DNA of 64,000 nucleotides. Origin: Pedobacter sp. Its GTDB lineage: Bacteria > Bacteroidota > Bacteroidia > Sphingobacteriales > Sphingobacteriaceae. The position numbers were made by a program, and so were the translations under genes. The stretch spans positions 481,233-545,232 of the forward strand of contig JAVHXV010000002.1 of the NCBI GenBank assembly GCA_031119475.1, read 5' to 3'. Below the pieces are notes generated by a model. It searched no databases. It had not been told where the DNA came from and saw nothing but the letters and a program-made list of their open reading frames with translations. This document shows positions 1 to 64,000 of the stretch, piece after piece; positions within the stretch are counted from its first letter, which is position 1, and every line of letters begins with the position of its first letter.

Positions 1-29
1 ATCCCAACTTGCGAAGTTTTTGGATGAAG

Positions 30-180
30 TCGGGAAGTCCGAGGATAGAGTCCAAAAGTCCAAGAGTCCAAGAGTCCAGTTCAATTTCATCAGTAAGTCA
101 CAAAGTCCGAATCGCATAGTCTATTTGCCATCTTCGCTCTCCGCTCTCCGCTTTCCGCTCTTCGCTTTCCGCTCTTTATC
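30..180. repeat. Reiterated-word intergenic tract upstream of uvrB
   Basis: The stretch before uvrB has no convincing reading frame. Its left part repeats the word AGTCCAA/AGAGTCC several times (about 38-110). Its right part is a pyrimidine-rich run of CTCTCCG, CTTTCCG and CTTCG words (about 130-178). The two-part layout resembles other spacers in this window (see the entries near 7.7, 8.9 and 62 kb). Function is unknown. Confidence 0.6.
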
Positions 181-183
181 TAG

Positions 184-191
184 TATCTTTA
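184..191 (+). promoter_or_regulatory. Possible -7 element of uvrB promoter
   Basis: TATCTTTA lies 8 bases before the uvrB start codon and matches the Bacteroidota -7 consensus TAnnTTTG at all but the last base. I see no clear -33 TTTG at the expected spacing, because the upstream sequence is the pyrimidine word tract. If used, the transcript would have almost no leader. Confidence 0.3.
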
Positions 192-198
192 CCTGACT

Positions 199-2238
199 AT
201 GAAATTCAAAATTGTATCAGAATATAAGCCGACGGGCGACCAGCCCAACGCCATCGGACAATTGGTAGAGGGCGTACAATCGGGAGAACATTACCAGACC
301 TTGTTGGGCGTTACCGGATCGGGCAAAACCTTTACGGTGGCCAATGTAATTGAGCAGACACAGAAGCCCACGCTTATCCTCAGCCATAACAAGACCTTAG
401 CTGCACAGCTGTATGGGGAGTTTAAGCAGTTCTTTCCTGAGAATGCAGTCAACTATTTTGTTTCCTATTACGATTATTATCAGCCAGAGGCCTACATGCC
501 TACCACCAATACCTACATTGAAAAGGACCTGAGCATTAATGAGGAAATCGAAAAGCTGCGCCTGCGTACCACTTCGGCCCTAATGTCGGGACGCAGGGAT
601 GTGATCGTGGTCTCCTCGATCTCCTGCATCTACGGTATGGGAAATCCAGAAGATTTTTCGCGTTCGGTATTTCGCTTTGCCGTGGGCACACGCATCAGCC
701 GGAATTCATTCTTGCACAGCCTGGTAGAAATCCTTTATGCACGAACGATTAACGATTTTAAACGTGGCACTTTTCGCGTAAAAGGAGATACTGTAGACAT
801 TTATCCAGCCTATCTCGACCATGCCTATCGGGTGTCTTTTTTTGGCGACGATATTGAAGAGCTCACGGTGATAGATCCGGTTACCGGAAGAACATTGGAG
901 AAAATGGAAGACATGTCCATTTACCCGGCCAATCTTTTCGTGACGCCGAAAGAAAAATTCAATTCATCAATCTGGGGCATCCAGGAAGAACTGGAAGTGC
1001 GCAAAAACCAACTGATCAACGACCGGCAGTTATTGGAGGCCAAGCGGTTGGAGGAAAGGGTGAATTTCGATATTGAAATGATGAAAGAGCTGGGCTATTG
1101 CTCGGGAATTGAAAACTATTCGAGGTTTTTTGATGGCCGATCAGCAGGGATGCGGCCTTTCTGCCTGTTGGATTATTTTCCGGAAGACTACCTCATGGTC
1201 ATTGATGAAAGCCACGTAACGGTGCCACAGATCAGGGCGATGTATGGCGGCGACCGTTCGAGAAAGATGAGCTTGGTCGAGTATGGTTTCCGTTTGCCCT
1301 CGGCATTGGATAACCGCCCATTAAATTTTGACGAATTTGAGCGCTTGGCACCACAGACCATCTATGTAAGCGCTACGCCTGCTGATTATGAACTTGAAAA
1401 ATCAGGGGGCGTGGTGATCGAGCAGGTCATTAGGCCAACTGGATTGCTGGATCCGATCATTGAAGTACGGCCTGCCATTAATCAGGTTGATGATCTATTG
1501 GATGAAATCGATAAGACCATAAAAATGGGCGATCGCGTGTTGGTGACCACGCTGACCAAACGCATGGCCGAAGAGCTGACCAAATATATGGACCGCCTGA
1601 ACATCAAATGCCGCTACATCCACTCGGAAGTGAAGACCCTGGAACGGGTAGAGATTTTGCGCGGACTACGCTTGGGGGAATTTGACGTATTGGTAGGCAT
1701 CAACTTGCTGCGCGAAGGCCTCGATCTGCCAGAAGTGAGCTTGGTGGCCATTCTAGATGCGGATAAGGAAGGATTTTTAAGATCAGACCGGGCATTGATC
1801 CAGACCATCGGCCGCGCCGCACGGAACGACCATGGGCGGGTAATCATGTATGCAGATAGCATCACCGAATCAATGGAGCGTACCATCGATGAAACCAATA
1901 GAAGGAGAGAGAAACAGGTCAACTACAATCTCGAAAATGGCATCACCCCTAAAACCGTAGGCAAAACCAAGGAAGAAATTATTGAACAGAGTTCTGTACT
2001 CGATTTCTCTGAAAGCAAGGCCAGGACCAAAGCCTATGTTGAAGTAGACGAGGTGAGCATTGCCGCCGATCCGATCGTGCAGTACATGGATAAGAATGAA
2101 ATGAAAAAGGCCATCGACAAGACCAGAAAAGATATGCAGAAGGCCGCAAAAGAAATGGATTTCTTGATGGCCGCCAGGTTGCGCGATGAAATGTTCGCCC
2201 TAGAAAAAGTATTCGAAGAAAGATTTGGAAAAGGTTAA
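199..2238 (+). CDS. uvrB: UvrABC excinuclease subunit B
   Basis: This is UvrB, the damage-verification helicase of nucleotide excision repair. It is loaded by UvrA and recruits UvrC for incision. The product is 679 aa, the normal full length. Visible features are a Walker A motif GVTGSGKT with Lys43, the Tyr-rich beta-hairpin around residues 90-110 ([12 protein letters not shown]), an IDESH helicase box at 335-339, an ATSATP-type motif given here as SATPADYE, the REGLDLPE segment, the QTIGRAARN motif VI, and a C-terminal UVR helical hairpin (about 635-670) that contacts UvrC. The ATG at 199 gives the standard N-terminus. The gene stands alone. Its stop codon lies inside the left arm of an inverted repeat (2233-2246). 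Confidence 0.98.
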
Positions 2239-2371
2239 CTGGTTAAGCGTTTGAATCGGTTAATTGTCAGTATGCTAAACAACTCAACAACCAACAACTC
2301 ATCAGTTAACCAATTAACCAGTTAACCAATAATCAGTTAACCAGTTAACCAATTTAACAATTAACCAATTG
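2233..2371. repeat. GGTTAACTGGTTAA inverted word repeat after uvrB
   Basis: The 14-mer GGTTAACTGGTTAA (2233-2246) overlaps the uvrB stop codon. Its exact reverse complement TTAACCAGTTAACC occurs twice downstream (2314-2327 and 2337-2350), among further partial copies of AATTAACCA. Between the arms lie CAACAACTC words. A long-loop hairpin, or alternative hairpins, could form in the uvrB mRNA. There is no T tract, so it is not a classical terminator. The same word family recurs at 19851-19972. Confidence 0.75.
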
Positions 2372-2373
2372 CT

Positions 2374-2571
2374 ATGGATGGACAAAACAGAAAAGATATC
2401 TACGCCGGATTGGAAGTGGGCATCATTTTAAAGAAGGACCAGCGTTCTGGAAATATTACTTATGGCAAAGTGAAAGACCTGTTGACTTCATCAGCCTTTC
2501 ATTCGCGTGGCATAAAGGTGCGTTTAGAAGATGGGCAGATAGGCCGGGTAGCAGAAATTGTAGGCGATTAA
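2374..2571 (+). CDS. YwbE family protein (DUF2196)
   Basis: This 65-aa cytoplasmic protein matches the YwbE/DUF2196 family in length and in its pattern: a Gly-rich start (YAGLEVGIILKKDQRSG), a central GKVKDLLTSS stretch with a His-containing GIKVRL segment, and a DGQIGRVAEIV tail. The family is widespread in Firmicutes and Bacteroidota and has no firmly assigned function. Its small beta-barrel-like composition has suggested nucleic-acid binding, but nothing in this sequence proves that. It is separated from uvrB by the inverted word repeat and is probably expressed separately or by read-through. Confidence 0.85.
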   Translation: MDGQNRKDIYAGLEVGIILKKDQRSGNITYGKVKDLLTSSAFHSRGIKVRLEDGQIGRVAEIVGD

Positions 2572-2622
2572 ATTGATTATGGAAAATGCCAAAAATCTGC
2601 ATCTTGCTTTAAAATACTTTTG

Positions 2623-3123
2623 ATGAAATCAATTGCCCTGACTTTCTCCCTTTTGTTTGCTGCAGCAGGATGTTTTGCGCAACAGGCCGATACCTCTCCA
2701 AAACCGCAGACTATCAGATTAATCTGCTGTGGAACTGTTTTGCCAGACTCTTTGGCCCCTTTGTACATTGGCGATGGTAAACCGATGTCTAAAGGACAAA
2801 AAGAAGCAATCAACCCGAATTTTATCGAAAAAATTACGGTGTTGAAAGGGGCAGCCGCTACAGCTTTATATGGTTCCAGAGCTGCGAGGGGAGCAATTGT
2901 AATCCAATTTAAGAAAGGCACCTTTTGGTTGCCCATCCAAAAACTGCTCGCCAAACACAAGATCGCTGAGCAGGATCGACAACTGCCGATTGTCTATCTG
3001 GCCAAGGTAATAAACGCCGACTCGATCATGGTCAATAAAAAAGATAGGTATACCATCCAGAAATTAAAGGCCAACCAGCAGATTAAGGAGGTGACAGGCG
3101 ATTATCTGCTCATCACAGATTGA
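2623..3123 (+). CDS. Small secreted protein with an orphan TonB-receptor plug-like domain
   Basis: The product is 166 aa with a signal peptide ([20 protein letters not shown]). I prefer the ATG at 2623 to the TTG just before it. Residues about 50-95 copy the hallmark of the SusC/RagA plug domain: [13 protein letters not shown], then an [17 protein letters not shown] stretch, then [17 protein letters not shown]. In a true receptor this is followed by a 700-residue barrel; here the protein ends about 70 residues later with a basic, non-barrel tail. It is either a stand-alone plug-fold protein, as occurs in Bacteroidota signalling or carboxypeptidase-linked contexts, or a decayed receptor fragment. 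The frame is intact and the signal peptide is good, which favours a functional protein. Periplasmic location is inferred. Confidence 0.7.
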
Positions 3124-3235
3124 TCAAGCCAACTCTTTAAGCTTTGAGCTTTCCGCTTCTCGCTAGTCGCTCATCGCTTTGTAATCAAAGTGCAATTTAC
3201 TTTGCAAAAAGTAACAAAAAATTAATTGGCACGTC

Positions 3236-3243
3236 TATATTTG
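3236..3243 (+). promoter_or_regulatory. Possible -7 element for the DUF4834-type gene
   Basis: TATATTTG matches TAnnTTTG exactly, 23 bases before the ATG at 3267. A TTTG at 3201-3204 is 31 bases away, which is too far for a normal -33 element, so only the -7 half is supported. Confidence 0.4.
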
Positions 3244-3266
3244 TGTATCAACACGACAACCTAACA

Positions 3267-3512
3267 ATGGGACTTTTAAAATTCCTCTTCATTACGATCA
3301 TGGTACTCTGGATTATCCGGCTCTTGGTTCGGATGATTTTTCCGGTCGTACTTAAAAATGCATTTGGTCAGATGCAAAACCAAGCTGCGGGACAACAGCA
3401 GCGGTCTGCACGTCCAGAAGGCTCCATATCGATCGATTATATGCCCAAACCACAAAAGAAGGGCAACGCCGATAAGCTTGGCGATTTTGTCGATTATGAA
3501 GAGGTAAAGTAA
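3267..3512 (+). CDS. DUF4834-type small membrane protein
   Basis: The product is 81 aa with one N-terminal hydrophobic helix (about residues 3-28, MGLLKFLFITIMVLWIIRLLVRMIFP) followed by a polar, Gln-rich tail. The tail ends in SIDYMPKP and GDFVDYEEVK. Length, layout and the terminal acidic DYEE motif fit the Bacteroidota DUF4834 family, whose function is unknown. The open frame continues upstream to 3144, but the ATG at 3267 places the helix at the N-terminus and lies just downstream of a consensus -7 element. It was probably inserted in the inner membrane with the tail in the cytoplasm. Confidence 0.75.
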   Translation: MGLLKFLFITIMVLWIIRLLVRMIFPVVLKNAFGQMQNQAAGQQQRSARPEGSISIDYMPKPQKKGNADKLGDFVDYEEVK

Positions 3513-3571
3513 TTTCGCCCTGCGCCGATCGCCTAGCGTAAAAAAAACATTTTATATCTCTGCCAATTTTA

Positions 3572-3579
3572 TATTTTTG
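3572..3579 (+). promoter_or_regulatory. Possible -7 element of the YfhO-type gene
   Basis: TATTTTTG matches TAnnTTTG, 29 bases before the ATG at 3609. The AT-rich upstream stretch has no clear TTTG at the -33 position. Confidence 0.35.
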
Positions 3580-3608
3580 GGCTAATTTAATTTTATAAAA
3601 TAACCTAA

Positions 3609-6053
3609 ATGAACAATTGGTTTAAACAAAATGGCACCCATCTGGCCATTATCGCAATATTTGTAGTCATTTCTTTCGCTTATTTCTTTAAGCCACTGCT
3701 TGATGGGCGTGTGCCTTACCAAAGTGATGTGGTGCAGGCCAGGGCCATGCAAACAGAAATTATGGATTACAAGGCCAAGGATGGCAAGGGCCCATTATGG
3801 ACCAACCAGATGTTTGGCGGGATGCCTGCCTATCAGATCTGGGTACAATATGCCTATAATGGAGCGACCTATGGAATTGCCCTGATTACCAAAGCTTTGC
3901 CAAGTCCGGTGGGCACTGTGCTTTTGCTTTTGGTTGGTGGTTATTTTCTATTCATTACCTTGAGAATTAATCCATGGTTGGCGGCTGCGGGAGCCATCGC
4001 TTTCGCTTTTACCACCTATAATTTTGTGCTCATCGCCACTGGCCACAACAACAAAGCCTTGGCCATTGGTTTTTTTGCGCCGATCATTGCCAGCATCATC
4101 ATCACGTTGCGGGGCAAGTACTGGCTGGGCGGCGCGCTGACTGCCCTGTTCTTAGCATTAGAAGTAAGGGCAAACCACGTGCAGATGGCCTATTACCTGA
4201 TGATCTGTATCCTGATCTTTGTGGGCATAGAAATCTATCATGCCTATAAGACCAAAACACTTCCCCTACTCGGAAAGGCATTTGGATTTTTGGCAGCTGC
4301 GGTCGTACTGGCCGTGATGGTCAATGCCAGCTTGTTGTGGACTACCTCCGAATATGCAAAGGAAACAAATCGCGGCAAATCAAACCTGACCACTTCCACG
4401 CCAGATCGCGCCCGCGAATATGCCTATGGTTGGAGCCAGGGCGTTGGGGAGAGCTTTACTTTCTTTATTTCTGACCTTTATGGCGGCAGCCATGAAAAGC
4501 GATTGGACGATAAATCAAACGTATTCAAGACTTTGGTAGAGCGGGGCGTTCCGCAAGACCAGGCCATGAACATTACACAGCAGATGCCCACCTATTGGGG
4601 AGAAAAAACCTATACTTCAGGTGGCTATTATTTCGGTGCACTGGTCTGCTTCCTTTATGTATTTGGCCTGTTCATTGTTCGGAGCCGTCTCAAATGGTGG
4701 ATCTTGTCTACAACAGTATTGTTCATGCTGTTGTCGTTCGGCAAGAATTTCCCATTTGTTTCCGATCTGTTCTTCAATTATTTTCCATTATATAGCAAGT
4801 TCAGGGCGGTTGAATCTATTTTGGCCGTTGTAGGACTGATGGTGCCGATCTTGGCTTTCCTTGCCGTTAAGGAAATCCAGGAAACAAAGATCGATCGGAA
4901 ACTATTGATCAAGAAATTGGGCTGGTCTGCCGCAATCATTGGTGGGTTTTCACTCATTGTAGCTTTGGCCCCAACGCTTTTCTTTGGCTTTAAGACCAGC
5001 ACCCATCAGGATTTTTTGCAACAGCTGACCCAAGCTTTTGGCGATGGAAGCTTTGCCCAACAGGTGGCCAATGCATTGGTGCAAGACCGTATTTCCATTG
5101 CCCGAGCAGATGCATTGCGTTCTGTAGTATTCGTAATTATAGGCTTTGTGATCATCTGGGCATTCATCAATCAGAAATTAAAACCGCAATTGGCTTTCGG
5201 ACTGTTGGCGGTTGCGGTCCTCATTGACATGTGGCAGGTCGATCGCCGTTATCTGAACAATGATAGATTTGTATCGCCTAGCGAAATGGCCAAAGATGTA
5301 CAGCCAAGGGAAGTCGATGCCTTTATCAATGCAGATAAGGACCCTAATTTCAGGGTATTTGACCAACCTAACTTCGGTAGGGCAGATGGTTCCCGCTTCC
5401 ATAAAACAATCGGTGGCTACCATGCAGCAAAGCTGAAGAGATATGATGAACTGATCGAACACCAATTGTCACAAAGTGTCAACCAGGATGTGCTTGATAT
5501 GCTGAACACCAAATACTTCATTACCCAAGATCCACAGAATGGTTCTTACAAAATGACAAGGAACCCTACCGCCCTAGGGAATGCCTGGTTGGTAAAAGGT
5601 GTACAGTTTGCCAAAGATGCAGATGAGGAAATGAAAGCGATCAGCAGCTTTGATCCAAAACTGGAGGCCATTGTTGATGAGCAGTATAAAAATATGATCG
5701 ATACCACGCGATTGGGAGCCGATCCATCTGCCTTCATCAAAATGGAAAAATATCACCCAGACCACATCGAATATTCGTATAGTGCGCCTAGGGACGTGAT
5801 TGCCGTGTTTTCTGAAATCTATTACAATAAGGGCTGGAACATGTATATCGATGGCGTAGAAAAACCTTACTTCAGGGCAAATTATGTGCTCCGCGCCGCA
5901 CAATTGCCAATGGGCAACCATAAGGTAGAATTTAAGTTCGAACCAAAGTCCTATTATTTGGGCGAAAAAATATCCCTTGCAGGTTCTATATTGTTGTTGG
6001 GCTTCCTTGGTTTCGCAGGATACACGGAAAACCGCAAAAAGAAAACGGCATAA
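3609..6053 (+). CDS. YfhO family multi-pass membrane protein
   Basis: This 814-aa polytopic membrane protein resembles the YfhO family (PF09586), whose members have a GT-C glycosyltransferase-like architecture; Bacillus YfhO is linked to lipoteichoic acid glycosylation. Hydrophobic helices start at residue 12 (LAIIAIFVVISFAYFF) and run in blocks to about 560. A large extracytoplasmic domain follows (about 560-780, with NDRFVSPSEMAKDVQPREV and EIYYNKGWNMYIDG), then a last helix near 790. Residues 31-66 after the first helix hold acidic D/E positions typical of GT-C active sites. The substrate in this organism is unknown. The gene is followed by a strong terminator and seems monocistronic. Confidence 0.9.
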   Translation: MNNWFKQNGTHLAIIAIFVVISFAYFFKPLLDGRVPYQSDVVQARAMQTEIMDYKAKDGKGPLWTNQMFGGMPAYQIWVQYAYNGATYGIALITKALPSPVGTVLLLLVGGYFLFITLRINPWLAAAGAIAFAFTTYNFVLIATGHNNKALAIGFFAPIIASIIITLRGKYWLGGALTALFLALEVRANHVQMAYYLMICILIFVGIEIYHAYKTKTLPLLGKAFGFLAAAVVLAVMVNASLLWTTSEYAKETNRGKSNLTTSTPDRAREYAYGWSQGVGESFTFFISDLYGGSHEKRLDDKSNVFKTLVERGVPQDQAMNITQQMPTYWGEKTYTSGGYYFGALVCFLYVFGLFIVRSRLKWWILSTTVLFMLLSFGKNFPFVSDLFFNYFPLYSKFRAVESILAVVGLMVPILAFLAVKEIQETKIDRKLLIKKLGWSAAIIGGFSLIVALAPTLFFGFKTSTHQDFLQQLTQAFGDGSFAQQVANALVQDRISIARADALRSVVFVIIGFVIIWAFINQKLKPQLAFGLLAVAVLIDMWQVDRRYLNNDRFVSPSEMAKDVQPREVDAFINADKDPNFRVFDQPNFGRADGSRFHKTIGGYHAAKLKRYDELIEHQLSQSVNQDVLDMLNTKYFITQDPQNGSYKMTRNPTALGNAWLVKGVQFAKDADEEMKAISSFDPKLEAIVDEQYKNMIDTTRLGADPSAFIKMEKYHPDHIEYSYSAPRDVIAVFSEIYYNKGWNMYIDGVEKPYFRANYVLRAAQLPMGNHKVEFKFEPKSYYLGEKISLAGSILLLGFLGFAGYTENRKKKTA

Positions 6054-6072
6054 TCTAATTTGTAAGAAAGGC

Positions 6073-6112
6073 AAGCCCCTGGTGTGCAGATTGCTGCATC
6101 AGGGGCTTTTTT
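6073..6112 (+). terminator. Rho-independent terminator after the YfhO-type gene
   Basis: A 12-bp stem pairs AAGCCCCTGGTG (6073-6084) with CATCAGGGGCTT (6097-6108) with a single G-T wobble. An inner CAG/CTG extension and a run of six T (6107-6112) follow. It starts 19 bases after the stop codon at 6053. Confidence 0.9.
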
Positions 6113-6194
6113 GTTAGCTCCACCTAACTTATTTGATAGTTATCCCGTTCTGCTTGATGTCTCATTTGGGACATGTTCGAAACTCGTTGCAGAT

Positions 6195-6300
6195 AAGTCC
6201 AGTTTAAATCCAGAAAAACTCCAAATTAAGTCTAGATTTTTACAGTATAAATCTGGACTCATACTGGACTTATACTGGATTTAACCTGGACTTATACTGG
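6195..6300. repeat. CTGGACTTATA word repeat with complementary arms
   Basis: This non-coding stretch repeats the words CTGGACT, ATACTGGA and TTTAAATCC. The segment AAGTCCAGTTTAAATCCAG (6195-6213) is complementary, with one mismatch, to CTGGATTTAACCTGGACTT (6275-6293). The right side also carries direct copies of TATACTGGACT (6261-6302). The two-arm build is like other spacers in this window. Confidence 0.7.
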
Positions 6301-6365
6301 ACTCATTGCACAGTTGGTACGAACCAAATTCGAAGTTGAACCGACTGTTGGTATGAGGCCATTAA

Positions 6366-6605
6366 AACCATTTAGGCATTAAGGCATTGATGTTGGTCGT
6401 TAACTATGCTTAAATCTTTGCGGGCTTTGTGTCTTTGTGGTTAAGATTGAACCACGAAGGCATTAAGGCATTGATGTTGATTGCTAACGATGCTTAAATC
6501 TTTGTGGGCTTTGTGTTTTTGTGGTGAAAATTGAACCATTTAGACATTAAGGCCATTAATGCTGGTTGCTCAGATGTTTCGAAATCTTGTGCCCTTGCTG
6601 TTTGC
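6366..6605. repeat. 84-bp tandem direct repeat, two full copies and one decayed copy
   Basis: Unit 1 (6366-6449) and unit 2 (6450-6533) are both exactly 84 bp and begin AACCA...AGGCATTAAGGCATTG. They share ATGCTTAAATCTTTG and GGGCTTTGTGT..TTGTGGT. Unit 3 (6534 to about 6605) starts the same way but diverges. No start codon or frame is conserved between copies. Together with the word repeat before it and the terminator, this accounts for nearly all of the 667-base space between 6054 and 6720. Confidence 0.85.
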
Positions 6606-6720
6606 CGATAAAAATCTACTGCTTACCGCTCGGGTCATCCAAGTAGCCGCATCACACTTAATACTTGCTTAATTTACTGTTAATCTTGTGCTTGTATTTT
6701 TACATTAACAATTAATGATT

Positions 6721-6810
6721 ATGGAAGCTATATTACTTGTTGGACTTTTCGCCCTAGCGGCATTTTTCTTTAGTCCTTTCGAGCTACGGGTCGAAGAAGA
6801 AAAAGATTGA
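6721..6810 (+). CDS. 29-residue hydrophobic peptide, possible small membrane protein
   Basis: An ATG at 6721 opens a 29-codon frame. It encodes a single hydrophobic helix (ILLVGLFALAAFFFSPF) followed by an acidic-basic tail (ELRVEEEKD). The stop codon at 6808-6810 is 5 bases before the ATG of the phosphoesterase gene, so the two are probably co-transcribed and may be translationally coupled. The composition is what a real one-helix membrane peptide would show, but so short a frame could also be a leader or chance. I recognise no family. Confidence 0.45.
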   Translation: MEAILLVGLFALAAFFFSPFELRVEEEKD

Positions 6811-6815
6811 TAGCG

Positions 6816-7667
6816 ATGAAAAAACGGACAGTTGAATTGGTCGTGATCTCGGATATCCACTTGGGTACCTATGGTTGTCATGCCTCAGAATTGTTGAAAT
6901 ATCTCAAAAGCATCCAGCCCAAGAAAATTATCCTCAACGGAGACATCATCGATATCTGGCAGTTTAGCAAACGATACTGGCCCAACAGCCACATGAAAGT
7001 GATCCGAAAGTTCATGAAGTTCATCGCTGAAGGCACATCCGTTTATTACCTTACCGGAAACCACGACGAAATGCTCAGGAAATTTGCCGATCTACGGATG
7101 GGCAATTTCCATCTCCAGAACAAGTTGGTACTGGACCTAGACGGCAAGAAAACGTGGTTTTTTCATGGCGATATTTTCGACGTGACCATGCAGCATTCCA
7201 AATGGTTGGCCAAACTTGGCGCCGTAGGCTACGATTCGTTGATTATCCTGAACAGCATCGTGAATTGGATATTGGCGCTTTTTGGTCGGGAAAAGATGAG
7301 TTTTTCAAAAAAGGTCAAAGCCAAGTTTAAAGATGCAGTTAAATTCATTAACCGCTTCGAAGAAACTGCTGCTGAACTGGCCATTGCCAAAGGTTATCAT
7401 TATGTAGTCTGCGGGCACATCCATCAGCCCGAAATCAGGACCATTGCCAACGACGATGGGCAGGTGGTCTACCTGAACAGCGGAGATTGGGTGGAAAGCC
7501 TTACTGCCCTCGAATACCACAAGAAGAAGTGGAGCATTTTCAAATATCATCCGGCAGATTTTGAGCAAGATGACCAGGAAACCGGAGTTCTAGCCGATGG
7601 AGATGACCTCCAGGGCAAGCTAGACGTGAACATCCTCTTGCAGCAAATTAAACTTGCGGTTGATTAA
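6816..7667 (+). CDS. Calcineurin-like metallophosphoesterase, LpxH-like
   Basis: This 283-aa metallophosphatase has all the metal motifs of the calcineurin superfamily: DIH (Asp13, His15), GDIID (about 46-50), GNHDE (about 84-88) and GHIH (His201, His203). Overall form is close to the UDP-2,3-diacylglucosamine hydrolase (LpxH) branch, which cleaves UDP-2,3-diacylglucosamine in lipid A synthesis. Bacteroidota often have several such paralogs, so the substrate is not certain. I chose ATG 6816; a TTG nine bases earlier would add three residues and overlap the small peptide frame. The next gene is a glycosyltransferase, and the two may act on one glycolipid. Confidence 0.85.
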   Translation: MKKRTVELVVISDIHLGTYGCHASELLKYLKSIQPKKIILNGDIIDIWQFSKRYWPNSHMKVIRKFMKFIAEGTSVYYLTGNHDEMLRKFADLRMGNFHLQNKLVLDLDGKKTWFFHGDIFDVTMQHSKWLAKLGAVGYDSLIILNSIVNWILALFGREKMSFSKKVKAKFKDAVKFINRFEETAAELAIAKGYHYVVCGHIHQPEIRTIANDDGQVVYLNSGDWVESLTALEYHKKKWSIFKYHPADFEQDDQETGVLADGDDLQGKLDVNILLQQIKLAVD

Positions 7668-7679
7668 TGTCTAAAAAAA

Positions 7680-7842
7680 TACAGATATTAGGAGCAAATA
7701 AAGAAGTAAGATGGATCATGCAAGATGGAAGAAACATGTCGTGAAAGATCAGGCAAATCACCCCGCTAAGGTAGAAAACCCTTCTATTTTCCATCACACC
7801 TCTTACCTTTTCCATTTTACCTTTCACCTCTTACTTTGCTAA
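7680..7842. repeat. Purine-arm/pyrimidine-arm spacer between phosphoesterase and glycosyltransferase
   Basis: The left half is purine-rich (words such as AAGTAAGATGG and AGATGGAAGAA, 7700-7735). The right half is pyrimidine-rich (TTCCATCACACC, CTCTTACC, TTTTCCATTTTACC, 7785-7838), so the halves are roughly complementary. There is no convincing promoter or terminator motif. Confidence 0.55.
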
Positions 7843-8829
7843 ATGAAAATACTTTACGCCATACAGGGTACCGGAAATGGACATGTGAGCAGGGCAAGGG
7901 AAATTATACCTTTGTTGCAGCAGCATGGAGATCTGGATATCCTCGTTTCGGGCACGCAGGCCGATGTGAGATTAACCCAGGAGGTAAAATATCAGCTCCA
8001 TGGCTTCAGCTTTATCTTCGGAAAAAAAGGAGGGGTAGACCATTATCAGACCTGGAAAAATATGGACCTCTTCAGGTTCAGGTCGGATATGAAAAAAGTG
8101 CCGCTCCGTGACTATAACCTGATCATCAATGATTTTGAGCCGGTTACAGCCTGGGCCTGTCGGAGCCAGGGCATCGAAAGCATTTCGCTCAGTCACCAGG
8201 CCTCTTTTAAATCAAGGCGCGTTCCACGCCCACAGACCATAGATTGGGGGAAACTGATCCTGAGCCACTATGCGCCAACAACCCATCATATCGGATTCCA
8301 TTTTCAGCGGTACGACGACTTTATCTTCACGCCCGTCATCAGGTCGGAAATCAGGGAGCTTAATCCTACGAACTTAGGTCATTATACGGTCTACCTACCG
8401 GCGATAGATGATCAGCATCTCGTTCCACTACTTCAGCAAATTCCGCAGGTGAGGTGGGAAGTATTCTCCAAACATGCAAAAAATGGATATGAAAAGGGAA
8501 ATGTAACCGTGCATCCCGTCAACAATGAACTTTTTAACCAGAGCATGGCCAGCGCCGAAGGATTGCTGACAGGCGGTGGATTTGAAGGCCCTGCCGAAGC
8601 GCTTTTCCTGGGAAAGAAACTGTTGGTTGCGCCGATGCGGTTCCAATATGAGCAACAATGCAATGCCTATGCCCTAAAAAAATTGGGACTTCCCGTAATT
8701 TGGGGCAGTAACCGCAATTGGCTTCCGGCCTTGAAGTCTTTCGTGGATACCCCACAACGGCACCAGTTTAATTTCCCCGATGAAACGGCAGATATTATTG
8801 CACAGGTGGTGAATAAATATGGCCGATGA
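7843..8829 (+). CDS. GT-B glycosyltransferase, MJ1255/UDP-glucuronosyltransferase-like
   Basis: The product is 328 aa. The N-terminus GTGNGHVSRAREIIPLL is the glycine-rich start of the MurG/UGT-like glycosyltransferase group (PF13528 type). The C-terminal half carries the donor-site signature LLTGGGFEGPAEALFLGKKLL followed by QYEQQCNA. These proteins transfer sugars from nucleotide donors to lipid or small acceptors at the cytoplasmic face of the membrane. Pairing with the LpxH-like phosphoesterase upstream suggests a shared glycolipid route; the actual substrate cannot be read from the sequence. The ATG at 7843 fits the family start (MKILYAIQGTG). Confidence 0.85.
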   Translation: MKILYAIQGTGNGHVSRAREIIPLLQQHGDLDILVSGTQADVRLTQEVKYQLHGFSFIFGKKGGVDHYQTWKNMDLFRFRSDMKKVPLRDYNLIINDFEPVTAWACRSQGIESISLSHQASFKSRRVPRPQTIDWGKLILSHYAPTTHHIGFHFQRYDDFIFTPVIRSEIRELNPTNLGHYTVYLPAIDDQHLVPLLQQIPQVRWEVFSKHAKNGYEKGNVTVHPVNNELFNQSMASAEGLLTGGGFEGPAEALFLGKKLLVAPMRFQYEQQCNAYALKKLGLPVIWGSNRNWLPALKSFVDTPQRHQFNFPDETADIIAQVVNKYGR

Positions 8830-8830
8830 G

Positions 8831-9075
8831 ATGCGAGATTGGAGATGTGAGACGAGATGAAAGAGGAAGGAACAAAGACTAAAGCTTAAAGACTAAAGCG
8901 CAAAGACAAAAGAACAAAGCGTAAAGATAAAAGACAAAAGATGATGGTCTTTCTTCTTTTTCCTTTTACCTTTTTCCATCTTACCTCTTCCTCTTCCTCT
9001 TCCTCTTCCCTTTTACCTCTTCCATCTTCCCTCTTACCTCTTCCTTTTTCCCTCTTCCAATCTTTTTCTTTATTT
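8831..9075. repeat. Long purine-arm/pyrimidine-arm word repeat
   Basis: From 8831 the sequence is a run of GAGATG/GAGATT words. It is followed by AAAGACTAAAG (8874-8884 and 8888-8898) and related AAAGAC and AAAG words up to 8940. From 8941 it switches abruptly to pyrimidines: TTCCTTTTACC, then CTTCCTCTTCC repeats and TTCCATCTTCCC, up to about 9062. The open frame through the pyrimidine part would encode a Ser/Leu/Pro run and is not credible. The word AAAGACTAAAG reappears inverted at 62093-62103. Confidence 0.75.
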
Positions 9076-9084
9076 TGCAGCGGC

Positions 9085-10065
9085 ATGATCAACCAGTTTC
9101 GAAATCTACATCCGCTCAATCTTGTGATTTTAGCCGCATATACAATTTTTATGCGTTTGGCAATGCTTTTAAAGGTACATCCGCCACTCAATTTCGAATT
9201 TCTGGAGCCCTATACCAGGCTATTGGTCAAAATTCCCTTACAAAATGCCTTGACCACGGAGGCTAATGTCTTCTTTGCGGCAGTAATCGTTTTTGTGCAG
9301 GCCATCTTATTTAACCGCATCATTAACAACCACAATTTGCTGGCCAGGCCAAGTTACCTGCCGGCATTGCTCTACGTGACGGGATCGAGCCTTTTCCTTC
9401 AATTTATGGTGCTCAGTCCGCCGCTGATCTGCAATTTCCTGTTGATCTGGATGATGGACAAGTTTCTAAAGATTGGCAAAACGCCCAGTGCCATGATGGC
9501 GATGTTCGATATCGGGATCATCATTGCTTTGGGCACGCTGCTCTATTTTCCATTTATTGTGCTGCTAATTATGCTTTGGCTGAGCCTGATGCTTTACCGG
9601 TCCTTTAACTGGCGCGAATGGCTGACCGGACTGATCGGCTTTCTGGTCATTTTTTTCTTTATCGCCGTTTTCTATTATTGGAATGATAACCTGAATTTTT
9701 TTTACAGGATCTGGACACCACTGGTCAATAAATTCCCATCAGAATGGCAGATCAAGTACAACGATTATATCGTGCTCGTTCCAGTGGGGATCATCATGAT
9801 CCTGGCCACGCTGCAATTGCGGGAAAACTTCTTCAGAAGCTTTATCAGTACAAGGAAAGCTTTTCAGATGCTGTTTTTTATGTTCGTCATCGCAGCACTG
9901 AGTTTTTACACCAAACCAGATTTCAGGCTGTTCCATTTTCTGCTCTGTGTTCCGCCGGGGGCGGTATTGCTGGCCTATTACTTTTCCAATGCCAAAAAAA
10001 GATGGATATACGAATCGCTCTTTGCCATTTTGGTGCTCAGCATCCAGTATTTTTTGTTCGTTTAA
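9085..10065 (+). CDS. DUF6427-type polytopic membrane protein
   Basis: The product is 326 aa with about eight to nine hydrophobic helices spread over the whole length. The N-terminus MINQFRNLHPLNLVILAAY and the repeated LLxxWMxxFL/LWLSLMLYRSFNWREWLTGL pattern fit the Bacteroidota DUF6427 family. Function is unknown. The frame extends to 8941, but that part is translated microsatellite (poly-Ser/Leu). The ATG at 9085, just after the repeat, is therefore taken as the start. The gene precedes coaX on the same strand with an 80-base gap. Confidence 0.8.
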   Translation: MINQFRNLHPLNLVILAAYTIFMRLAMLLKVHPPLNFEFLEPYTRLLVKIPLQNALTTEANVFFAAVIVFVQAILFNRIINNHNLLARPSYLPALLYVTGSSLFLQFMVLSPPLICNFLLIWMMDKFLKIGKTPSAMMAMFDIGIIIALGTLLYFPFIVLLIMLWLSLMLYRSFNWREWLTGLIGFLVIFFFIAVFYYWNDNLNFFYRIWTPLVNKFPSEWQIKYNDYIVLVPVGIIMILATLQLRENFFRSFISTRKAFQMLFFMFVIAALSFYTKPDFRLFHFLLCVPPGAVLLAYYFSNAKKRWIYESLFAILVLSIQYFLFV

Positions 10066-10108
10066 CCTTTTTTAACAAATACACACCTTAAAACTTGCTA
10101 AAGATTGA

Positions 10109-10116
10109 TAGCTTTG
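10109..10116 (+). promoter_or_regulatory. Possible -7 element before coaX
   Basis: TAGCTTTG matches TAnnTTTG, 29 bases upstream of the coaX ATG. No TTTG is found at the usual -33 distance, so only the -7 half is supported. A start here would drive the coaX-barrel-lptC group. Confidence 0.4.
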
Positions 10117-10145
10117 TGCCGTAAAGTTAGGCATAGTACCTTTTG

Positions 10146-10892
10146 ATGGCCAATCTGGTAATTGATATTGGAAATTCCAACACGAAGCTGGCAGTTTTTG
10201 ACCAACAAAAGCTGGTCCATGAGCAACAGCTGAAAGAATTTGATCAGCATGTGCTGAACAAACTGATCGATAACTACCAGGTGAGCCATGCTACGGTGTC
10301 GAGCGTAAATCAGGAAATTGGAGAATTGGGCGTTTTTTTGGCAAAGGCCGTCAACTATATCCCATTTTCTACTGCGATTACGGCAGGCATAGCTAATCAA
10401 TACGGCACAAGGAATACCCTTGGCCAGGACCGCTGGGCTAAGGTTTTAGCAGTAAATGGATTGTTTACCGGCAAAAATTGCTTGATGATCGACGCTGGAA
10501 CGTGCATTACCTACGATGTGCTTACTGCAGAAAAGGCCTACTTTGGAGGGAGCATCAGTTTGGGCATCAAAATGCGATTTGAGGCGCTGCACCATTTCAC
10601 AGAAAGGTTGCCCTTGGTGACATGGACTAGGGAAGAAATAAATATCCCCGAAGGTAACAACACCATCAATGCAATTAAAAGTGGTGTACTTCAGGGGGTT
10701 ATAAACGAAGTTGAAGGTTTTATCAGCTTGGCAAATAAGAAATATAAAGACCTGACGGTGATTGTAACAGGTGGAGATGCAGATTTTTTGAACAAACAAT
10801 TAAAAAACAGCATCTTTGCATCCCAAATTATACAAGAACCCCATTTGGTACTTAAAGGATTAAATGAAGCTATACATCATCATGTTCAATAA
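10146..10892 (+). CDS. coaX: Type III pantothenate kinase
   Basis: CoaX phosphorylates pantothenate with ATP, the first step of coenzyme A synthesis. It belongs to the ASKHA fold. The 248-aa product shows the phosphate-1 loop DIGNSNTKLAVFD at residues 6-18, the GTRNTLGQDRWAKVLA segment carrying the catalytic Asp, the DAGTCITYDVL phosphate-2 motif, and the GGSISLGIKMRFEAL stretch. The last motif normally reads with PG where this one has LG, a small deviation. The ATG at 10146 is preferred over an adjacent in-frame TTG. The 3' end overlaps the following outer-membrane gene, and the order coaX-barrel-lptC is common in this phylum. Confidence 0.95.
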   Translation: MANLVIDIGNSNTKLAVFDQQKLVHEQQLKEFDQHVLNKLIDNYQVSHATVSSVNQEIGELGVFLAKAVNYIPFSTAITAGIANQYGTRNTLGQDRWAKVLAVNGLFTGKNCLMIDAGTCITYDVLTAEKAYFGGSISLGIKMRFEALHHFTERLPLVTWTREEINIPEGNNTINAIKSGVLQGVINEVEGFISLANKKYKDLTVIVTGGDADFLNKQLKNSIFASQIIQEPHLVLKGLNEAIHHHVQ

Positions 10893-12174
10893 AATAAGAT
10901 ATACGTTTGTAGCCTGCCTGGTTGTAATGGGCATGGCGGCAAATGCACAGGTTACCACACAATCTCCCTACTCGAAATTCGGTCTGGGCAACATCAAGGG
11001 CTCAGCGACACCACAGTTTAGGGCCATGGGCGGCATTTCAGCCGGGGTATTCAAGACCAGCTTCTTTAACAACATCAACATCCAAAACCCAGCTTCTTAT
11101 GCTGGAATTACATTGACTACATTAGATATTGGTTTAACTGGCGGGCTTACCGAATTGAAGAACAGTACCGAAACGGCCAATAGCTTTAATGCTACGCTCA
11201 GCCATGTGGCGATGGCCTTTCCCATTTCTGCAAAATCGGCCTTGAGCATCGGGATCCTTCCTTATTCGGAATTGGGCTACGACTTTAAAAATACGACGAC
11301 CATTGGCAGCAAAACGGTTGATTTCAAATATTTGGGCGAAGGCGGATTGACCAAAGCGTACATTGGCTACGGCATCCAGTTTGGCGATCACTTCAGGGTG
11401 GGGGCCAATGCAGAATACTTATTTGGCAACCTTTCTGAAAGCAGGTCTACGGAGTATATCTTAGAGCCTGGGGCCATGAATTCGAAGTTGCAGAACAAGA
11501 ACAGTGTAGGTGGATTGGCCTATTCTTATGGTGCCCAGTATGATTTCCGCATTGCGAGCAAAACTTCGTTGGTGATCGGCTATTCGGGTTCTTCTTCATC
11601 GAAGATCAATTCGCGCAAGACACAGGTGGTTACACAGTACCTGAACGATTCGCAGGGCAACGAACAGCCAGCTTTGGATACCTTGCTTTTTGTAGACAAT
11701 GCCAAGACCAACCTGAAACTTCCTCTGCTCCATAATTTTGGGGTGAGCATCCAAAAAGACAACAAATGGTTGGTAGGAGCCGATTATCGTATCGGAAAAT
11801 GGTCTGACCTGAGCATTGATCACGTAAATCAGGGATTACAGGATACCCGAGGTTTTTCTGTTGGCGGACAGTTCACGCCAGACATTACCGCCATCAGCGG
11901 ATATTTTAAACGTGTAGATTACAGGTTCGGCTTTACTTACGATAAAACCTATATCCAGCTCAATCAGCATGATGTGACGCAGAAGGCCATCACCTTAGGT
12001 TTCGGGCTTCCGCTTTCTTCTTATTCGAGATCATCGTTCTACAAAATGAATTTCGCTGCAGAAATCGGTCAGCGGGGAACTGTCAGCAATGGCCTGATCC
12101 AAGAGCGTTACCTCAATTTCCATTTGGGCTTTACGCTTAACGACAAGTGGTTCAGTAGGTTTAGGTTCGATTAA
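10882..12174 (+). CDS. Outer-membrane beta-barrel protein (coaX-lptC linked)
   Basis: The product is 430 aa with a signal peptide MFNKIRYTFVACLVVMGMAANAQ. A SPYSKFGLGNIKG start follows, then alternating hydrophobic/polar strands rich in Gly, Tyr and Phe. It ends in the aromatic strand DKWFSRFRFD, typical of an outer-membrane barrel. Members of this group sit between coaX and lptC in many Bacteroidota, suggesting a role in envelope lipid or LPS homeostasis, but no activity is established. I chose ATG 10882 (11-base overlap with coaX) because it starts directly at the signal peptide; an ATG at 10864 would add six residues. The lptC start overlaps its stop codon by one base. Confidence 0.8.
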   Translation: MFNKIRYTFVACLVVMGMAANAQVTTQSPYSKFGLGNIKGSATPQFRAMGGISAGVFKTSFFNNINIQNPASYAGITLTTLDIGLTGGLTELKNSTETANSFNATLSHVAMAFPISAKSALSIGILPYSELGYDFKNTTTIGSKTVDFKYLGEGGLTKAYIGYGIQFGDHFRVGANAEYLFGNLSESRSTEYILEPGAMNSKLQNKNSVGGLAYSYGAQYDFRIASKTSLVIGYSGSSSSKINSRKTQVVTQYLNDSQGNEQPALDTLLFVDNAKTNLKLPLLHNFGVSIQKDNKWLVGADYRIGKWSDLSIDHVNQGLQDTRGFSVGGQFTPDITAISGYFKRVDYRFGFTYDKTYIQLNQHDVTQKAITLGFGLPLSSYSRSSFYKMNFAAEIGQRGTVSNGLIQERYLNFHLGFTLNDKWFSRFRFD

Positions 12175-12746
12175 TGTGGCGTAGGGGCATTATATTGAGC
12201 ATCAGTTGGCTCTGCATGGCAGTGTTGTTGGCATGCACTGATGATGACCTGCAGAATGCCACAGCCATTTCTTCCAAAAAAATAACCTTGAGCAAAGACC
12301 GGTCTTACGATGTTGAGATTATCTATAGCGATTCGGCAAAAGTAAAGGCGAAAGGTTTTGCGCCCATATTGGATCAGGTTACCCCCTCGCAAGGCATGAA
12401 ATATAACGAGATGCCAAAAGGGGTGAAGGTTGAATTTTTTGACGAAATGCTCAAAAGTACGGGCACCATCCGGTCTGATTATGCCATCAACAGGGAAAGC
12501 GATAAGGTGACCGTATTCAAGAAAAATGTAGTCGTAGTAACCGAAACCATCACCTTTACCACCGAACAGCTCACCTGGGACGAAAATAAACGCAACTATA
12601 CCTCACCTGCCGGTACCGTCACCACCAAAGATGGGAACGTACTCACCGGAACAGCTTTCAGCGCACCGCAGGATTTCAGCACTTTTAAGATCGTGCAGGG
12701 AACCGGAAGCGCCAATGTTAAAAATGACCTGATCGGCAGTCCTTAG
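12174..12746 (+). CDS. lptC: LPS export protein LptC
   Basis: LptC is the membrane-anchored periplasmic component that receives LPS from the LptBFG transporter and passes it to LptA. The product is 190 aa with a hydrophobic N-terminus ending in a lipobox (LLAC, Cys21), so it is predicted to be a lipoprotein, as is usual in this phylum. The periplasmic part holds the LptC/OstA-like pattern: GFAPILDQV, then MPKGVKVEFFDE, then beta-strand repeats around TSPAGTVTTKDGNVLTGT. The ATG overlaps the stop codon of the barrel gene, which suggests coupled expression. An intergenic word repeat follows. Confidence 0.85.
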   Translation: MWRRGIILSISWLCMAVLLACTDDDLQNATAISSKKITLSKDRSYDVEIIYSDSAKVKAKGFAPILDQVTPSQGMKYNEMPKGVKVEFFDEMLKSTGTIRSDYAINRESDKVTVFKKNVVVVTETITFTTEQLTWDENKRNYTSPAGTVTTKDGNVLTGTAFSAPQDFSTFKIVQGTGSANVKNDLIGSP

Positions 12747-12950
12747 TTGGTAGTCATTAGTCAATAGTCAATAATCAATAGTCAATAATCATTAGTCATT
12801 GATCACTAGTCATTGCTGTATTCATGTAATCCACGATCTATTATCTTTTGCCTATCATCCATTGGCCCTCTTCCATCTTCCATCTTCCATCTTCCATCTT
12901 CCTTTTTCCTTCTTCCATCTTCCCTTTTCCCTTTTACTTTATCCTTCCAT
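12746..12950. repeat. AGTCAATAGTCA and CTTCCATCTTCCATC word repeats
   Basis: The space after lptC is filled by two word families. The first (12749-12815) repeats AGTCATTAGTCAATAGTCA and TCAATAATCA. The second (12870-12945) repeats TTCCATC, about five exact copies in tandem, followed by TTTTCC and TTCCC. The frame running through the second part (12799-13038) is low complexity. The first word family is shared with 15721-15803. Confidence 0.75.
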
Positions 12951-13039
12951 CGCGGCCATAAAAATTTATTTTCTAATTAGTTGCAAATTTGTATCTTGCG
13001 CCCTCTTAAAAAAAATTATAAATAAGAATAAAAAGTAAT

Positions 13040-15127
13040 ATGGGATTAATGACTTTCATGCGTACCAGAATGGGATATTTTCTAGTAGGAGGTATCGCAG
13101 TGGTATTAGCATTATTTGTTTTGGAGCCGTTGCTTCAACAGGGCTCTGCATTTATGGGTGCCTCAAATGTTGTGGGAACAATCGAGGGTGAGGATGTTAA
13201 ATATGAAGATTTTAATGCGAAATATGACCAGACGGTCAACCAATACCGTTCGCAATATGGCGTGAGCAATCCGCAGATCCAGGCTATGGCATTAGATCAG
13301 GCATGGAATGCAGAGATTGCAGAGCACCTCCTCACTAAGGAGTACGCACGTTTGGGGATCATCGTTTCGAGCACAGAACTATACGACCTGGTCAATGGTG
13401 CAAATCCAAGTCCATTGATCCTTCAGTCGTTTACCAACCAGCAAACTGGTCAATTTGATAAAAATGCGCTATTGGCGTCGTTAAATGCAAGGAAGACCAA
13501 TCCACAGCTTAAGCAACAGTGGATCTTGTTGGAAGACCAGATCGAAAAACAGGTGCTGCAATCAAAATATGACCGCCTGATCCGCAGCTCGATCTACGTA
13601 ACTTCCCTAGAGGCCAATGACGATTATACCAACAGGAACAAATTGGCCAACTTTAGCTATGTTAACCTTGATTATAGCAGCATTTTAGATGGTGGGGTAA
13701 AATTAACCGATGCCGATTACCAAGCTTATTATGATGCGCACAAAGGGGCTTTCGTAAACCCTACCGAAACCAGAAGTTTGGCCTATGTCTCTTTCAGCAT
13801 TAAGCCAACGGCGGCCGATACAGCAGTAATCAAAGCACAGGTAGATAAATTGGCCGCAGATTTTAGAACGACGCCAAACGACTCGCTTTTTGCGGCAAAC
13901 AATTCTGATGTCAAGATTCCTTTTGTGTATTTGGGCAAAGGAAAGTTAGATCCGGCAGTAGACTCTGTCATCTTCAATTTGCCTGCAGGCAGTTTTTACG
14001 GACCAACCTTATCTGGCAATTCTTACAAACTGATCAAAGTGGTGTCATCACGCATGTCTCCCGACTCGGTTAAAGCTAGCCACATCCTGATCAATCCTAC
14101 CACTGTAGGTGGAGAGGCCCAGGCCTTTAAGTTGGCCGACTCGTTGAAGAAATTGGTTCAAGGTGGTGGTAATTTTGCCGAACTGGCCAAAAAATACAGT
14201 GTAGATGGCTCAAAAGATAATGGTGGCGATCTGGGAACGTTTGACCGTTATGCCAATATGGTTCCAGAATTCCTTAATGCGGCATTTGAAGGCAGCACCG
14301 GCGACATCAAAGTGGTAAAAACACAATTTGGTGTACATGTCATCAAAATCGACAAGCAGATCGGTTCTTCTAAAGTATCGAAGTTGGCCTATATCGAAAA
14401 ATCTTTGGCACCAAGCTCGAAAACTAGGGACATGGCCTATAAAAAAGCTATTGCCTTTAAAGATGAAGCCGATTCGAAAAACTTCGAAGACCTGGCCAAG
14501 AAAAAAGGATATACCGTAGGAGTGGCCGATAACATCAAACCAACCCAAGGCTTTGCGCCAGGACTTGACGATCCACGTGCACTGATCAGGGCCGCCTACA
14601 AAGGCGATAAGGATGATGTACTGCCGGAAGTCTATAAAATGACAGATGCCTTTGTAGTAGCCAAATTGACTGCAGTAAAGCCTAAAGGGCAGTTGTCACT
14701 TGAGGATGTGAAAAAACAGATCCAACCAATGGTACTCAATGCGGCAAAGGCTAAGATCCTGACCGCTAAATTTGATAAAGCTGGCGCTGGAAGCTTAGAG
14801 CAGGTTGCACAAAAGGTTGGAAAAGCTGTAGCTCCGGTTCAGAATATCGTATTTGCCAATCCGATTATTCCAGGCCTGGCCCAGGAAAATAAAGTGGTCG
14901 GTGCGATATTTGGCTCACAGGTAGGTAAAGTTTCTAAGCCGATCGAAGGTGATCGTGGCGTATACGTGATCAGGGTCGATGCCTTTACCAATCCTGCACC
15001 AATGCCAAACACATTCAAGCAAAAAGAAACCATGCTGATGGGTATTACGCAGCGTGCTTTCGGACTGGCATTCTCTGCCTTGCAGGATAAGAGTGACATT
15101 AAAGACAATCGTGTGAATTTCTATTAG
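13040..15127 (+). CDS. PpiD/SurA-type periplasmic peptidyl-prolyl isomerase
   Basis: This membrane-anchored foldase for outer-membrane proteins is 695 aa. One N-terminal helix (about residues 13-31, GYFLVGGIAVVLALFVLEPLL) is followed by a SurA_N-like chaperone domain (about 40-330). A parvulin (PPIC) domain lies at about 345-445, recognisable from VKASHILINPT, then FAELAKKYSVDGSKDNGGDLGTF, then VVKTQFGVHVIKI. A second, degenerate rotamase-like region lies toward the C-terminus (about 480-620). Length and layout match PpiD of Bacteroidota. Its place just after lptC fits a role in outer-membrane assembly. A terminator follows directly. Confidence 0.9.
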   Translation: MGLMTFMRTRMGYFLVGGIAVVLALFVLEPLLQQGSAFMGASNVVGTIEGEDVKYEDFNAKYDQTVNQYRSQYGVSNPQIQAMALDQAWNAEIAEHLLTKEYARLGIIVSSTELYDLVNGANPSPLILQSFTNQQTGQFDKNALLASLNARKTNPQLKQQWILLEDQIEKQVLQSKYDRLIRSSIYVTSLEANDDYTNRNKLANFSYVNLDYSSILDGGVKLTDADYQAYYDAHKGAFVNPTETRSLAYVSFSIKPTAADTAVIKAQVDKLAADFRTTPNDSLFAANNSDVKIPFVYLGKGKLDPAVDSVIFNLPAGSFYGPTLSGNSYKLIKVVSSRMSPDSVKASHILINPTTVGGEAQAFKLADSLKKLVQGGGNFAELAKKYSVDGSKDNGGDLGTFDRYANMVPEFLNAAFEGSTGDIKVVKTQFGVHVIKIDKQIGSSKVSKLAYIEKSLAPSSKTRDMAYKKAIAFKDEADSKNFEDLAKKKGYTVGVADNIKPTQGFAPGLDDPRALIRAAYKGDKDDVLPEVYKMTDAFVVAKLTAVKPKGQLSLEDVKKQIQPMVLNAAKAKILTAKFDKAGAGSLEQVAQKVGKAVAPVQNIVFANPIIPGLAQENKVVGAIFGSQVGKVSKPIEGDRGVYVIRVDAFTNPAPMPNTFKQKETMLMGITQRAFGLAFSALQDKSDIKDNRVNFY

Positions 15128-15149
15128 AAATTCCTTTAAAAATTATATG

Positions 15150-15157
15150 TAATTTTG
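15150..15157 (+). promoter_or_regulatory. Possible -7 element before the DUF2480 gene, overlapping terminator region
   Basis: TAATTTTG matches TAnnTTTG exactly. A start about seven bases downstream would begin the transcript at the terminator hairpin of the preceding gene. No good -33 element is visible. Confidence 0.35.
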
Positions 15158-15158
15158 T

Positions 15159-15190
15159 ACCGCCTCAGCATTTGCTCGGGGCGGTTTTTT
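15159..15190 (+). terminator. Rho-independent terminator after the foldase gene
   Basis: ACCGCCTCAGC (15159-15169) pairs with GCTCGGGGCGGT (15174-15185), with one G-T pair and one bulged base. The loop is ATTT and the stem is followed by six T (15185-15190). It lies 31 bases after the stop codon. Confidence 0.85.
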
Positions 15191-15200
15191 ATTGATACAT

Positions 15201-15734
15201 ATGGATATTCAGGAAAATATAGTCAATAAGGTAGCTTCGAGCGGATTGGTCACTTTGAACCTGGAAGATTATTTCCACAAAGGCGAACGCTTGGTGTATG
15301 ATATAAAAGACAATCTGTTCCATGGCCTGATTTTAAAGGAACAAGATTTCAGGGCCTTTATCAAAGCACATGACTGGACGCAGTATGCCGGCAAGAACAT
15401 CGCCATTACGTGTACTGCCGATGCGATCGTACCCACATGGGCATACATGCTGCTGGCCAATAAGATGCAGCCCTATGCCAACGAAATTGTTTTTGGCGAA
15501 CTGGAGACCTTAGAGACGTTACTCTATAGCAAGGCGCTGGCCAAGGTCAACGTTGATGATTTTGCTGGCCAAAGGGTAGTGATCAAGGGATGTGCCGACA
15601 TTGAGGTGCCGGTTTCGGCCTATGTGGAGATTACCGCCTTGCTTACACCTGTGGTTAAGAGCATCATGTACGGAGAGCCTTGTTCTACCGTGCCGATATT
15701 TAAGCGGAAAGAGGATAAAGGTGATAGTCAATAG
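15201..15734 (+). CDS. DUF2480 family protein
   Basis: This 177-aa soluble protein has the layout of the Bacteroidota DUF2480 family: an N-terminal helix (MDIQENIVNKVASSG), a LNLEDYFHKGERLVYDIKDNLFHGLILKE stretch, then DWTQYAGKNIAITCTADAIVPTWAYMLLANK. A C-terminal half ends in KGCADIEVPVSAYVEITALLTPVVKSIMYGEPCSTVPIFK. The family is common next to DUF3108 and DUF3109 genes in this phylum. Function is unknown; the two Cys residues in the conserved GC and PCS positions could bind a metal, but that is speculation. I chose ATG 15201 over an in-frame TTG nine bases earlier. Confidence 0.85.
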   Translation: MDIQENIVNKVASSGLVTLNLEDYFHKGERLVYDIKDNLFHGLILKEQDFRAFIKAHDWTQYAGKNIAITCTADAIVPTWAYMLLANKMQPYANEIVFGELETLETLLYSKALAKVNVDDFAGQRVVIKGCADIEVPVSAYVEITALLTPVVKSIMYGEPCSTVPIFKRKEDKGDSQ

Positions 15735-15803
15735 TCATTGGTCATTGGTCATTGGTCATTGGTCGTTGTTCAGTAGCGCTAAGCTATATCACTATTGACT
15801 ATC
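15721..15803. repeat. GATAGTCAATAGT inverted repeat with TCATTGG array
   Basis: GATAGTCAATAGT (15723-15735) at the 3' end of the DUF2480 frame is exactly complementary to ACTATTGACTATC (15791-15803). Between them TCATTGG is repeated about four times (15735-15763). The 13-bp stem would enclose a 55-base loop. The same word family occurs after lptC. Confidence 0.8.
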
Positions 15804-15858
15804 AGCTATGGGCAAAAGTTTGGATTGCTTTTTGTTTTACATGACAAAACACACACAG

Positions 15859-16629
15859 ATGAAAGCGATATTGTTATTTCTAACCTGTTCTGCAATTGGC
15901 CTGATGAGCTTTGCACAGGAACTGCCCTTGAAAAAGGAGCCTGCCTTCCAAGAAGGCGAAGTACTCACCTATAAGTTGAAATATGGATTCCTGACCGCGG
16001 CCGAAGCGACCATCAAGGTTTTGGGTTCAGACCTTAAATTTGATAACAAGCCGACCTATAGGCTGGTTGTCGATGCACAGACATCGGGTACATTTGATAT
16101 CTTCTATAAAATCCGCGACCATTACGATTCCTATATCGACCGTACGGAGCTTACGCCTTATTTCTATCAGGAAAATATCCGCGAGGCCAGTTACCGTCGC
16201 CAGGATAAGGCAAGGTTCCATCAGGATGCCAAAAAAGTTGTGGCCAATAGGGGAACTTTTAATACGCCGACCACCCAGACATTCGATCTGGTTTCGGCCT
16301 ATTATTTTGCCCGGAGCCTGGATATTTCAAAATTGAAGATCAACGATAAGTTCAAACTGAACTATTTTCTGGGCGATGAAATTTCATCCTTGGAAATCCA
16401 GTTTGTGGGACGGGAAACGATCAAGACCAAATTGGGGACCTTGAAGTGCCTTAAGTTCAGTCCATCCATCGCCCCTGGACGTGTATTCAAAAAAGACAGC
16501 CGGCTCTATTTATGGATCACCGACGATGGTAACCGCGTACCTGTTAAGGCCGAAGTAGAAATTCTGGTCGGTTCCGTTACGCTAGAAATCAAATCCGCCG
16601 ATGGACTGAAATATCCTATCGGAAAGTAA
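15859..16629 (+). CDS. DUF3108 domain-containing periplasmic protein
   Basis: The product is 256 aa with a signal peptide (MKAILLFLTCSAIGLMSFAQ). A beta-rich domain of the DUF3108 type follows: PAFQEGEVLTYKLKYGFLTAAEATI, then YDSYIDRTELTPYFYQENI, then TFDLVSAYYFARSLD, and a final LYLWITDDGNRVPVKAEVEILVGSV. The family is periplasmic, widespread in Bacteroidota and Proteobacteria, and has no proven activity. I chose the ATG at 15859 because it begins at the signal peptide; the frame opens 51 bases earlier inside the inverted repeat. The DUF3109 gene follows after 60 bases. Confidence 0.85.
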   Translation: MKAILLFLTCSAIGLMSFAQELPLKKEPAFQEGEVLTYKLKYGFLTAAEATIKVLGSDLKFDNKPTYRLVVDAQTSGTFDIFYKIRDHYDSYIDRTELTPYFYQENIREASYRRQDKARFHQDAKKVVANRGTFNTPTTQTFDLVSAYYFARSLDISKLKINDKFKLNYFLGDEISSLEIQFVGRETIKTKLGTLKCLKFSPSIAPGRVFKKDSRLYLWITDDGNRVPVKAEVEILVGSVTLEIKSADGLKYPIGK

Positions 16630-16689
16630 TTGCGCACGGCGATTGGCATTTTGCCCGCCAAACGCCCAACCCTTAACGCCCAACGCCTG

Positions 16690-17256
16690 ATGATAGAAAT
16701 CCAATCCACACTCGTTCACGAAGACCTGATCAGCGAGCATTTCGTTTGCAACCTCAACAAATGCAAGGGCATTTGTTGTGTAGAAGGCGATGCGGGAGCT
16801 CCGCTGGACCAAAACGAGACGCAGATACTGGCCGAGATCTATCCCAAGATCAAACACCTATTGGCTCCAAAAGGTATCCAGGCCATTGAAGAGCAGGGAA
16901 CGTCTGTGGTAGATGCAGATGGTGACCTGACTACACCTTGCGTTGATGGACATAAGGAATGCGCCTATGTCACGTTTGAAAACGGGATTACCAAATGTGC
17001 CATAGAAAAGGCATATGAGCAAGGACTGGTCGATTGGAAGAAACCGATATCCTGCCATTTATATCCGATCCGTATCACCAAATATCCTGAATTTGACGTA
17101 CTCAACTACGACCGCTGGCACATCTGCCATGATGCCTGCACATTTGGAAGAGAACTGAAAGTCCCCGTTTACCAGTTCCTAAAAGATCCATTGATCAGGA
17201 AATATGGGAAGGAATGGTATAGCGAACTGGAACAGAGCGTAAAGGATAATATGTAG
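16690..17256 (+). CDS. DUF3109 family Cys-rich protein
   Basis: The product is 188 aa. Eight cysteines are arranged as in the DUF3109 family: CNLNKCKGICC near residues 19-29, then TPC..GHKECAY and TKCAIEKA, then SCHLYPIR, and finally HICHDACTFG. The pattern resembles the YkgJ-type CxxxCxxxCC metal-chelating proteins and suggests a bound zinc or iron-sulfur centre. No activity is known. ATG 16690 is chosen because the frame upstream (from 16630) translates a word-repeat spacer (CGCCCAACCCTTAACGCCC). It is probably co-transcribed with DUF3108. Confidence 0.85.
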   Translation: MIEIQSTLVHEDLISEHFVCNLNKCKGICCVEGDAGAPLDQNETQILAEIYPKIKHLLAPKGIQAIEEQGTSVVDADGDLTTPCVDGHKECAYVTFENGITKCAIEKAYEQGLVDWKKPISCHLYPIRITKYPEFDVLNYDRWHICHDACTFGRELKVPVYQFLKDPLIRKYGKEWYSELEQSVKDNM

Positions 17257-17258
17257 AG

Positions 17259-17305
17259 TTGTTTGGTGTTGAGTTGTTTGGTTTTTTCAAACACCTCAAC
17301 AACTT
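17259..17305. repeat. Hairpin of the GTTGTTTGG/CCTCAACAAC word family
   Basis: TTGAGTTGTTTG (17269-17280) pairs with CAAACACCTCAA (17288-17299) with one mismatch, around a T-rich loop (17281-17287). Additional partial copies flank it on both sides. There is no T tract after the stem, so termination is uncertain. It follows the DUF3109 stop codon directly. Confidence 0.65.
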
Positions 17306-17332
17306 ATGGCCTCATCAACTCACCAACTATCA

Positions 17333-17364
17333 TTTGTATGTTTAAGGATTGTGACGTATTTTAG
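17333..17364 (+). promoter_or_regulatory. Probable promoter of the rml operon
   Basis: TTTG at 17333-17336 is separated by 20 bases from TATTTTAG (17357-17364), which matches the Bacteroidota TTTG-N19-TAnnTTTG pattern with one mismatch. The predicted start of transcription near 17371 falls after the upstream ATG at 17306 but before the TTG at 17393. This supports the TTG as the rmlB start. Confidence 0.5.
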
Positions 17365-17392
17365 CGGTTTTAAAAACTCAAATCCAATTAAA

Positions 17393-18445
17393 TTGAAGAA
17401 AATTTTGATTACTGGCGGTGCCGGATTTATAGGATCGCATGTGGTACGCCGCTTTGTAAACAACTATCCGCAATATGAGATGATCAATCTTGATCAATTG
17501 ACATATGCTGGTAACCTCGCCAATTTGGTTGATATAGAAAATAAGCCTAATTATCGTTTCATCAAGGCCGACATCACGGATGCGAACAAAATTAATCACA
17601 TTTTTGAAGCAGAAAATTTTGATGCGGTCATCCATCTTGCCGCAGAAAGCCACGTAGACCGTTCGATCTCAGACCCTACCGCATTTGTGCTGACCAACGT
17701 TATCGGTACGGTAAACCTCTTAAATGCTGCCAGAAAGTATTGGGAAAGTGGCTATGGTCAAAAGAGATTTTACCATGTAAGCACAGACGAGGTATATGGC
17801 GCTTTGGGAGCAACCGGCATGTTCACGGAAGAAACCCCTTACGATCCGCATAGTCCGTATTCAGCCTCAAAGGCCAGTTCAGATCATTTCGTACGGGCCT
17901 ATCATGATACGTATGGAATGGATTGCGTGATTTCCAATTGTTCCAATAATTATGGTTCGCACCATTTTCCCGAAAAGCTGATCCCGCTGGCCATCAACAA
18001 CATCAAGAACAATAAGCCTGTGCCGGTATATGGAAAAGGGGAGAACGTACGCGACTGGCTGTGGGTCGAAGACCATGCACGGGCAATCGATGTGATCTTT
18101 CATCGGGCAAAATCTGGGCAGACCTACAATATCGGGGGCCATAATGAATGGAAGAACATTGAGCTGATCAATCTCCTCTGTACCATTATGGACCAAAAAT
18201 TGGGCCGTGCGGCCGGGGAGTCGGCAAAGCTGATTACGTATGTAGCAGACAGGGCTGGGCACGACCTTCGGTATGCCATCGATTCGTCCAAACTACAGAG
18301 AGAATTGAACTGGGTGCCAAGTTTACAATTCGAAGAGGGATTGGCCAAAACCGTTGATTGGTATCTGGAGAACGAAGCCTGGTTAGATCAGGTAACCTCT
18401 GGCAATTACCAATCCTATTATAAAAAACAGTATCTAGAAAACTAA
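17393..18445 (+). CDS. rfbB: dTDP-glucose 4,6-dehydratase
   Basis: RmlB converts dTDP-glucose to dTDP-4-keto-6-deoxyglucose, the second step toward dTDP-L-rhamnose. It is an NAD-dependent extended SDR. The motifs are GGAGFIGSH at the N-terminus, HVSTDEVYG, the catalytic YSASKAS (YxxxK), and NNYGSHHFPEKLIP. I start at the TTG at 17393, which gives the canonical KKILITGGAGFIGSH start and about 350 aa, the usual length. Starting at the ATG at 17306 would add a 29-residue tail with no family match, and that ATG lies upstream of the likely promoter. The stop overlaps the rfbC start (TAATG). Confidence 0.95.
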   Translation: MKKILITGGAGFIGSHVVRRFVNNYPQYEMINLDQLTYAGNLANLVDIENKPNYRFIKADITDANKINHIFEAENFDAVIHLAAESHVDRSISDPTAFVLTNVIGTVNLLNAARKYWESGYGQKRFYHVSTDEVYGALGATGMFTEETPYDPHSPYSASKASSDHFVRAYHDTYGMDCVISNCSNNYGSHHFPEKLIPLAINNIKNNKPVPVYGKGENVRDWLWVEDHARAIDVIFHRAKSGQTYNIGGHNEWKNIELINLLCTIMDQKLGRAAGESAKLITYVADRAGHDLRYAIDSSKLQRELNWVPSLQFEEGLAKTVDWYLENEAWLDQVTSGNYQSYYKKQYLEN

Positions 18446-18993
18446 TGGAAATACAGGAAACAGGCCTTGAAGGCTGTGTGGTCATTAAGCCAAGAATTTT
18501 TGAGGATTCAAGGGGCTATTTTTTTGAAAGCTTTAACCAACGGACTTTTGAAGAAAAAACAGGCGCTTCTGGCAATTTTATTCAGGATAACCAATCCTTT
18601 TCTTCCTATGGCGTAATCAGGGCGCTGCATGCCCAAAAAGGAGAGTTTGCCCAGGCCAAATTGGTGAGGGTGCTGTCTGGTGAGGTTTTGGACGTGGCGG
18701 TCGATGCCCGAAAAGGTTCGCCAACCTATGGCAAATACTTCTCTATCAGGTTAAGTGCCGAAAATAAGCTGCAGTTGTATATCCCTAGGGGATTTTTACA
18801 TGGTTTCGCCGTTTTAAGCGAGACTGCAACGTTTTCTTATAAGGTCGATAATTATTATAACAAAGATTCAGAGCAGGGTGTCATGTACAATGATGCTACC
18901 TTAAATATCGATTGGATGATCCCAGAAACGCATCATCTGATATCTGATAAAGACCAGGTGCTCGATTCCTTTTCATCCTTATCAAATGAGTAG
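18445..18993 (+). CDS. rfbC: dTDP-4-dehydrorhamnose 3,5-epimerase
   Basis: RmlC epimerises C3 and C5 of dTDP-4-keto-6-deoxyglucose. This 182-aa cupin-fold protein has the usual landmarks: FEDSRGYFFESFN near residue 20, the catalytic His region ALHAQKGEFAQAKLV (the usual RGLHYQ reads RALHAQ here), VLDVAVDARKGSPTYG, and IPRGFLHGFAVL. A tyrosine-rich NYYNKDSEQGVMYND follows. It overlaps rfbB by one base and rfbD by eight, which indicates one operon. Confidence 0.95.
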   Translation: MEIQETGLEGCVVIKPRIFEDSRGYFFESFNQRTFEEKTGASGNFIQDNQSFSSYGVIRALHAQKGEFAQAKLVRVLSGEVLDVAVDARKGSPTYGKYFSIRLSAENKLQLYIPRGFLHGFAVLSETATFSYKVDNYYNKDSEQGVMYNDATLNIDWMIPETHHLISDKDQVLDSFSSLSNE

Positions 18994-19846
18994 ATTACTA
19001 GTGATCGGTGCTGCAGGCCAATTGGGGCAATGCCTTAAGATTGCTGCGGAAAGAAGGGGCATTGCTGATATCGTGTTTCCTGGTGAACAGGAAGCCAACA
19101 TCTTAAATGTTGATGCACTAAATGGGCTTTTGAAAGCTGAACAACCTGCGTATGTGATCAATTGCGCTGCCTATACTGCAGTAGATCGGGCAGAAGATGA
19201 TGTACAGCTTGCCGCTGATGTGAATGCGACCGGAGCTGAAAACCTTGCCAAAGCCTGTAGGGCAGTGGGAGCAACGCTGATCCACATTTCAACTGATTTT
19301 GTGTTCAAGGGCGACGTGGTCAAACTTTTAAATGAAACCGATCTCGCCGATCCGATTAATGTATACGGCAAGACCAAGCTCGATGGAGAGATCGCCATTG
19401 CAAACATTCTCGACGAACACTTTACGATCAGGACCAGCTGGCTTTACTCTGAATATGGTAATAATTTTGTGAAGACCATGTTGAAGCTCGGGGCAGAACG
19501 TGGTGAACTGAACGTAATTGCCGATCAGGTAGGCACGCCGACCTATGCCATCGATCTGGCCAATATGATTTTTGATGTGGTAGCGAGCGGAAGCAAGAAG
19601 TTTGGCATCTACCATTACAGCAACGAGGGCGTAACCTCGTGGTACGATTTTGCCAAGGCGATATTTGAAATCAGTGGAACGAAGCTAAAGTTGAACCCAA
19701 TCCCAGGATCTGCCTATCCGACGCGCGCCACCCGTCCACCTTTTTCGGTAATGGATAAGACCAAAATAAAAAGTACTTTTGGGGTAGACATCCCTTATTG
19801 GCGCGAAAGCCTTGAGGAATGTATCAGACAAATTAATAGAAAATAG
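18986..19846 (+). CDS. rfbD: dTDP-4-dehydrorhamnose reductase
   Basis: RmlD reduces dTDP-4-keto-L-rhamnose to dTDP-L-rhamnose with NAD(P)H. The product is 286 aa. It shows the Rossmann motif GAAGQLGQ (residues 8-15), NCAAYTAVDRAE, HISTDFVFKG, the catalytic YGKTKLDGE (YxxxK), and a C-terminal RPPFSVMDKTK typical of the family. It overlaps rfbC by eight bases. A 129-base gap separates it from rfbA. Confidence 0.95.
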   Translation: MSRLLVIGAAGQLGQCLKIAAERRGIADIVFPGEQEANILNVDALNGLLKAEQPAYVINCAAYTAVDRAEDDVQLAADVNATGAENLAKACRAVGATLIHISTDFVFKGDVVKLLNETDLADPINVYGKTKLDGEIAIANILDEHFTIRTSWLYSEYGNNFVKTMLKLGAERGELNVIADQVGTPTYAIDLANMIFDVVASGSKKFGIYHYSNEGVTSWYDFAKAIFEISGTKLKLNPIPGSAYPTRATRPPFSVMDKTKIKSTFGVDIPYWRESLEECIRQINRK

Positions 19847-19850
19847 CAGT

Positions 19851-19972
19851 TTTTGGTTAAGTATTGAGGTGATTAATCTTTACATATTCCATGGGGTATC
19901 CCTAATATTAGCCACAACATATTTAGCAGCTTCAGCACAATTAACCAATTAAGCAATTAACCAGTTAACCAT
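19851..19972. repeat. Intergenic spacer with AATTAACCAGTTAACC words before rfbA
   Basis: The spacer between rfbD and rfbA has a GGTTAAG word on its left side (19854-19860). On its right side (19938-19970) there is a run of AATTAACCA, AATTAAGCA and AATTAACCAGTTAACC. These are the same words as at 2233-2371, again with opposed arms. I find no clear promoter within it. Confidence 0.6.
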
Positions 19973-19975
19973 AAC

Positions 19976-20842
19976 ATGAAAGGTATAATCCTCGCCGGCG
20001 GAAGCGGCACACGTTTACATCCGCTAACGTTGGCCACGAGCAAACAAATGATGCCGGTTTACGATAAGCCGATGATCTATTATCCATTATCGACCCTAAT
20101 GCTGGCCGGTATCAAGGAAATCCTCATCATCTCGACTCCACATGACCTTCCCAATTTCGAGAAGCTGCTGGGCGATGGGTCGAGCATTGGCTGTAAGTTC
20201 ACTTATGCAGTACAGCATGAGCCCAACGGACTCGCGCAAGCCTTTGTAATTGGTGCCGATTTTATCGGAAATGATAAAGTAGCCTTGGTATTGGGCGATA
20301 ATATTTTTCATGGTGATGGAATGGCGAAGCTGCTACAATCGTGTTCAGACCCCGATGGGGGAGTTGTTTTTGCCTATCAGGTTGCCGATCCCGAGCGTTA
20401 CGGTGTGGTAGAATTTGATGAAAATCAACATGCCATTTCCATAGAAGAGAAGCCAAAAGTCCCAAAATCAGACTATGCGGTACCTGGCTTATATTTTTAT
20501 GATAATTCTGTAGTAGAAATTGCCAAGAACATCAAACCTTCTCCAAGGGGAGAATATGAGATTACAGATGTAAATAAGGTTTATCTGGAACAGGGGAAGC
20601 TAAAAGTTGGGGTATTGAGCAGGGGCACCGCCTGGCTGGATACGGGTACCTTTACTTCCTTGATGCAGGCAGGACAATTTGTTCAGATCATCGAAGAAAG
20701 ACAGGGGCTCAAAATTGGATGTATCGAAGAAATCGCTTTCCGTATGGGCTTCATTACCGCCGAACAATTAAAGGCAGTGGCCACCCCGCTCGTCAAAAGC
20801 GGTTATGGAGAATACCTGTTGAGGGTAATCAAACATGCCTAA
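19976..20842 (+). CDS. rfbA: Glucose-1-phosphate thymidylyltransferase
   Basis: RmlA makes dTDP-glucose from dTTP and glucose-1-phosphate, the entry step of dTDP-rhamnose synthesis. The 288-aa product begins [18 protein letters not shown], the nucleotide-binding signature GGxGTRLxP. It has the [25 protein letters not shown] core, [10 protein letters not shown] with the metal-binding Asp, and EEKP and WLDTGT further on. The length is the normal short RmlA form. The locus order is rfbB-rfbC-rfbD-rfbA. Confidence 0.96.
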
Positions 20843-20934
20843 ATATAGCTGCAAGGTGGTCTTCGGCCTTTGGTGGCCATTTTTGGTCTGAACGTCCTAA
20901 ATATGCTTTTTGATCATAACTTACTGGATTTTTA

Positions 20935-22218
20935 ATGGATAGAGCAAAGATTGCCATTATTGGATTGGGATATGTGGGGCTGCCACTGGCCATAGCATTC
21001 GCAAGGAAATATCGCGTGGTTGGCTTTGATATCAATCGTCAGCGCATAGGTGAGCTATTGAAAGGAGTTGACGAAACCAACGAAGCGGACCTTGTAGAGC
21101 TAAATTCCGTACTCACAGCAGATCGAAAGGCTATTACTGGATTAAAGATTACCGCTGAATTGGAAGATCTCAGCGATTGCAATATCTATATCGTAACCGT
21201 ACCCACACCTATCAATGCGCAAAAGCAGCCTAACCTGAGCTTCCTGCTAACCGCATCTGCCATGATCGGTAAACATTTAAAGGCAGGTGATCTGGTCATC
21301 TATGAATCTACGGTCTATCCTGGCTGTACGGAAGAAATGTGCGTACCCGTGCTCGAAGAAAATTCAGGTTTGCTATTTAACAGAGACTTCTATTGTGGCT
21401 ATTCCCCCGAAAGGATCAATCCCGGCGATAAAATCAATACACTTCCCCATATCAAGAAGGTAACCTCTGGTTCCAATTCTGAAATTGCCAAGATGGTAGA
21501 TGAGCTCTACGCAAGTATCATTGTGGCGGGTACCTATCTGGCACCGAGCATCCGGGTGGCCGAAGCTGCGAAGGCCATCGAAAATGCCCAACGCGATGTG
21601 AACATCTCTTTTGTAAATGAGCTGGCGCTGATTTTCGACAAAATGGACATCGACACCAATGATGTCCTAGATGCGGCAGCGACCAAATGGAATTTTTTGA
21701 ATTATAGGCCCGGACTAGTGGGAGGACATTGTATTGGTGTAGATCCCTACTATTTGGCGCACAAGGCAGAACAATTGGGCTATACGCCAAATGTTATTCT
21801 TTCTGGGAGGGAAGTGAACGACGGCATGGGCGTATTTGTGGCAAACAAAGTAGTCAAACTGTGCCTGTCAAAACATCAAACCATGACTGGGATGAAGATC
21901 CTGATCTTGGGATTTGCCTTTAAAGAAAATTGTCCGGATACACGCAATACCAAGATTATCGACATTTATGATGAACTTACCTCATTTGGCGCCACTGTTG
22001 CCATTTATGATCCACTGGTGAACAAAGAGAAGGTAAAAAAAGAATATGGCATAGACCTCGTCGACGATCTGGAGCCCACAAGCTATCATGCACTGATCCT
22101 AGCCGTTCCGCATCAACAGTTTTTGGCCATTGATTTCGAAAATGTGAAAAATAGCGGGGCCATTATTTTTGATACCAAAGGCTTTATAGATAGAAATTTT
22201 GTACACGGGAGGCTATAA
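20935..22218 (+). CDS. UDP-HexNAc 6-dehydrogenase, WbpO/TviB type
   Basis: The enzyme is an NAD-dependent nucleotide-sugar dehydrogenase that oxidises C6 of a UDP-sugar to a uronic acid in two steps. The product is 427 aa. The motifs are IGLGYVGLPLAIAFA (Rossmann, residues 8-22), YESTVYPGCTEE, GYSPERINPGD, and the catalytic GGHCIGVDPYYLA with its Cys. GFAFKENCPDTRNTK lies in the C-terminal domain. The GxGYVGLPLA start with FDIN, and the overall form, point to the UDP-GalNAc/GlcNAc branch (WbpO, TviB, VipA) rather than UDP-glucose dehydrogenase. It would supply an N-acetyl-hexosaminuronic acid for the polymer. No C4-epimerase is adjacent. Confidence 0.88.
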   Translation: MDRAKIAIIGLGYVGLPLAIAFARKYRVVGFDINRQRIGELLKGVDETNEADLVELNSVLTADRKAITGLKITAELEDLSDCNIYIVTVPTPINAQKQPNLSFLLTASAMIGKHLKAGDLVIYESTVYPGCTEEMCVPVLEENSGLLFNRDFYCGYSPERINPGDKINTLPHIKKVTSGSNSEIAKMVDELYASIIVAGTYLAPSIRVAEAAKAIENAQRDVNISFVNELALIFDKMDIDTNDVLDAAATKWNFLNYRPGLVGGHCIGVDPYYLAHKAEQLGYTPNVILSGREVNDGMGVFVANKVVKLCLSKHQTMTGMKILILGFAFKENCPDTRNTKIIDIYDELTSFGATVAIYDPLVNKEKVKKEYGIDLVDDLEPTSYHALILAVPHQQFLAIDFENVKNSGAIIFDTKGFIDRNFVHGRL

Positions 22219-22240
22219 TTTTTTTTGTAGAAAAATATAA

Positions 22241-22270
22241 TTAGTCGATTAAATGTCGCTTTTAGTCGAT
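22241..22270 (+). promoter_or_regulatory. Two direct TTAGTCGAT repeats, possible operator
   Basis: TTAGTCGAT occurs at 22241-22249 and again at 22262-22270. The start-to-start distance is 21 bases, two helical turns, so a dimeric regulator could bind both on one face. The pair is about 90 bases upstream of the gmd promoter. No regulator gene is seen nearby. Confidence 0.35.
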
Positions 22271-22358
22271 GAAGTTGTGGTAAAGGTTGATGTGCATTTG
22301 GTTTTTCAATCCCCTTTTAATTAGAGATTTAAAAAGTTTGCCCATAGCTAGAAACATT

Positions 22359-22389
22359 TTTGTGACAGCAAAATTATTGCGTATGTTTG
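22359..22389 (+). promoter_or_regulatory. Promoter of gmd and the polysaccharide operon
   Basis: TTTG (22359-22362), a 19-base spacer and TATGTTTG (22382-22389) match the Bacteroidota consensus TTTG-N19-TAnnTTTG in full. The gmd ATG is 28 bases downstream of the -7 element. This is the clearest promoter in the window and probably drives the long run of genes that follows. Confidence 0.8.
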
Positions 22390-22416
22390 CAGGCTAGAAA
22401 AACTGCGTAAAAAATT

Positions 22417-23553
22417 ATGAAAGTAGCACTTATAACTGGTGTAACAGGGCAAGATGGAGCATATTTAACCGAGTTCTTATTGAAAAAAGGTTATTTTGTA
22501 CATGGCATAAAAAGAAGAAGTTCTTTGTTCAATACTGACCGTATCGATCATTTGTATCAGGACCAGCATGAGAACAATGTACATTTTAAATTACATTATG
22601 GCGATTTGACGGATTCGACCAATCTGATCAGGATTATCCAAGAAACCCAGCCGGATGAAATCTATAACCTGGCAGCAATGAGCCATGTGCATGTGAGCTT
22701 TGAAATGCCGGAATACACCGCCAATGCTGATGGTATTGGTACCCTAAGGCTACTTGAAGCGGTAAGGATTTTAGGCCTGACCAAAAAGACCAAAATATAC
22801 CAAGCCTCTACATCAGAACTTTATGGACTTGTTCAAGCGGTACCACAAAGCGAAACCACACCTTTTTATCCTCGCTCTCCCTATGCTGTAGCTAAAATCT
22901 ATGGCTATTGGATTACCGTGAACTACCGTGAGGCCTATGGCATGTATGCCTGCAACGGGATTTTGTTCAACCACGAAAGTCCGTTGAGGGGTGAAACCTT
23001 CGTTACCAGGAAGATTACCAGGGCGGCCTGTAAAATTGCATTGGGACTTCAGAATTGCCTGTACCTGGGCAATTTGTCTGCACAAAGAGATTGGGGCCAT
23101 GCGAAAGATTATATCGAGGCGATGTGGCTGATCCTGCAACAGGAAAAGGCAGAAGATTTTGTGATTGCCACAGGGATCACCACGACTGTCCGCGACTTTG
23201 TAAAAATGAGCTTTGCCGAATTGGGCGTTACCATCGAGTTCTCTGGCAAAGATGAAAATGAAAAAGGTGTGATCATTGATATCGACGAAGCCAAAGCCAA
23301 TGAACTTGGCCTGAATATGGAATCTTTGAAGTTGGGTGCAACCGTTGTTAAGGTTGATCCTAAATATTACAGGCCTACAGAGGTAGATCTATTGTTGGGC
23401 GATCCAACAAAATCAAAAACTCAATTGGGCTGGAAGCCTAAATATGACCTGCCTGCACTGGTAGAGGACATGATGAAGTCTGATCTTACCCTGATGAAAA
23501 AAGATGAGCATTTGAAAGTTGGCGGGTTTAAGACCTTAAATTATTTTGAATAA
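22417..23553 (+). CDS. gmd: GDP-mannose 4,6-dehydratase
   Basis: Gmd converts GDP-mannose to GDP-4-keto-6-deoxymannose, the precursor of GDP-L-fucose, GDP-perosamine and related sugars. The product is 378 aa, full length. The motifs are [19 protein letters not shown] (residues 8-26), [26 protein letters not shown], and STSELYG. The catalytic [15 protein letters not shown] carries YxxxK, with [15 protein letters not shown] after it. The partner enzyme fcl is not adjacent but lies at 54813-55739 on the other strand. Expression starts from the promoter just upstream. Confidence 0.97.
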
Positions 23554-23612
23554 GCTTTTGCTTACTATTTTAGAAAATTTAGAACTAGCGTGCTAGGTGA
23601 GGATATAGATTT

Positions 23613-26078
23613 ATGAAGGAAAAAATTGTAAAGGTCATCATGCTTTTATTTATAGGCATGATGGTCACAATTAACGCCATTGCACAAACTAATTTCGCGA
23701 CCCTAAAGGTTGATGAACTTTCTGATGCACAGATCTTGCAGATCATGAAGCAGGCGGAAGTGACAGGGGTAACTACAGTGGCACAATTGGAACAGATGGC
23801 GTTGGCCAGGGGCATGAAAGCTGAAGAAGTCCAAAAATTTAAACTGCGCGCTGAAAAATTAAAGGGGCAGGGATCATCTGTTCAAACGGCCAATAAGCCG
23901 GCGGCAACCGGCCGCGAAAATAGTGAGACCACAGAAGGGGGAGACGTAAACAACCAGACCAGGGAAATACAGAAGGGCCTGCCAATTTTTGGATCCGACC
24001 TATTCCGGAACGGCAACATCACCTTTGAGCCCAATTTGCGTATTGCCACTCCAAAAGGATATATTATTGGCCCCGACGATAAACTGATCATAGACCTGAC
24101 TGGCGATAATGAGGTTACCTATAACCTTGGCGTATCTCCCGAAGGTACCATTGCCATCCCTTATGTTGGCAGAATAGCCTTGGGTGGACTGACCATTGAG
24201 CAGGCCACTTCAAAAATCCGTGCAAACATGCGCGGCACCTATCCGGCATTAGCTTCTGGCAGAACACAACTGGCTGTTAATCTGGGAAACATCAGAAGTA
24301 TAAAAGTGATCATTACGGGCCAGGCCGTCAGAACAGGGACATTTACGGTTTCGTCTTTGTCATCGGTATACAATGCGCTGAGTGCCTCAGGCGGACCAAG
24401 TCAGAACGGATCATTCCGGAACATCCAAGTGATCAGGAACAACAAGATCGTAGCGGTGATCGATGTCTATGATTTTATCCTAAAGGGGATAAAAAAGAAT
24501 GACATCAGACTCGAAGATCAGGATGTGATCAATATCCCGGTGTATAATAAACGGATTGAGGTTTCTGGGGAAGTAAAGCAGCCAGCATTATTTGAACTCG
24601 TGAATGGAGAAACCCTGCAAAATGCAATAGATTTTGCAGGCGGATATACCACCTTGGCCTATCAGGCAAAAATCAAGGTCTTCCAGAATACGGATCGTGA
24701 ACGCCGGATTATGGATATCCCTAATGCTGAATTCAATCGTTATGTGCCAAAAAATGGTGATAAGTTTGTTGTAGAAGCAATCTTAGACCGTTTTGAAAAT
24801 AAGGTAGAGATTTTTGGGTCTGTTTTTAGGCCAGGGGTTTATGAACTCGAAAAAGGACTAACACTGAAGCAATTGATTTTAAAAGCAGATGGGTTAACTG
24901 AAGATGCATTTCTAAATCGGGCGTATATCAACCGCTTCAACCCAGACCAGACACAAAACTTTATCTCTTTTGACCTGGCTAAATTAATGGCGGGAACAAT
25001 TCCAGACATTCCATTGAACCGCGAAGATAAGATTACGATCAATTCCATCTTTGACCTGCGCGAAGAATATACGGTCAGCATCCAAGGTGAAGTGAGGGCC
25101 CCGGGAACATTTCAATATGCAGATAACCTGAAACTTGAAGACGTGATCCAGATGGCCGGAGGATTAAGGGAAGGAGCAACACCGAATAGGATAGAGGTTT
25201 CAAGGAGGGTAAAGAACACCGATGTGAGTTCCTCATCTGCACGGACCGCAGAACTTTTCGTCCTTTCTGTAGATCAGGATCTGAGGATCCTGGACCAGAC
25301 TTTTCAACTCAAGCCTTTTGATATCATTTCTGTCCGAAATTCGGAAGGATATAGCATCCAAAAGCAGGTTAGGATTGAAGGCGAAATCATGTTTCCAGGA
25401 TCGTACACCATCACCAGTAAAGATTATAGGATTTCGGATCTGGTTAAACGAGCTGGCGGGCTGACAACATCAGCTTATGCTGAAGGAGCTTCGCTCAAAA
25501 GGCCTGGCGCTGAAAAGGTAAACCCGGCAGATAAGAATGCCATTAATAACAAAGAGGAAGAGAACAAGAAATTCCTAAATCTGGAGCGTGTACAGGAAAC
25601 TGGTGATAAGGCAGTTGAAAAAGCCAAAGTGAACATGGAACTCGTACAATCTGATCTGGTGGGCATCAACCTGGATAGGATACTCCAAAAACCTTTGTCT
25701 AAACAAGACCTGATCTTAGAGGAAGGCGATATTATTCGGATCCCTAAGCAATTGCAAACGGTTAAGGTTACCGGGGAGGTGCTCAACCCGAACAGCATTG
25801 TGTATTTAACGGGCAAAACTTTGCGTCAATATATCAATGGCGCGGGCGGCTTTACCACGACAGCTTTAACGAGCGGAGTTTATGTGAAGTATGCCAATGG
25901 TTCTGCCGAAGCGGCAAAGAAATTCCTTTTCTTTAATAACTACCCGAAAATTAAACCAGGTGCAGAAATTTTGGTACCAAAAAGACCAGACCGCGAAAAG
26001 TTGACCGCCCAAAGTTGGATCGGCATCGGTACGGGCTTGGCATCTTTAGCTGCCATTATTGTGAGTTTATTAAGGTAG
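23613..26078 (+). CDS. Wza-like polysaccharide export outer-membrane protein with SLBB repeats
   Basis: The protein is a periplasmic/outer-membrane exporter for surface polysaccharide. The product is 821 aa with a signal peptide (about residues 1-25, ending NAIAQ). After a linker it has the Poly_export domain (about 145-240, PKGYIIGPDDKLIIDLTGDNEVTYNLGVSPEGTI in pieces). Several SLBB domains follow (about 245, 310, 395, 490, 595 and 710; each with a VxIxGEV-type start, for example VTGEVLNPNSIVYLTGKTL). A C-terminal helix WIGIGTGLASLAAIIVSLL ends the protein. It has more SLBB units than Wza of E. coli, as is common in Bacteroidota. There is no lipobox. Confidence 0.9.
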   Translation: MKEKIVKVIMLLFIGMMVTINAIAQTNFATLKVDELSDAQILQIMKQAEVTGVTTVAQLEQMALARGMKAEEVQKFKLRAEKLKGQGSSVQTANKPAATGRENSETTEGGDVNNQTREIQKGLPIFGSDLFRNGNITFEPNLRIATPKGYIIGPDDKLIIDLTGDNEVTYNLGVSPEGTIAIPYVGRIALGGLTIEQATSKIRANMRGTYPALASGRTQLAVNLGNIRSIKVIITGQAVRTGTFTVSSLSSVYNALSASGGPSQNGSFRNIQVIRNNKIVAVIDVYDFILKGIKKNDIRLEDQDVINIPVYNKRIEVSGEVKQPALFELVNGETLQNAIDFAGGYTTLAYQAKIKVFQNTDRERRIMDIPNAEFNRYVPKNGDKFVVEAILDRFENKVEIFGSVFRPGVYELEKGLTLKQLILKADGLTEDAFLNRAYINRFNPDQTQNFISFDLAKLMAGTIPDIPLNREDKITINSIFDLREEYTVSIQGEVRAPGTFQYADNLKLEDVIQMAGGLREGATPNRIEVSRRVKNTDVSSSSARTAELFVLSVDQDLRILDQTFQLKPFDIISVRNSEGYSIQKQVRIEGEIMFPGSYTITSKDYRISDLVKRAGGLTTSAYAEGASLKRPGAEKVNPADKNAINNKEEENKKFLNLERVQETGDKAVEKAKVNMELVQSDLVGINLDRILQKPLSKQDLILEEGDIIRIPKQLQTVKVTGEVLNPNSIVYLTGKTLRQYINGAGGFTTTALTSGVYVKYANGSAEAAKKFLFFNNYPKIKPGAEILVPKRPDREKLTAQSWIGIGTGLASLAAIIVSLLR

Positions 26079-26185
26079 GAGAAGTTTAGGTTCAGGGGGC
26101 GTAAGGATATTGGAGAGCGGAAAGCAATCACTTTTGGGAGCAGTCAAAATAACAGGCACCCCAATAAAAAAACGAACGGCAAGAT

Positions 26186-27316
26186 ATGACAACAGAAAGT
26201 CGGCAGGCTACAAATAAGGATGGCGAGGAAGTTTCTTTGAGAGAACTCGTACTTAAGATACAGGAATGGTGGCGCTACCTGTTGTCCAAGTGGCTGGTGA
26301 TTCTGATTTTTGGGATATTGGGCGCAGGTCTGGGATTCGTATATGCCTATTTCAACAAAACTACCTACACAGCGGTTACCACTTTTGTGCTAGAGGAAGA
26401 AGAAAAGGGCAGTGGCTTGAGCAGCCTGGCATCGATGGCGGGTATTGATGTGGGCGGAGGTGGAGGTGGCATTTTTCAGGGCGATAACATCGTTGAACTG
26501 TATAAGTCCAGAAAGATGATCGAAAAGACTTTGCTAAGCGAAGTCGTGATCCAGGGTAAAAAACAATTGCTCATTGACCATTTCATCAACTTTAATAAGC
26601 TAAGGGAAGCTTGGGCAGAGAAGCCCCAACTAAAGGGCATTTCCTTTTCAGCTGCCGATCGGGCGCCAGACGATCAGCTTCAGCCTGAAGACCTCAATTC
26701 TTCGGTTCCTAGATCCCTAAATAACAATACACGGATCAAAGATAGCATCATGGGTGTCATTGTAGATGACATCAATACCCATTACCTCAACGTGGGCAAG
26801 CCCGATAAAAAATTAAGCATCATCAAGGCCGAAGTGAAGTCGACAGACGAGGCCTTCGCCAAAGCTTTCAACGATCAGATCGTAAAGAACGTGAACGATT
26901 TTTATGTGCTCACCAAAACCAAGAAATCCCTGACGAACGTAACGATCCTACAGCACAAGACCGATTCTGTAAGGGCCGGAATGTACGGTTCTATTTATTC
27001 TGCCGCTGCCATTGCAGATGCTACGCCCAATTTAAACCCAACCCGTCAGGCACAACGAGTGGCTCCAATGCAACGTTCGCAGTTTTCGGCCGAAGCCAAT
27101 AGGATCATGCTTGGCGAATTGGCAAAAAACCTGGAAATGTCGAAAATGGCCCTATTGAAGGAAACACCTTTGATACAGGTGGTAGATGAGCCGATTTTCC
27201 CGCTGCCAAAGGAAAGATTTGGAAAATTGAAGGGAATTATTTTGGGGGGATTTCTTTTTGGGTTCTTTGCGGCGTTGGTATTGATCTTTAAGAAAATTTT
27301 ATCATTTAATACCTAA
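26186..27316 (+). CDS. Wzz-like polysaccharide co-polymerase (chain-length determinant) without kinase
   Basis: This 376-aa inner-membrane protein has the Wzz topology: a cytoplasmic N-terminus, helix 1 (about residues 36-57, KWLVILIFGILGAGLGFVYAYF), a large periplasmic domain, and helix 2 (about 350-370, GIILGGFLFGFFAALVLIF). The first helix is followed by YTAVTTFVLEEEEKG, a common Wzz feature, and a Gly-rich GGGGGG segment. It would set polymer length with Wzx/Wzy. No Walker motif or Tyr cluster is present after helix 2, so this is not a Wzc-type kinase. Confidence 0.88.
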   Translation: MTTESRQATNKDGEEVSLRELVLKIQEWWRYLLSKWLVILIFGILGAGLGFVYAYFNKTTYTAVTTFVLEEEEKGSGLSSLASMAGIDVGGGGGGIFQGDNIVELYKSRKMIEKTLLSEVVIQGKKQLLIDHFINFNKLREAWAEKPQLKGISFSAADRAPDDQLQPEDLNSSVPRSLNNNTRIKDSIMGVIVDDINTHYLNVGKPDKKLSIIKAEVKSTDEAFAKAFNDQIVKNVNDFYVLTKTKKSLTNVTILQHKTDSVRAGMYGSIYSAAAIADATPNLNPTRQAQRVAPMQRSQFSAEANRIMLGELAKNLEMSKMALLKETPLIQVVDEPIFPLPKERFGKLKGIILGGFLFGFFAALVLIFKKILSFNT

Positions 27317-27339
27317 CCCCACCAATAATCAATTTTAGA

Positions 27340-28368
27340 ATGGTTGAAAATATAAGAAACAGGACATACATCATCGCAGAAGTTGGGGTAAACCACAATG
27401 GCAGTGTTGATATTGCTTTGGAACTGATCGAAAAGGCAAAAGAAATAGGTGTGGATTGTGTGAAGTTTCAAACATTCAAGGCTAGCCAGATCGTTACACA
27501 AACTTCTCCAAAAGCAAATTATCAGATGAAGGTTACGGATAAAAACGAATCCCAATTTGATATGCTCAAAAAATTGGAACTGGAAAGGGCTGATTATGTC
27601 CAACTGTTAAAAAGGTGCAAGGAATTGGAAATCGATTTTCTTTCTACCCCCTATAATAAAGAAGATGTAGATTTTTTGGAATCGCTTGATGTGGTTGGCT
27701 ATAAGATCGCATCTGGCCAGTTGACAGAGCTCCCGTTCCTGAATTATGTGGCCAGCAAGCAAAAGCAGATGATCATCTCTACCGGGATGGCCAATATAGC
27801 CGACGTTTTTTCGGCGGTAGAAGAAATCAGGAGCACAGGCAACCATAACATCATTGTTCTGCAGTGTACCACAAACTATCCATCGAAAATAGAAGACGCG
27901 AACCTGATGGCCATGTTGAGCATGAAGGAAGCCTGCAAGGTCAGGGTTGGATATTCAGACCATGTTGAAAACAACTATGCCTGCTTTGCGGCCACCGCAC
28001 TTGGGGCCGAAATTGTAGAAAAGCATTTTACGCTGGACAGAAATATGGAAGGCCCAGACCACTCCTCTTCACTAAACCCTTCAGAATTTAAAGAGCTGGT
28101 TTTGGGGATCAGGAATATAGAAATGGCACTGGGAAGTGGATTAAAGGTTCCTTCGAAGATCGAATCTGAAAATGCCTACGGGATGAAAAGAAGCCTTGTC
28201 GCCTTAAAAGATCTGAAAGCAGGTGAAGTACTCCGAGAAGAGTTTATAGGATTTAAGCGTCCGTTTTCGGGACTGTCTCCAAATATGTTGAACCAGGTAA
28301 TCGGAAAAAAATTAACAAAAGATGTGGTAGCTGATGAAGCCCTACAATATGGGTCAATTGCATGGTAA
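27340..28368 (+). CDS. NeuB-type nonulosonic acid synthase
   Basis: The protein belongs to the sialic/legionaminic/pseudaminic acid synthase family, which condenses phosphoenolpyruvate with a six-carbon amino sugar to a nine-carbon 2-keto acid. The product is 342 aa with AEVGVNHNG (residues 13-21), KFQTFKAS, DFLSTPYN, KIASGQLTELPFL, LQCTTNYPS, GYSDH, and EKHFTLDRNMEGPDHSSSL. A C-terminal SAF/antifreeze-like domain runs from about 280 to 340 (MKRSLVALKDLKAGEVL). Which sugar it accepts cannot be told by eye. No NeuC-type epimerase lies nearby, and the neighbouring genes are not those of the standard sialic acid route. Confidence 0.88.
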   Translation: MVENIRNRTYIIAEVGVNHNGSVDIALELIEKAKEIGVDCVKFQTFKASQIVTQTSPKANYQMKVTDKNESQFDMLKKLELERADYVQLLKRCKELEIDFLSTPYNKEDVDFLESLDVVGYKIASGQLTELPFLNYVASKQKQMIISTGMANIADVFSAVEEIRSTGNHNIIVLQCTTNYPSKIEDANLMAMLSMKEACKVRVGYSDHVENNYACFAATALGAEIVEKHFTLDRNMEGPDHSSSLNPSEFKELVLGIRNIEMALGSGLKVPSKIESENAYGMKRSLVALKDLKAGEVLREEFIGFKRPFSGLSPNMLNQVIGKKLTKDVVADEALQYGSIAW

Positions 28369-28811
28369 AAACAGACCAAACAGAAATCAGGGCAGTTTCT
28401 GAGCGAGATCAGGAAGTGATCAAAAAATTCCTATCTGAAGCGGGAACATCGCTCCAGACCTTCAGGTATTTTGAGCGGCGTGATTTCGATGTCTTGAAAA
28501 ACCATGTGGTTACTGCCATTTTATTTTTTAATGGCGAGCCGGTTGGTTATGGCCACTTGGATGCAGAAAAGGATAGGGTATGGCTTGGCGTAGCGATTGG
28601 GGAGGGGCACCTCGGCAAGGGATTAGGTTCGAAAGTGGTCAGCTTCCTGCTCAACAGAGCTAAAGCGGAACATATAAAAATAGTGAGCTTAAGTGTTGAT
28701 GTGACCAATCTGGCAGCCATTTCCCTGTATAAAAGACTTGGTTTTGAGGTCATCAGGAACCTAAACGAAAATGTATATTTAATGGAGTGCAAAACAGACG
28801 CCCAATGTTAG
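28362..28811 (+). CDS. GNAT family N-acetyltransferase
   Basis: This 149-aa acetyltransferase has the acetyl-CoA pyrophosphate loop GHLGKGLGSKVVSFLL (about residues 86-101) and the C-terminal SVDVTNLAAISLYKRLGFEVI typical of GNAT enzymes. Between a NeuB-type synthase and an isomerase gene, a likely job is N-acetylation of an amino sugar, analogous to PseH in the pseudaminic acid route. The substrate is inferred from context only. It overlaps the synthase gene by seven bases and the next gene by seven. Confidence 0.82.
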   Translation: MVKTDQTEIRAVSERDQEVIKKFLSEAGTSLQTFRYFERRDFDVLKNHVVTAILFFNGEPVGYGHLDAEKDRVWLGVAIGEGHLGKGLGSKVVSFLLNRAKAEHIKIVSLSVDVTNLAAISLYKRLGFEVIRNLNENVYLMECKTDAQC

Positions 28812-29653
28812 AAATCTATATCAGTTCTCTTGCTTTTTTAGGAGAAAGCCCTGAAAATATAGTCAAAATGGCAAAAGCCAATGACCTGAACATCGAATTT
28901 AGTTCGGGAATGGACTATAGGGAAGATATGGAAGACTTTTATCTGGGGACCGATCTCAAAAGGATACTCCATAACTACTTTCCAGCCCCAAAAATTCCTT
29001 TTGTACTAAATTTGGCCAGTAAGGATACCGAGATCAGGCAAAAATCTATTGCACATTGCATCAATGGGTTAATCCTGTCAAAAAAATCAGGGAGCACTTT
29101 TTTTGCCGCGCATGCCGGATTTTGCATTGATCCAGATCCTAATGAACTTGGTAAAAGAATTAAATATAGTGCAACTTTTGACCGGGAAGAACACAGGCAA
29201 CTATTCTTGGACTCGGTGAGGCTGATCTTGAAAAAAGCCCAAGAACTAGCGGTAGATTTCCTGATCGAAAATAATGTAATTGCCAGTTTCAACATTATTG
29301 ATGGTCAAAATCCATTGTTGTGCTGCGAAAGTGGAGAGATCAGCTGGCTCTTCAGTGAAATTGAACATCAAAGATTGGGACTGTTGCTGGATACCGCACA
29401 CCTGAAGGTAAGCTGTCAGACCTTATCCCTGGACTTAAACGAAGAACTGAACAAAATTGAGCCATTTATCAGGGCTGTTCACCATAGCGATAATGATGGC
29501 GCAGCTGATAGCAATGAAAAATTGGATACCGGATATTGGTTCCTTCCATCACTCAAAAAATATAGCCACCTTCCCCAAGTTTTGGAAGTAAAGAAAATCA
29601 ACTTAGAAGAAATAAGCGAACAAGTAAAATTGCTGCAACAAAATGAATATTAA
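28805..29653 (+). CDS. Xylose-isomerase-like TIM-barrel sugar isomerase/epimerase
   Basis: The 282-aa protein belongs to the AP-endonuclease-2/sugar phosphate isomerase-epimerase fold. The metal-ligand pattern is visible: Glu155 in IENN, Asp196 and His199 in DTAHL, His226-His227 in HHSDNDG, and Glu261 in LEVKK. These enzymes isomerise or epimerise sugars or act on keto sugars. In this cassette it could take the place of the missing NeuC/LegG-type epimerase that normally supplies the synthase with a free sugar; that is inference. I chose ATG 28805 over an upstream GTG, because it overlaps the GNAT stop by only seven bases. Confidence 0.8.
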   Translation: MLEIYISSLAFLGESPENIVKMAKANDLNIEFSSGMDYREDMEDFYLGTDLKRILHNYFPAPKIPFVLNLASKDTEIRQKSIAHCINGLILSKKSGSTFFAAHAGFCIDPDPNELGKRIKYSATFDREEHRQLFLDSVRLILKKAQELAVDFLIENNVIASFNIIDGQNPLLCCESGEISWLFSEIEHQRLGLLLDTAHLKVSCQTLSLDLNEELNKIEPFIRAVHHSDNDGAADSNEKLDTGYWFLPSLKKYSHLPQVLEVKKINLEEISEQVKLLQQNEY

Positions 29654-31085
29654 TACATTAAAGGTTAAAGTAGACGATAAAGTTAAACAGGCCCTGGTGG
29701 TTTTGAACGAGACAGGCTTGGGGACGCTTTTTGTAACCGATGGCAATGATAAATTAGTAGGTGTACTTACTGATGGAGACATTAGAAGGGCATTGTTAAC
29801 AGGTAACGGCCTAGATGAGCCCATTGTATCGGTGATGAACACCAACTATACGGCCCTGCCCATCGAAACAGACAATGCGGTTATTTTGGAGGCGATCAAT
29901 TCCAATATTAAAATTATCCCATTGATAGATGCTAGCCATAAATTGATAGACTACGCCTCGATCAATAAGATCAGGAGAATTTCTGTTGCAGCGCCATTGC
30001 TGAACGGAAACGAATTGGCCTATGTAACCGATTGTATCAAAACGAACTGGATTTCTTCACAAGGGAAATATGTAAGGGAATTTGAACAGCTGTTTACAGC
30101 ATACCATCAGGGCCGGAAATCGTTGGCGGTAAGCAACGGCACGGTAGCACTCCACCTGGCATTGGAAGCCTTGAATATTGGCCCTGGCGATGAGGTAATT
30201 GTGCCCGATCTAACATTTGCCGCCTCGGTAAACTCCATCATCTATACGGGCGCAACCCCGGTGTTGGTCGATGTTGAACAGGATTCATGGAATATCGACC
30301 TGAAGAAGGCCGAAGCACTCCTTACCCCAAATACCCGTGCGATTATGCCGGTGCATTTGTACGGCAACCCATGTAACATGGATGAGCTCTGCAGATTTGC
30401 GGAAAAACATAAGCTGTTGATCATCGAAGATTGTGCGGAGGCCCTGGGAAGCTACTACAATGGAAAATCTGTAGGCACCTTTGGAGATGTGGCCACGTAC
30501 AGCTTTTATGGGAACAAAACCATCACCACTGGTGAAGGCGGAATGGTTGTTTTTAAGGACGATCAAGTGGCTGATCGTGCAGCGATGCTACGCGACCATG
30601 GAATGGAAAAAACCAGGAGATATTGGCATGCCGAAGTAGGCTATAACTATCGCCTGACCAACCTACAGGCCGCCATCGGCGTAGCCCAATTCGAGCGGTT
30701 GGATGAATTTGTTTCGGCAAAAAGGAACATTGCCAATACCTATAACCAAACCTTGTCAAAGATTAACTATTTTCAGATTCCCGACGAGAAGGAAGGGGCA
30801 GTTAATTCCTATTGGCTATACACCTTTATGGTCAGGCCGGAAGCACCGTTCAAGAGAGATGAACTGATCGATTATCTCCATCTCGAAGGAGTAGAGACCC
30901 GGCCTGTGTTTTTTCCGATGCACCACATGCCACCATACCAAAAATTTGGGAAGCCGGAAGACCTCACGGTGTCGGCCCAGCTTTCGCAATGTGGCATGAG
31001 CTTGCCATCGTCGGTAAACCTGACCAAGATAGAACTTGACCACATCTGTAATGCAATAAAAGGTTTTATAAAGAAATTTGATTAA
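29643..31085 (+). CDS. CBS-domain pair fused to a DegT/DnrJ/EryC1 sugar aminotransferase
   Basis: The product is 480 aa in two parts. Residues about 1-115 form two CBS motifs (GTLFVTDGNDKLVGVLTDGDIRRAL, read in pieces, then a weaker second copy around IIPLIDASHKLIDYASI). Residues about 116-478 are a PLP-dependent sugar aminotransferase with WISSQGKYV, SNGTVALHLAL, IEDCAEALGS and GNKTITTGEGG, where Lys292 binds PLP. The aminotransferase part resembles GDP-perosamine synthase (RfbE/Per). CBS pairs usually sense adenine nucleotides, and in nonulosonate loci they are normally fused to a nucleotidyltransferase (PtmE), not to DegT. The overlap with the TIM-barrel gene (11 bases) shows one operon. 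Confidence 0.85.
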   Translation: MNINTLKVKVDDKVKQALVVLNETGLGTLFVTDGNDKLVGVLTDGDIRRALLTGNGLDEPIVSVMNTNYTALPIETDNAVILEAINSNIKIIPLIDASHKLIDYASINKIRRISVAAPLLNGNELAYVTDCIKTNWISSQGKYVREFEQLFTAYHQGRKSLAVSNGTVALHLALEALNIGPGDEVIVPDLTFAASVNSIIYTGATPVLVDVEQDSWNIDLKKAEALLTPNTRAIMPVHLYGNPCNMDELCRFAEKHKLLIIEDCAEALGSYYNGKSVGTFGDVATYSFYGNKTITTGEGGMVVFKDDQVADRAAMLRDHGMEKTRRYWHAEVGYNYRLTNLQAAIGVAQFERLDEFVSAKRNIANTYNQTLSKINYFQIPDEKEGAVNSYWLYTFMVRPEAPFKRDELIDYLHLEGVETRPVFFPMHHMPPYQKFGKPEDLTVSAQLSQCGMSLPSSVNLTKIELDHICNAIKGFIKKFD

Positions 31086-31086
31086 A

Positions 31087-32097
31087 ATGAAAATATTGAT
31101 AATTGGCCTGGGTTCTATGGGCAAACGTAGGATCAGAAACCTTAAAGCCTTGAATATAGCAGAAATACAGGGATTTGATCCTCGGCCAGACCGGAGAAAA
31201 GAGGCGGAAGAATTGTACGGCATCCAAACCTATCCAACCTTTGATGAGGCTGTTGCACATCAATTTGATGCTTTTGTCATCTCTGTACCGCCAGATATCC
31301 ATCATATTTACATGAAACTGGCCATTGAACACGGACTGCCCTTTTTTGTGGAAGCGAGTGTGGTAGATGACGATATGGATCTCATTATCAAAGGTGTTGA
31401 GGAAAAGGGGATACTGGCAGCACCATCTTCTACCATGATTTTTCACCCTGCCATTAAAAAGATCATGTCCTTTGTAAAAGATGGAACTTTGGGAAAAATT
31501 ACCAATATCATTTATCACTCTGGACAATATCTACCAGATTGGCATGTCTATGAAAGCGTAAAGGAATTTTATGTTTCCAATAAAGCTACCGGTGGGGCAA
31601 GGGAAATCGTACCATTTGAACTGACATGGTTGGTGAAATTATTGGGTTTCCCAACAGCGGTTTCAGGTCTATATAAAAAGACAATCGCCATTGAAGGTGC
31701 TGAAGAAATAGATGATACCTATAATGCATTATTTGATTATGGCGCTTTCATCCTTAACCTGACCATCGATGTTGTTTCGAGGGTGGCTACCAGAAAGCTG
31801 CTGGTCAATGGAGCAGAAGGCCAGTTGCAATGGGATTGGAATGATGACTTTGTAACGGTGTATACACCTGGTTCAGGAAGCGTGAAACATCATTTCAGCG
31901 TGATCGAAGCCCAGGAAGGATACAACAAGAACATCACCGAGCAGATGTATATCGAAGAAATGGATACTTTTATACAATCCGTAAATAAAAAACAGCCATT
32001 TGTAAACGACTTGCGCCAAGACCACAAAGTGCTAAAACTATTGTACGCCCTAGAAGAGTCAAGTGATCAATCAAAAACAATTGAAATCAAGTGGTAG
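31087..32097 (+). CDS. Gfo/Idh/MocA family sugar oxidoreductase
   Basis: This NAD(P)-dependent sugar oxidoreductase is 336 aa. The Rossmann start ILIIGLGSMGKRRIRNL (residues 3-19) is followed by VISVPPDIHHIY, FVEASVVDDD (in place of the usual EKP lysine motif), and a beta-sheet C-terminal domain (about 125-300). Related enzymes oxidise a sugar hydroxyl or reduce a keto sugar in amino-sugar synthesis. The usual EKPL lysine motif is not obvious here (FVEAS), so activity should not be assumed. I chose ATG 31087 over the in-frame TTG at 31078. Overlap with the next gene is seven bases. Confidence 0.82.
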   Translation: MKILIIGLGSMGKRRIRNLKALNIAEIQGFDPRPDRRKEAEELYGIQTYPTFDEAVAHQFDAFVISVPPDIHHIYMKLAIEHGLPFFVEASVVDDDMDLIIKGVEEKGILAAPSSTMIFHPAIKKIMSFVKDGTLGKITNIIYHSGQYLPDWHVYESVKEFYVSNKATGGAREIVPFELTWLVKLLGFPTAVSGLYKKTIAIEGAEEIDDTYNALFDYGAFILNLTIDVVSRVATRKLLVNGAEGQLQWDWNDDFVTVYTPGSGSVKHHFSVIEAQEGYNKNITEQMYIEEMDTFIQSVNKKQPFVNDLRQDHKVLKLLYALEESSDQSKTIEIKW

Positions 32098-32861
32098 GCA
32101 TTCTATTTACAGCAAGGTTGGGGTCGAGCAGGCTTTCGAGAAAACATCTCTTTGAGGCGGGGGGCCGAACGTTTATCGAATGGTTAACCGGACGTTTTAT
32201 CCGCGAGTTTAAAACTGAAATCGAAAATGGCGCGGTAAAACTGGTCTTGGCCACTTCAGACCAGCCAGAAAACAATGCTTTCCAACAGGTATTGGACCCA
32301 CTTGGTGTAGATGTATTTTACGGCGCCGTTTCAAACATCCCACAGCGGCACCTGAGCTGTGCACAAAAGTTTAAGATGGACCAGATCATCTCGATAGATG
32401 GTGATGATATCTTGTGCTCGACCCAGGCCGCCAGAAAAATCTTTGAAACCTTTACCAAGGGGACAACGAGTGATATTGTAGAAACGGCCGGCCTTCCATT
32501 GGGCATGAACTGTTCTGGTTATACGGTAGCCTATCTTGATCGGTCCCTGAAGAATTACCAGCAAGAAAAAATAGAAACAGGCTGGGGCAGGGTCTTTATC
32601 GATCCCAAGAAAGAAATCATCAAATGTGGCAACCATGATATTTACGACAAACTGCGCTTGACACTTGATTATGAAGATGACATGCTGTTTTTTACCGCTG
32701 TCATTAATTTTCTTGGAGATAAGGTTATGGATATCGACGACGAAGATCTGATCAGTACGATCAGGGCAAATAAATTTGATGAAATAAACAATCACCTTTT
32801 TGATGTGTATTGGGAGAATTTTAATTCACTAAAAGCCGAGGAACAGCGAAATGAAAAATGA
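32091..32861 (+). CDS. SpsF/NeuA-like cytidylyltransferase
   Basis: The 256-aa product starts at a GTG and begins VGILFTARLGSSRLSRKHL, the CTP-binding signature of CMP-sugar synthetases (ARxGSxRLxxK). It continues with VLATSDQPENN, IISIDGDDILC with acidic metal ligands, and an LTLDYEDDMLFFTAVINFL tail like SpsF. It should activate an acid sugar as CMP-sugar. The SpsF type is shorter in signature than NeuA and lacks its C-terminal domain. With the NeuB-type synthase 4 kb upstream it completes synthesis and activation of an acidic sugar. The GTG is chosen because the motif starts right after it. Confidence 0.82.
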   Translation: MVGILFTARLGSSRLSRKHLFEAGGRTFIEWLTGRFIREFKTEIENGAVKLVLATSDQPENNAFQQVLDPLGVDVFYGAVSNIPQRHLSCAQKFKMDQIISIDGDDILCSTQAARKIFETFTKGTTSDIVETAGLPLGMNCSGYTVAYLDRSLKNYQQEKIETGWGRVFIDPKKEIIKCGNHDIYDKLRLTLDYEDDMLFFTAVINFLGDKVMDIDDEDLISTIRANKFDEINNHLFDVYWENFNSLKAEEQRNEK

Positions 32862-34176
32862 AGATTACAAAGCAAGATTAAGGGCACTTATCCCAGGAGG
32901 GGCACACACGTATAGCCGTGGAGATGATCAATATCCAAGTAATGCCCCAGCTATTTTAGATCGTGGAAAAGGTGCCTATATCTGGGATCCCTCGGGGAAA
33001 AAATACCTTGATTATGGCATGGCACTCAGGGCCGTTACCTTGGGCTATGCCGATGAACAGGTGAACGCAGCCGCCTTTAGGGAAATGGAAAAAGGGGTTA
33101 ACCTGACCAGAGCAACGACCTTGGAACTGGAAGCCGCACAGACCATGGTCGACCTGGTCAAAGGTGCCGATATGGTCAAATTTGCTAAAAATGGATCGAA
33201 TGTAACCACTGCTGCAGTTAAGATCGCCAGGTCTTACACCGGACGAAAATATGTATGTGTGCCCAAGCAACAGCCTTTTTTCTCCTTTGATGATTGGTTT
33301 ATCGGAACTACACCTGTTTTAAAGGGTATTCCTTCAGAGCACCATTCTACCACACTGGTTTTTGAATACAATAACATTGCATCGCTACAACAATTATTTG
33401 ACCAATATCCAGATCAGATAGCGGCCGTAATCATGGAGCCTGCCACTACCTTGCTTCCCAATATGAGCGAAAAAGATGGGAAAACGATTAATTTTCTCCA
33501 ACAGGTACAGGCCATCTGCAATAAAAATGGAACGATTTTTATCATTGATGAAATGATCACTGGTTTTAGGTGGCACCTGAACGGGGCGCAGGCCTATTAT
33601 GGCATCGAACCAGATATCTCTACTTTTGGTAAAGGAATGGCCAATGGTTTTGCCGTTGCCGCCCTGGTAGGGAAACGGGAACTGATGGATGTGGGAAGCA
33701 TCGACAAAATTGGTTCTGAACGTACTTTTTTACTATCAACAACGCATGGCGCTGAAATGTGCGGTCTGGGGGCCTTTTTGGAAACCGTAAAAATCTATAA
33801 AGAGCAGCAGGTAGTTGACCATTTATGGAAATATGGGGCGCAGCTGTTCGATGGGATCAACCAGATCAGTGCTGGCCTGGACCTCAAGGACTTTTTCTAT
33901 ATGGATGGCAATGCCGTATCCATGAACTATGTAACCAAGGATCAGGAAGGAAATGTTTCTTTAGGATTTAGGACACTTTTCTCTCAAGAAATGATCAGAA
34001 ATGGTGTATTGATCCCTTGGATCGCCCCAAGCTTCATGCACCGTGAAGAGGAACTCCAATTTACATTAGATGCGGTGGCGCAATCGCTTGCAGTTGTAAA
34101 AAAAGCCCTTGGCGAAGGATTGGAAAAATATTTGGTTGGGCCTGCAATTAAACCGGTATTTCGCCAGTTTAATTAA
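32851..34176 (+). CDS. Class III aminotransferase, glutamate-1-semialdehyde aminomutase-like
   Basis: This PLP-dependent fold-type I enzyme is 441 aa. It shows IPGGAHTYSRGDDQYP, the KNGSNVTTAAVKIAR phosphate-site region, IIDEMITGFRWH, and STFGKGMANGFAVAALVG with PLP-binding Lys261. The start resembles HemL (IPGGV), but the lysine motif and the setting differ from haem synthesis. Here it lies 10 bases after the cytidylyltransferase start of overlap and just before a methyltransferase and an SDR. Its likely role is amination of a keto sugar, perhaps on the nonulosonate itself. HemL identity is unlikely in a sugar operon. Confidence 0.82.
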   Translation: MKNEDYKARLRALIPGGAHTYSRGDDQYPSNAPAILDRGKGAYIWDPSGKKYLDYGMALRAVTLGYADEQVNAAAFREMEKGVNLTRATTLELEAAQTMVDLVKGADMVKFAKNGSNVTTAAVKIARSYTGRKYVCVPKQQPFFSFDDWFIGTTPVLKGIPSEHHSTTLVFEYNNIASLQQLFDQYPDQIAAVIMEPATTLLPNMSEKDGKTINFLQQVQAICNKNGTIFIIDEMITGFRWHLNGAQAYYGIEPDISTFGKGMANGFAVAALVGKRELMDVGSIDKIGSERTFLLSTTHGAEMCGLGAFLETVKIYKEQQVVDHLWKYGAQLFDGINQISAGLDLKDFFYMDGNAVSMNYVTKDQEGNVSLGFRTLFSQEMIRNGVLIPWIAPSFMHREEELQFTLDAVAQSLAVVKKALGEGLEKYLVGPAIKPVFRQFN

Positions 34177-34186
34177 TTTTTTACCT

Positions 34187-34927
34187 ATGAATCAAGACTA
34201 TAAAAAAGCCTTAGAGCTGAATAAGGAGAATACGGATCGCTATTATAGGAAATCTATAGAAAAAACTGAGCAACAGAAATTCCTTGAAAAAATCCTTCAC
34301 GAAAGATTTGGCGATGATTTCGATCAGTCATTGAACATTGCAGATATCGCGTGTGGGGGCGGAACCTTGACACACCACTTATCTTCCCTATATCAAAAGG
34401 CCAATTTTAGCTTGGTTGACTATTTTGATGAAGCACTTCATCTGGCGAAAGACCTGAACCAGGGCGAGCGTTTCACGATTTTGAACAACAGCATCTACAC
34501 CTTGGAGAACTTTGAAGACCATACGTTTGATATCGTTTTCTGCTGGCAGACTTTATCCTGGTTAGAAGATCCTGAAGCCGCACTTCAACAGTTGCTCAGA
34601 ATTACCAAACCTGGAGGAAAGCTATTCTTGAGTTCGCTTTTCAATTTGGACCACGACGTTGATATTTACTCCAAGGTTTTAGATTATACCTTGGAAAGCG
34701 GTAATCAGGGCATCCCTTTCTCCTACAATACCTATTCATCTTATACGATCCATAAATGGATCGGAAAGGAAGTAAAAGAATTGACGTTAGAAAAGTTTAT
34801 CCCCAATATCGATTTTCAGTATGAGGGAAAGGGAATAGGAACATTTACCGTTAATAGTGACCGGGGCAGACTTCAGATTTCGGCTGGACAGCTTTTAAAT
34901 TGGGCAGTACTTCAAATCATTAAATAA
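34187..34927 (+). CDS. Class I SAM-dependent methyltransferase
   Basis: The product is 246 aa. Motif I is ADIACGGGTLTHHL, followed by a FDIVFCWQTLSWLEDPEAALQQLLRITKPGG stretch (split here) that is typical of the Methyltransf_11 group. The start at ATG 34187 leaves a 10-base gap after the aminotransferase; the frame opens further upstream within that gene. In this setting it probably O- or N-methylates a sugar. The target is unknown. Confidence 0.8.
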   Translation: MNQDYKKALELNKENTDRYYRKSIEKTEQQKFLEKILHERFGDDFDQSLNIADIACGGGTLTHHLSSLYQKANFSLVDYFDEALHLAKDLNQGERFTILNNSIYTLENFEDHTFDIVFCWQTLSWLEDPEAALQQLLRITKPGGKLFLSSLFNLDHDVDIYSKVLDYTLESGNQGIPFSYNTYSSYTIHKWIGKEVKELTLEKFIPNIDFQYEGKGIGTFTVNSDRGRLQISAGQLLNWAVLQIIK

Positions 34928-34928
34928 T

Positions 34929-35666
34929 ATGTTTTCAATTAAAGATAAGGTTATAGTCGTTACCGGCGGAAACGGTCTTTTGGGCCGCCAGTTGGTGGAG
35001 GGTCTCAGAGCAGGTGGCGCTGTTGTGATCAGTGCGGATATCCATTTTGAAAAGCAGACCAATGACGATGTGGTGGTCGATATTACCAGCCAGGAGAGCA
35101 TAGCAGCATGTATCGAATTCGTTTATTCGAAACACGGCAAAATAGATGGATGGGTGAACAATGCCTATCCCAGAACTAATGATTGGGGAAATAAACTCGA
35201 AGATATTCCCTTCGAGTCGTGGAGAAGCAATGTTGATATGCACCTGAATGGCTATTTTCTGTGCTGCCAGCTGGTGCTCCAAAAAATGAAGGCACAGGGC
35301 TCTGGTTCACTGGTCAACATGTCTTCTATATATGGCCTGGTCGGTCCCGATTTTTCAGTTTATGAAGGTACCGATATGACGATGCCTGCCGCCTATTCTG
35401 CCATTAAGGGCGGATTGAATACATTGACCAGATATCTCGCTTCATATTATGGCCCTGACCAGGTTCGGGTCAATACGGTTTCTCCCGGGGGGATATTCAA
35501 TCATCAGCCAAAACCTTTTGTTGACAATTATGAATCTAAGGTGCCCATGAAAAGAATGGGCGCACCGAAAGACATCGTGGCTGCGGTATATTTTTTACTG
35601 TCCGACGAAGCATCCTATATTACCGGTCATAATCTGATAGTAGATGGGGGCTGGAGTATAATCTGA
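34929..35666 (+). CDS. PtmA-like short-chain dehydrogenase/reductase
   Basis: The product is 245 aa. It has the classical SDR motifs: VTGGNGLLGRQL (cofactor loop), VNNAYPR, NMSSIYGLVGPDF (catalytic Ser), and YSAIKGG (YxxxK), with VSPGGIFNHQPKPF and a YITGHNLIVDGGW tail. The NNAYPR and SPGGIFxxQPxPF details resemble PtmA, which is encoded in the legionaminic acid/flagellin modification locus of Campylobacter jejuni. This links the cassette to nonulosonic acid synthesis. The gene begins two bases after the methyltransferase stop. Confidence 0.85.
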   Translation: MFSIKDKVIVVTGGNGLLGRQLVEGLRAGGAVVISADIHFEKQTNDDVVVDITSQESIAACIEFVYSKHGKIDGWVNNAYPRTNDWGNKLEDIPFESWRSNVDMHLNGYFLCCQLVLQKMKAQGSGSLVNMSSIYGLVGPDFSVYEGTDMTMPAAYSAIKGGLNTLTRYLASYYGPDQVRVNTVSPGGIFNHQPKPFVDNYESKVPMKRMGAPKDIVAAVYFLLSDEASYITGHNLIVDGGWSII

Positions 35667-35682
35667 TAAAAGTAGTCGTTAC

Positions 35683-36891
35683 ATGGGCGAGAGAGTCGAA
35701 AGCAAAAAAAATGTCTATTTCTACTGCTGCATAGGTGGTGATCTACTGATCTGTGCCGGGATTAGTAAGATTTTAAAGGGACTGGACCAAAATTACCATA
35801 CCGTTTTGGTACTGCCTGCACACGTAAGGGTAAAAGGTAAAATGGAACGTTACTACCATTTTTTTGATCAGTTAGAGGAACTTCCGTACTGCTCGTTCGG
35901 CTATAATATCTTTAAAACGCTTCCGAAAATAGTCAGGTTTTTAAAGGCACTGAACAACATCAGATTTGCTCCTGGTTCAGTATGTTTTATGTTCGATGTT
36001 TATGACCTGACCGAACTTTTGTTCTACAGAAAAATTAGGAACCTCAAAAAGAAGATCCGGATCAGATTGAATATTTTAACGGCATTCAATAATGGAGAGC
36101 TCGAAAAGAACAGGAAGGAACTGGTAATCAAGGGAACTGTTTTGAAATCGCTTTATGCCCTTCCACTTGCGCACCAGTTTTTTTACGAGTATAAAACCAG
36201 GGGCACGAATTTCGTGGGCCTGCATTCTACCAGAACGAGATGTGATCTACAGGTCTGTATCAAGCAATCCAAATATCAATCTGTTCCAGATCAGGTAATC
36301 AGGCAGGTGAATTATCCGCCAAACATCTTTTTTAGCGGAAAAAATGAATTTGAAACCCAAGAAGGCCTATTTGACAAAGGGACCCAGAACATCATCCTAT
36401 TGGTTGATGGTACGATCGCACATCAGATAAAAGATTATTGGGAAGATACGGGCACCATGATCAGGAAACTAAGGATGAACGGTTATGAACTTTTTCTAAA
36501 GGACCATCCCCTGTCCACTGTCCGTTTGCAGGATGTGATTACGGAAGAAGTAAAGATCATACCCGGCAAACTTCATATTGAAGAACTGTTCTTGGGCTAT
36601 AAAGATGAGATCAAGGCCATCTGTGGATATGGATCTACGGCCCTTTTAACAGCAAGTTGGTTGGGCATCCACGCAGTTGACCTTTCGGCACTTTATCATT
36701 TTCCCGAACTGCTGAAAGAAAGGTTTCGTATTTTTGTATCAATGGGCGAAAATATACGCACCGTATATTCCGTCGATCAATTGGACAACATCGGACAGTT
36801 GACTGATCGTGAAATTTCATTGCCAGTGTCTGAGCTGTATCAGGAATGGGAAAACATAATGATGGGTCAAACTACTAATCTAGCAAGGTAA
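35683..36891 (+). CDS. Putative sialyltransferase-like GT-B glycosyltransferase
   Basis: The product is 402 aa. I do not recognise a named family with certainty. Three features recall bacterial sialyltransferases of the GT38/GT52 groups: a VDG at residues 241-243 (D/E-D/E-G-type motif), a KDHP at His275-Pro276 (HP motif), and a GST at 317-319 within GYGSTALLTASWLG. In those enzymes such residues bind the CMP-sugar. The gene sits between the nonulosonate cassette and the flippase, where a transferase using the CMP-sugar would be expected. The N-terminal half is basic with no membrane segment. Its stop overlaps the flippase start by one base. Confidence 0.6.
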   Translation: MGERVESKKNVYFYCCIGGDLLICAGISKILKGLDQNYHTVLVLPAHVRVKGKMERYYHFFDQLEELPYCSFGYNIFKTLPKIVRFLKALNNIRFAPGSVCFMFDVYDLTELLFYRKIRNLKKKIRIRLNILTAFNNGELEKNRKELVIKGTVLKSLYALPLAHQFFYEYKTRGTNFVGLHSTRTRCDLQVCIKQSKYQSVPDQVIRQVNYPPNIFFSGKNEFETQEGLFDKGTQNIILLVDGTIAHQIKDYWEDTGTMIRKLRMNGYELFLKDHPLSTVRLQDVITEEVKIIPGKLHIEELFLGYKDEIKAICGYGSTALLTASWLGIHAVDLSALYHFPELLKERFRIFVSMGENIRTVYSVDQLDNIGQLTDREISLPVSELYQEWENIMMGQTTNLAR

Positions 36892-38366
36892 TGGTGCAAC
36901 AAGCAGATACAATTAAAGACAAATCCCTAAAGTCTATCAAGTGGGTAAGCCTGGGCGTCGTACTGCCCAAACTGATCAGTCCGCTGACCACGATTATCCT
37001 TGCGAATATGCTCTTGCCAAAAGATTTTGGCATCATCAGCATTTGTACGGCTTTTATTTCGTTCTTTAACCTGATCCAGGGATTAGGATTTACGGACTAT
37101 ATCATTAAGGAAAAGGAAATAGAGCAACAGACCCTTTATGATGCATTTTGGGGAAATTTAGGAATCAGTATAATTTTTTATCTGATATTGGTGCTGCTAT
37201 CGCCAATCTTGGCGCACATCTATTCATCGCCAGTGCTGCTCAAAGTATTCCCGGTGCTGAGCCTTACCTTGCTAATCAATGCCATAGGGCTGGTACCCAA
37301 TAGCTTGCTCAAAAAAAGCTTAAAGTTCAAGGCGCTCTTTTTTATCCAGTTTGTGCCCATGTTCGTAAATATTATGCTAGTGGTTCCATTTGCCTACTTT
37401 GGTTATGGAATTTGGTCACTGGTGATCGGGTCATTGGTACAGGCACTTCTGGTCAATGTGCTGTATATCTTTACGCTGAAGTGGAAGCCACGCTTTTACT
37501 TCAATCGCACCGGATTTATAAAGATGTTCAAATTCGGGAAATTCGTTGTGGTGGAACAATTGATGGAGTTTTTATATGGAAACCTGGATGTGCTATTGAT
37601 CGGTTATTTTTTGGATTTAACGGTGGCCGGAAGCTACTTTCTCGCCAAGAACTGGATCCAGGTTATCTTCAATGCGATCAACGGCTCGATCAGCAACATC
37701 ATCTATCCTTCCCTGCACCATTATAAAGAAGACCCCAATCAAATCCGTATCATTTTCGAGAATATTGAAAAGCGGATGATTTTTCTAAATCTACCAATTA
37801 TTGTAGGGACCGTATTATTGGCACCGATAGCAGTTACACTGTTTTTACCAAATAAATGGGAAAATGTCTCTTTGATCATAGGGATTATCGTTATTGGCGA
37901 GGGAACCATCAGAAACCTATCCTTACAAAGAGATATTTTTAAAATTATCGATCGTCCTGAAATCTATCCAAAAGCTTTTATCATTAACTTATTCTTTGCC
38001 GTGGTCTCCTTTCCAATCGCGGCTAAGTTTGGAATTTTAGCTTTTTGCATCACCAGAATGCTAAACGATTTCCTTTATACATTTATACAAATGAAACTTG
38101 TAAAAAAATATATTGGTTTTTCTTTTTATTCTTTTTTTAGAATTTCTAAATATACCCTATTGTCATGCCTGATAATGGGTATAGTTTTATTTTTCGGAAT
38201 ACATATATTTAAATTGTATTTGCAAGCCATTAATTATTACCTATTTGCTATCTTGGTTATTTTCGGTATGGTGAGTTATGGGGTTTCGTATATGCTACTG
38301 GATAGATTAATGTTCAATGAACTTGTGGGCAACCTAAAGGTCATTGTCGGACTCAAAAAAAAATGA
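36891..38366 (+). CDS. Wzx-type oligosaccharide flippase
   Basis: This 491-aa integral membrane protein of the polysaccharide transporter family has about 12-14 hydrophobic helices. It would flip undecaprenyl-linked repeat units across the inner membrane. It has the typical conserved region LKSIKWVSLGVVLPKLISPLTTIILANML near the start. The C-terminal third is noticeably AT-rich by eye. Its start and stop overlap with both neighbours (one and four bases), consistent with a single transcript. A co-located EpsG-like polymerase (44006-45046) and Wzz-like protein complete a Wzx/Wzy pathway. Confidence 0.88.
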   Translation: MVQQADTIKDKSLKSIKWVSLGVVLPKLISPLTTIILANMLLPKDFGIISICTAFISFFNLIQGLGFTDYIIKEKEIEQQTLYDAFWGNLGISIIFYLILVLLSPILAHIYSSPVLLKVFPVLSLTLLINAIGLVPNSLLKKSLKFKALFFIQFVPMFVNIMLVVPFAYFGYGIWSLVIGSLVQALLVNVLYIFTLKWKPRFYFNRTGFIKMFKFGKFVVVEQLMEFLYGNLDVLLIGYFLDLTVAGSYFLAKNWIQVIFNAINGSISNIIYPSLHHYKEDPNQIRIIFENIEKRMIFLNLPIIVGTVLLAPIAVTLFLPNKWENVSLIIGIIVIGEGTIRNLSLQRDIFKIIDRPEIYPKAFIINLFFAVVSFPIAAKFGILAFCITRMLNDFLYTFIQMKLVKKYIGFSFYSFFRISKYTLLSCLIMGIVLFFGIHIFKLYLQAINYYLFAILVIFGMVSYGVSYMLLDRLMFNELVGNLKVIVGLKKK

Positions 38367-38791
38367 TAGAAAAAATAAACCACAATCAATTACAGCTTGG
38401 CGTAATTGTTCGCAATTCCTTCAACAAACAAGGAATAGAATTTTTTACGGATGATGATTCTTCCCAACAATTGGGCTACATGAACCGTCCGAAAGATTAC
38501 GTGATCGCACCACATCGACATAACCTGGTTCCTAGGGAGGTACACCTCACACAAGAAGTACTGTTTATAAAAAGTGGCAAGGTGAGGGTCGATTTTTACG
38601 ACAATGAACAGGCCTACCTGAAAAGTAGTATCCTTTTGCCCGGCGATGTGATCTTGTTGATGGATGGAGGGCACGGTTTTAAAATGATCGAGCCTAGCGA
38701 AATGATAGAAGTGAAGCAAGGCCCATATTGTGGTGAGCAAGATAAAGTGCGGTTCGAGCCAATTCCTGATTCTGAACTTAATTTGATATGA
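38363..38791 (+). CDS. Cupin-fold protein of a polysaccharide locus
   Basis: This 142-aa protein has a cupin pattern: APHRHNLVPREVHLTQEVLFIKSGKVRVDFYD (read as HxH, then E, then G) and a second PGDVILLMDGGHGFKMIE containing a His. No closer identity is clear. It does not show the sequence pattern of FdtA-type sugar 3,4-ketoisomerases, so I do not assign that role. Such small cupins can be sugar epimerases or isomerases or metal-binding proteins. It overlaps the flippase by four bases. Confidence 0.65.
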   Translation: MIEKINHNQLQLGVIVRNSFNKQGIEFFTDDDSSQQLGYMNRPKDYVIAPHRHNLVPREVHLTQEVLFIKSGKVRVDFYDNEQAYLKSSILLPGDVILLMDGGHGFKMIEPSEMIEVKQGPYCGEQDKVRFEPIPDSELNLI

Positions 38792-38855
38792 TTTAAGTCG
38801 ATTGATTTTGTAAGAAACTATATAATACATTCCGGTTCTTTAAAATACCACCTAT

Positions 38856-39653
38856 ATGATAAAAATAATAAAAGCCCTTACACCCCCTGTGGTTTTTGAT
38901 GTGCTAAAAAAGCTTTTTGGCCAAAAGTCGTATGGCTTTTCAGGGAATTATAAAACTTGGGCAGAAGCTAAAAGTCAGACTGGAGGTTATGACAATCCGG
39001 CCATATTAGAGCAGGTTAAAATTGCAGCACTCAAAATAAAATCTGGTGAAGCAGTGTATGAAAGAGATTCAGTTCTTTTTGATCAAATACAATACTCATG
39101 GCCATTATTATCTGGGTTACTTTGGATAGCAGCCCAAAAAAAAGGGAATCTATCTGTGCTGGATTTTGGTGGAGCGCTTGGAAGTACCTATTTTCAAAAC
39201 CGGACTTTCATAAGTGACCTATACGTAACTTGGGATGTCGTTGAACAGCATCACTTCGTAGAATTTGGTAAAAAAGAATTGCAAGATGGTAGGCTTAGTT
39301 TCTTTTATACCATTGAAGATTGTTTAAAAGAGCATAGTCCATCAACCTTATTATTATCTGGTGTAATCCAATATTTAGAAGAGCCCTTCAAATTTCTGAC
39401 TGAAGCTTTGGATAAAGGTTTTGAATACATTTTGTTAGATAGGACCCCTTTCGCCAACGATAAAAAAAATAGGATTACGATACAGGAGGTTTCGCCAGAA
39501 ATCTATGCTGCTTCTTATGCCCATTGGTTTTTTTCTGAGGACCAGTTCCTGAACCTTTTTAAAGGTTACGACCTCATAGAATCATTTACATCTATTGATC
39601 GGCAAACTGAAATCTATTATAAAGGATTTATATTCAAAAAACGATGTTCCTGA
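38856..39653 (+). CDS. TIGR04325/LIC12133-type putative methyltransferase
   Basis: The product is 265 aa. The central LDFGGALGSTYFQNR segment, followed by WDVVEQHHFVEFGKKELQDGRLSF (in pieces) and LLLSGVIQYLEEPF, matches the TIGR04325 family of putative methyltransferases first named from a Leptospira gene (LIC12133). The glycine-rich segment is the SAM-binding motif. It is flanked by 64 and 130 bases of non-coding DNA, unlike the packed genes around it, and looks AT-rich by eye, so it may be a later insertion. The target is unknown. Confidence 0.7.
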   Translation: MIKIIKALTPPVVFDVLKKLFGQKSYGFSGNYKTWAEAKSQTGGYDNPAILEQVKIAALKIKSGEAVYERDSVLFDQIQYSWPLLSGLLWIAAQKKGNLSVLDFGGALGSTYFQNRTFISDLYVTWDVVEQHHFVEFGKKELQDGRLSFFYTIEDCLKEHSPSTLLLSGVIQYLEEPFKFLTEALDKGFEYILLDRTPFANDKKNRITIQEVSPEIYAASYAHWFFSEDQFLNLFKGYDLIESFTSIDRQTEIYYKGFIFKKRCS

Positions 39654-39783
39654 ATTCGATCATTAGATGTATCAGCTGAATCTTATACATTAGGCCTAGT
39701 GGCTTAAACTTAGAATTTTAAATTACAGTAAATAACTATTGAAGTCGACATGGATTTCAAGATCGATTATATATCAAATATTT

Positions 39784-40533
39784 ATGAGCAATTTCAACCT
39801 TTATAGTAAATATTACGATTTGTTGTACCGGGACAAAGACTATGAATCGGAAAGCGCTTACGTGGTAAAGACGTTAAAAACATACCTTCCTAATTTAAGT
39901 TCTTTGCTCGAACTTGGCTGCGGAAGCGGTTCGCATGCAAAGTATTTTGCCGATCAGGGCCTGATGGTAACTGGTATAGAGAGAAGTGAGGAGATGGTGG
40001 AGCAGGCCATCGCAAAAGAAATCAAAAATTTTGAGATCGTTACCGCTGATATCTCCGCTTTCTCGCTCAACAAGAAGTTTGATGCGATCATTTCCCTGTT
40101 TCATGTCATCAGTTATCTCACCAGTAATGATCAGTTGATCGCAACCTTTAAAAATGCCTACGACCACTTGGAAGAAAACGGCCTGTTTTTGTTCGACATC
40201 TGGTACAGCCCTGCAGTCTACACCCAAAAAGCTTTGCCAAGAATAAAGAAAATCCGTAACAATGAATTTGAAGTGACCAGGTTCGCCAATTCCCTGAGTG
40301 AAGCCAATACCAATACGGTTATCGTAAATTTCGATATCTTTATTCGAAACCTGCAGGATTCAACAATAAATGAGTTAACTGAGGCCCATCCCATGCGTCA
40401 TTTTAGTTTTCCTGAAATCGAATTATTGGCCGCCCATACCGGCTTTAAGGTCATAAAATCTGAAGAATTTTTAACGGGATCGGCAGCTTCAGAAAACACA
40501 TGGGGCGTATGCTTCGTACTACAAAAGATTTAG
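39784..40533 (+). CDS. Class I SAM-dependent methyltransferase
   Basis: The product is 249 aa. Motif I is LLELGCGSGSHAKYFADQG, followed by a VTGIERSEEMVEQA acidic loop, FDAIISLFHVISYL, and a FPEIELLAAHTGFKVI region, all typical of the Methyltransf_25 group. The start SNFNLYSKYYDLLYRDKDY is common in sugar or N-methyltransferases of deoxyaminosugar clusters, for example those acting on a 3- or 4-amino group. It lies just before a sugar aminotransferase, so an N-methylated amino sugar is a possible product. I chose ATG 39784; an in-frame TTG at 39739 would add 15 residues. Confidence 0.8.
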   Translation: MSNFNLYSKYYDLLYRDKDYESESAYVVKTLKTYLPNLSSLLELGCGSGSHAKYFADQGLMVTGIERSEEMVEQAIAKEIKNFEIVTADISAFSLNKKFDAIISLFHVISYLTSNDQLIATFKNAYDHLEENGLFLFDIWYSPAVYTQKALPRIKKIRNNEFEVTRFANSLSEANTNTVIVNFDIFIRNLQDSTINELTEAHPMRHFSFPEIELLAAHTGFKVIKSEEFLTGSAASENTWGVCFVLQKI

Positions 40534-40570
40534 GCATTCGTTTTTTATACACCATAAACTTATTATATAC

Positions 40571-41686
40571 ATGATACCAGTGAATACACCGCTTCTGAAC
40601 GGGAACGAACAAAAATATTTGAACGAGTGCATTGAAACCGGATGGATTTCTAGTGAAGGCCCATTTGTAGAAAGATTTGAACAAGAATTTTCTGCTTATG
40701 TTGACCGTAAATTTGGTGTAGCGGTGGCAAATGGCTCTGCAGCTTTAGACATCGCCGTTCAGGCTCTTGGCCTGGCAGAAGGAGATGAGGTGATCATGCC
40801 AGCGTTTACGATCATTTCTCCGGCATTTTCGGTGGTGAGGGTAGGCGCTGTGCCGGTATTGGTAGAGAGCGATCCGCTAACATTCAATATGGATGTTTCT
40901 TTGATCGAGGCCAAAATAACACCAAAAACAAAAGCGATCATCGTGGTCCATATTTATGGGTTCCCCGTAGATATGGATCCAGTTTTGGAACTATGTGAAA
41001 AACATGGCCTATTGCTCATCGAAGATGCTGCCGAAATGCACGGGCAAACCTATAAGGGAAAAAAATGTGGCTCTTTCGGCGACATGAGTATTTTCAGTTT
41101 CTATCCAAACAAGCACATCACTACTGGAGAGGGCGGAATGATCGTCTGTAACAATGAATTCTTCTTCAATAAATGCAAAAAACTCCGAAACCTTTCATTT
41201 GAGCCAGATAAGCCAAGGTTTATTCATTATGAAATGGGCTGGAACTACAGGATGACCAATCTTCAGGCTGCTATCGGGGTTGCCCAATTGGAAAATATCG
41301 ATTACCACATCCAAAAGAAAAGAGAAATTGGTAGGGCCTACCAAAGCAACTTGGCAGGATTGAAAGGATTTCAGCTTCCATTGGAAAAAACAGCATATGC
41401 GGATAATATTTATTGGGTTTTCGCACTTGTGGCCGAAAGCGAATCTGACTGCCAACAGGTCTGCAGGAAACTAGCTGAAAAAGGTATCGGAACAAGGCCA
41501 TTCTTTTGGCCGATACACCAGCAGCCAGTGTTCAATAACAAGGGCATGTTTAAAAACGAAAGCTATCCAATAGCAGAAAAAATAGCTAGGAATGGATTTT
41601 ATTTGCCTAGTGGTCTGGGACTGAGCGCTGATGATATCAGTACCGTTTGTTCCGTTCTTAAGGAAATTGTTCAAGATACCCAATGA
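40571..41686 (+). CDS. DegT/DnrJ/EryC1 aminotransferase, perosamine-synthase-like
   Basis: This 371-aa PLP-dependent sugar aminotransferase begins IPVNTPLLNGNEQKYLNECIETGWISSEGPFVERFE (in pieces) and has IEDAAEMHGQ and FSFYPNKHITTGEGG with Lys181. The start is close to GDP-perosamine synthase and related 4-keto-sugar aminotransferases. GDP-4-keto-6-deoxymannose is available from Gmd, so perosamine is a reasonable product, but dTDP-linked 4-keto-6-deoxy sugars are equally available from RmlB. The next gene overlaps its stop by four bases. Confidence 0.85.
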   Translation: MIPVNTPLLNGNEQKYLNECIETGWISSEGPFVERFEQEFSAYVDRKFGVAVANGSAALDIAVQALGLAEGDEVIMPAFTIISPAFSVVRVGAVPVLVESDPLTFNMDVSLIEAKITPKTKAIIVVHIYGFPVDMDPVLELCEKHGLLLIEDAAEMHGQTYKGKKCGSFGDMSIFSFYPNKHITTGEGGMIVCNNEFFFNKCKKLRNLSFEPDKPRFIHYEMGWNYRMTNLQAAIGVAQLENIDYHIQKKREIGRAYQSNLAGLKGFQLPLEKTAYADNIYWVFALVAESESDCQQVCRKLAEKGIGTRPFFWPIHQQPVFNNKGMFKNESYPIAEKIARNGFYLPSGLGLSADDISTVCSVLKEIVQDTQ

Positions 41687-42876
41687 AAATAGTAGCGGTT
41701 TTAGAAAATACCATCTCTGCAGGAGGGGGCTTTAGCCAAGCACTGTCGGCCATTTTGCAGATCAAAAAAATTGCGGAGAAGAACGGTTATACGCTTCAGG
41801 TCGTCACTTCAGAAGAGCGAAACATAGCTGTCCTACACTCTTTGGCCATCGATTGTACCGTTTATAGGATGCCATCTTATACCAAGTTTTTCCAATACCT
41901 GATCGAAAGTAGTTTCATGGTAAAGAAGGTGCTCGATTTCATGTACAAAAGAAATTGGTTGTATCCGATTGAAAGAATCCTGACGAAGCAAAGGCCCGAT
42001 ATCTTATATTTTCTGCAACCATCCAGGATCCCCAAATACCTGAAGAATATCAATTTCATCTATACATTATGGGACGTAGGGCATCGCGATTTTCCTGAAT
42101 TCCCCGAAGTTAGGAGGGAAGGTGTTTTCTTGGACAGGGAAACGGCCTATAAAAATATCCTCCCCGCGGCATTTTTGACCATTACCGATTCTGATACACT
42201 TTCAGCGCGGCTCCAATATTTGTATAACCTGGACCGCGAACGGCTACTGGCCATGCCTTTTAACATCAACCCGCTTTTGGGCCAAACATCGGCAGAGGAA
42301 GTAGTCGAACACCAGGATGTAGAAGGAGGTTTTCTGTTCTATCCGGCGCAATTTTGGCCACATAAAAACCACATCAGGATTTTACAAGCAATTCTGGGAC
42401 TCAGAGAGCAGGGCCGTAGCGTGAAGGTGGTATTTGTAGGTGGAGATAAACTCAACCAAGGACATGTCAGGAATTTTATCGCCATGAATAAACTGGAAAG
42501 CCAGGTAAAGATCTTGGGCTTTGTAGAGATAGAAGAAATCAAGAGATTATATCAATCTTGTATAGCTTTGATCATGCCTACTTATTTTGGCCCTACCAAT
42601 ATTCCTCCATTCGAAGCTTGGTCTTACGGAAAACCAGTCATCTATTCTGACCATTTAAAGGCCCAGGTTGGCGATGCGGCGATCTGTGTGGATCCAGATT
42701 CGCCACAGGCCATAGCGAATGCGATAATTGACGTATTCGATCAGGAAAAAATAGCCGTACTGATCGAAAAGGGGAAAGAGCGGTTGGCTTATTATGACGA
42801 TCTGCGAAATGTTGCTGAAGCAGACTTTTTGAAACATTTGATAAAATTTGATCAGCGCTCCAGGAACTGGGGCTAA
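41683..42876 (+). CDS. GT-B glycosyltransferase, group 1 (GT4) type
   Basis: The product is 397 aa. It has the group-1 fold: FLFYPAQFWPHKNHIRILQAI in the second domain, VKVVFVGGD, VKILGFV, then the donor-site LIMPTYFGPTNIPPFEAWSYGKPVI with its Glu. An N-terminal Gly-rich SAGGGFSQA follows the first strand. It is a cytoplasmic glycosyltransferase that adds a sugar to the growing repeat unit; donor and linkage are not readable from the sequence. Confidence 0.82.
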   Translation: MKIVAVLENTISAGGGFSQALSAILQIKKIAEKNGYTLQVVTSEERNIAVLHSLAIDCTVYRMPSYTKFFQYLIESSFMVKKVLDFMYKRNWLYPIERILTKQRPDILYFLQPSRIPKYLKNINFIYTLWDVGHRDFPEFPEVRREGVFLDRETAYKNILPAAFLTITDSDTLSARLQYLYNLDRERLLAMPFNINPLLGQTSAEEVVEHQDVEGGFLFYPAQFWPHKNHIRILQAILGLREQGRSVKVVFVGGDKLNQGHVRNFIAMNKLESQVKILGFVEIEEIKRLYQSCIALIMPTYFGPTNIPPFEAWSYGKPVIYSDHLKAQVGDAAICVDPDSPQAIANAIIDVFDQEKIAVLIEKGKERLAYYDDLRNVAEADFLKHLIKFDQRSRNWG

Positions 42877-42885
42877 AGGCCAAAA

Positions 42886-44004
42886 ATGGAAAAGGGGAAA
42901 AAGAAAATAGCGATTTTAGAATTAGATAATAAAAACCATTCGAGTTTGATCTACAATTGGATCAGTGTGGCCAATTTAAATCACTGGGACTTGCTGCTCA
43001 TTACCGATAATGATCTCTACCAAAATGTAAGAAAAGAAGTTGAAGCCGAGCAGTTTTCCTTGTTTCTTAAAAATGGCGATGAATCGCTCCCGAAATTTTT
43101 ATGGAGAACCAAACAGCATCTGGAAAAAAATAAAGTCGATTTTCTGGTCGTTTTAACGATGCAGACCTTTTTTATCGAATACCTGATCATCTTATTGTTC
43201 AGTACGAAAATTGGAGTAACGATCCACAATGCGCGAACCTGGTTTCATCAGAATAAGATTTCCAAGCCAACGCATCTGCTCAAAAGGATCATCAGAAAAA
43301 TCTGGATGAAAAGGGCATCGTTTTTTATCGTCAATAGTGAGGCCATGAACCGATACGTATCGACCAATTTTGCCGTTAAAAAGCAGCTGCTGGTTATGCC
43401 ATTTTCCATGCGCCGGAGTCACTTGGAAAAAAACAGCGATGCACCATTTACGGTAGTCTATCCGGGAATGATCAGCAAAACAAGAAAAAAGTACGACAAT
43501 TTCCTTCTTTTGGCTGCTGATAATCCCGACATCCAATTTGTATTGCTGGGCTCACCTAACAAGAAAGAAGGCGGTGATCAGGTTATTGAAGAAATTTTGG
43601 CAAAAGGCATCAAAAATATCAGGTACTTTTTGAGCTACATTGAGCCTGGGGAATTCGCCGCACACATGAGCCAGAGCTCGATCTTGTTTACCGAGCTGGT
43701 CATCGAATATGAAAATTCAGACTTTAGTGAAATTTATGGAATAACCAAAGACTCAGGGATCAGTTACCTGATGTATGAATTTGCCAAACCTGCTTTTTTA
43801 AACGCCGAATTTTCTAATTTAGATTATTTGCGGGAAGGTACTTTTTATTTTGATGGTGCATCCGATCTATTGGCCAAGTTCAAAAATTTAAGATCGGACC
43901 AAAAAATTATGGAAGAAGCACGCGAAAACCTATCAAATTCAGTAGATGAGGTCAATTTGGCTTTCATCGCCAAAAAAATCAGTTCGTTGAACCATGTAAT
44001 ATAA
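42886..44004 (+). CDS. GT-B-like glycosyltransferase
   Basis: The 372-aa protein has two Rossmann-like halves. The first contains ITDNDLYQ and IGVTIHNARTWFHQNK; the second has FTVVYPGMISKTRKKYDNFLLL and IQFVLLGSP, and a C-terminal region with an acidic FTELVIEYENSDFSEIYG. No exact family comes to mind, but the build and setting fit a group-1-like transferase of a polysaccharide locus. A 9-base gap separates it from the upstream GT and one base from the polymerase gene. Confidence 0.65.
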   Translation: MEKGKKKIAILELDNKNHSSLIYNWISVANLNHWDLLLITDNDLYQNVRKEVEAEQFSLFLKNGDESLPKFLWRTKQHLEKNKVDFLVVLTMQTFFIEYLIILLFSTKIGVTIHNARTWFHQNKISKPTHLLKRIIRKIWMKRASFFIVNSEAMNRYVSTNFAVKKQLLVMPFSMRRSHLEKNSDAPFTVVYPGMISKTRKKYDNFLLLAADNPDIQFVLLGSPNKKEGGDQVIEEILAKGIKNIRYFLSYIEPGEFAAHMSQSSILFTELVIEYENSDFSEIYGITKDSGISYLMYEFAKPAFLNAEFSNLDYLREGTFYFDGASDLLAKFKNLRSDQKIMEEARENLSNSVDEVNLAFIAKKISSLNHVI

Positions 44005-44005
44005 T

Positions 44006-45046
44006 ATGCTTCCTTATCTCATCCTTCTTTTTTTCGTCACGATGTTGCTTTCGATCGGAGCACTATTTAAGGAGGTAAGGCGATATACATTTTTTTCTAC
44101 GATTGTAATCCTGATATTTTTTTCTGGCTTTGCGAAAGGTGTCGGGTTCGATTATTTCAATTACCTGGAACTTTTTGATCTGATCAGGCTCAAATATTCC
44201 GTGCCGCTTGAATACGGCTATGTAGTCCTGATCAAGACCATCATTTTCTTTGGCGGCAAATACCAGTTGCTGGTCTTTGTTTCCTCGCTGCTCACCAATC
44301 TATTGATCGGATATTTTATCTATAAAAATTCCCCCAATCCCAATTTATCGCTATTTATTTATGTCGTCCTATCCATCTATTATTTAGCAACTTTTACCAC
44401 GATCAGACAGTTTATTGCGGTCGGCCTATTTGCGGCCTCCCTAAAATTGATTTCAGAGAAAAGATTTTGGCTGTATACGCTGCTCATGCTGATTGGGTCA
44501 AGCGTGCATGTAACGCTCATCCTCCTTTGGCCGCTCTATTTTGTGCTCCGTAGAAAATTTAAGCTCTATCACTATGCAATCGCTTTTCTCCTCTATACGA
44601 TCGGGACGAACCTGATTACGATTGTTTTTAAGGATATTTTGGGCTATGCCCATTATTTCGTCAAGACAGACAATTCCAGTAACAACATGGTGCTCATCGC
44701 CTTCGGCCTGATCGGTATGGTGCTGATTTTTTATAAGGATAGGCTCTTCAAGGTTAGTGCGCATGCAGCCATCTACATCAACCTGATCTTCTTTTCCATC
44801 CTCGTGATCACGACCATCTATATTTCACCGATCCCAAGTGAGATCGCACTGCGGATGAGTACCTATTTTAACTTATCGTACTTAATCATTATCCCGCTTT
44901 TTTTAAAGACGATTAAAAATACTAACTTGCGGTATTTATATCTTTCAGTAATCCTTTCACTTTTTGTGTCGTATTTCTTATATATCATAGTTAATGGGGC
45001 TAAGTATAATTTGATCCCATACACCCTTGATTTCAATCTGTTTTAA
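44006..45046 (+). CDS. EpsG/Wzy-type polysaccharide polymerase
   Basis: This 346-aa membrane protein has about nine to ten hydrophobic helices. It carries the GFDYFNYLELF segment, the TTIRQFIAVGLF stretch with a conserved Arg-Gln, and the SSVHVTLILLWPLYF region that mark EpsG and Wzy-like polymerases. It would join flipped repeat units at the periplasmic face. The position among glycosyltransferases and the presence of Wzx and a Wzz-like protein support the role. Confidence 0.82.
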   Translation: MLPYLILLFFVTMLLSIGALFKEVRRYTFFSTIVILIFFSGFAKGVGFDYFNYLELFDLIRLKYSVPLEYGYVVLIKTIIFFGGKYQLLVFVSSLLTNLLIGYFIYKNSPNPNLSLFIYVVLSIYYLATFTTIRQFIAVGLFAASLKLISEKRFWLYTLLMLIGSSVHVTLILLWPLYFVLRRKFKLYHYAIAFLLYTIGTNLITIVFKDILGYAHYFVKTDNSSNNMVLIAFGLIGMVLIFYKDRLFKVSAHAAIYINLIFFSILVITTIYISPIPSEIALRMSTYFNLSYLIIIPLFLKTIKNTNLRYLYLSVILSLFVSYFLYIIVNGAKYNLIPYTLDFNLF

Positions 45047-45051
45047 CTTGC

Positions 45052-46059
45052 ATGAATAATAAAGTTTCGGTGATCATCCCGACTTATAAAAGGCCGACCA
45101 CGCTGAAAAGGGCGATTGATAGCGCGCTTCATCAAAGCTATACAAACCTTGAAGTGATTGTTGTAGATGATAATTCCGATGGGGATGTGTTCAGGGAGGA
45201 GACAGAAAAATTAATGTCGCAATATGGACAAAACGAAAGGGTCGTTTATCTAAAGCATCAAAAGAACCAGAATGGCGCAGCCGCCAGAAATACGGGCATT
45301 TTACATTCATCGGCAGATTTTATTGCCTTTTTAGATGACGATGATTATTTTCTTCCCACTAAGGTTGAGCAGCAGATCAGCAAGTTAACGGTTTTAGGGC
45401 CAGATTGGGGTGGCGCAAGTTGTTATCACATCAGAAGGTATAAAAAATACATCTATAAGGCGATTACCATTAATCGGAAGGATAACGGCAATTACCTTGC
45501 AGAATTTTTAAGTGAGCAGGTCAGTATGCCCTCTTCCACCTTACTGGTGAGGCGAAGTGTTTTTGATCGTGTAGGACTCTTCGACACACAATTTTATCGC
45601 CACCAGGACCTTGAATTTTTGGTCAGGTTTTTCCGGGATTTTAAAATGACCTTTGTTGAAGATTTCCAATTGGTGATGCAGGTTGAAGGCTTTAGGAACT
45701 TCCCGTCGGCAGATCGTGCCCTGGTTGTGAAAAATATGTTTGTCGACAAGTTTAGTGCCGATATCAATGCCCTGAGCGGTGATCGATACAAAATGGTCGT
45801 CCACCGGATGTGGCTGCCCGTAGTTGGTGCTTTTTTTAAGGAGAGTAGATTTAAGACATCGATTGCGATGTACAGGGTTAAGGTTTTGCCCTACTCCGCA
45901 TCAGTTGTAAAAGATGTGCTTTTCTTGCTATATTATTATCTCGTAGGAGCAGTGCCCCATTTCAAGGTACTGTTTGCTAAAGTGAAAAACCTGCTCTTTT
46001 ACGGAAAATTAAATAAGAAACTCAAGAATGACTTAAATTTTCTTAATGCACAAGTTTGA
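45052..46059 (+). CDS. GT2 family glycosyltransferase
   Basis: The product is 335 aa with a GT-A fold. It begins VSVIIPTYKRPTTLKRAIDSALHQSY, then VIVVDDNSDG, and carries the FLDDDDYFLPTKVEQQ acidic metal motif. It is a cytoplasmic glycosyltransferase for a repeat-unit sugar. The C-terminus has basic and hydrophobic segments consistent with membrane contact. Five bases separate it from the polymerase. Confidence 0.88.
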   Translation: MNNKVSVIIPTYKRPTTLKRAIDSALHQSYTNLEVIVVDDNSDGDVFREETEKLMSQYGQNERVVYLKHQKNQNGAAARNTGILHSSADFIAFLDDDDYFLPTKVEQQISKLTVLGPDWGGASCYHIRRYKKYIYKAITINRKDNGNYLAEFLSEQVSMPSSTLLVRRSVFDRVGLFDTQFYRHQDLEFLVRFFRDFKMTFVEDFQLVMQVEGFRNFPSADRALVVKNMFVDKFSADINALSGDRYKMVVHRMWLPVVGAFFKESRFKTSIAMYRVKVLPYSASVVKDVLFLLYYYLVGAVPHFKVLFAKVKNLLFYGKLNKKLKNDLNFLNAQV

Positions 46060-46177
46060 TGCGCAGTCCATTCAAAATTGTAGATGATCCTGCCAATCTT
46101 GCTATTTTGGCGAACTAAATTAAACGAATAATAACAGGTGTACTTCAATGGGAATATTGTTATTGAAATCAAAGTAA

Positions 46178-46993
46178 ATGAATAAAATCAGTGCTTCAAT
46201 TGTTTTCTATCAGACAAAGCTTTCGGATGTAGAAAAGATTATCTCGACAGTGCTTAAAAATACTTCGGTCGCCTTGTATGTTGTAGATAACTCGCCGGGC
46301 GACGAAATTGGCAGGTTTCTTGGCGATAAAAAATTAACCTACATCCATCAGCCAGCTAATCCCGGATTCGGTGCCGCCCACAATATGGCCATCAGGGAGG
46401 CCATGGGATCAGGGGCAGCCTATCACTTCATCATCAATCCTGATATTGAGCTGAACGAAGATTTGTTCATCCCAATGGTCCAATACATGGAAGAGCACCC
46501 AGATGTAGGCATGATGATGCCGCAGGTCTTAAATATTGATGGCACCATCCAGAACCTGCCCAAGCTTTTGCCACATCCAATTTGGATTTTTAGGAGGAAG
46601 CTCAGAAGATTTGATCCTTGGGGCGATCAGTTCATGACGAGCTATGAACTGAGAAATGCCAATAAAGATGAAATTTTAAATGTTCCCATTTTATCGGGCT
46701 GTTTTACCTTGTTAAGGTTAGCTGCAATCCGTGAAATTGGCATGTACGACGAAAATTTCTTCATGTACTTTGAAGATTTTGATCTATCGAGAAGGATGCA
46801 CCAAAAATATAAGACCATTTATTACCCAATGGTATCAGTGGTACATGGATATGAAGGGGGCGCCAATAAAAACTTCAAGCTGTTCAAGATCTTCATCAAA
46901 TCAATGATCACTTATTTTAATAAATGGGGATGGTTTTTTGATCAGGAAAGAAAACATATCAATCAAGAGACATTAACACAATTGCCGAAATGA
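46178..46993 (+). CDS. GT2 family glycosyltransferase, rhamnosyltransferase-like
   Basis: The product is 271 aa. It starts ISASIVFYQTKLSDVEKIISTVL, then YVVDNSPGDE, HQPANPGFGAAHNMAIREA, and FIINPDIELNEDLF, with a LSGCFTLLRLAAIREIGMYDENFFMYFEDFD region (in pieces). This layout resembles WbbL-type and other rhamnosyltransferases that use dTDP-L-rhamnose, which the upstream rml genes can supply; the match is by resemblance. The last four bases overlap the next gene. Confidence 0.85.
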   Translation: MNKISASIVFYQTKLSDVEKIISTVLKNTSVALYVVDNSPGDEIGRFLGDKKLTYIHQPANPGFGAAHNMAIREAMGSGAAYHFIINPDIELNEDLFIPMVQYMEEHPDVGMMMPQVLNIDGTIQNLPKLLPHPIWIFRRKLRRFDPWGDQFMTSYELRNANKDEILNVPILSGCFTLLRLAAIREIGMYDENFFMYFEDFDLSRRMHQKYKTIYYPMVSVVHGYEGGANKNFKLFKIFIKSMITYFNKWGWFFDQERKHINQETLTQLPK

Positions 46994-47895
46994 AAATTTC
47001 AATCACGGGATCTACTGGATTTGTTGGTCAAAATCTGCTTTCCTACCTTTCAGGTTTTACCATAGCAAAGATTGACCGTCAACAGCTTGCTGATTTTTCT
47101 ATTCAAGATTTGGAAGGATGTGAAGCGATTGTGCACCTGGCCGGTAAAGCGCATGACCTAAAAAAAGTATCGGCACCAGAAGCCTATTATGAGGTTAATT
47201 TTGAGCTCACTAAAAAATTATATGATGCTTTTTTACAGTCTGATGCCAAGAAATTTATTTTCATCAGTTCAGTAAAGGCAGTAGCAGACGTTGTAGATGG
47301 AGTTTTAACGGAAGAAGCTATCCCAGATCCAAAAACAGATTACGGGAAATCCAAATTAATGGCCGAAGCCTACATCATGGCCCAAGATTTACCTCCGTCT
47401 AAGTCCTACTATATTTTGAGGCCATGTATGATCCACGGCCCAGGAAATAAGGGAAATCTGAATCTGCTCTATCAATTTGTAAAGAGGGGCCTTCCTTTCC
47501 CATTGGCGGGCTTTCAAAACAAACGTTCTTTCCTGAGTATAGAAAACCTGTGTTTCGTGATCAAACGGCTGCTCGAAAAAGACATCCCCACAGGGATTTA
47601 TCAGGTGGCAGACGATACTTCGCTGTCAACCAATGAGGTTGTAGCCCTGTTGGCCAAGGCCGAAGACAAACGTGTCAGGCTTTGGAAGATCAGTCCAAAA
47701 TTAATAGGCTTTCTGGCTAAACTTGGCGATCGGCTTTCGCTGCCATTGAATACCGAACGTTTAACGAAATTGACGGAAAGCTATGTCGTCGGCAACCAGA
47801 AGATCCTTAAAGTTCTTCAGGAAAAATTGCCCGTCAGCTCAGAAGAAGGACTAATGTTTACTGCCAGATCATTTGGCAAAAAACAACCTGAATAA
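46990..47895 (+). CDS. NAD-dependent nucleotide-sugar epimerase/reductase, WbpV/WbpK-like
   Basis: The 301-aa extended SDR begins ISITGSTGFVGQNLLSYL (GxxGxxG), has LAGKAHDLKKVS, FISSVKAVAD, and the catalytic DYGKSKLMAEAY with YxxxK, then RPCMIHGPGNKGNL. Members next to a WbpL-type transferase and a WbpM-type dehydratase reduce UDP-4-keto-6-deoxy-GlcNAc to UDP-QuiNAc or UDP-FucNAc (WbpV or WbpK). This gene is in just that position. The product sugar cannot be told by eye. Confidence 0.82.
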   Translation: MKISITGSTGFVGQNLLSYLSGFTIAKIDRQQLADFSIQDLEGCEAIVHLAGKAHDLKKVSAPEAYYEVNFELTKKLYDAFLQSDAKKFIFISSVKAVADVVDGVLTEEAIPDPKTDYGKSKLMAEAYIMAQDLPPSKSYYILRPCMIHGPGNKGNLNLLYQFVKRGLPFPLAGFQNKRSFLSIENLCFVIKRLLEKDIPTGIYQVADDTSLSTNEVVALLAKAEDKRVRLWKISPKLIGFLAKLGDRLSLPLNTERLTKLTESYVVGNQKILKVLQEKLPVSSEEGLMFTARSFGKKQPE

Positions 47896-47949
47896 TTTAA
47901 TAAGCAAACAGATGGCGAGCAAATCACTACAATCATCACTGCGACCAGA

Positions 47950-47968
47950 TGGCCAGCTTATCTGGCCA
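47950..47968 (+). other. Short perfect hairpin before the WecA-like gene
   Basis: TGGCCAG (47950-47956), loop CTTAT, CTGGCCA (47962-47968) form a perfect 7-bp stem in the 130-base gap after the epimerase gene. There is no T tract directly after it, so termination is weakly supported. A TATCTTCG at 48011-48018 is a poor -7 candidate. Confidence 0.35.
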
Positions 47969-48025
47969 CACTAAACCAGATTTCTTTTCGATTTTACAAG
48001 GACTATATCTTATCTTCGTGGGCTT

Positions 48026-48991
48026 ATGTGGATTGCGCTAATTTATCTATTTGTTTTTTTTATTGTTGAATTTGGCTATTTTAAGCTGGCCAGGCATTTC
48101 AATATCATCGATAAACCAAATAGCCGAAGTTCCCATCATCAGGTTACGATCCGCGGTGGGGGCATTATTTTCAGCATTGCGGCCATCACCTGGTATTTTG
48201 TGAATGGCCTATCTTATAGTTACTTTATAGCTGGTCTGGTGGCCATCACCTGCATCTCTTTTTTAGATGACATCTTCACCCTTAACAATAAGCTAAGGTT
48301 AGCCATACATTTTACGGCGGTTGTCCTTCTTTTTCAGCAATGGGGCTTATTTTCTTTTCCCTGGTATTGGCTTGCATTGGCTTTGATCTTTGTGATCGGA
48401 ACCATTAATGCCTACAATTTTATGGATGGGATCAATGGCATAACCGGAGCTTATAGCTTACTTGCCATCGCAACATTGTTCTATATCCATACCCATATCA
48501 TTGCCTTTACCTCAACCAACCTATTGGTCATTACAGCGCTGGCGCTCCTGGTGTTCAACTTTTTCAATTTCCGTATCAAGGCCAAATGTTTTGCAGGCGA
48601 TGTAGGAAGCGTAAGCATAGCATTTATCCTCATCTTCCTGATCGGACAACTGATCCTGGTTACCCACAACTTTGGGTATATCCTGCTCCTATTGATATAT
48701 GGATTGGAAACCTCTACCACTGTATTTTTCAGGAAAATAAGGAAGGAAAATATTTTTGAGGCCCATCGTAGCCATTTCTATCAATATTTGGCCAACCAGC
48801 TAAAATGGAACCACCTGATCATTTCTGGTCTATATTTCGTGGTACAGCTTTTACTGAATGTTATTTTGGTCAACATCATCGACAACTTGGCCCTGCTTTT
48901 GCTCTTCATTGCTATGGTCAGTATAATTTTCTTGGTACTGCGCTTTCTGGTGGAAGGTAAAAAGTACCTGATGGAACCGCACACCTCATGA
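48026..48991 (+). CDS. WecA/WbpL-like undecaprenyl-phosphate sugar-1-phosphate transferase
   Basis: The protein is the polyisoprenyl-phosphate HexNAc-1-phosphate transferase (MraY/WecA family) that starts assembly on undecaprenyl phosphate. The product is 321 aa with about ten helices. Motifs are DKPNSRSSHHQVTIRGGGIIF, the acidic FLDDIFTLNNKLRL, NAYNFMDGINGITG, FAGDVGSV and the terminal HRSHFYQYL. The RGGG and DGIN motifs are typical of the WbpL branch. Between WbpV- and WbpM-like genes, it would load QuiNAc, FucNAc or a similar UDP-sugar phosphate. Confidence 0.9.
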   Translation: MWIALIYLFVFFIVEFGYFKLARHFNIIDKPNSRSSHHQVTIRGGGIIFSIAAITWYFVNGLSYSYFIAGLVAITCISFLDDIFTLNNKLRLAIHFTAVVLLFQQWGLFSFPWYWLALALIFVIGTINAYNFMDGINGITGAYSLLAIATLFYIHTHIIAFTSTNLLVITALALLVFNFFNFRIKAKCFAGDVGSVSIAFILIFLIGQLILVTHNFGYILLLLIYGLETSTTVFFRKIRKENIFEAHRSHFYQYLANQLKWNHLIISGLYFVVQLLLNVILVNIIDNLALLLLFIAMVSIIFLVLRFLVEGKKYLMEPHTS

Positions 48992-49098
48992 AAGGAACTA
49001 TTTGATAGTCCTTTTAGTCAAGAGAATAGCTAATCAATTGATTTAGGGGCTGATAATTTGCGCACTTTATCTTCCATTTCAAAATATTGAAAGTAATA

Positions 49099-49132
49099 TT
49101 TTGAGTAGGAAGCAATTTTTATCCTATCTTTA
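49099..49132 (+). promoter_or_regulatory. Possible promoter before the CapD-like gene
   Basis: TTTTG at 49099-49103, a 21-base spacer and TATCTTTA at 49125-49132 fit the Bacteroidota promoter pattern with one mismatch in the -7 element. The GTG start of the gene is 25 bases downstream. Together with the 165-base gap before it, this suggests a separate transcript for the downstream genes. Confidence 0.5.
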
Positions 49133-49156
49133 CAGTTAAATTAAACTATCCAATAA

Positions 49157-51091
49157 GTGTTTGGTAAAATAAATATCGTTCCTCGATGGATCATTTTCCT
49201 TTTGGATTTAGCCATGTGCATCATCGCACTTACCATCGCTTATTTCCTAAAATTCAATCTTGACTTATCGGGTTTGAATTTTGTAGAATACAGCCGGAAT
49301 ATACTCATTTTAACGTTGATCAACGTGATCGTCTTCTTTAACGTTAAAACCTATTCTGGAATTATCCGCTATACCAGTGCCCAGGATACATTTAGAATTT
49401 TATTTGCGGTTACGATCAGCAATGGCATTTTCTTCTTGCTGAACCTTGGCGTAATCGCCTTTAACCACGCAGCATATATTTCAAATTCTGTCATCATTGT
49501 TAATGGATTGACCAGCTTTCTGCTGCTGATAACCTATCGGGTAATGATCAAGTACTTTTTCATGTACATCAAGAACCTGAACCTCGATAAAAGAAAGGTC
49601 ATCATCTATGGTGCGGGAGAGGCTGGCCTGGCAACCAAAAGAACATTTGACCACGATGCCAAGGTGAACAAGACCATTATGGCCTTTGTTGATGATGATG
49701 ACCGGAAAGTTGGCAAAACGATAGATGGCATCAAGATCCTTTCCGCAGTGAAACTAGAAGACCTGATCAAGGAACATGAAGTAGATGAGATTATATTTGC
49801 ATCGTATACCATCCCCAATGAGCGTAAAAACCAGATTGTAGACGTCTGTCTGGAGAACGATGTCGTTGTACTGAACATCCCGCCGGCGGATGTATGGGCT
49901 GGGGGAAAATTGCATACCACACAGATCCAGAACATCAATATTGAAGACCTCCTAAATCGGAAGCCGATCCAGATTGATATCGAGGGGATCCAGAAACAGT
50001 TGAAAGACAAAAGGATATTGATTACCGGTGCTGCGGGATCTATTGGCAGCGAGGTAGTGCGGCAATTGATGAAGTTCGAAACGGGATTGATCATTTTATG
50101 CGACCAGTCTGAAACCGCACTCCATCATATTTACCTGGAATTGGAAGAGACGCATTCCAATACCAACTTCCACGCTTTTGTGGGCGATGTAAAGGACGAA
50201 AAACGGATGGATTATCTGTTCGAGACCTACAAGCCACATTATGTGTACCATGCTGCCGCTTATAAACATGTTCCCCTGATGGAAGATAATCCGGCAGAGG
50301 CCATTAAGACCAACGTATTGGGCACCAAAACCATAGCCGACCTGTCGGTTAAACATGGTGTGCAGAAATTTGTGATGATTTCTACAGATAAAGCTGTGAA
50401 TCCAACAAATGTAATGGGCGCTTCTAAGCGGATTGCAGAAATTTATGTCCAATCGCTGAACAACTCCTTGAGCAGGAACGATTTTGTATTTAGCAATGGA
50501 TTGAGTTATATCAATGACCTGAATGTGAAGCCGATTACCAAATTTATTACCACGCGTTTTGGTAATGTATTGGGCTCCAATGGATCAGTGATCCCACGAT
50601 TTAAACAGCAGATCGAAAAAGGTGGCCCTGTTACCGTAACCCACCCTGAAATTACCCGATATTTTATGACAATCCCTGAGGCCTGCCGGCTGGTACTCGA
50701 AGCTGGTTGCATGGGCAGAGGTGGGGAAATCTTTATTTTCGATATGGGCAAGTCTGTCAAGATCGTAGAACTTGCCAAAAAAATGATCCGACTGGCCGGT
50801 CTGGTACCTAATCAAGATATCAAAATACAATATTCCGGATTGCGGCCTGGCGAAAAGCTGTTCGAAGAACTTTTGAATGACAATGAAAATACCATGCCCA
50901 CCCATCATGAGAAGATCATGATTGGAAAGGTACGCGAATATGTTTTTTCAGAAATTGAAACCCAAATCTATAAACTGGTCGAATATGCACATAAAAACGA
51001 CGATAGAAGTGTTGTTTCTGCCATGAAGGAAATGGTGCGGGAGTACAAAAGTAAAAATTCCATTTTCGAGCAACTAGATCAACAGGCCTAA
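49157..51091 (+). CDS. Membrane-bound nucleotide-sugar 4,6-dehydratase, CapD/WbpM type
   Basis: This 644-aa protein has four N-terminal hydrophobic helices (about residues 8-110), a first Rossmann domain (about 130-255), and a second SDR domain (about 275-600). The SDR domain begins ILITGAAGSIGSE and carries VMISTDKAVNPTNVMGASKRIAE: the MxxxK form of the catalytic triad (Ser-Met-Lys) that distinguishes WbpM/FlaA1 dehydratases. WbpM converts UDP-GlcNAc to UDP-4-keto-6-deoxy-GlcNAc. The gene opens with GTG; there is no closer ATG. With the WbpV-like and WbpL-like genes it forms a first-sugar module. Confidence 0.9.
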   Translation: MFGKINIVPRWIIFLLDLAMCIIALTIAYFLKFNLDLSGLNFVEYSRNILILTLINVIVFFNVKTYSGIIRYTSAQDTFRILFAVTISNGIFFLLNLGVIAFNHAAYISNSVIIVNGLTSFLLLITYRVMIKYFFMYIKNLNLDKRKVIIYGAGEAGLATKRTFDHDAKVNKTIMAFVDDDDRKVGKTIDGIKILSAVKLEDLIKEHEVDEIIFASYTIPNERKNQIVDVCLENDVVVLNIPPADVWAGGKLHTTQIQNINIEDLLNRKPIQIDIEGIQKQLKDKRILITGAAGSIGSEVVRQLMKFETGLIILCDQSETALHHIYLELEETHSNTNFHAFVGDVKDEKRMDYLFETYKPHYVYHAAAYKHVPLMEDNPAEAIKTNVLGTKTIADLSVKHGVQKFVMISTDKAVNPTNVMGASKRIAEIYVQSLNNSLSRNDFVFSNGLSYINDLNVKPITKFITTRFGNVLGSNGSVIPRFKQQIEKGGPVTVTHPEITRYFMTIPEACRLVLEAGCMGRGGEIFIFDMGKSVKIVELAKKMIRLAGLVPNQDIKIQYSGLRPGEKLFEELLNDNENTMPTHHEKIMIGKVREYVFSEIETQIYKLVEYAHKNDDRSVVSAMKEMVREYKSKNSIFEQLDQQA

Positions 51092-51126
51092 TATTCGATG
51101 GCACGGTTTTTAAGCCAACCCTCTTC

Positions 51127-52731
51127 ATGAAAAAAATTATACTCTGTAGCTTGTTCATATTTTCGGTTATGGCCGGAAAAACACAGCAAATTATTCCTTA
51201 TAGCTATTATCAATATCAAAAATTAAACAGATCCTTATACAGTTTTGATACCCGTTATCATACCTCCCTGAAACCTGTAATCGGTGATGATAGTACAATT
51301 GTACGCCAGTTGGACTCGCTGCTGTTCATTGGAACGGGCCAGGCCCGCAGCTCATGGGTAACCAGAAAACTGTTCAATGAGCATCTTGTAGAAGTTAACA
51401 AGCAAGATTATACGTTTTACCTCGACTTTCTTCCGGACTTTCAGATCGGGAGGGAATTTGGTAAACCTGCCATCACAACCTGGCTCAACACCAGGGGATT
51501 TCAATTTGGAGGAAATATTGGCAAGAAATTTTCTTTCTACAGTAGCGGCTTCGAAAACCAAGCTAGATTTAACCATTACCTCAACAATTACATCAATGCA
51601 AAACATGTAATCCCCGGAATGGTGAACGATAAAAATAGGACCGGCATACCCAAAAATACCAAAGATTGGGCCTATGCAACAGCCGTTCTAAATTATACGC
51701 CCAATCGATATTTCTCCTTTACACTAGGGCATGACAAAAATTTTATTGGCGACGGCTATCGTTCCATGTTATTATCGGATGTTTCGGCAGCCTATCCTTT
51801 TTTCAGGATTACCGCAACACTTGGCCAAGTAAAATACATGGCCTTATGGTCGCAGTTTCAGGACCCTAATGAGCCTATTCCTTCTGGCGATAATGTATTT
51901 AGGAAAAAGTGGGGGGCATTTCATTATCTGGACTGGAACGTTAATAACCGTTTATCGGTAGGCTTTTTTGATTCGATTATCTGGCAGGACATTGATCAGA
52001 ACGGTACGAAAAGAGGCTTTGATGTTTCTTATCTAAACCCAGTGATTTTTTTGAGAACAGTTGAAGGGATGAATGGATCACCAGACAATGCGCTGTTGGG
52101 CTTTACTGCAAAATATAAATTGTTCAGGAATGGTACAGTTTATGGTCAGTTGGCACTCGATGAATTTACGGCCAAACATGTCTTTAAAGGAGATGGATAT
52201 TGGGCCAATAAATCAGGGTATCAATTGGGAATAAAAGGATTTGATGCATTTAAGGTTCGCGACCTGAATTATCTGATCGAATTTAACACAGCTAGGCCCT
52301 TTACCTATTCACAGCGTTTCTCGCTCTTGAACTACGGAAATTATGCCGAAGCGCTGGCGCATCCCATGGGAGCCAATTTTAGGGAATTTCTGAGCATCTG
52401 GAATTACCAGAAAGGTAGATGGGGACTATATGTTCAAGGTAATTTCGCACAGTATGGACTGAACGTGAAAGGTGAAAACTTTGGGAAAGATATCAACGAA
52501 TCCTACAATACCCGGCAACGAAATCTGGGCTACAAGACTGCAGGCGGATTAAAAACGAATTTTTATTATGGCGATGCAAGGATTTCGTATCTGTTCAATC
52601 CAAAATATAACTTGAGGCTAGAATTGGGAGGTATATTGCGGACAGAGACCAATAGCCTTGGCTCAGATCGAACTGGTCAGGTTACGTTCGGACTAAGAAG
52701 TACGTTCAGGAATACCTATCAGGATTTTTAA
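51127..52731 (+). CDS. Outer-membrane protein related to Wzi/RemB
   Basis: The product is 534 aa with a signal peptide (MKKIILCSLFIFSVMAGKTQQ). A long Tyr/Phe-rich beta-strand pattern follows and ends in a typical outer-membrane terminal strand. The segments RTVEGMNGSPDNALLGFTAKYKL and ARPFTYSQRF and LAHPMGANFREF recall proteins annotated as Wzi capsule assembly or as RemB of Flavobacterium johnsoniae gliding. Capsule tethering fits the surrounding locus; gliding does not have other support here. I give the name only as a resemblance. Confidence 0.65.
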   Translation: MKKIILCSLFIFSVMAGKTQQIIPYSYYQYQKLNRSLYSFDTRYHTSLKPVIGDDSTIVRQLDSLLFIGTGQARSSWVTRKLFNEHLVEVNKQDYTFYLDFLPDFQIGREFGKPAITTWLNTRGFQFGGNIGKKFSFYSSGFENQARFNHYLNNYINAKHVIPGMVNDKNRTGIPKNTKDWAYATAVLNYTPNRYFSFTLGHDKNFIGDGYRSMLLSDVSAAYPFFRITATLGQVKYMALWSQFQDPNEPIPSGDNVFRKKWGAFHYLDWNVNNRLSVGFFDSIIWQDIDQNGTKRGFDVSYLNPVIFLRTVEGMNGSPDNALLGFTAKYKLFRNGTVYGQLALDEFTAKHVFKGDGYWANKSGYQLGIKGFDAFKVRDLNYLIEFNTARPFTYSQRFSLLNYGNYAEALAHPMGANFREFLSIWNYQKGRWGLYVQGNFAQYGLNVKGENFGKDINESYNTRQRNLGYKTAGGLKTNFYYGDARISYLFNPKYNLRLELGGILRTETNSLGSDRTGQVTFGLRSTFRNTYQDF

Positions 52732-52864
52732 CAAGGCAATCAGCCTGTGAAAAGCCGGAAGTTCCCAAATAGAACAACTAATAATAGATAACCTATTAAA
52801 AATCATATATTTACTGATAATTTAGTATGCTATAAATCTAATTTCACGCTCATTCCTATAATCC

Positions 52865-54793
52865 ATGCAATATATTAAGCGTATCGACGGCCTAAGGGGT
52901 ATTTCCGTTTTAGCCGTACTGATGTTCCACCTTAACTTTGCCTTATTCGAAGGTGGTTTTATCGGGGTCGACATCTTCTTTGTCATCAGTGGTTTCCTGA
53001 TCACGGGTGTAATACAGGACCAACTGAACAAATCTAAATTTAATGTCTTTTCTTTTTACCTCCGCCGGATCAAGAGATTGCTGCCACCCTTGTACGTCAT
53101 GCTTTTTATTGTTGCAGGATTATCCCTGCTCTGGTTTTTGCCCCATGAAATCAAAGATATCTATCAGGCCATCGTAGCCACAACAATTTACCTCTCCAAC
53201 ATATTTAATTATAGGGAAACGGATTATTTTAATACATTCCATGCCAAATCTCCTTTATTACATACCTGGAGCCTATCGGTAGAAGAGCAATTTTATTTTG
53301 TTTATCCATTTATCCTGATCTTGCTGCGTAAGGTGGCGACAAAAAAAAGGATTTTGATCTTATTGGCCCTCACAATCATTTCATTTGGAGCTTCCTTTTA
53401 TTACTACCATATCGATCCGCTATATACTTTCTATTATCCATGGTTTAGGGGGTGGGAGCTTGGACTTGGCGGAATTACATTTTTACTGGTAACTGATCCT
53501 GCCATATCTCCAAAGCTGCGCTTTCAGAATTTGACATGGCTTTATTATTTGTCGTTGATCATAATTTTGCTGAGCATCGTTTTTTGCCGTGATTACAGCT
53601 ATATCCCTAACTTCGGAGCATTGCCAGCAGTATTGGCCACTTGCTTCATCTTGGCGGGCAGCAGAACAAGCGATTACAGATTTGACCCCCTTAAAAGTAG
53701 CTTGCTGGTTGGTACCGGCTTGATCAGTTACAGTCTTTACCTATGGCATCAGCCCATTCTTGCCATTGTGTATACATTTGATGAGTCGTTGTTGCCGACA
53801 AGTAAACTTCTGATTGTTGTGCTATCTTTTATAGCGGCCTATCTAAGTTGGAAACTGGTCGAGCAGCCGTTTAGGAAATTGAAAACCAAGCCTGCCCGGA
53901 TTTGGGTCGCAACATTCATCTTTAGTGCTTCCCTAGTACTCTTGGGTGCTTACGGACATATTTCAAATGGTTTTATGAACTTTTTGATGAACCGCATCCC
54001 GCCAGCAAGAAAAGCCTGGGTAGTAAAGAAAGATGAGGTTATGGCCAAGAGGCAAGCAGTTTGGGTATCGCTGCTCGATAAGAATGAAGCTAGGCCTATT
54101 AGTAGTTTAAAGAATGTAGATTACCTGATTATCGGTGATTCAAAATCTGAAGATATGCTGACGGCATTCACCTTGAACAAGGATATTTCAACAAATTATA
54201 CATTTTATCAGCTGCGTGCCGATGATGAAGATATGGGTGCTTTGAATGATGCGCTTTTAAAGAGATCAAGTGCTGGCCTATCCGAAGTAAATAAAAAAGC
54301 CTATCAAGTCCTTTCGCAAGTAAAAGTCTTGGGGATCAAGAACATTATCCTCACCTGTACCTGGCAGGATGACTCGAACGTGGGCGTATCCAAGCTCATC
54401 CAATCACTATCGCAAGAAGCCAATAGCCTATATGTAGTGAGCACGGCCAACTGGAATGACGTTACTTCCTTATCATTTAAGCTGGCGAAATCGAATATGA
54501 CTGATAATGAAATCGGTGCATTTTTCTATCACAACATCAGGGAGGACTGGAAAAGGCAAAGTGACCACCTGCATGAAATGATTACCAAGATTTCAAATGT
54601 AACCTGGTTGAATAAAGAAGATGCGTTTTGTAATTCAGCAAGGAAAGAGTGCCTACTATATACAAAAGATAAGATTGCCTATATTTTTGATAGCGGCCAT
54701 TTTACTATTGAAGGGGCGCAATATTTTGGCAATGTAGCTTGGAAAAACCATTGGTTTGGTTTTAGGCCTCGTTCAGCAGAGGCGGGCCGCTAA
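52865..54793 (+). CDS. OatA-like acyltransferase with SGNH domain
   Basis: The 642-aa membrane protein has an acyltransferase-3 domain (about residues 1-350, roughly ten helices) with the hallmark MFHLNFALFEGGFIGVDIFFVISGFLIT, and HTWSLSVEEQFYFVYP. A C-terminal SGNH-hydrolase-like domain (about 410-640) contains IGDSKSEDML (GDS) and a DSGHFTIEGA close to the end (Asp and His of the triad). Such two-domain proteins O-acetylate peptidoglycan or polysaccharide outside the cytoplasm. It is most likely to decorate the locus polymer. The 3' end faces fcl with a 19-base gap. Confidence 0.85.
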   Translation: MQYIKRIDGLRGISVLAVLMFHLNFALFEGGFIGVDIFFVISGFLITGVIQDQLNKSKFNVFSFYLRRIKRLLPPLYVMLFIVAGLSLLWFLPHEIKDIYQAIVATTIYLSNIFNYRETDYFNTFHAKSPLLHTWSLSVEEQFYFVYPFILILLRKVATKKRILILLALTIISFGASFYYYHIDPLYTFYYPWFRGWELGLGGITFLLVTDPAISPKLRFQNLTWLYYLSLIIILLSIVFCRDYSYIPNFGALPAVLATCFILAGSRTSDYRFDPLKSSLLVGTGLISYSLYLWHQPILAIVYTFDESLLPTSKLLIVVLSFIAAYLSWKLVEQPFRKLKTKPARIWVATFIFSASLVLLGAYGHISNGFMNFLMNRIPPARKAWVVKKDEVMAKRQAVWVSLLDKNEARPISSLKNVDYLIIGDSKSEDMLTAFTLNKDISTNYTFYQLRADDEDMGALNDALLKRSSAGLSEVNKKAYQVLSQVKVLGIKNIILTCTWQDDSNVGVSKLIQSLSQEANSLYVVSTANWNDVTSLSFKLAKSNMTDNEIGAFFYHNIREDWKRQSDHLHEMITKISNVTWLNKEDAFCNSARKECLLYTKDKIAYIFDSGHFTIEGAQYFGNVAWKNHWFGFRPRSAEAGR

Positions 54794-54812
54794 GTTTTGG
54801 TTTGGCAATTGA

Positions 54813-55739
54813 TCAGTTCTTGTCCAGAAAATCCTGATAAGCTAATTTTAGCCCTTCTCTGAGTTCAATCCGGTGTTTCCAGCCTAGTGCATGAAGCTTA
54901 GAAACATCCATCAGCTTACGTGGGGTACCATCAGGCTTAGTGCTATCGAAAGCAAGTTCACCTTCATAGCCAACAATGGCCTTGATCAGCAGTGCCAAAT
55001 CTTTTATGGTCAGATCTTCTCCTGTCCCAATGTTGATCAGATGCGGCTCGCTGTAGGTCTGCATTAAAAAATAACAGGCATCCGCAAGGTCATCGGCAAA
55101 AAGGAATTCGCGCATTGGTTTGCCCGAGCCCCAGATTACGACTTCTTTAGCACCACTTTTTTTGGCTTCGTCAAATCTCCTGATCAGTGCTGGTAGCACA
55201 TGTGAATTTTCCGGATGGTAATTATCGTTGTAGCCATATAAGTTGGTCGGCATCACGGAGATAAAATCACAGCCATATTGTGCACGATAGGCATCGCACA
55301 TTTTTATACCCGCAATTTTTGCAATGGCGTAGGGCTCATTGGTCTCTTCCAGGGGGCCTGTAAGTAGGTATTCTTCTTTTAAGGGCTGAGGTGCCAATTT
55401 TGGATAAATGCAACTGGAGCCCAAAAACATTAATTTTTTAACGCCATTGACATAAGCTTGGTGGATGACATTATTCTGGATGGCCAAATTTTCATAGAGG
55501 AAGTCTGCGCGATAGCAGTTGTTGGCCAGAATTCCGCCTACCTTCGCGGCGGCCAAAAAAACATACTCGGGTTTGGTCTCCTCAAAAAAGTCCTCAACGG
55601 CTTTTTGGTTTCTTAGATCGAGCACTGCTGATGTTCTTACGATCAGGTTCTGATATCCTTCTTGTTGAAGCTTGCGGTAAATTGCAGATCCAACCATTCC
55701 CCTGTGGCCGGCCACATATATTTTAGCGTTTTTTTCCAA
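54813..55739 (-). CDS. fcl: GDP-L-fucose synthase
   Basis: Fcl (WcaG) converts GDP-4-keto-6-deoxymannose to GDP-L-fucose by 3,5-epimerisation and 4-reduction. The product is 308 aa. It shows [14 protein letters not shown] at the N-terminus, [16 protein letters not shown], the catalytic [11 protein letters not shown] (YxxxK), and [24 protein letters not shown] (in pieces). The substrate comes from gmd (22417-23553), 31 kb away on the opposite strand. Fcl lies 13 bases after dxs on the same strand, so the two are probably co-transcribed. Confidence 0.96.
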
Positions 55740-55752
55740 TGTTATCGATAAA

Positions 55753-57681
55753 TTAAGATGCCATGGTTTTGGTCGTCCTGCTCACTGCCCTTTTTTTTAC
55801 TGCCGCAATGATCGCTTTGGTATCGTAGCCGCATAACGCCCATAATTCTGGCTGCTCTCCATGTTCTACCACCTCATCTGGTATGCCTAAACGTACCACT
55901 TCGGCTTTATATTTATAATCGGCCATAAATTCCAGGATCGCACTGCCCATACCGCCCTGTAAGCAACCATCTTCAATGGTAATGATCTTCGCATAGCGCG
56001 AAAATACCTCATGGAGCAATTGTTCGTCCAAAGGTTTCACAAAGCGGAGGTCATAATGCGCTGGATGTATACCTTCACTGTTCAATTCTTGACAAGCTTC
56101 TACCGCGAAATTCCCCACATGTCCGATAGATAGTATAGCTACATCTTCTCCATCAGCAATTTTTCTGCCCTTTCCAATCTCAATAGCCCTGAATGGCCTT
56201 TTCCAATCTGGCATTACCCCATTTCCTCGCGGATAGCGGATGGTGAATGGACCAACATTTTCCTGTTGCGCGGTAAACATCAGATTGCGCAGTTCTTCTT
56301 CGTTCATTGGAGAAGCGACCACCATGTTCGGAATACAACGCATAAAGGCCAAATCATAGGCGCCATGATGGGTAGCACCATCGGCTCCTGCCAAACCTGC
56401 ACGGTCTAGGCAAAATACCACATTCAAATTTTGTATCGCCACATCGTGGATGACCTGGTCATAGGCCCTTTGCATAAAACTCGAATAGATATTGCAAAAT
56501 GGCACCAATCCTTGTGTGGCCAGCCCCGCAGAAAAAGTAACAGCATGCTGCTCGGCAATGCCCACATCAAATGCCCTGTCTGGCATTGCTTTCATCATGA
56601 TGTTGAGTGATGAGCCCGATGGCATGGCAGGTGTAATCCCAACAATCCTGTCATTCGCCTCGGCCAGTTCTACCATGGTATGTCCGAAAACATCTTGATA
56701 TTTAGGAGCCAGTGGCTTATCGGAAACCGATTTTTTGATTTCTCCAGTAATTTTATCGAACAGACCTGGCGCGTGCCACTTGGTCTGGTCTTTTTCGGCC
56801 AAAGCAAAACCTTTGCCTTTTACGGTTACGCAATGCAACAGTTTAGGGCCTGGAATAGCAGAAAGATCCTTGATTACCGCCGCCAAACGTTTTACATCAT
56901 GGCCATCTACCGGACCAAAATACCTGAAATTGAGGGCTTCAAAAAGGTTGCTCTGTTTGAGCAATGTCCCTTTGATGCTTTTCTCAATTTTCTTTACATA
57001 TTTATGGGCATTGGGTCCCAAGGCTGCCAATTTGGTCAACACTTGTGACACATCTTCCCTAAAACGGTTGTAGGATTTGGAAATGGTGATGCTGGTCAGG
57101 TATTCCTTTAGGGCACCAACATTGGGATCGATAGACATGCAATTGTCGTTGAGGATGACCAACAGGTTGGAATTTTCGATCCCCGCATGATTTAGTCCTT
57201 CAAATGCAAGGCCAGCTGTCATGGCACCATCGCCGATAACGGCTACATGCTGCCTATCTTTTTCACCTTTATAGTGCGATGCAACGGCCATTCCCAACGC
57301 TGCAGAAATGGAGGTAGAAGAGTGGCCCACGCCAAAGGTATCGTATTCGCTTTCGCTGATCTTGGGAAAACCACTTATTCCATTAATGATCCGATTGGTA
57401 TGGAACTTGTCGCGGCGACCAGTTAAGATCTTGTGCCCGTAAGCCTGATGGCCTACATCCCACACCAGTTTATCGTAAGGTGTATTTAGTGCATAATGGA
57501 GCGCAACAGTTAATTCAACAACGCCCAAGCTTGCGCCAAAATGCCCGCCATTTACACTCACCACATCAATGATATATTGACGCAATTCTTGGCATATTTG
57601 CTCTAAATCTTGTTCGCTATACTGTTTTAAATCAGCAGGATAATTTATTGTAGATAACAGTGCTCCAGTCTTAACTTCCAT
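55753..57681 (-). CDS. dxs: 1-deoxy-D-xylulose-5-phosphate synthase
   Basis: Dxs condenses pyruvate and glyceraldehyde-3-phosphate, the first step of the MEP isoprenoid pathway, which supplies the carrier lipid undecaprenyl phosphate among others. The product is 642 aa, full length. It has a thiamine-pyrophosphate motif [18 protein letters not shown] (in pieces), [14 protein letters not shown], the [22 protein letters not shown] start, and [22 protein letters not shown] (in pieces) in the pyrimidine domain. It reads divergently from glyA with a 191-base gap and is followed by fcl. Confidence 0.97.
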
Positions 57682-57872
57682 GCAACATTTTGAAAATACA
57701 AATTACGGTATTTTGCTTCATACTTTCACTAAAAATCATTTCAAATTATTTGAGGCTGTGGCCAATGTCTCTTGCGGATTTTGTGGTGGACAGTGCTTAG
57801 CGATTTACATCCGGCCGATTTCTCTGTTCCCAATTAAATCCTTATTTTTACAGAAAATAACCTTCCCCAATA
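57682..57872. other. Divergent dxs/glyA intergenic region
   Basis: This 191-base space holds the start regions of two oppositely read genes. For glyA, TATTTTTA (57843-57850) is a possible -7 element with one mismatch, 22 bases before the ATG. I find no clear -33 element for either gene. A frame of 72 codons across it (57680-57898) is not credible. Confidence 0.4.
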
Positions 57873-59144
57873 ATGAAAAGAGATACGCTAATTTTTGACC
57901 TGATCAACAAAGAATTAAACAGACAAGAGCACGGATTAGAGCTCATTGCTTCAGAGAACTTCGTTAGTAAACAAGTAATGGAAGCAGCAGGCTCGGTCTT
58001 GACGAATAAATACGCCGAGGGCCTGCCTGGAAAAAGATATTATGGCGGTTGCCAGGTTGTTGATGAGATCGAAAATATAGCCATCGAAAGGGCAAAGCAG
58101 TTATTCGGTGCTGCATGGGTAAACGTTCAGCCCCATTCGGGCGCGCAGGCCAATGCTGCAGTCATGTTGGCGGTGATCCAGCCGGGCGATAAGATCCTTG
58201 GCTTTGACCTTTCCCATGGCGGACACCTAACCCATGGATCTCCGGTTAATTTCTCAGGAAAATTGTACCAGCCTCATTTTTATGGTGTAAAAAAAGAGGA
58301 CGGCCTCATCGATTATGCGCGGCTAGAAGAAGTAGCCTTGGCCGAAAAGCCAAAGTTGATCATCTGTGGTGCTTCCGCCTATTCTAGGGAATGGGATTAT
58401 GCCTTTATTCGTAAGGTTGCCGATCAGATTGGTGCATTGGTGCTGGCAGATATCTCGCATCCCGCCGGATTTATCGCCAAAGGCCTCCTCACCAATCCAC
58501 TTCCGCATTGCCATATCGTAACCACTACAACCCACAAAACCTTGAGGGGCCCTCGTGGAGGAATGATCATGATGGGCAAAGATTTCGAAAATCCTTGGGG
58601 ATTAAAAACACCGAAAGGCGAAATCAAGATGATGTCGGCCATCCTAGATATGGCTGTTTTCCCAGGTACGCAAGGCGGACCATTGGAGCACATCATTGCT
58701 GCAAAAGCAATTGCATTTGGCGAGGCCTTAACAGATGAATATGCAGATTACATTAAACAAGTAGGCAAAAATGCCCAGGCGATGGCGAAAGCTTTCGTAG
58801 CCAAGGGCTATGGGATCATCTCTGGTGGAACAGATAACCATTTGATGCTGATCGACCTTCGCAATAAAAATATCACCGGTAAAATTGCCGAAGGTGCTTT
58901 GGAGAAGGCAGACATCACCGTAAATAAGAACATGGTGCCATTTGATGATAAATCGCCATTTGTAACTTCGGGCATGCGTGTCGGAACTGCAGCAATTACC
59001 AGTAGGGGCTTTAGGGAGACCGAAATGGAAGAAATTGTTTCGCTGATCGATGAAGTGCTCTCTAATCCCGAAGACGAAAATAATCTCGCACAAGTTAGAA
59101 AAAAGGTATTAACTTTAGTAGGGAGATTTTCACTGTACAAATAG
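57873..59144 (+). CDS. glyA: Serine hydroxymethyltransferase
   Basis: GlyA converts serine and tetrahydrofolate to glycine and 5,10-methylene-tetrahydrofolate, a PLP reaction. The product is 423 aa. It has the [14 protein letters not shown] start, a [21 protein letters not shown] region, the PLP-binding [14 protein letters not shown] with Lys222, and [17 protein letters not shown]. It is divergent from dxs. The sensor kinase begins 18 bases after its stop. Confidence 0.98.
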
Positions 59145-59162
59145 GGAGATTTCTCGCTAACT

Positions 59163-61946
59163 ATGCTCAAAGTCGACGCGCTATCTGCTGAACAAGAAGA
59201 ACTAAGGCTCTCAGCTTTATATTCTTATGATATTCTGGCAAATGGACTCGAATCAGAACTGGATAACCTGACTAAATTGGCCGCGCAGATTGCGAATGTG
59301 CCAATGGCCTACATTTCATTCGTAGATCGGGAAACCGTGATCTTAAAGGCCAAGGTTGGCATCGACCATACCTATACCACTCTTCCACGTAAGGTAACCG
59401 TTTGTGAACATGCCATGTTCCATCCGGGTGTTTTTGTAGTGCCCGATGTGGAAGCTGATCCCGAATTGGCCAGCAATTCCATGCTTTCACAAGGAAAGGG
59501 AATTCGTTTTTATGCTGGAGCGCCCCTAAAAGATGCCGATGGCTTTGCCCTGGGATGTCTGGTCTTGTTGGATCGCGAACCTAGGGTTTTAAGTGCCCAT
59601 CAGATTGAGGCATTGGCCACCTTAGCCGTTCAGGTAGTTGCCCAATTGGCCCTAAAAAGGAAAAATTCCCAGTTAGAGGCCCAAACCAAACGCTTTGATG
59701 AGTTTGTAGATATTTTTACGGTTTCCCCCGAAATCCATTGTATTCTCGACCGAAATGGCGATGTCCTATTCATCAACAATGCCGTAACTTCCATGCTACA
59801 ATATGAAGTAAACGAAGTAATCGGTAAAAGCATGTGGGATTACTGTTATCATGAAGATGTTGAGAAAACGGTTTATGTTATTGAAAAAGGGCTAAAAAAT
59901 AAAGATAAACAGTTCAGTATCGACTTTAGATTGGTCGATAAACGTGGCGACATCCGATGGCTCAGCTGGGGCATGGTGGCCAAAGATAACCGCTGGTATT
60001 GCTATGGAAGGGACATCACCGAACGAAAAAAGGTGGAACAAGAACTGACCAAGCTCTCTTTTGTGGCCAGCAAGGTAAATAATGGCGTAGTCATCAATGA
60101 TGCGCATAATCATGTTACCTGGGTAAACGAAGCTTTTACCAAGATTACTGGATTTACATTGAATGACCTCAAGGGAAAGCCATTGGGCGATCTGATCAGT
60201 GGCCCTGATACCGATTGGTCGCTCATTGAAAATGCCAGGGGGCTTACCCAGCAAAAGCAATCTTTTACAGTTGATCTGCTCGCCTACCGCAAAGACAAAA
60301 AGCCCATTTGGCTATCTATCTATAACACGGTCGTATTAGATAAGGAAGGAAAAGTAGAGACCGAAGTCGAGATCATTATTGACATTACAGAAAAGAAAAA
60401 AGCCGAAGAAGAACTCCAGATCTTATCGCTGGTAGCCAGCAAGACCAATACCGGCGTAAGCATTACCAACGCTAAAGGTGAAATCACCTGGGTAAACGAA
60501 GCACTCGAAGACCTGGTCGGCTACTCTCTTGACGAACTTTCGGGAAAACTACTTGGAGATCTTTTATCTACAAAACAGACCGATAAACGGCTGATCGAAA
60601 ATGCCAGAAAACTCGCCTTGAAGAAACAGGCCTATACCATTGAGGTGTTGGCGCAAAAGCGCGATGGTACCTCGATCTGGTTGGCCGTTGCCAATACGCC
60701 CGTGCTTAACTCGCAAGGGCAATTGGAACGTCAGGTTGAGCTCATCTACGACATTACCCAGCGTAAACAGGTGGAACAGGAAATGCTGGAAGCTAGGGAG
60801 CAGGCCTTACAATTGAGCGAAGCCAAGGAAATGTTCCTATCAGTGATGAGCCATGAAATTAGGACACCATTGAATGCCATTATTGGTATGACCCACCTGC
60901 TGTTGGACAACCAGCCAAAGCCTTCCCAGATCGATGACCTTAATATCCTCAAATTTTCTGGCGAAAACCTGTTGAATATCATCAACGATATCCTTGATTT
61001 TACCAAAATAGAAACAGGAAACCTGCATTTGGAGACCATTCCTTTTGACCTGCATACACTCTGCGTCGATATCATCAATTCACTGCAGGTAAATGCCGGT
61101 AAAAAAGGCAATGTATTGATCCTTATTTATGACGATCAGGTACCTGAGCAGATTTTGGGCGATAAAACCAGGCTTTATCAAATCCTGATCAATCTTCTGG
61201 GCAATGCGATCAAGTTTACGGACAAGGGAAGGATAGAGCTTTCAGTGAAATTGAAAAGGAATGTAGCCCAAGAAGTAGAAATCTATTTCGAGGTAAGAGA
61301 TAATGGAATTGGTATCCCGAAAGATAAACAATCTTATATTTTCGAAACCTTTACACAGGCCAGAACAGATATTTCCAGAAAATATGGCGGTACCGGCCTC
61401 GGACTAGCCATTACCAAAAAATTATTAAAGCTTTATCGATCGGAAATCGAAATCGAAAGCACGGAAGGAAAAGGGACCGTATTTTCTTTTGTCATCAAGT
61501 TTGCCAAACAATCGATCATCCTGCCCGTAGCTGAACAACCGATCGTACCCAATTTATTTACGGACAAAAAAATTCTAGTAGTCGACGACAATGAAGTCAA
61601 TATCCTCATAGCCAAAAGGTTTTTGAGCAAGTGGGGACTAGATATCGATTTTGCGGCCAATGGCGAAGAAGCCATTAATAAAGTGGTCGGAAATACCTAC
61701 GACCTGATATTTATGGACATCCGGATGCCTGGGATAGATGGATTTGACACGACCAAGATCATTCGCGAAATTCCCGGGAACTATTATGCGAACGTTCCCA
61801 TTATTGCCCTAACGGCTTCTACGCTGCACAATGAAAACATGAAATTCAAGGAATCAGGGATGAACGGCCATATCCTAAAGCCATTTAATCCGGAAGAAAT
61901 TAAAGGCGTCCTAGCGAAGTTCTTTGGAGCAGAAGTTGAGGGTTGA
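59163..61946 (+). CDS. Hybrid sensor histidine kinase with GAF, three PAS and receiver domains
   Basis: The product is 927 aa, cytoplasmic, with no membrane helix. Domains in order are GAF (about 19-165), PAS 1 (about 175-292), PAS 2 (about 297-415), PAS 3 (about 420-540), HisKA with His564 (SVMSHEIRTPLNAIIG), HATPase (LINLLGNAIKFTDKG, DNGIGIPKDK, GGTGLGLAI), and a receiver with Asp852 (LIFMDIRMPGIDG). PAS 2 and PAS 3 look like tandem duplicates, both with WVNEAxxxxxGxxLxxLxGKxLGDL. There is no DNA-binding output; the phosphate must go elsewhere. It lies 18 bases after glyA and may be co-transcribed. Confidence 0.93.
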   Translation: MLKVDALSAEQEELRLSALYSYDILANGLESELDNLTKLAAQIANVPMAYISFVDRETVILKAKVGIDHTYTTLPRKVTVCEHAMFHPGVFVVPDVEADPELASNSMLSQGKGIRFYAGAPLKDADGFALGCLVLLDREPRVLSAHQIEALATLAVQVVAQLALKRKNSQLEAQTKRFDEFVDIFTVSPEIHCILDRNGDVLFINNAVTSMLQYEVNEVIGKSMWDYCYHEDVEKTVYVIEKGLKNKDKQFSIDFRLVDKRGDIRWLSWGMVAKDNRWYCYGRDITERKKVEQELTKLSFVASKVNNGVVINDAHNHVTWVNEAFTKITGFTLNDLKGKPLGDLISGPDTDWSLIENARGLTQQKQSFTVDLLAYRKDKKPIWLSIYNTVVLDKEGKVETEVEIIIDITEKKKAEEELQILSLVASKTNTGVSITNAKGEITWVNEALEDLVGYSLDELSGKLLGDLLSTKQTDKRLIENARKLALKKQAYTIEVLAQKRDGTSIWLAVANTPVLNSQGQLERQVELIYDITQRKQVEQEMLEAREQALQLSEAKEMFLSVMSHEIRTPLNAIIGMTHLLLDNQPKPSQIDDLNILKFSGENLLNIINDILDFTKIETGNLHLETIPFDLHTLCVDIINSLQVNAGKKGNVLILIYDDQVPEQILGDKTRLYQILINLLGNAIKFTDKGRIELSVKLKRNVAQEVEIYFEVRDNGIGIPKDKQSYIFETFTQARTDISRKYGGTGLGLAITKKLLKLYRSEIEIESTEGKGTVFSFVIKFAKQSIILPVAEQPIVPNLFTDKKILVVDDNEVNILIAKRFLSKWGLDIDFAANGEEAINKVVGNTYDLIFMDIRMPGIDGFDTTKIIREIPGNYYANVPIIALTASTLHNENMKFKESGMNGHILKPFNPEEIKGVLAKFFGAEVEG

Positions 61947-62115
61947 AAAAGTAAAAAGTAGAAAGTCAAAAGTCGAAAGCCGAAAGCCCCGAAGAATGTT
62001 CAAAATGACTCCTCCATAACTGTGAGCTATCGTTTCCTTTCACCTTTCTTCTTTAATCTTTTAGTCTTTAATCTATGTTCTTTGCTCTTTTTCTTTAGTC
62101 TTTGGTCTTTCCTCT
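61947..62115. repeat. Purine-arm/pyrimidine-arm word repeat after the sensor kinase
   Basis: A purine-rich left part (AAAGTAGAAAGTC, AAAAGTCGAAAGC, 61947-61990) is followed by a pyrimidine-rich right part (TTTAATCTTTTAGTC, CTTTAGTCTTT, 62030-62110). The word CTTTAGTCTTT at 62093-62103 is the exact complement of AAAGACTAAAG at 8874-8884 and 8888-8898, 53 kb away. No gene is seen here. Confidence 0.7.
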
Positions 62116-62131
62116 CTGCTCCCAAAAAGTA

Positions 62132-62165
62132 AAGGGCCGATACTTCTAGTGAAATATCGACCCTT
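62132..62165 (-). terminator. Terminator of the beta-helix lipoprotein gene
   Basis: AAGGGCCGATA (62132-62142) and TATCGACCCTT (62155-62165) form an 11-bp stem with one mismatch and a 12-base loop. Read on the minus strand it is followed by TTTACTTTTT, a T-rich tail. It lies about 74 bases beyond the stop of the minus-strand gene. Confidence 0.65.
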
Positions 62166-62238
62166 ACCATCTAAATTAACGCTCTCGTATATATGAACAA
62201 AGAGTAGGTATAAAAGGTTTTAAAAAAAGTTAATTTTT

Positions 62239-63624
62239 TTAATTATTCTCGTAACACCCTAATTCTGAGGGAAATAATCTTGATTTATTTGCTAAGTCAC
62301 GGTTCAGGTAGGAACTGAAATATAAATCTCCAGTTAAATTTGCTCCTTTGTTCAGGACCGGACTTGAAGGGCCTAACCGGAAATCGGCCTTTTCTATACT
62401 GATAAATAGTGGCGCTTGGTTAAGGATATTCCCATTGCTGTTATAGCTAGTGTTTGTGGTAGTCAGCAGGTTGTTTTTAATATCGGATGTAATAATCGAG
62501 GTAGCTGTTTTCTTGTCTATACTGAATTCGTCTTTGAGCGTGCCCCAGATAATGTTGTTCACAACTGTTATGCTCAGGTTGGCCGATTGTGAGGTGCTGA
62601 TGTAGTCTGAAAGATAGATAATGGGCGTTTTTCGGGCAAAGTTTGGATTATATCCAACAAAGGTATTTTGTTTAAGGTTGTAGCTTCCTCCACCAGCACC
62701 ATATAACAAGTACTGGCCACAATTATAGAACAGGTTGTTAAAAGCAGTAAACGCTGCCTGATAGCCTAAAAAGCCTACCACCTCCATGTTTTTGACGATA
62801 CTATTGGTCAACAGAACTTTAGGAGCCCCGTTTGTCCCTAAGGAATCGACCGTAATGCCCGTTACTCCATTTTTGATGATGGTATAATGGAGCTGGGAAT
62901 CCGTACTTTCAGGGTAAAAGTGAAGTCCGTTCCATTGGCCAGACTGATCCCGGTAAAGCTTTTCAAGGCGGTCTCCGGCAAATAAGATGCTGTCTGTCCT
63001 TGTACCAATCGCATTTAGCGTCCCTTTGATGCTCATGGAAGCATTGCCATGGAAAAGGACTTTTGTGCCCGGTTCGATCGTAAGCGTTGCGTTTTTCGCT
63101 ATGGTTACTGATTTATAGATCAGATAAGGAAGTTTACTGTTCCAGGTCGTGTTGCTGGCAATGGTAGCCCCGTTCACAAAATTTGCGTTCTGACCAAATG
63201 CCACCAAAGGTATGCGCTCTTTTTTGCCATTAAAATAAAGCAGAATCGAATCTTCTACAATAAAAGGCAGGTGCTGCACAGTGGGATTAATCTGTACTTT
63301 AACGAAAATGTTCAGGGAGTCCTTTCCATTTAACTTTAAGTTATTCGCTTCGGCTGCGGCAAGTCCATTAATGTTTAAGCTAAAAGGAGAATTGACTCCT
63401 CCGCTCAATTTAATATTATCGATATGGATTGCTTTGCCATTTGGATTATAGATTTTTAGTCTTCGGCTACTAGAGCCTATGGAGGTGAACACGGTGTCGA
63501 ACAAAACACTATCGCTTGAAAAACTCAGCTTGGCCGCGGGATCAAAAGTCAATTCCTCATCTTTGTTGCAGGCGGCAAAAAGTGTGCTGATAAAAATCGC
63601 GAAAAGTAAAAGTTTAATCTTCAT
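62239..63624 (-). CDS. Surface-exposed lipoprotein with possible right-handed beta-helix
   Basis: This 461-aa lipoprotein has a signal peptide and a lipobox (LFAAC, Cys19). The residues after it are NKDEE, like the acidic lipoprotein export signal of Bacteroidota surface lipoproteins. The N-terminal 150 residues are an Ig-like domain (SSRRLKIYNPNGKAIHIDNIKL). The rest repeats short strands with Asn and Gly, such as TLTIEPGTKVLFHGNASMSIKGTLNAIGT (in pieces) and VNNIIWGTL, typical of parallel beta-helix proteins. A carbohydrate-binding or adhesin role is likely but not shown. It follows ComF with a two-base gap on the same strand. Confidence 0.8.
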   Translation of the reverse strand: MKIKLLLFAIFISTLFAACNKDEELTFDPAAKLSFSSDSVLFDTVFTSIGSSSRRLKIYNPNGKAIHIDNIKLSGGVNSPFSLNINGLAAAEANNLKLNGKDSLNIFVKVQINPTVQHLPFIVEDSILLYFNGKKERIPLVAFGQNANFVNGATIASNTTWNSKLPYLIYKSVTIAKNATLTIEPGTKVLFHGNASMSIKGTLNAIGTRTDSILFAGDRLEKLYRDQSGQWNGLHFYPESTDSQLHYTIIKNGVTGITVDSLGTNGAPKVLLTNSIVKNMEVVGFLGYQAAFTAFNNLFYNCGQYLLYGAGGGSYNLKQNTFVGYNPNFARKTPIIYLSDYISTSQSANLSITVVNNIIWGTLKDEFSIDKKTATSIITSDIKNNLLTTTNTSYNSNGNILNQAPLFISIEKADFRLGPSSPVLNKGANLTGDLYFSSYLNRDLANKSRLFPSELGCYENN

Positions 63625-63626
63625 GC

Positions 63627-64000
63627 CTATTCTGCAAAAGCAACCGCCGCAATGCTTAATTTTTTAATCGGTGAATTTAACAGAACCTGACCACAGGCCT
63701 CAAGTGTTGCTCCCGTGGTGACCACGTCGTCAACCAGCAATATGTGTAGATCTTGCATCTGCTCAGCTTTTGATAGGCTGAAAATATCCCGCATGTTTTC
63801 ATAACGATAATAACGTGATTTTTTTGTTTGTGTTGCCGATGCCTTCAATCGTCGCAGATGAAGCGTGCTAAAGGGAATATTCATTTCTTCGGCCATGCCT
63901 TTGGCAATGTACTCACTTTGATTATAGCCACGTAGTTTCTGCTTTTTGGGATGTAACGGCACTGGGATAATCAGATCCACATCCTGATATTGCTCACTCT
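63627..64000 (-). CDS. ComF family phosphoribosyltransferase-like protein (5' end outside the window)
   Basis: The C-terminal part of a ComF/GntX-type protein is present. The remaining frame reads YQDVDLIIPVPLHPKKQKLRGYNQSEYIAKGM near the window edge (in pieces), then LHILLVDDVVTTGATLEACGQVL, the PRPP-binding motif of type I phosphoribosyltransferases. It is open at the edge of the window, so the N-terminal zinc-finger half is not seen. ComF proteins are linked to DNA uptake in competent bacteria; the role in this phylum is unclear. Confidence 0.88.
   Translation of the reverse strand, partial: SEQYQDVDLIIPVPLHPKKQKLRGYNQSEYIAKGMAEEMNIPFSTLHLRRLKASATQTKKSRYYRYENMRDIFSLSKAEQMQDLHILLVDDVVTTGATLEACGQVLLNSPIKKLSIAAVAFAE

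Follow-up and report, generated by a model that had tools for sequence, protein, structure and literature searches.

A possible GDP-perosamine route to a nonulosonic acid in a Pedobacter gene cassette

Nonulosonic acids decorate many bacterial surfaces, and their synthesis is usually predicted from the marker enzymes NeuC, PseG and LegG. The window analysed here, a stretch of 64,000 nucleotides from Pedobacter sp., carries a nonulosonic acid synthase gene in a cassette with none of these markers, which raises the question of how the acid might be made. The original prediction had described nine compact genes of named families, and coordinates and profile domains agreed with this description. 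Nine open reading frames occupy positions 27340-35666 in one operon-like run, all on the + strand. Adjacent frames overlap or leave a 1-base gap, with a 10-base gap before the methyltransferase when the later of its starts is taken; the likelier starts by sequence are 28805 (TIM-barrel protein), 31087 (Gfo/Idh oxidoreductase) and 34187 (methyltransferase). The cassette and its neighbours are as follows.

22417..23553, + strand, GDP-mannose 4,6-dehydratase (GMD), proposed first step (TIGR01472, 591 bits, over cut-off)
23613..26078, + strand, Wza-like polysaccharide export protein, between GMD and NeuB (sequence reading)
26186..27316, + strand, Wzc-like chain-length protein (sequence reading)
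27340..28368, + strand, NeuB-type nonulosonic acid synthase with SAF domain (TIGR03569, PF03102, PF08666)
28362..28811, + strand, GNAT, proposed N-acetyltransferase of the 4-amine (PF00583)
28805..29653, + strand, TIM-barrel protein, proposed GDP-sugar hydrolase (PF01261, structure model, ligand-like residues)
29643..31085, + strand, CBS-DegT aminotransferase, proposed GDP-perosamine synthase (CBS and DegT domains, nearest solved relative)
31087..32097, + strand, Gfo/Idh oxidoreductase (PF01408)
32091..32861, + strand, CTP_transf_3 cytidylyltransferase, proposed CMP activation (PF02348)
32851..34176, + strand, class III aminotransferase, AT3 (NF004856, 639.6 bits, cut-off 486)
34187..34927, + strand, SAM-dependent methyltransferase (PF08241)
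34929..35666, + strand, PtmA-like SDR (NF006619, 265 bits, cut-off 255)
35683..36891, + strand, possible transferase of the acid, weakly polysialyltransferase-like (PF07388, 19.8 bits, below the cut-off of 23.3)

The cassette very probably makes some nonulosonic acid. The synthase belongs to the NeuB/LegI family by its PF03102 and SAF domains and by TIGR03569 (416.7 bits, cut-off 399.65), and its score with the PseI model TIGR03586 was below cut-off (295.6 against 340.25 bits). It is the only PF03102 protein of the source genome at E 1e-10. The best solved relative of the CTP_transf_3 protein is likewise a cytidylyltransferase (E 2.9e-8). When the synthase was placed in a tree with reference enzymes, as the original prediction had proposed, it fell into a separate clade of 40 cassette synthases (100/98), which adjoins the Leg/NeuC-linked synthases and lies apart from PseI. 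A D-manno substrate is expected for synthases on the Leg/NeuC side, and the position of the clade fits such a substrate. We also considered, as a substrate marker, the arginine near the N-acetyl group, which we take to be R314 of the meningococcal enzyme. The window NeuB, PseI and the meningococcal enzyme all keep this residue, which is therefore uninformative on the substrate.

Using the TIM-barrel protein alone as query, we collected 46 loci, mostly from environmental Bacteroidota. NeuB was present in 41 of them, DegT in 37, a cytidylyltransferase in 34 and GNAT in 31, and such co-occurrence in loci found by a single protein indicates that the grouping is more than chance. NeuB was not seen in 5 of the 46, nor was DegT in 5 of the NeuB-bearing loci, and relatives of the methyltransferase adjoin the cassette in 3. 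The cassette loci of Flavobacterium taihuense, Algoriphagus yeomjeoni, Algoriphagus iocasae, Pedobacter segetis and Flagellimonas algicola contain no AT3. The idea that the nine-gene set is conserved elsewhere was borne out in part. The set recurs, and its order is kept in two loci, L072 and L073, which read NeuB, GNAT fused to the TIM-barrel protein, CBS-DegT, cytidylyltransferase (there of NeuA type), class III aminotransferase, methyltransferase and SDR, and lack Gfo/Idh only; yet the complete set of nine was absent from every fetched locus.

The original prediction had further stated that an NDP-sugar dehydratase and a hydrolysing epimerase are missing. This holds inside 27340-35666, but GMD lies just upstream, separated from NeuB by two export-type genes. 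A NeuC or PseG homologue elsewhere, which would have pointed to an ordinary pathway, was not found in the 88.9%-complete source genome, where PF02350 (NeuC/LegG) had no match at E 0.01 and the best PseG score was 17.6 bits (cut-off 153.55). NeuC relatives were absent from all 46 loci, as was PtmE, the CBS nucleotidyltransferase, which is also not among the nine genes. In 26 cassette genomes drawn from these loci and searched as a whole (some are incomplete MAGs), 7 had no PF02350 protein.

GMD itself was present in 26 of the 26 cassette genomes, versus 124 of 198 sampled Bacteroidota (Fisher p 2.4e-5). It lies inside or adjoining the cassette in 11 of the 46 loci, and between the DegT and cytidylyltransferase genes in five (L048, L065, L067, L083, L084). 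Another use of GMD is GDP-fucose synthesis, and an Fcl-like protein stands beside it in L051, L052, L055, L059, L086 and L087. Among solved structures, CBS-DegT scores best with the Caulobacter perosamine synthetase, at 388 bits compared with 305 for the next family, and its identity is 45.9% to the E. coli O157 protein, presumably Per, 37% to two LegC and 30-32% to two PseC proteins. The DegT tree did not separate Per, LegC and the cassette proteins from one another. The precursor is probably of the perosamine type.

The TIM-barrel protein gave a structure model with a pLDDT of 95.7. At seven of the nine positions that bind metal in endonuclease IV it has the same residue, invariant wherever the aligned rows reach; the eighth is N in 40 of the 46 relatives and H in 6, and the profile alignment pairs ligand H69 of endonuclease IV with K63, not with H56. 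The protein is fused to GNAT in 13 of the 46 relatives, and an N-formyltransferase occupies the GNAT slot in L083. On balance a hydrolase is likelier than the isomerase originally proposed, and the protein is a somewhat favoured candidate for the missing GDP-sugar hydrolase. The fold search did not discriminate between a hydrolase and an epimerase, the closest folds being endonuclease IV and also epimerases and isomerases. The only NCBIfam match, a weak one, was to an epimerase (19 bits, cut-off 300). A plasmid search at E 1e-8 gave one relative, from Azospirillum; in viral contigs there were 23 pattern matches and 0 confirmed relatives.

We propose, at about even confidence, that the cassette converts GDP-mannose, via perosamine, into a CMP-activated nonulosonic acid, substrates and products being inferred throughout from gene content, conservation and family membership. 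GMD would form GDP-4-keto-6-deoxymannose, which CBS-DegT would transaminate to GDP-perosamine; GNAT would then acetylate the 4-amine, and the TIM-barrel protein would hydrolyse the GDP-sugar to free 4-acetamido-4,6-dideoxymannose. NeuB would condense this sugar with PEP to 7-acetamido-3,7,9-trideoxynonulosonic acid, which would bear a C5 hydroxyl and be activated by the cytidylyltransferase; the final product would enter the exopolysaccharide of the surrounding locus. Because the D-manno configuration would come directly from GDP-mannose, NeuB would need the GDP-sugar to be hydrolysed but not 2-epimerised, and the lack of the usual epimerase (NeuC/LegG) would be accounted for. The predicted backbone is a hybrid of Kdn (at C5) and legionaminic acid (C7-C9), in which the C5 hydroxyl replaces the legionaminic nitrogen.

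We considered the possibility that an ordinary legionaminic-type acid is made instead. In that case the FlaA1-like PF02719 enzyme encoded at 49157-51091 would dehydrate UDP-GlcNAc, CBS-DegT would add the amine and GNAT the acetyl group, with LegG replaced by the TIM barrel as a new hydrolysing 2-epimerase. This reading would be compatible with the fold, which sugar epimerases share, and with the Neu/Leg neighbourhood of the synthase in the tree; a PF02719 dehydratase is present in the source genome and in 23 of the 26 cassette genomes, and the LegC-family model gave CBS-DegT 381.8 bits, below its cut-off of 420. Against this, CBS-DegT is closer to perosamine synthases than to LegC, the dehydratase inside the cassette in five loci is GMD and not one for UDP-GlcNAc, and 3 of the 26 genomes, some of which are incomplete MAGs, gave no PF02719 match at E 1e-40, whereas none lacked GMD. 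L054 is the locus with the highest NeuB and DegT identity to the window proteins; its genome contained GMD but showed neither PF02350 nor PF02719. We regard the legionaminic reading as unlikely. Less probable still is that the start from GDP-perosamine holds but that the TIM-barrel protein is an isomerase or epimerase of the free sugar, a separate enzyme outside the set hydrolysing the GDP-sugar. PF01261 includes many sugar isomerases, epimerases are among the closest folds, and E31 and H56 are common to the epimerase UlaE; H103, H199 and D235, however, match endonuclease IV ligands and have no UlaE counterpart, epimerisation would be superfluous for a D-manno sugar, and the tabulated neighbours of the 46 loci include no second recurring hydrolase.

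Under the perosamine proposal, Gfo/Idh, AT3, the methyltransferase and the SDR would act on a portion that the product has in common with legionaminic acid, C8 being the likeliest site, first oxidised and then aminated. A Leg-type cluster of the same genus, L031, is followed by the same tail (Gfo/Idh, 55% identity; cytidylyltransferase, 50%; AT3, 58%; SDR, 53%), and the tail thus probably modifies a part common to both acids, perhaps C8. The original prediction had taken the isomerase, oxidoreductase and aminotransferase to stand in for the usual steps. A different route or a differently decorated acid is supported by the separate synthase clade, the recurring set and a genome search that found no NeuC/LegG or PseG, but the tail enzymes also follow L031, and AT3, Gfo/Idh and the SDR look like add-ons rather than substitutes for missing steps. 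Action at C8 is a tentative assignment. An 8-amino acid is known from Tenacibaculum maritimum, and in the source genome and at least eight others the acid may be further aminated at this position. The tail might instead build a small amino or hydroxy acyl group for the sugar amine, which would leave the proposed core intact. At E 1e-40, AT3 has two relatives of solved structure; both are glutamate-1-semialdehyde aminomutases, enzymes whose substrate is a small amino acid. The Flexibacter maritimum acid bears a hydroxybutyryl amide besides its 8-amine (PMC3210612). SDRs of the same Pfam family are, however, tied to C8 epimers of nonulosonic acids in Acinetobacter (AciE, EpaB; PMC5595891 and PMC12053666), and we consider the acyl-group reading rather unlikely. 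An Acinetobacter locus without annotation, L107, was left out of the comparison. The PtmA model NF050062 gave the SDR 177 bits (cut-off 350). AT3 was found at E 1e-120 in 3 of the 397 genomes of G280's family; phage records held 12 matches to AT3 (best 43.5%, an unannotated faecal contig) and 19 to the SDR (best 39.1%).

More broadly, and with slightly less than even confidence, the loci may define a distinct class of nonulosonic acid pathway, found largely in Bacteroidota. Its members would use N-acylated GDP-perosamine, an endonuclease IV-like hydrolase often fused to the acyltransferase, and a NeuB clade of their own, and would make an undescribed 5-hydroxy-7-acylamido-9-deoxy acid, with C8 amination in some genomes. 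We found no description of a GDP-perosamine-derived nonulosonic acid in the literature searched, most subscription journals lying outside its scope. A route that needs none of NeuC, PseG and LegG would be overlooked or mistaken for sialic acid, the latter because the window NeuB exceeds the cut-off for N-acetylneuraminate synthase. If true, the proposal would introduce a new substitution pattern among these acids and extend the range of functions of the endonuclease IV/xylose isomerase superfamily.

The early steps would resemble GDP-perosamine synthesis in E. coli O157 and Caulobacter (GMD, a Per-like DegT and an N-acyltransferase), except that the sugar would here be released and extended to a nine-carbon acid, whereas there it is transferred as GDP-perosamine. 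Kdn synthesis also starts from a mannose-shaped sugar and yields a C5 hydroxyl, as proposed here, but uses mannose-6-phosphate and Kdn-9-phosphate phosphatase; the proposed acid would differ in its C7 amine, C9 deoxy position and GDP-linked intermediates, and no phosphatase is found among the nine cassette proteins. Compared with endonuclease IV, the TIM-barrel protein appears to have the same fold and to keep most of the metal-ligand positions; it differs in its sugar-locus context, in the fusion to GNAT seen in relatives and in a longer loop with an invariant HNYFxP motif. The Bacillus subtilis sps genes (PMC7439481) similarly cluster an aminotransferase, an acetyltransferase, a NeuB-like synthase and the SpsF cytidylyltransferase in a legionaminic pathway, with SpsM reported to act on UDP-GlcNAc and SpsG as hydrolase; here GMD would take the place of SpsM and the TIM barrel that of SpsG. 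With the Campylobacter and Plesiomonas legionaminic pathway (PMC4481668) the cassette shares a NeuB-type synthase, DegT, an N-acetyltransferase and CMP activation, and its Gfo/Idh and SDR are counterparts of PtmF and PtmA; it differs from that pathway in that no LegG/NeuC was found in the genome and no PtmE in the cassette, in the nearby GMD, and in the additional TIM barrel and class III aminotransferase.

The nine genes at 27340-35666 form a compact run on the forward strand, confirmed from the open reading frames, in which neighbours overlap or almost touch. Domain scans bore out the family names given by the original prediction: a NeuB-type synthase, a GNAT acyltransferase, a PF01261 TIM-barrel protein (TIM), a CBS-DegT fusion, a Gfo/Idh oxidoreductase, a cytidylyltransferase, a class III aminotransferase (AT3), a methyltransferase and an SDR. 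The cassette lies in an exopolysaccharide-type locus, whose other genes were named by reading the ORFs, except that the dehydratases GMD and FlaA1-like, the gene at 35683 and the methyltransferase at 38856 were scanned.

17306-23553: sugar-nucleotide genes, upstream of the cassette
22417-23553: GDP-mannose 4,6-dehydratase (GMD; TIGR01472, 591 bits), separated from NeuB by two genes
27340-35666, forward strand: the nine-gene cassette
In the cassette's locus: Wza- and Wzc-like genes
Downstream of the cassette: a flippase and several glycosyltransferases
38856-39653: TIGR04325-family methyltransferase, in the same locus (212.6 bits, cut-off 80)
40571-41686: second DegT aminotransferase, without CBS domain, downstream among the glycosyltransferases (41% identity with the DegT portion of the CBS-DegT fusion)
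49157-51091: FlaA1-like dehydratase (PF02719)

The original prediction held that the cassette lacks both an NDP-sugar dehydratase and a hydrolysing epimerase or hydrolase. The latter was not detected elsewhere in the genome either, which is 88.9% complete (3.72 Mb over 15 contigs), belongs to Bacteroidota as judged by its relatives, and has a single NeuB. PF02350, the family of NeuC, LegG and WecB, was not found by a search that was positive in 11 of 14 control genomes, and the best PseG match, at 17.6 bits, fell below the cut-off of 153.55. Dehydratases, by contrast, do exist in the window, namely GMD and the FlaA1-like protein. We propose a route in which GMD and the CBS-DegT protein would provide GDP-perosamine, to be acylated by the GNAT, hydrolysed by TIM, condensed by NeuB and activated with CMP. 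By established pathway chemistry, a sugar derived from GDP-mannose already has the D-manno configuration that NeuB-type synthases accept.

TIM was found in 3 of 395 genomes of the phylum, including its own. The other two (loci L048 and L049) carry compact sets of GMD, NeuB, GNAT, TIM, DegT and a NeuA-type cytidylyltransferase, GNAT and TIM being fused in L048. Scanning genome contigs with the TIM alignment yielded 46 loci (L077 and L049, both counted, are one contig), 36 of them Bacteroidota by record label; the remainder belong to Balneola, Deltaproteobacteria, Verrucomicrobiia, Alphaproteobacteria (L087, L092, L093, L095, L096), Acidobacteria and Planctomycetota. Genes were tabulated by tblastn with proteins of the window, L031 (same genus), L048 and L049 as queries, taking the nearest copy of each, these copies being on TIM's strand. 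NeuB was present in 41 of the 46 loci (within 3 kb in 39), DegT in 37 (leaving out one truncated by the contig end, in L075), the cytidylyltransferase in 34, GNAT in 31, SDR in 14, GMD in 11, AT3 in 9, Gfo/Idh in 8 and the methyltransferase in 3; NeuC and PtmE were detected in none. NeuB was not detected in L053, L057, L078, L091 and L096, nor DegT in five NeuB-holding loci (L060, L064, L068, L069, L070); some of these are short contigs, L060, L069 and L091 not being so. GNAT and TIM form a single ORF in 13 loci, and an N-formyltransferase (PF00551) occupies the GNAT slot in L083, which would fit acylation of a sugar amine. On a plasmid of Azospirillum sp. TSA2s, a stretch of 7.6 kb holds NeuB, GNAT, TIM (35.7%), an aminotransferase of 495 residues and a cytidylyltransferase; NeuC is not among the genes annotated in the 25 kb examined, for which the gene table is incomplete.

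Elsewhere, TIM adjoins an SDR in L053 (6283-7939) and L057 (1230-2887), where no NeuB is present and the surroundings are unlike a sugar cluster. The distant alphaproteobacterial loci L092, L093, L095 and L096 pair TIM with Gfo/Idh and DegT, three of them also holding NeuB and a cytidylyltransferase, and are possibly a further variant.

In a tree whose reference sequences are long branches, the cassette synthases formed one clade of 40 rows (support 100/98), apart from PseI and next to four synthases of legionaminic acid (Leg) or NeuC-holding clusters, though this adjacency is not firm (88/74). Three distant alphaproteobacterial rows placed outside it.

The structure model of TIM is confident (pLDDT 95.7). 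Its closest fold was that of MJ1311 (Z 26.9), which carries the label D-tagatose 3-epimerase-like; UlaE and further isomerases or epimerases came next. Since endonuclease IV was also within the Foldseek top ten, the fold search was indecisive as to function. H56, H103, E155, D196, H199, H226, N230, D235 and W245 are invariant in 46 rows, E261 is conserved in the 43 rows covering that position, and residue 237 is N in 40 rows and H in 6. The nine E. coli endonuclease IV residues that we compared, verified in its sequence, are metal ligands. In a profile alignment, H103, E155, D196, H199, H226, D235 and E261 of TIM correspond to H109, E145, D179, H182, H216, D229 and E261, and position 237 to H231; ligand H69 aligns with K63, not with H56. 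UlaE matches four of the seven ligand-like residues (E155, D196, H226, E261) and also has E31, H56 and N237 in common with TIM. Judged from sequence, such a pattern would fit a multi-metal phosphoester hydrolase. Because of this pattern and of the fusion to an acyltransferase, our best guess is that TIM is a GDP-sugar hydrolase.

The closest solved relative of the CBS-DegT protein is Caulobacter perosamine synthetase (388 bits; runner-up 305). It is 45.9% identical to an E. coli O157 protein annotated arnB, which we take to be perosamine synthase (Per) from its O-antigen cluster position. With two LegC proteins the identity is 37%, and with two PseC proteins 30-32%. As the DegT tree did not separate the Per, LegC and cassette groups, and as the LegC-family model scored 381.8 bits, this resemblance is support rather than proof. 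In five loci (L048, L065, L067, L083 and L084) GMD is placed inside the set, after DegT and before the cytidylyltransferase or the reverse. Whole-genome searches, covering 26 of the 46 loci, found GMD in 26/26 cassette genomes versus 124/198 genomes drawn from the phylum (Fisher p 2.4e-5, with related genomes non-independent and the sample including the window's own genome and G280). PF02350 was not found in 7 of these 26, nor PF02719 in 3. The genome of L054, whose NeuB (71%) and DegT (72%) are the most similar of all to those of the window, has GMD, and neither PF02350 nor PF02719 was found in it.

Genome G071 (locus L031) holds a Leg-type cluster with LegB-, LegC- and LegH-like proteins, NeuB, NeuC and a CBS-nucleotidyltransferase, named by reading, LegC and NeuC being backed by computed comparison. 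Next come Gfo/Idh, cytidylyltransferase, AT3 and SDR, which share 50-58% identity with their counterparts in the window and stand in unchanged order. As this common tail follows two different heads, it probably acts on a part that both share, the carboxylate end or C7-C9. AT3 occurs at no less than 54% identity in 8 of the 46 loci, each time accompanied by an SDR no more than about 2.2 kb away; L085 has an additional AT3 at the contig end, the match in L074 is just 31%, and L062, L071 and L090 have SDR and Gfo/Idh without AT3. The SDR may be an oxidase, with AT3 as aminating or Gfo/Idh as re-reducing partner. In Acinetobacter, C8 epimers have been connected with SDRs of the same Pfam family (AciE, PMC5595891; EpaB, PMC12053666; both in excerpt), and Flexibacter maritimum has a nonulosonic acid with an 8-amino group (PMC3210612, in excerpt). 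Against this reading of the SDR and its partners, AT3 relatives occur without a detected SDR in L032 and L033, and the authors of a Plesiomonas study assign PtmA to the part of Leg synthesis that runs on GDP-sugars (PMC4481668, in excerpt).

In L031 (7206-16912), AT3 lies between the cytidylyltransferase and SDR of the Leg-type cluster, which may therefore make legionaminic acid in an aminated form. The interval from cytidylyltransferase to AT3 in L054 (12981-16166) holds a putative N-acetyl sugar amidotransferase (by reading; no Pfam match), a glutamine amidotransferase (PF00117) and a HisF-like protein, a gene content that points to an acetamidino version of the acid. On two Rhizobiaceae plasmids (L043, L044), an AT3-family protein (46%) belongs to a polysaccharide cluster that lacks NeuB and also holds an oxidoreductase, a DUF4910 protein and a glucose-1-phosphate cytidylyltransferase.

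The gene after the cassette (35683-36891), a candidate transferase for the product, gave a polysialyltransferase match of 19.8 bits, below the cut-off of 23.3. Similar neighbours scored 39.7 bits in L060, over the cut-off, and 19.1 and 21.8 bits in L072 and L076, below it; there was no match for those of L088 and L048 (five similar neighbours tried) or L049.

Literature searches found no paper on a GDP-mannose/perosamine route to a nonulosonic acid. To our knowledge, none of the acids named in one published account combines a C5 hydroxyl with a C7 amine. That account, in the available part of PMC9912281, names Neu5Ac, Neu5Gc, Kdn, Pse, Leg, 4eLeg, 8eLeg, Aci, 8eAci, 8ePse and Fus, and a UDP-linked route to Leg is described for Bacillus subtilis (PMC7439481, in excerpt).
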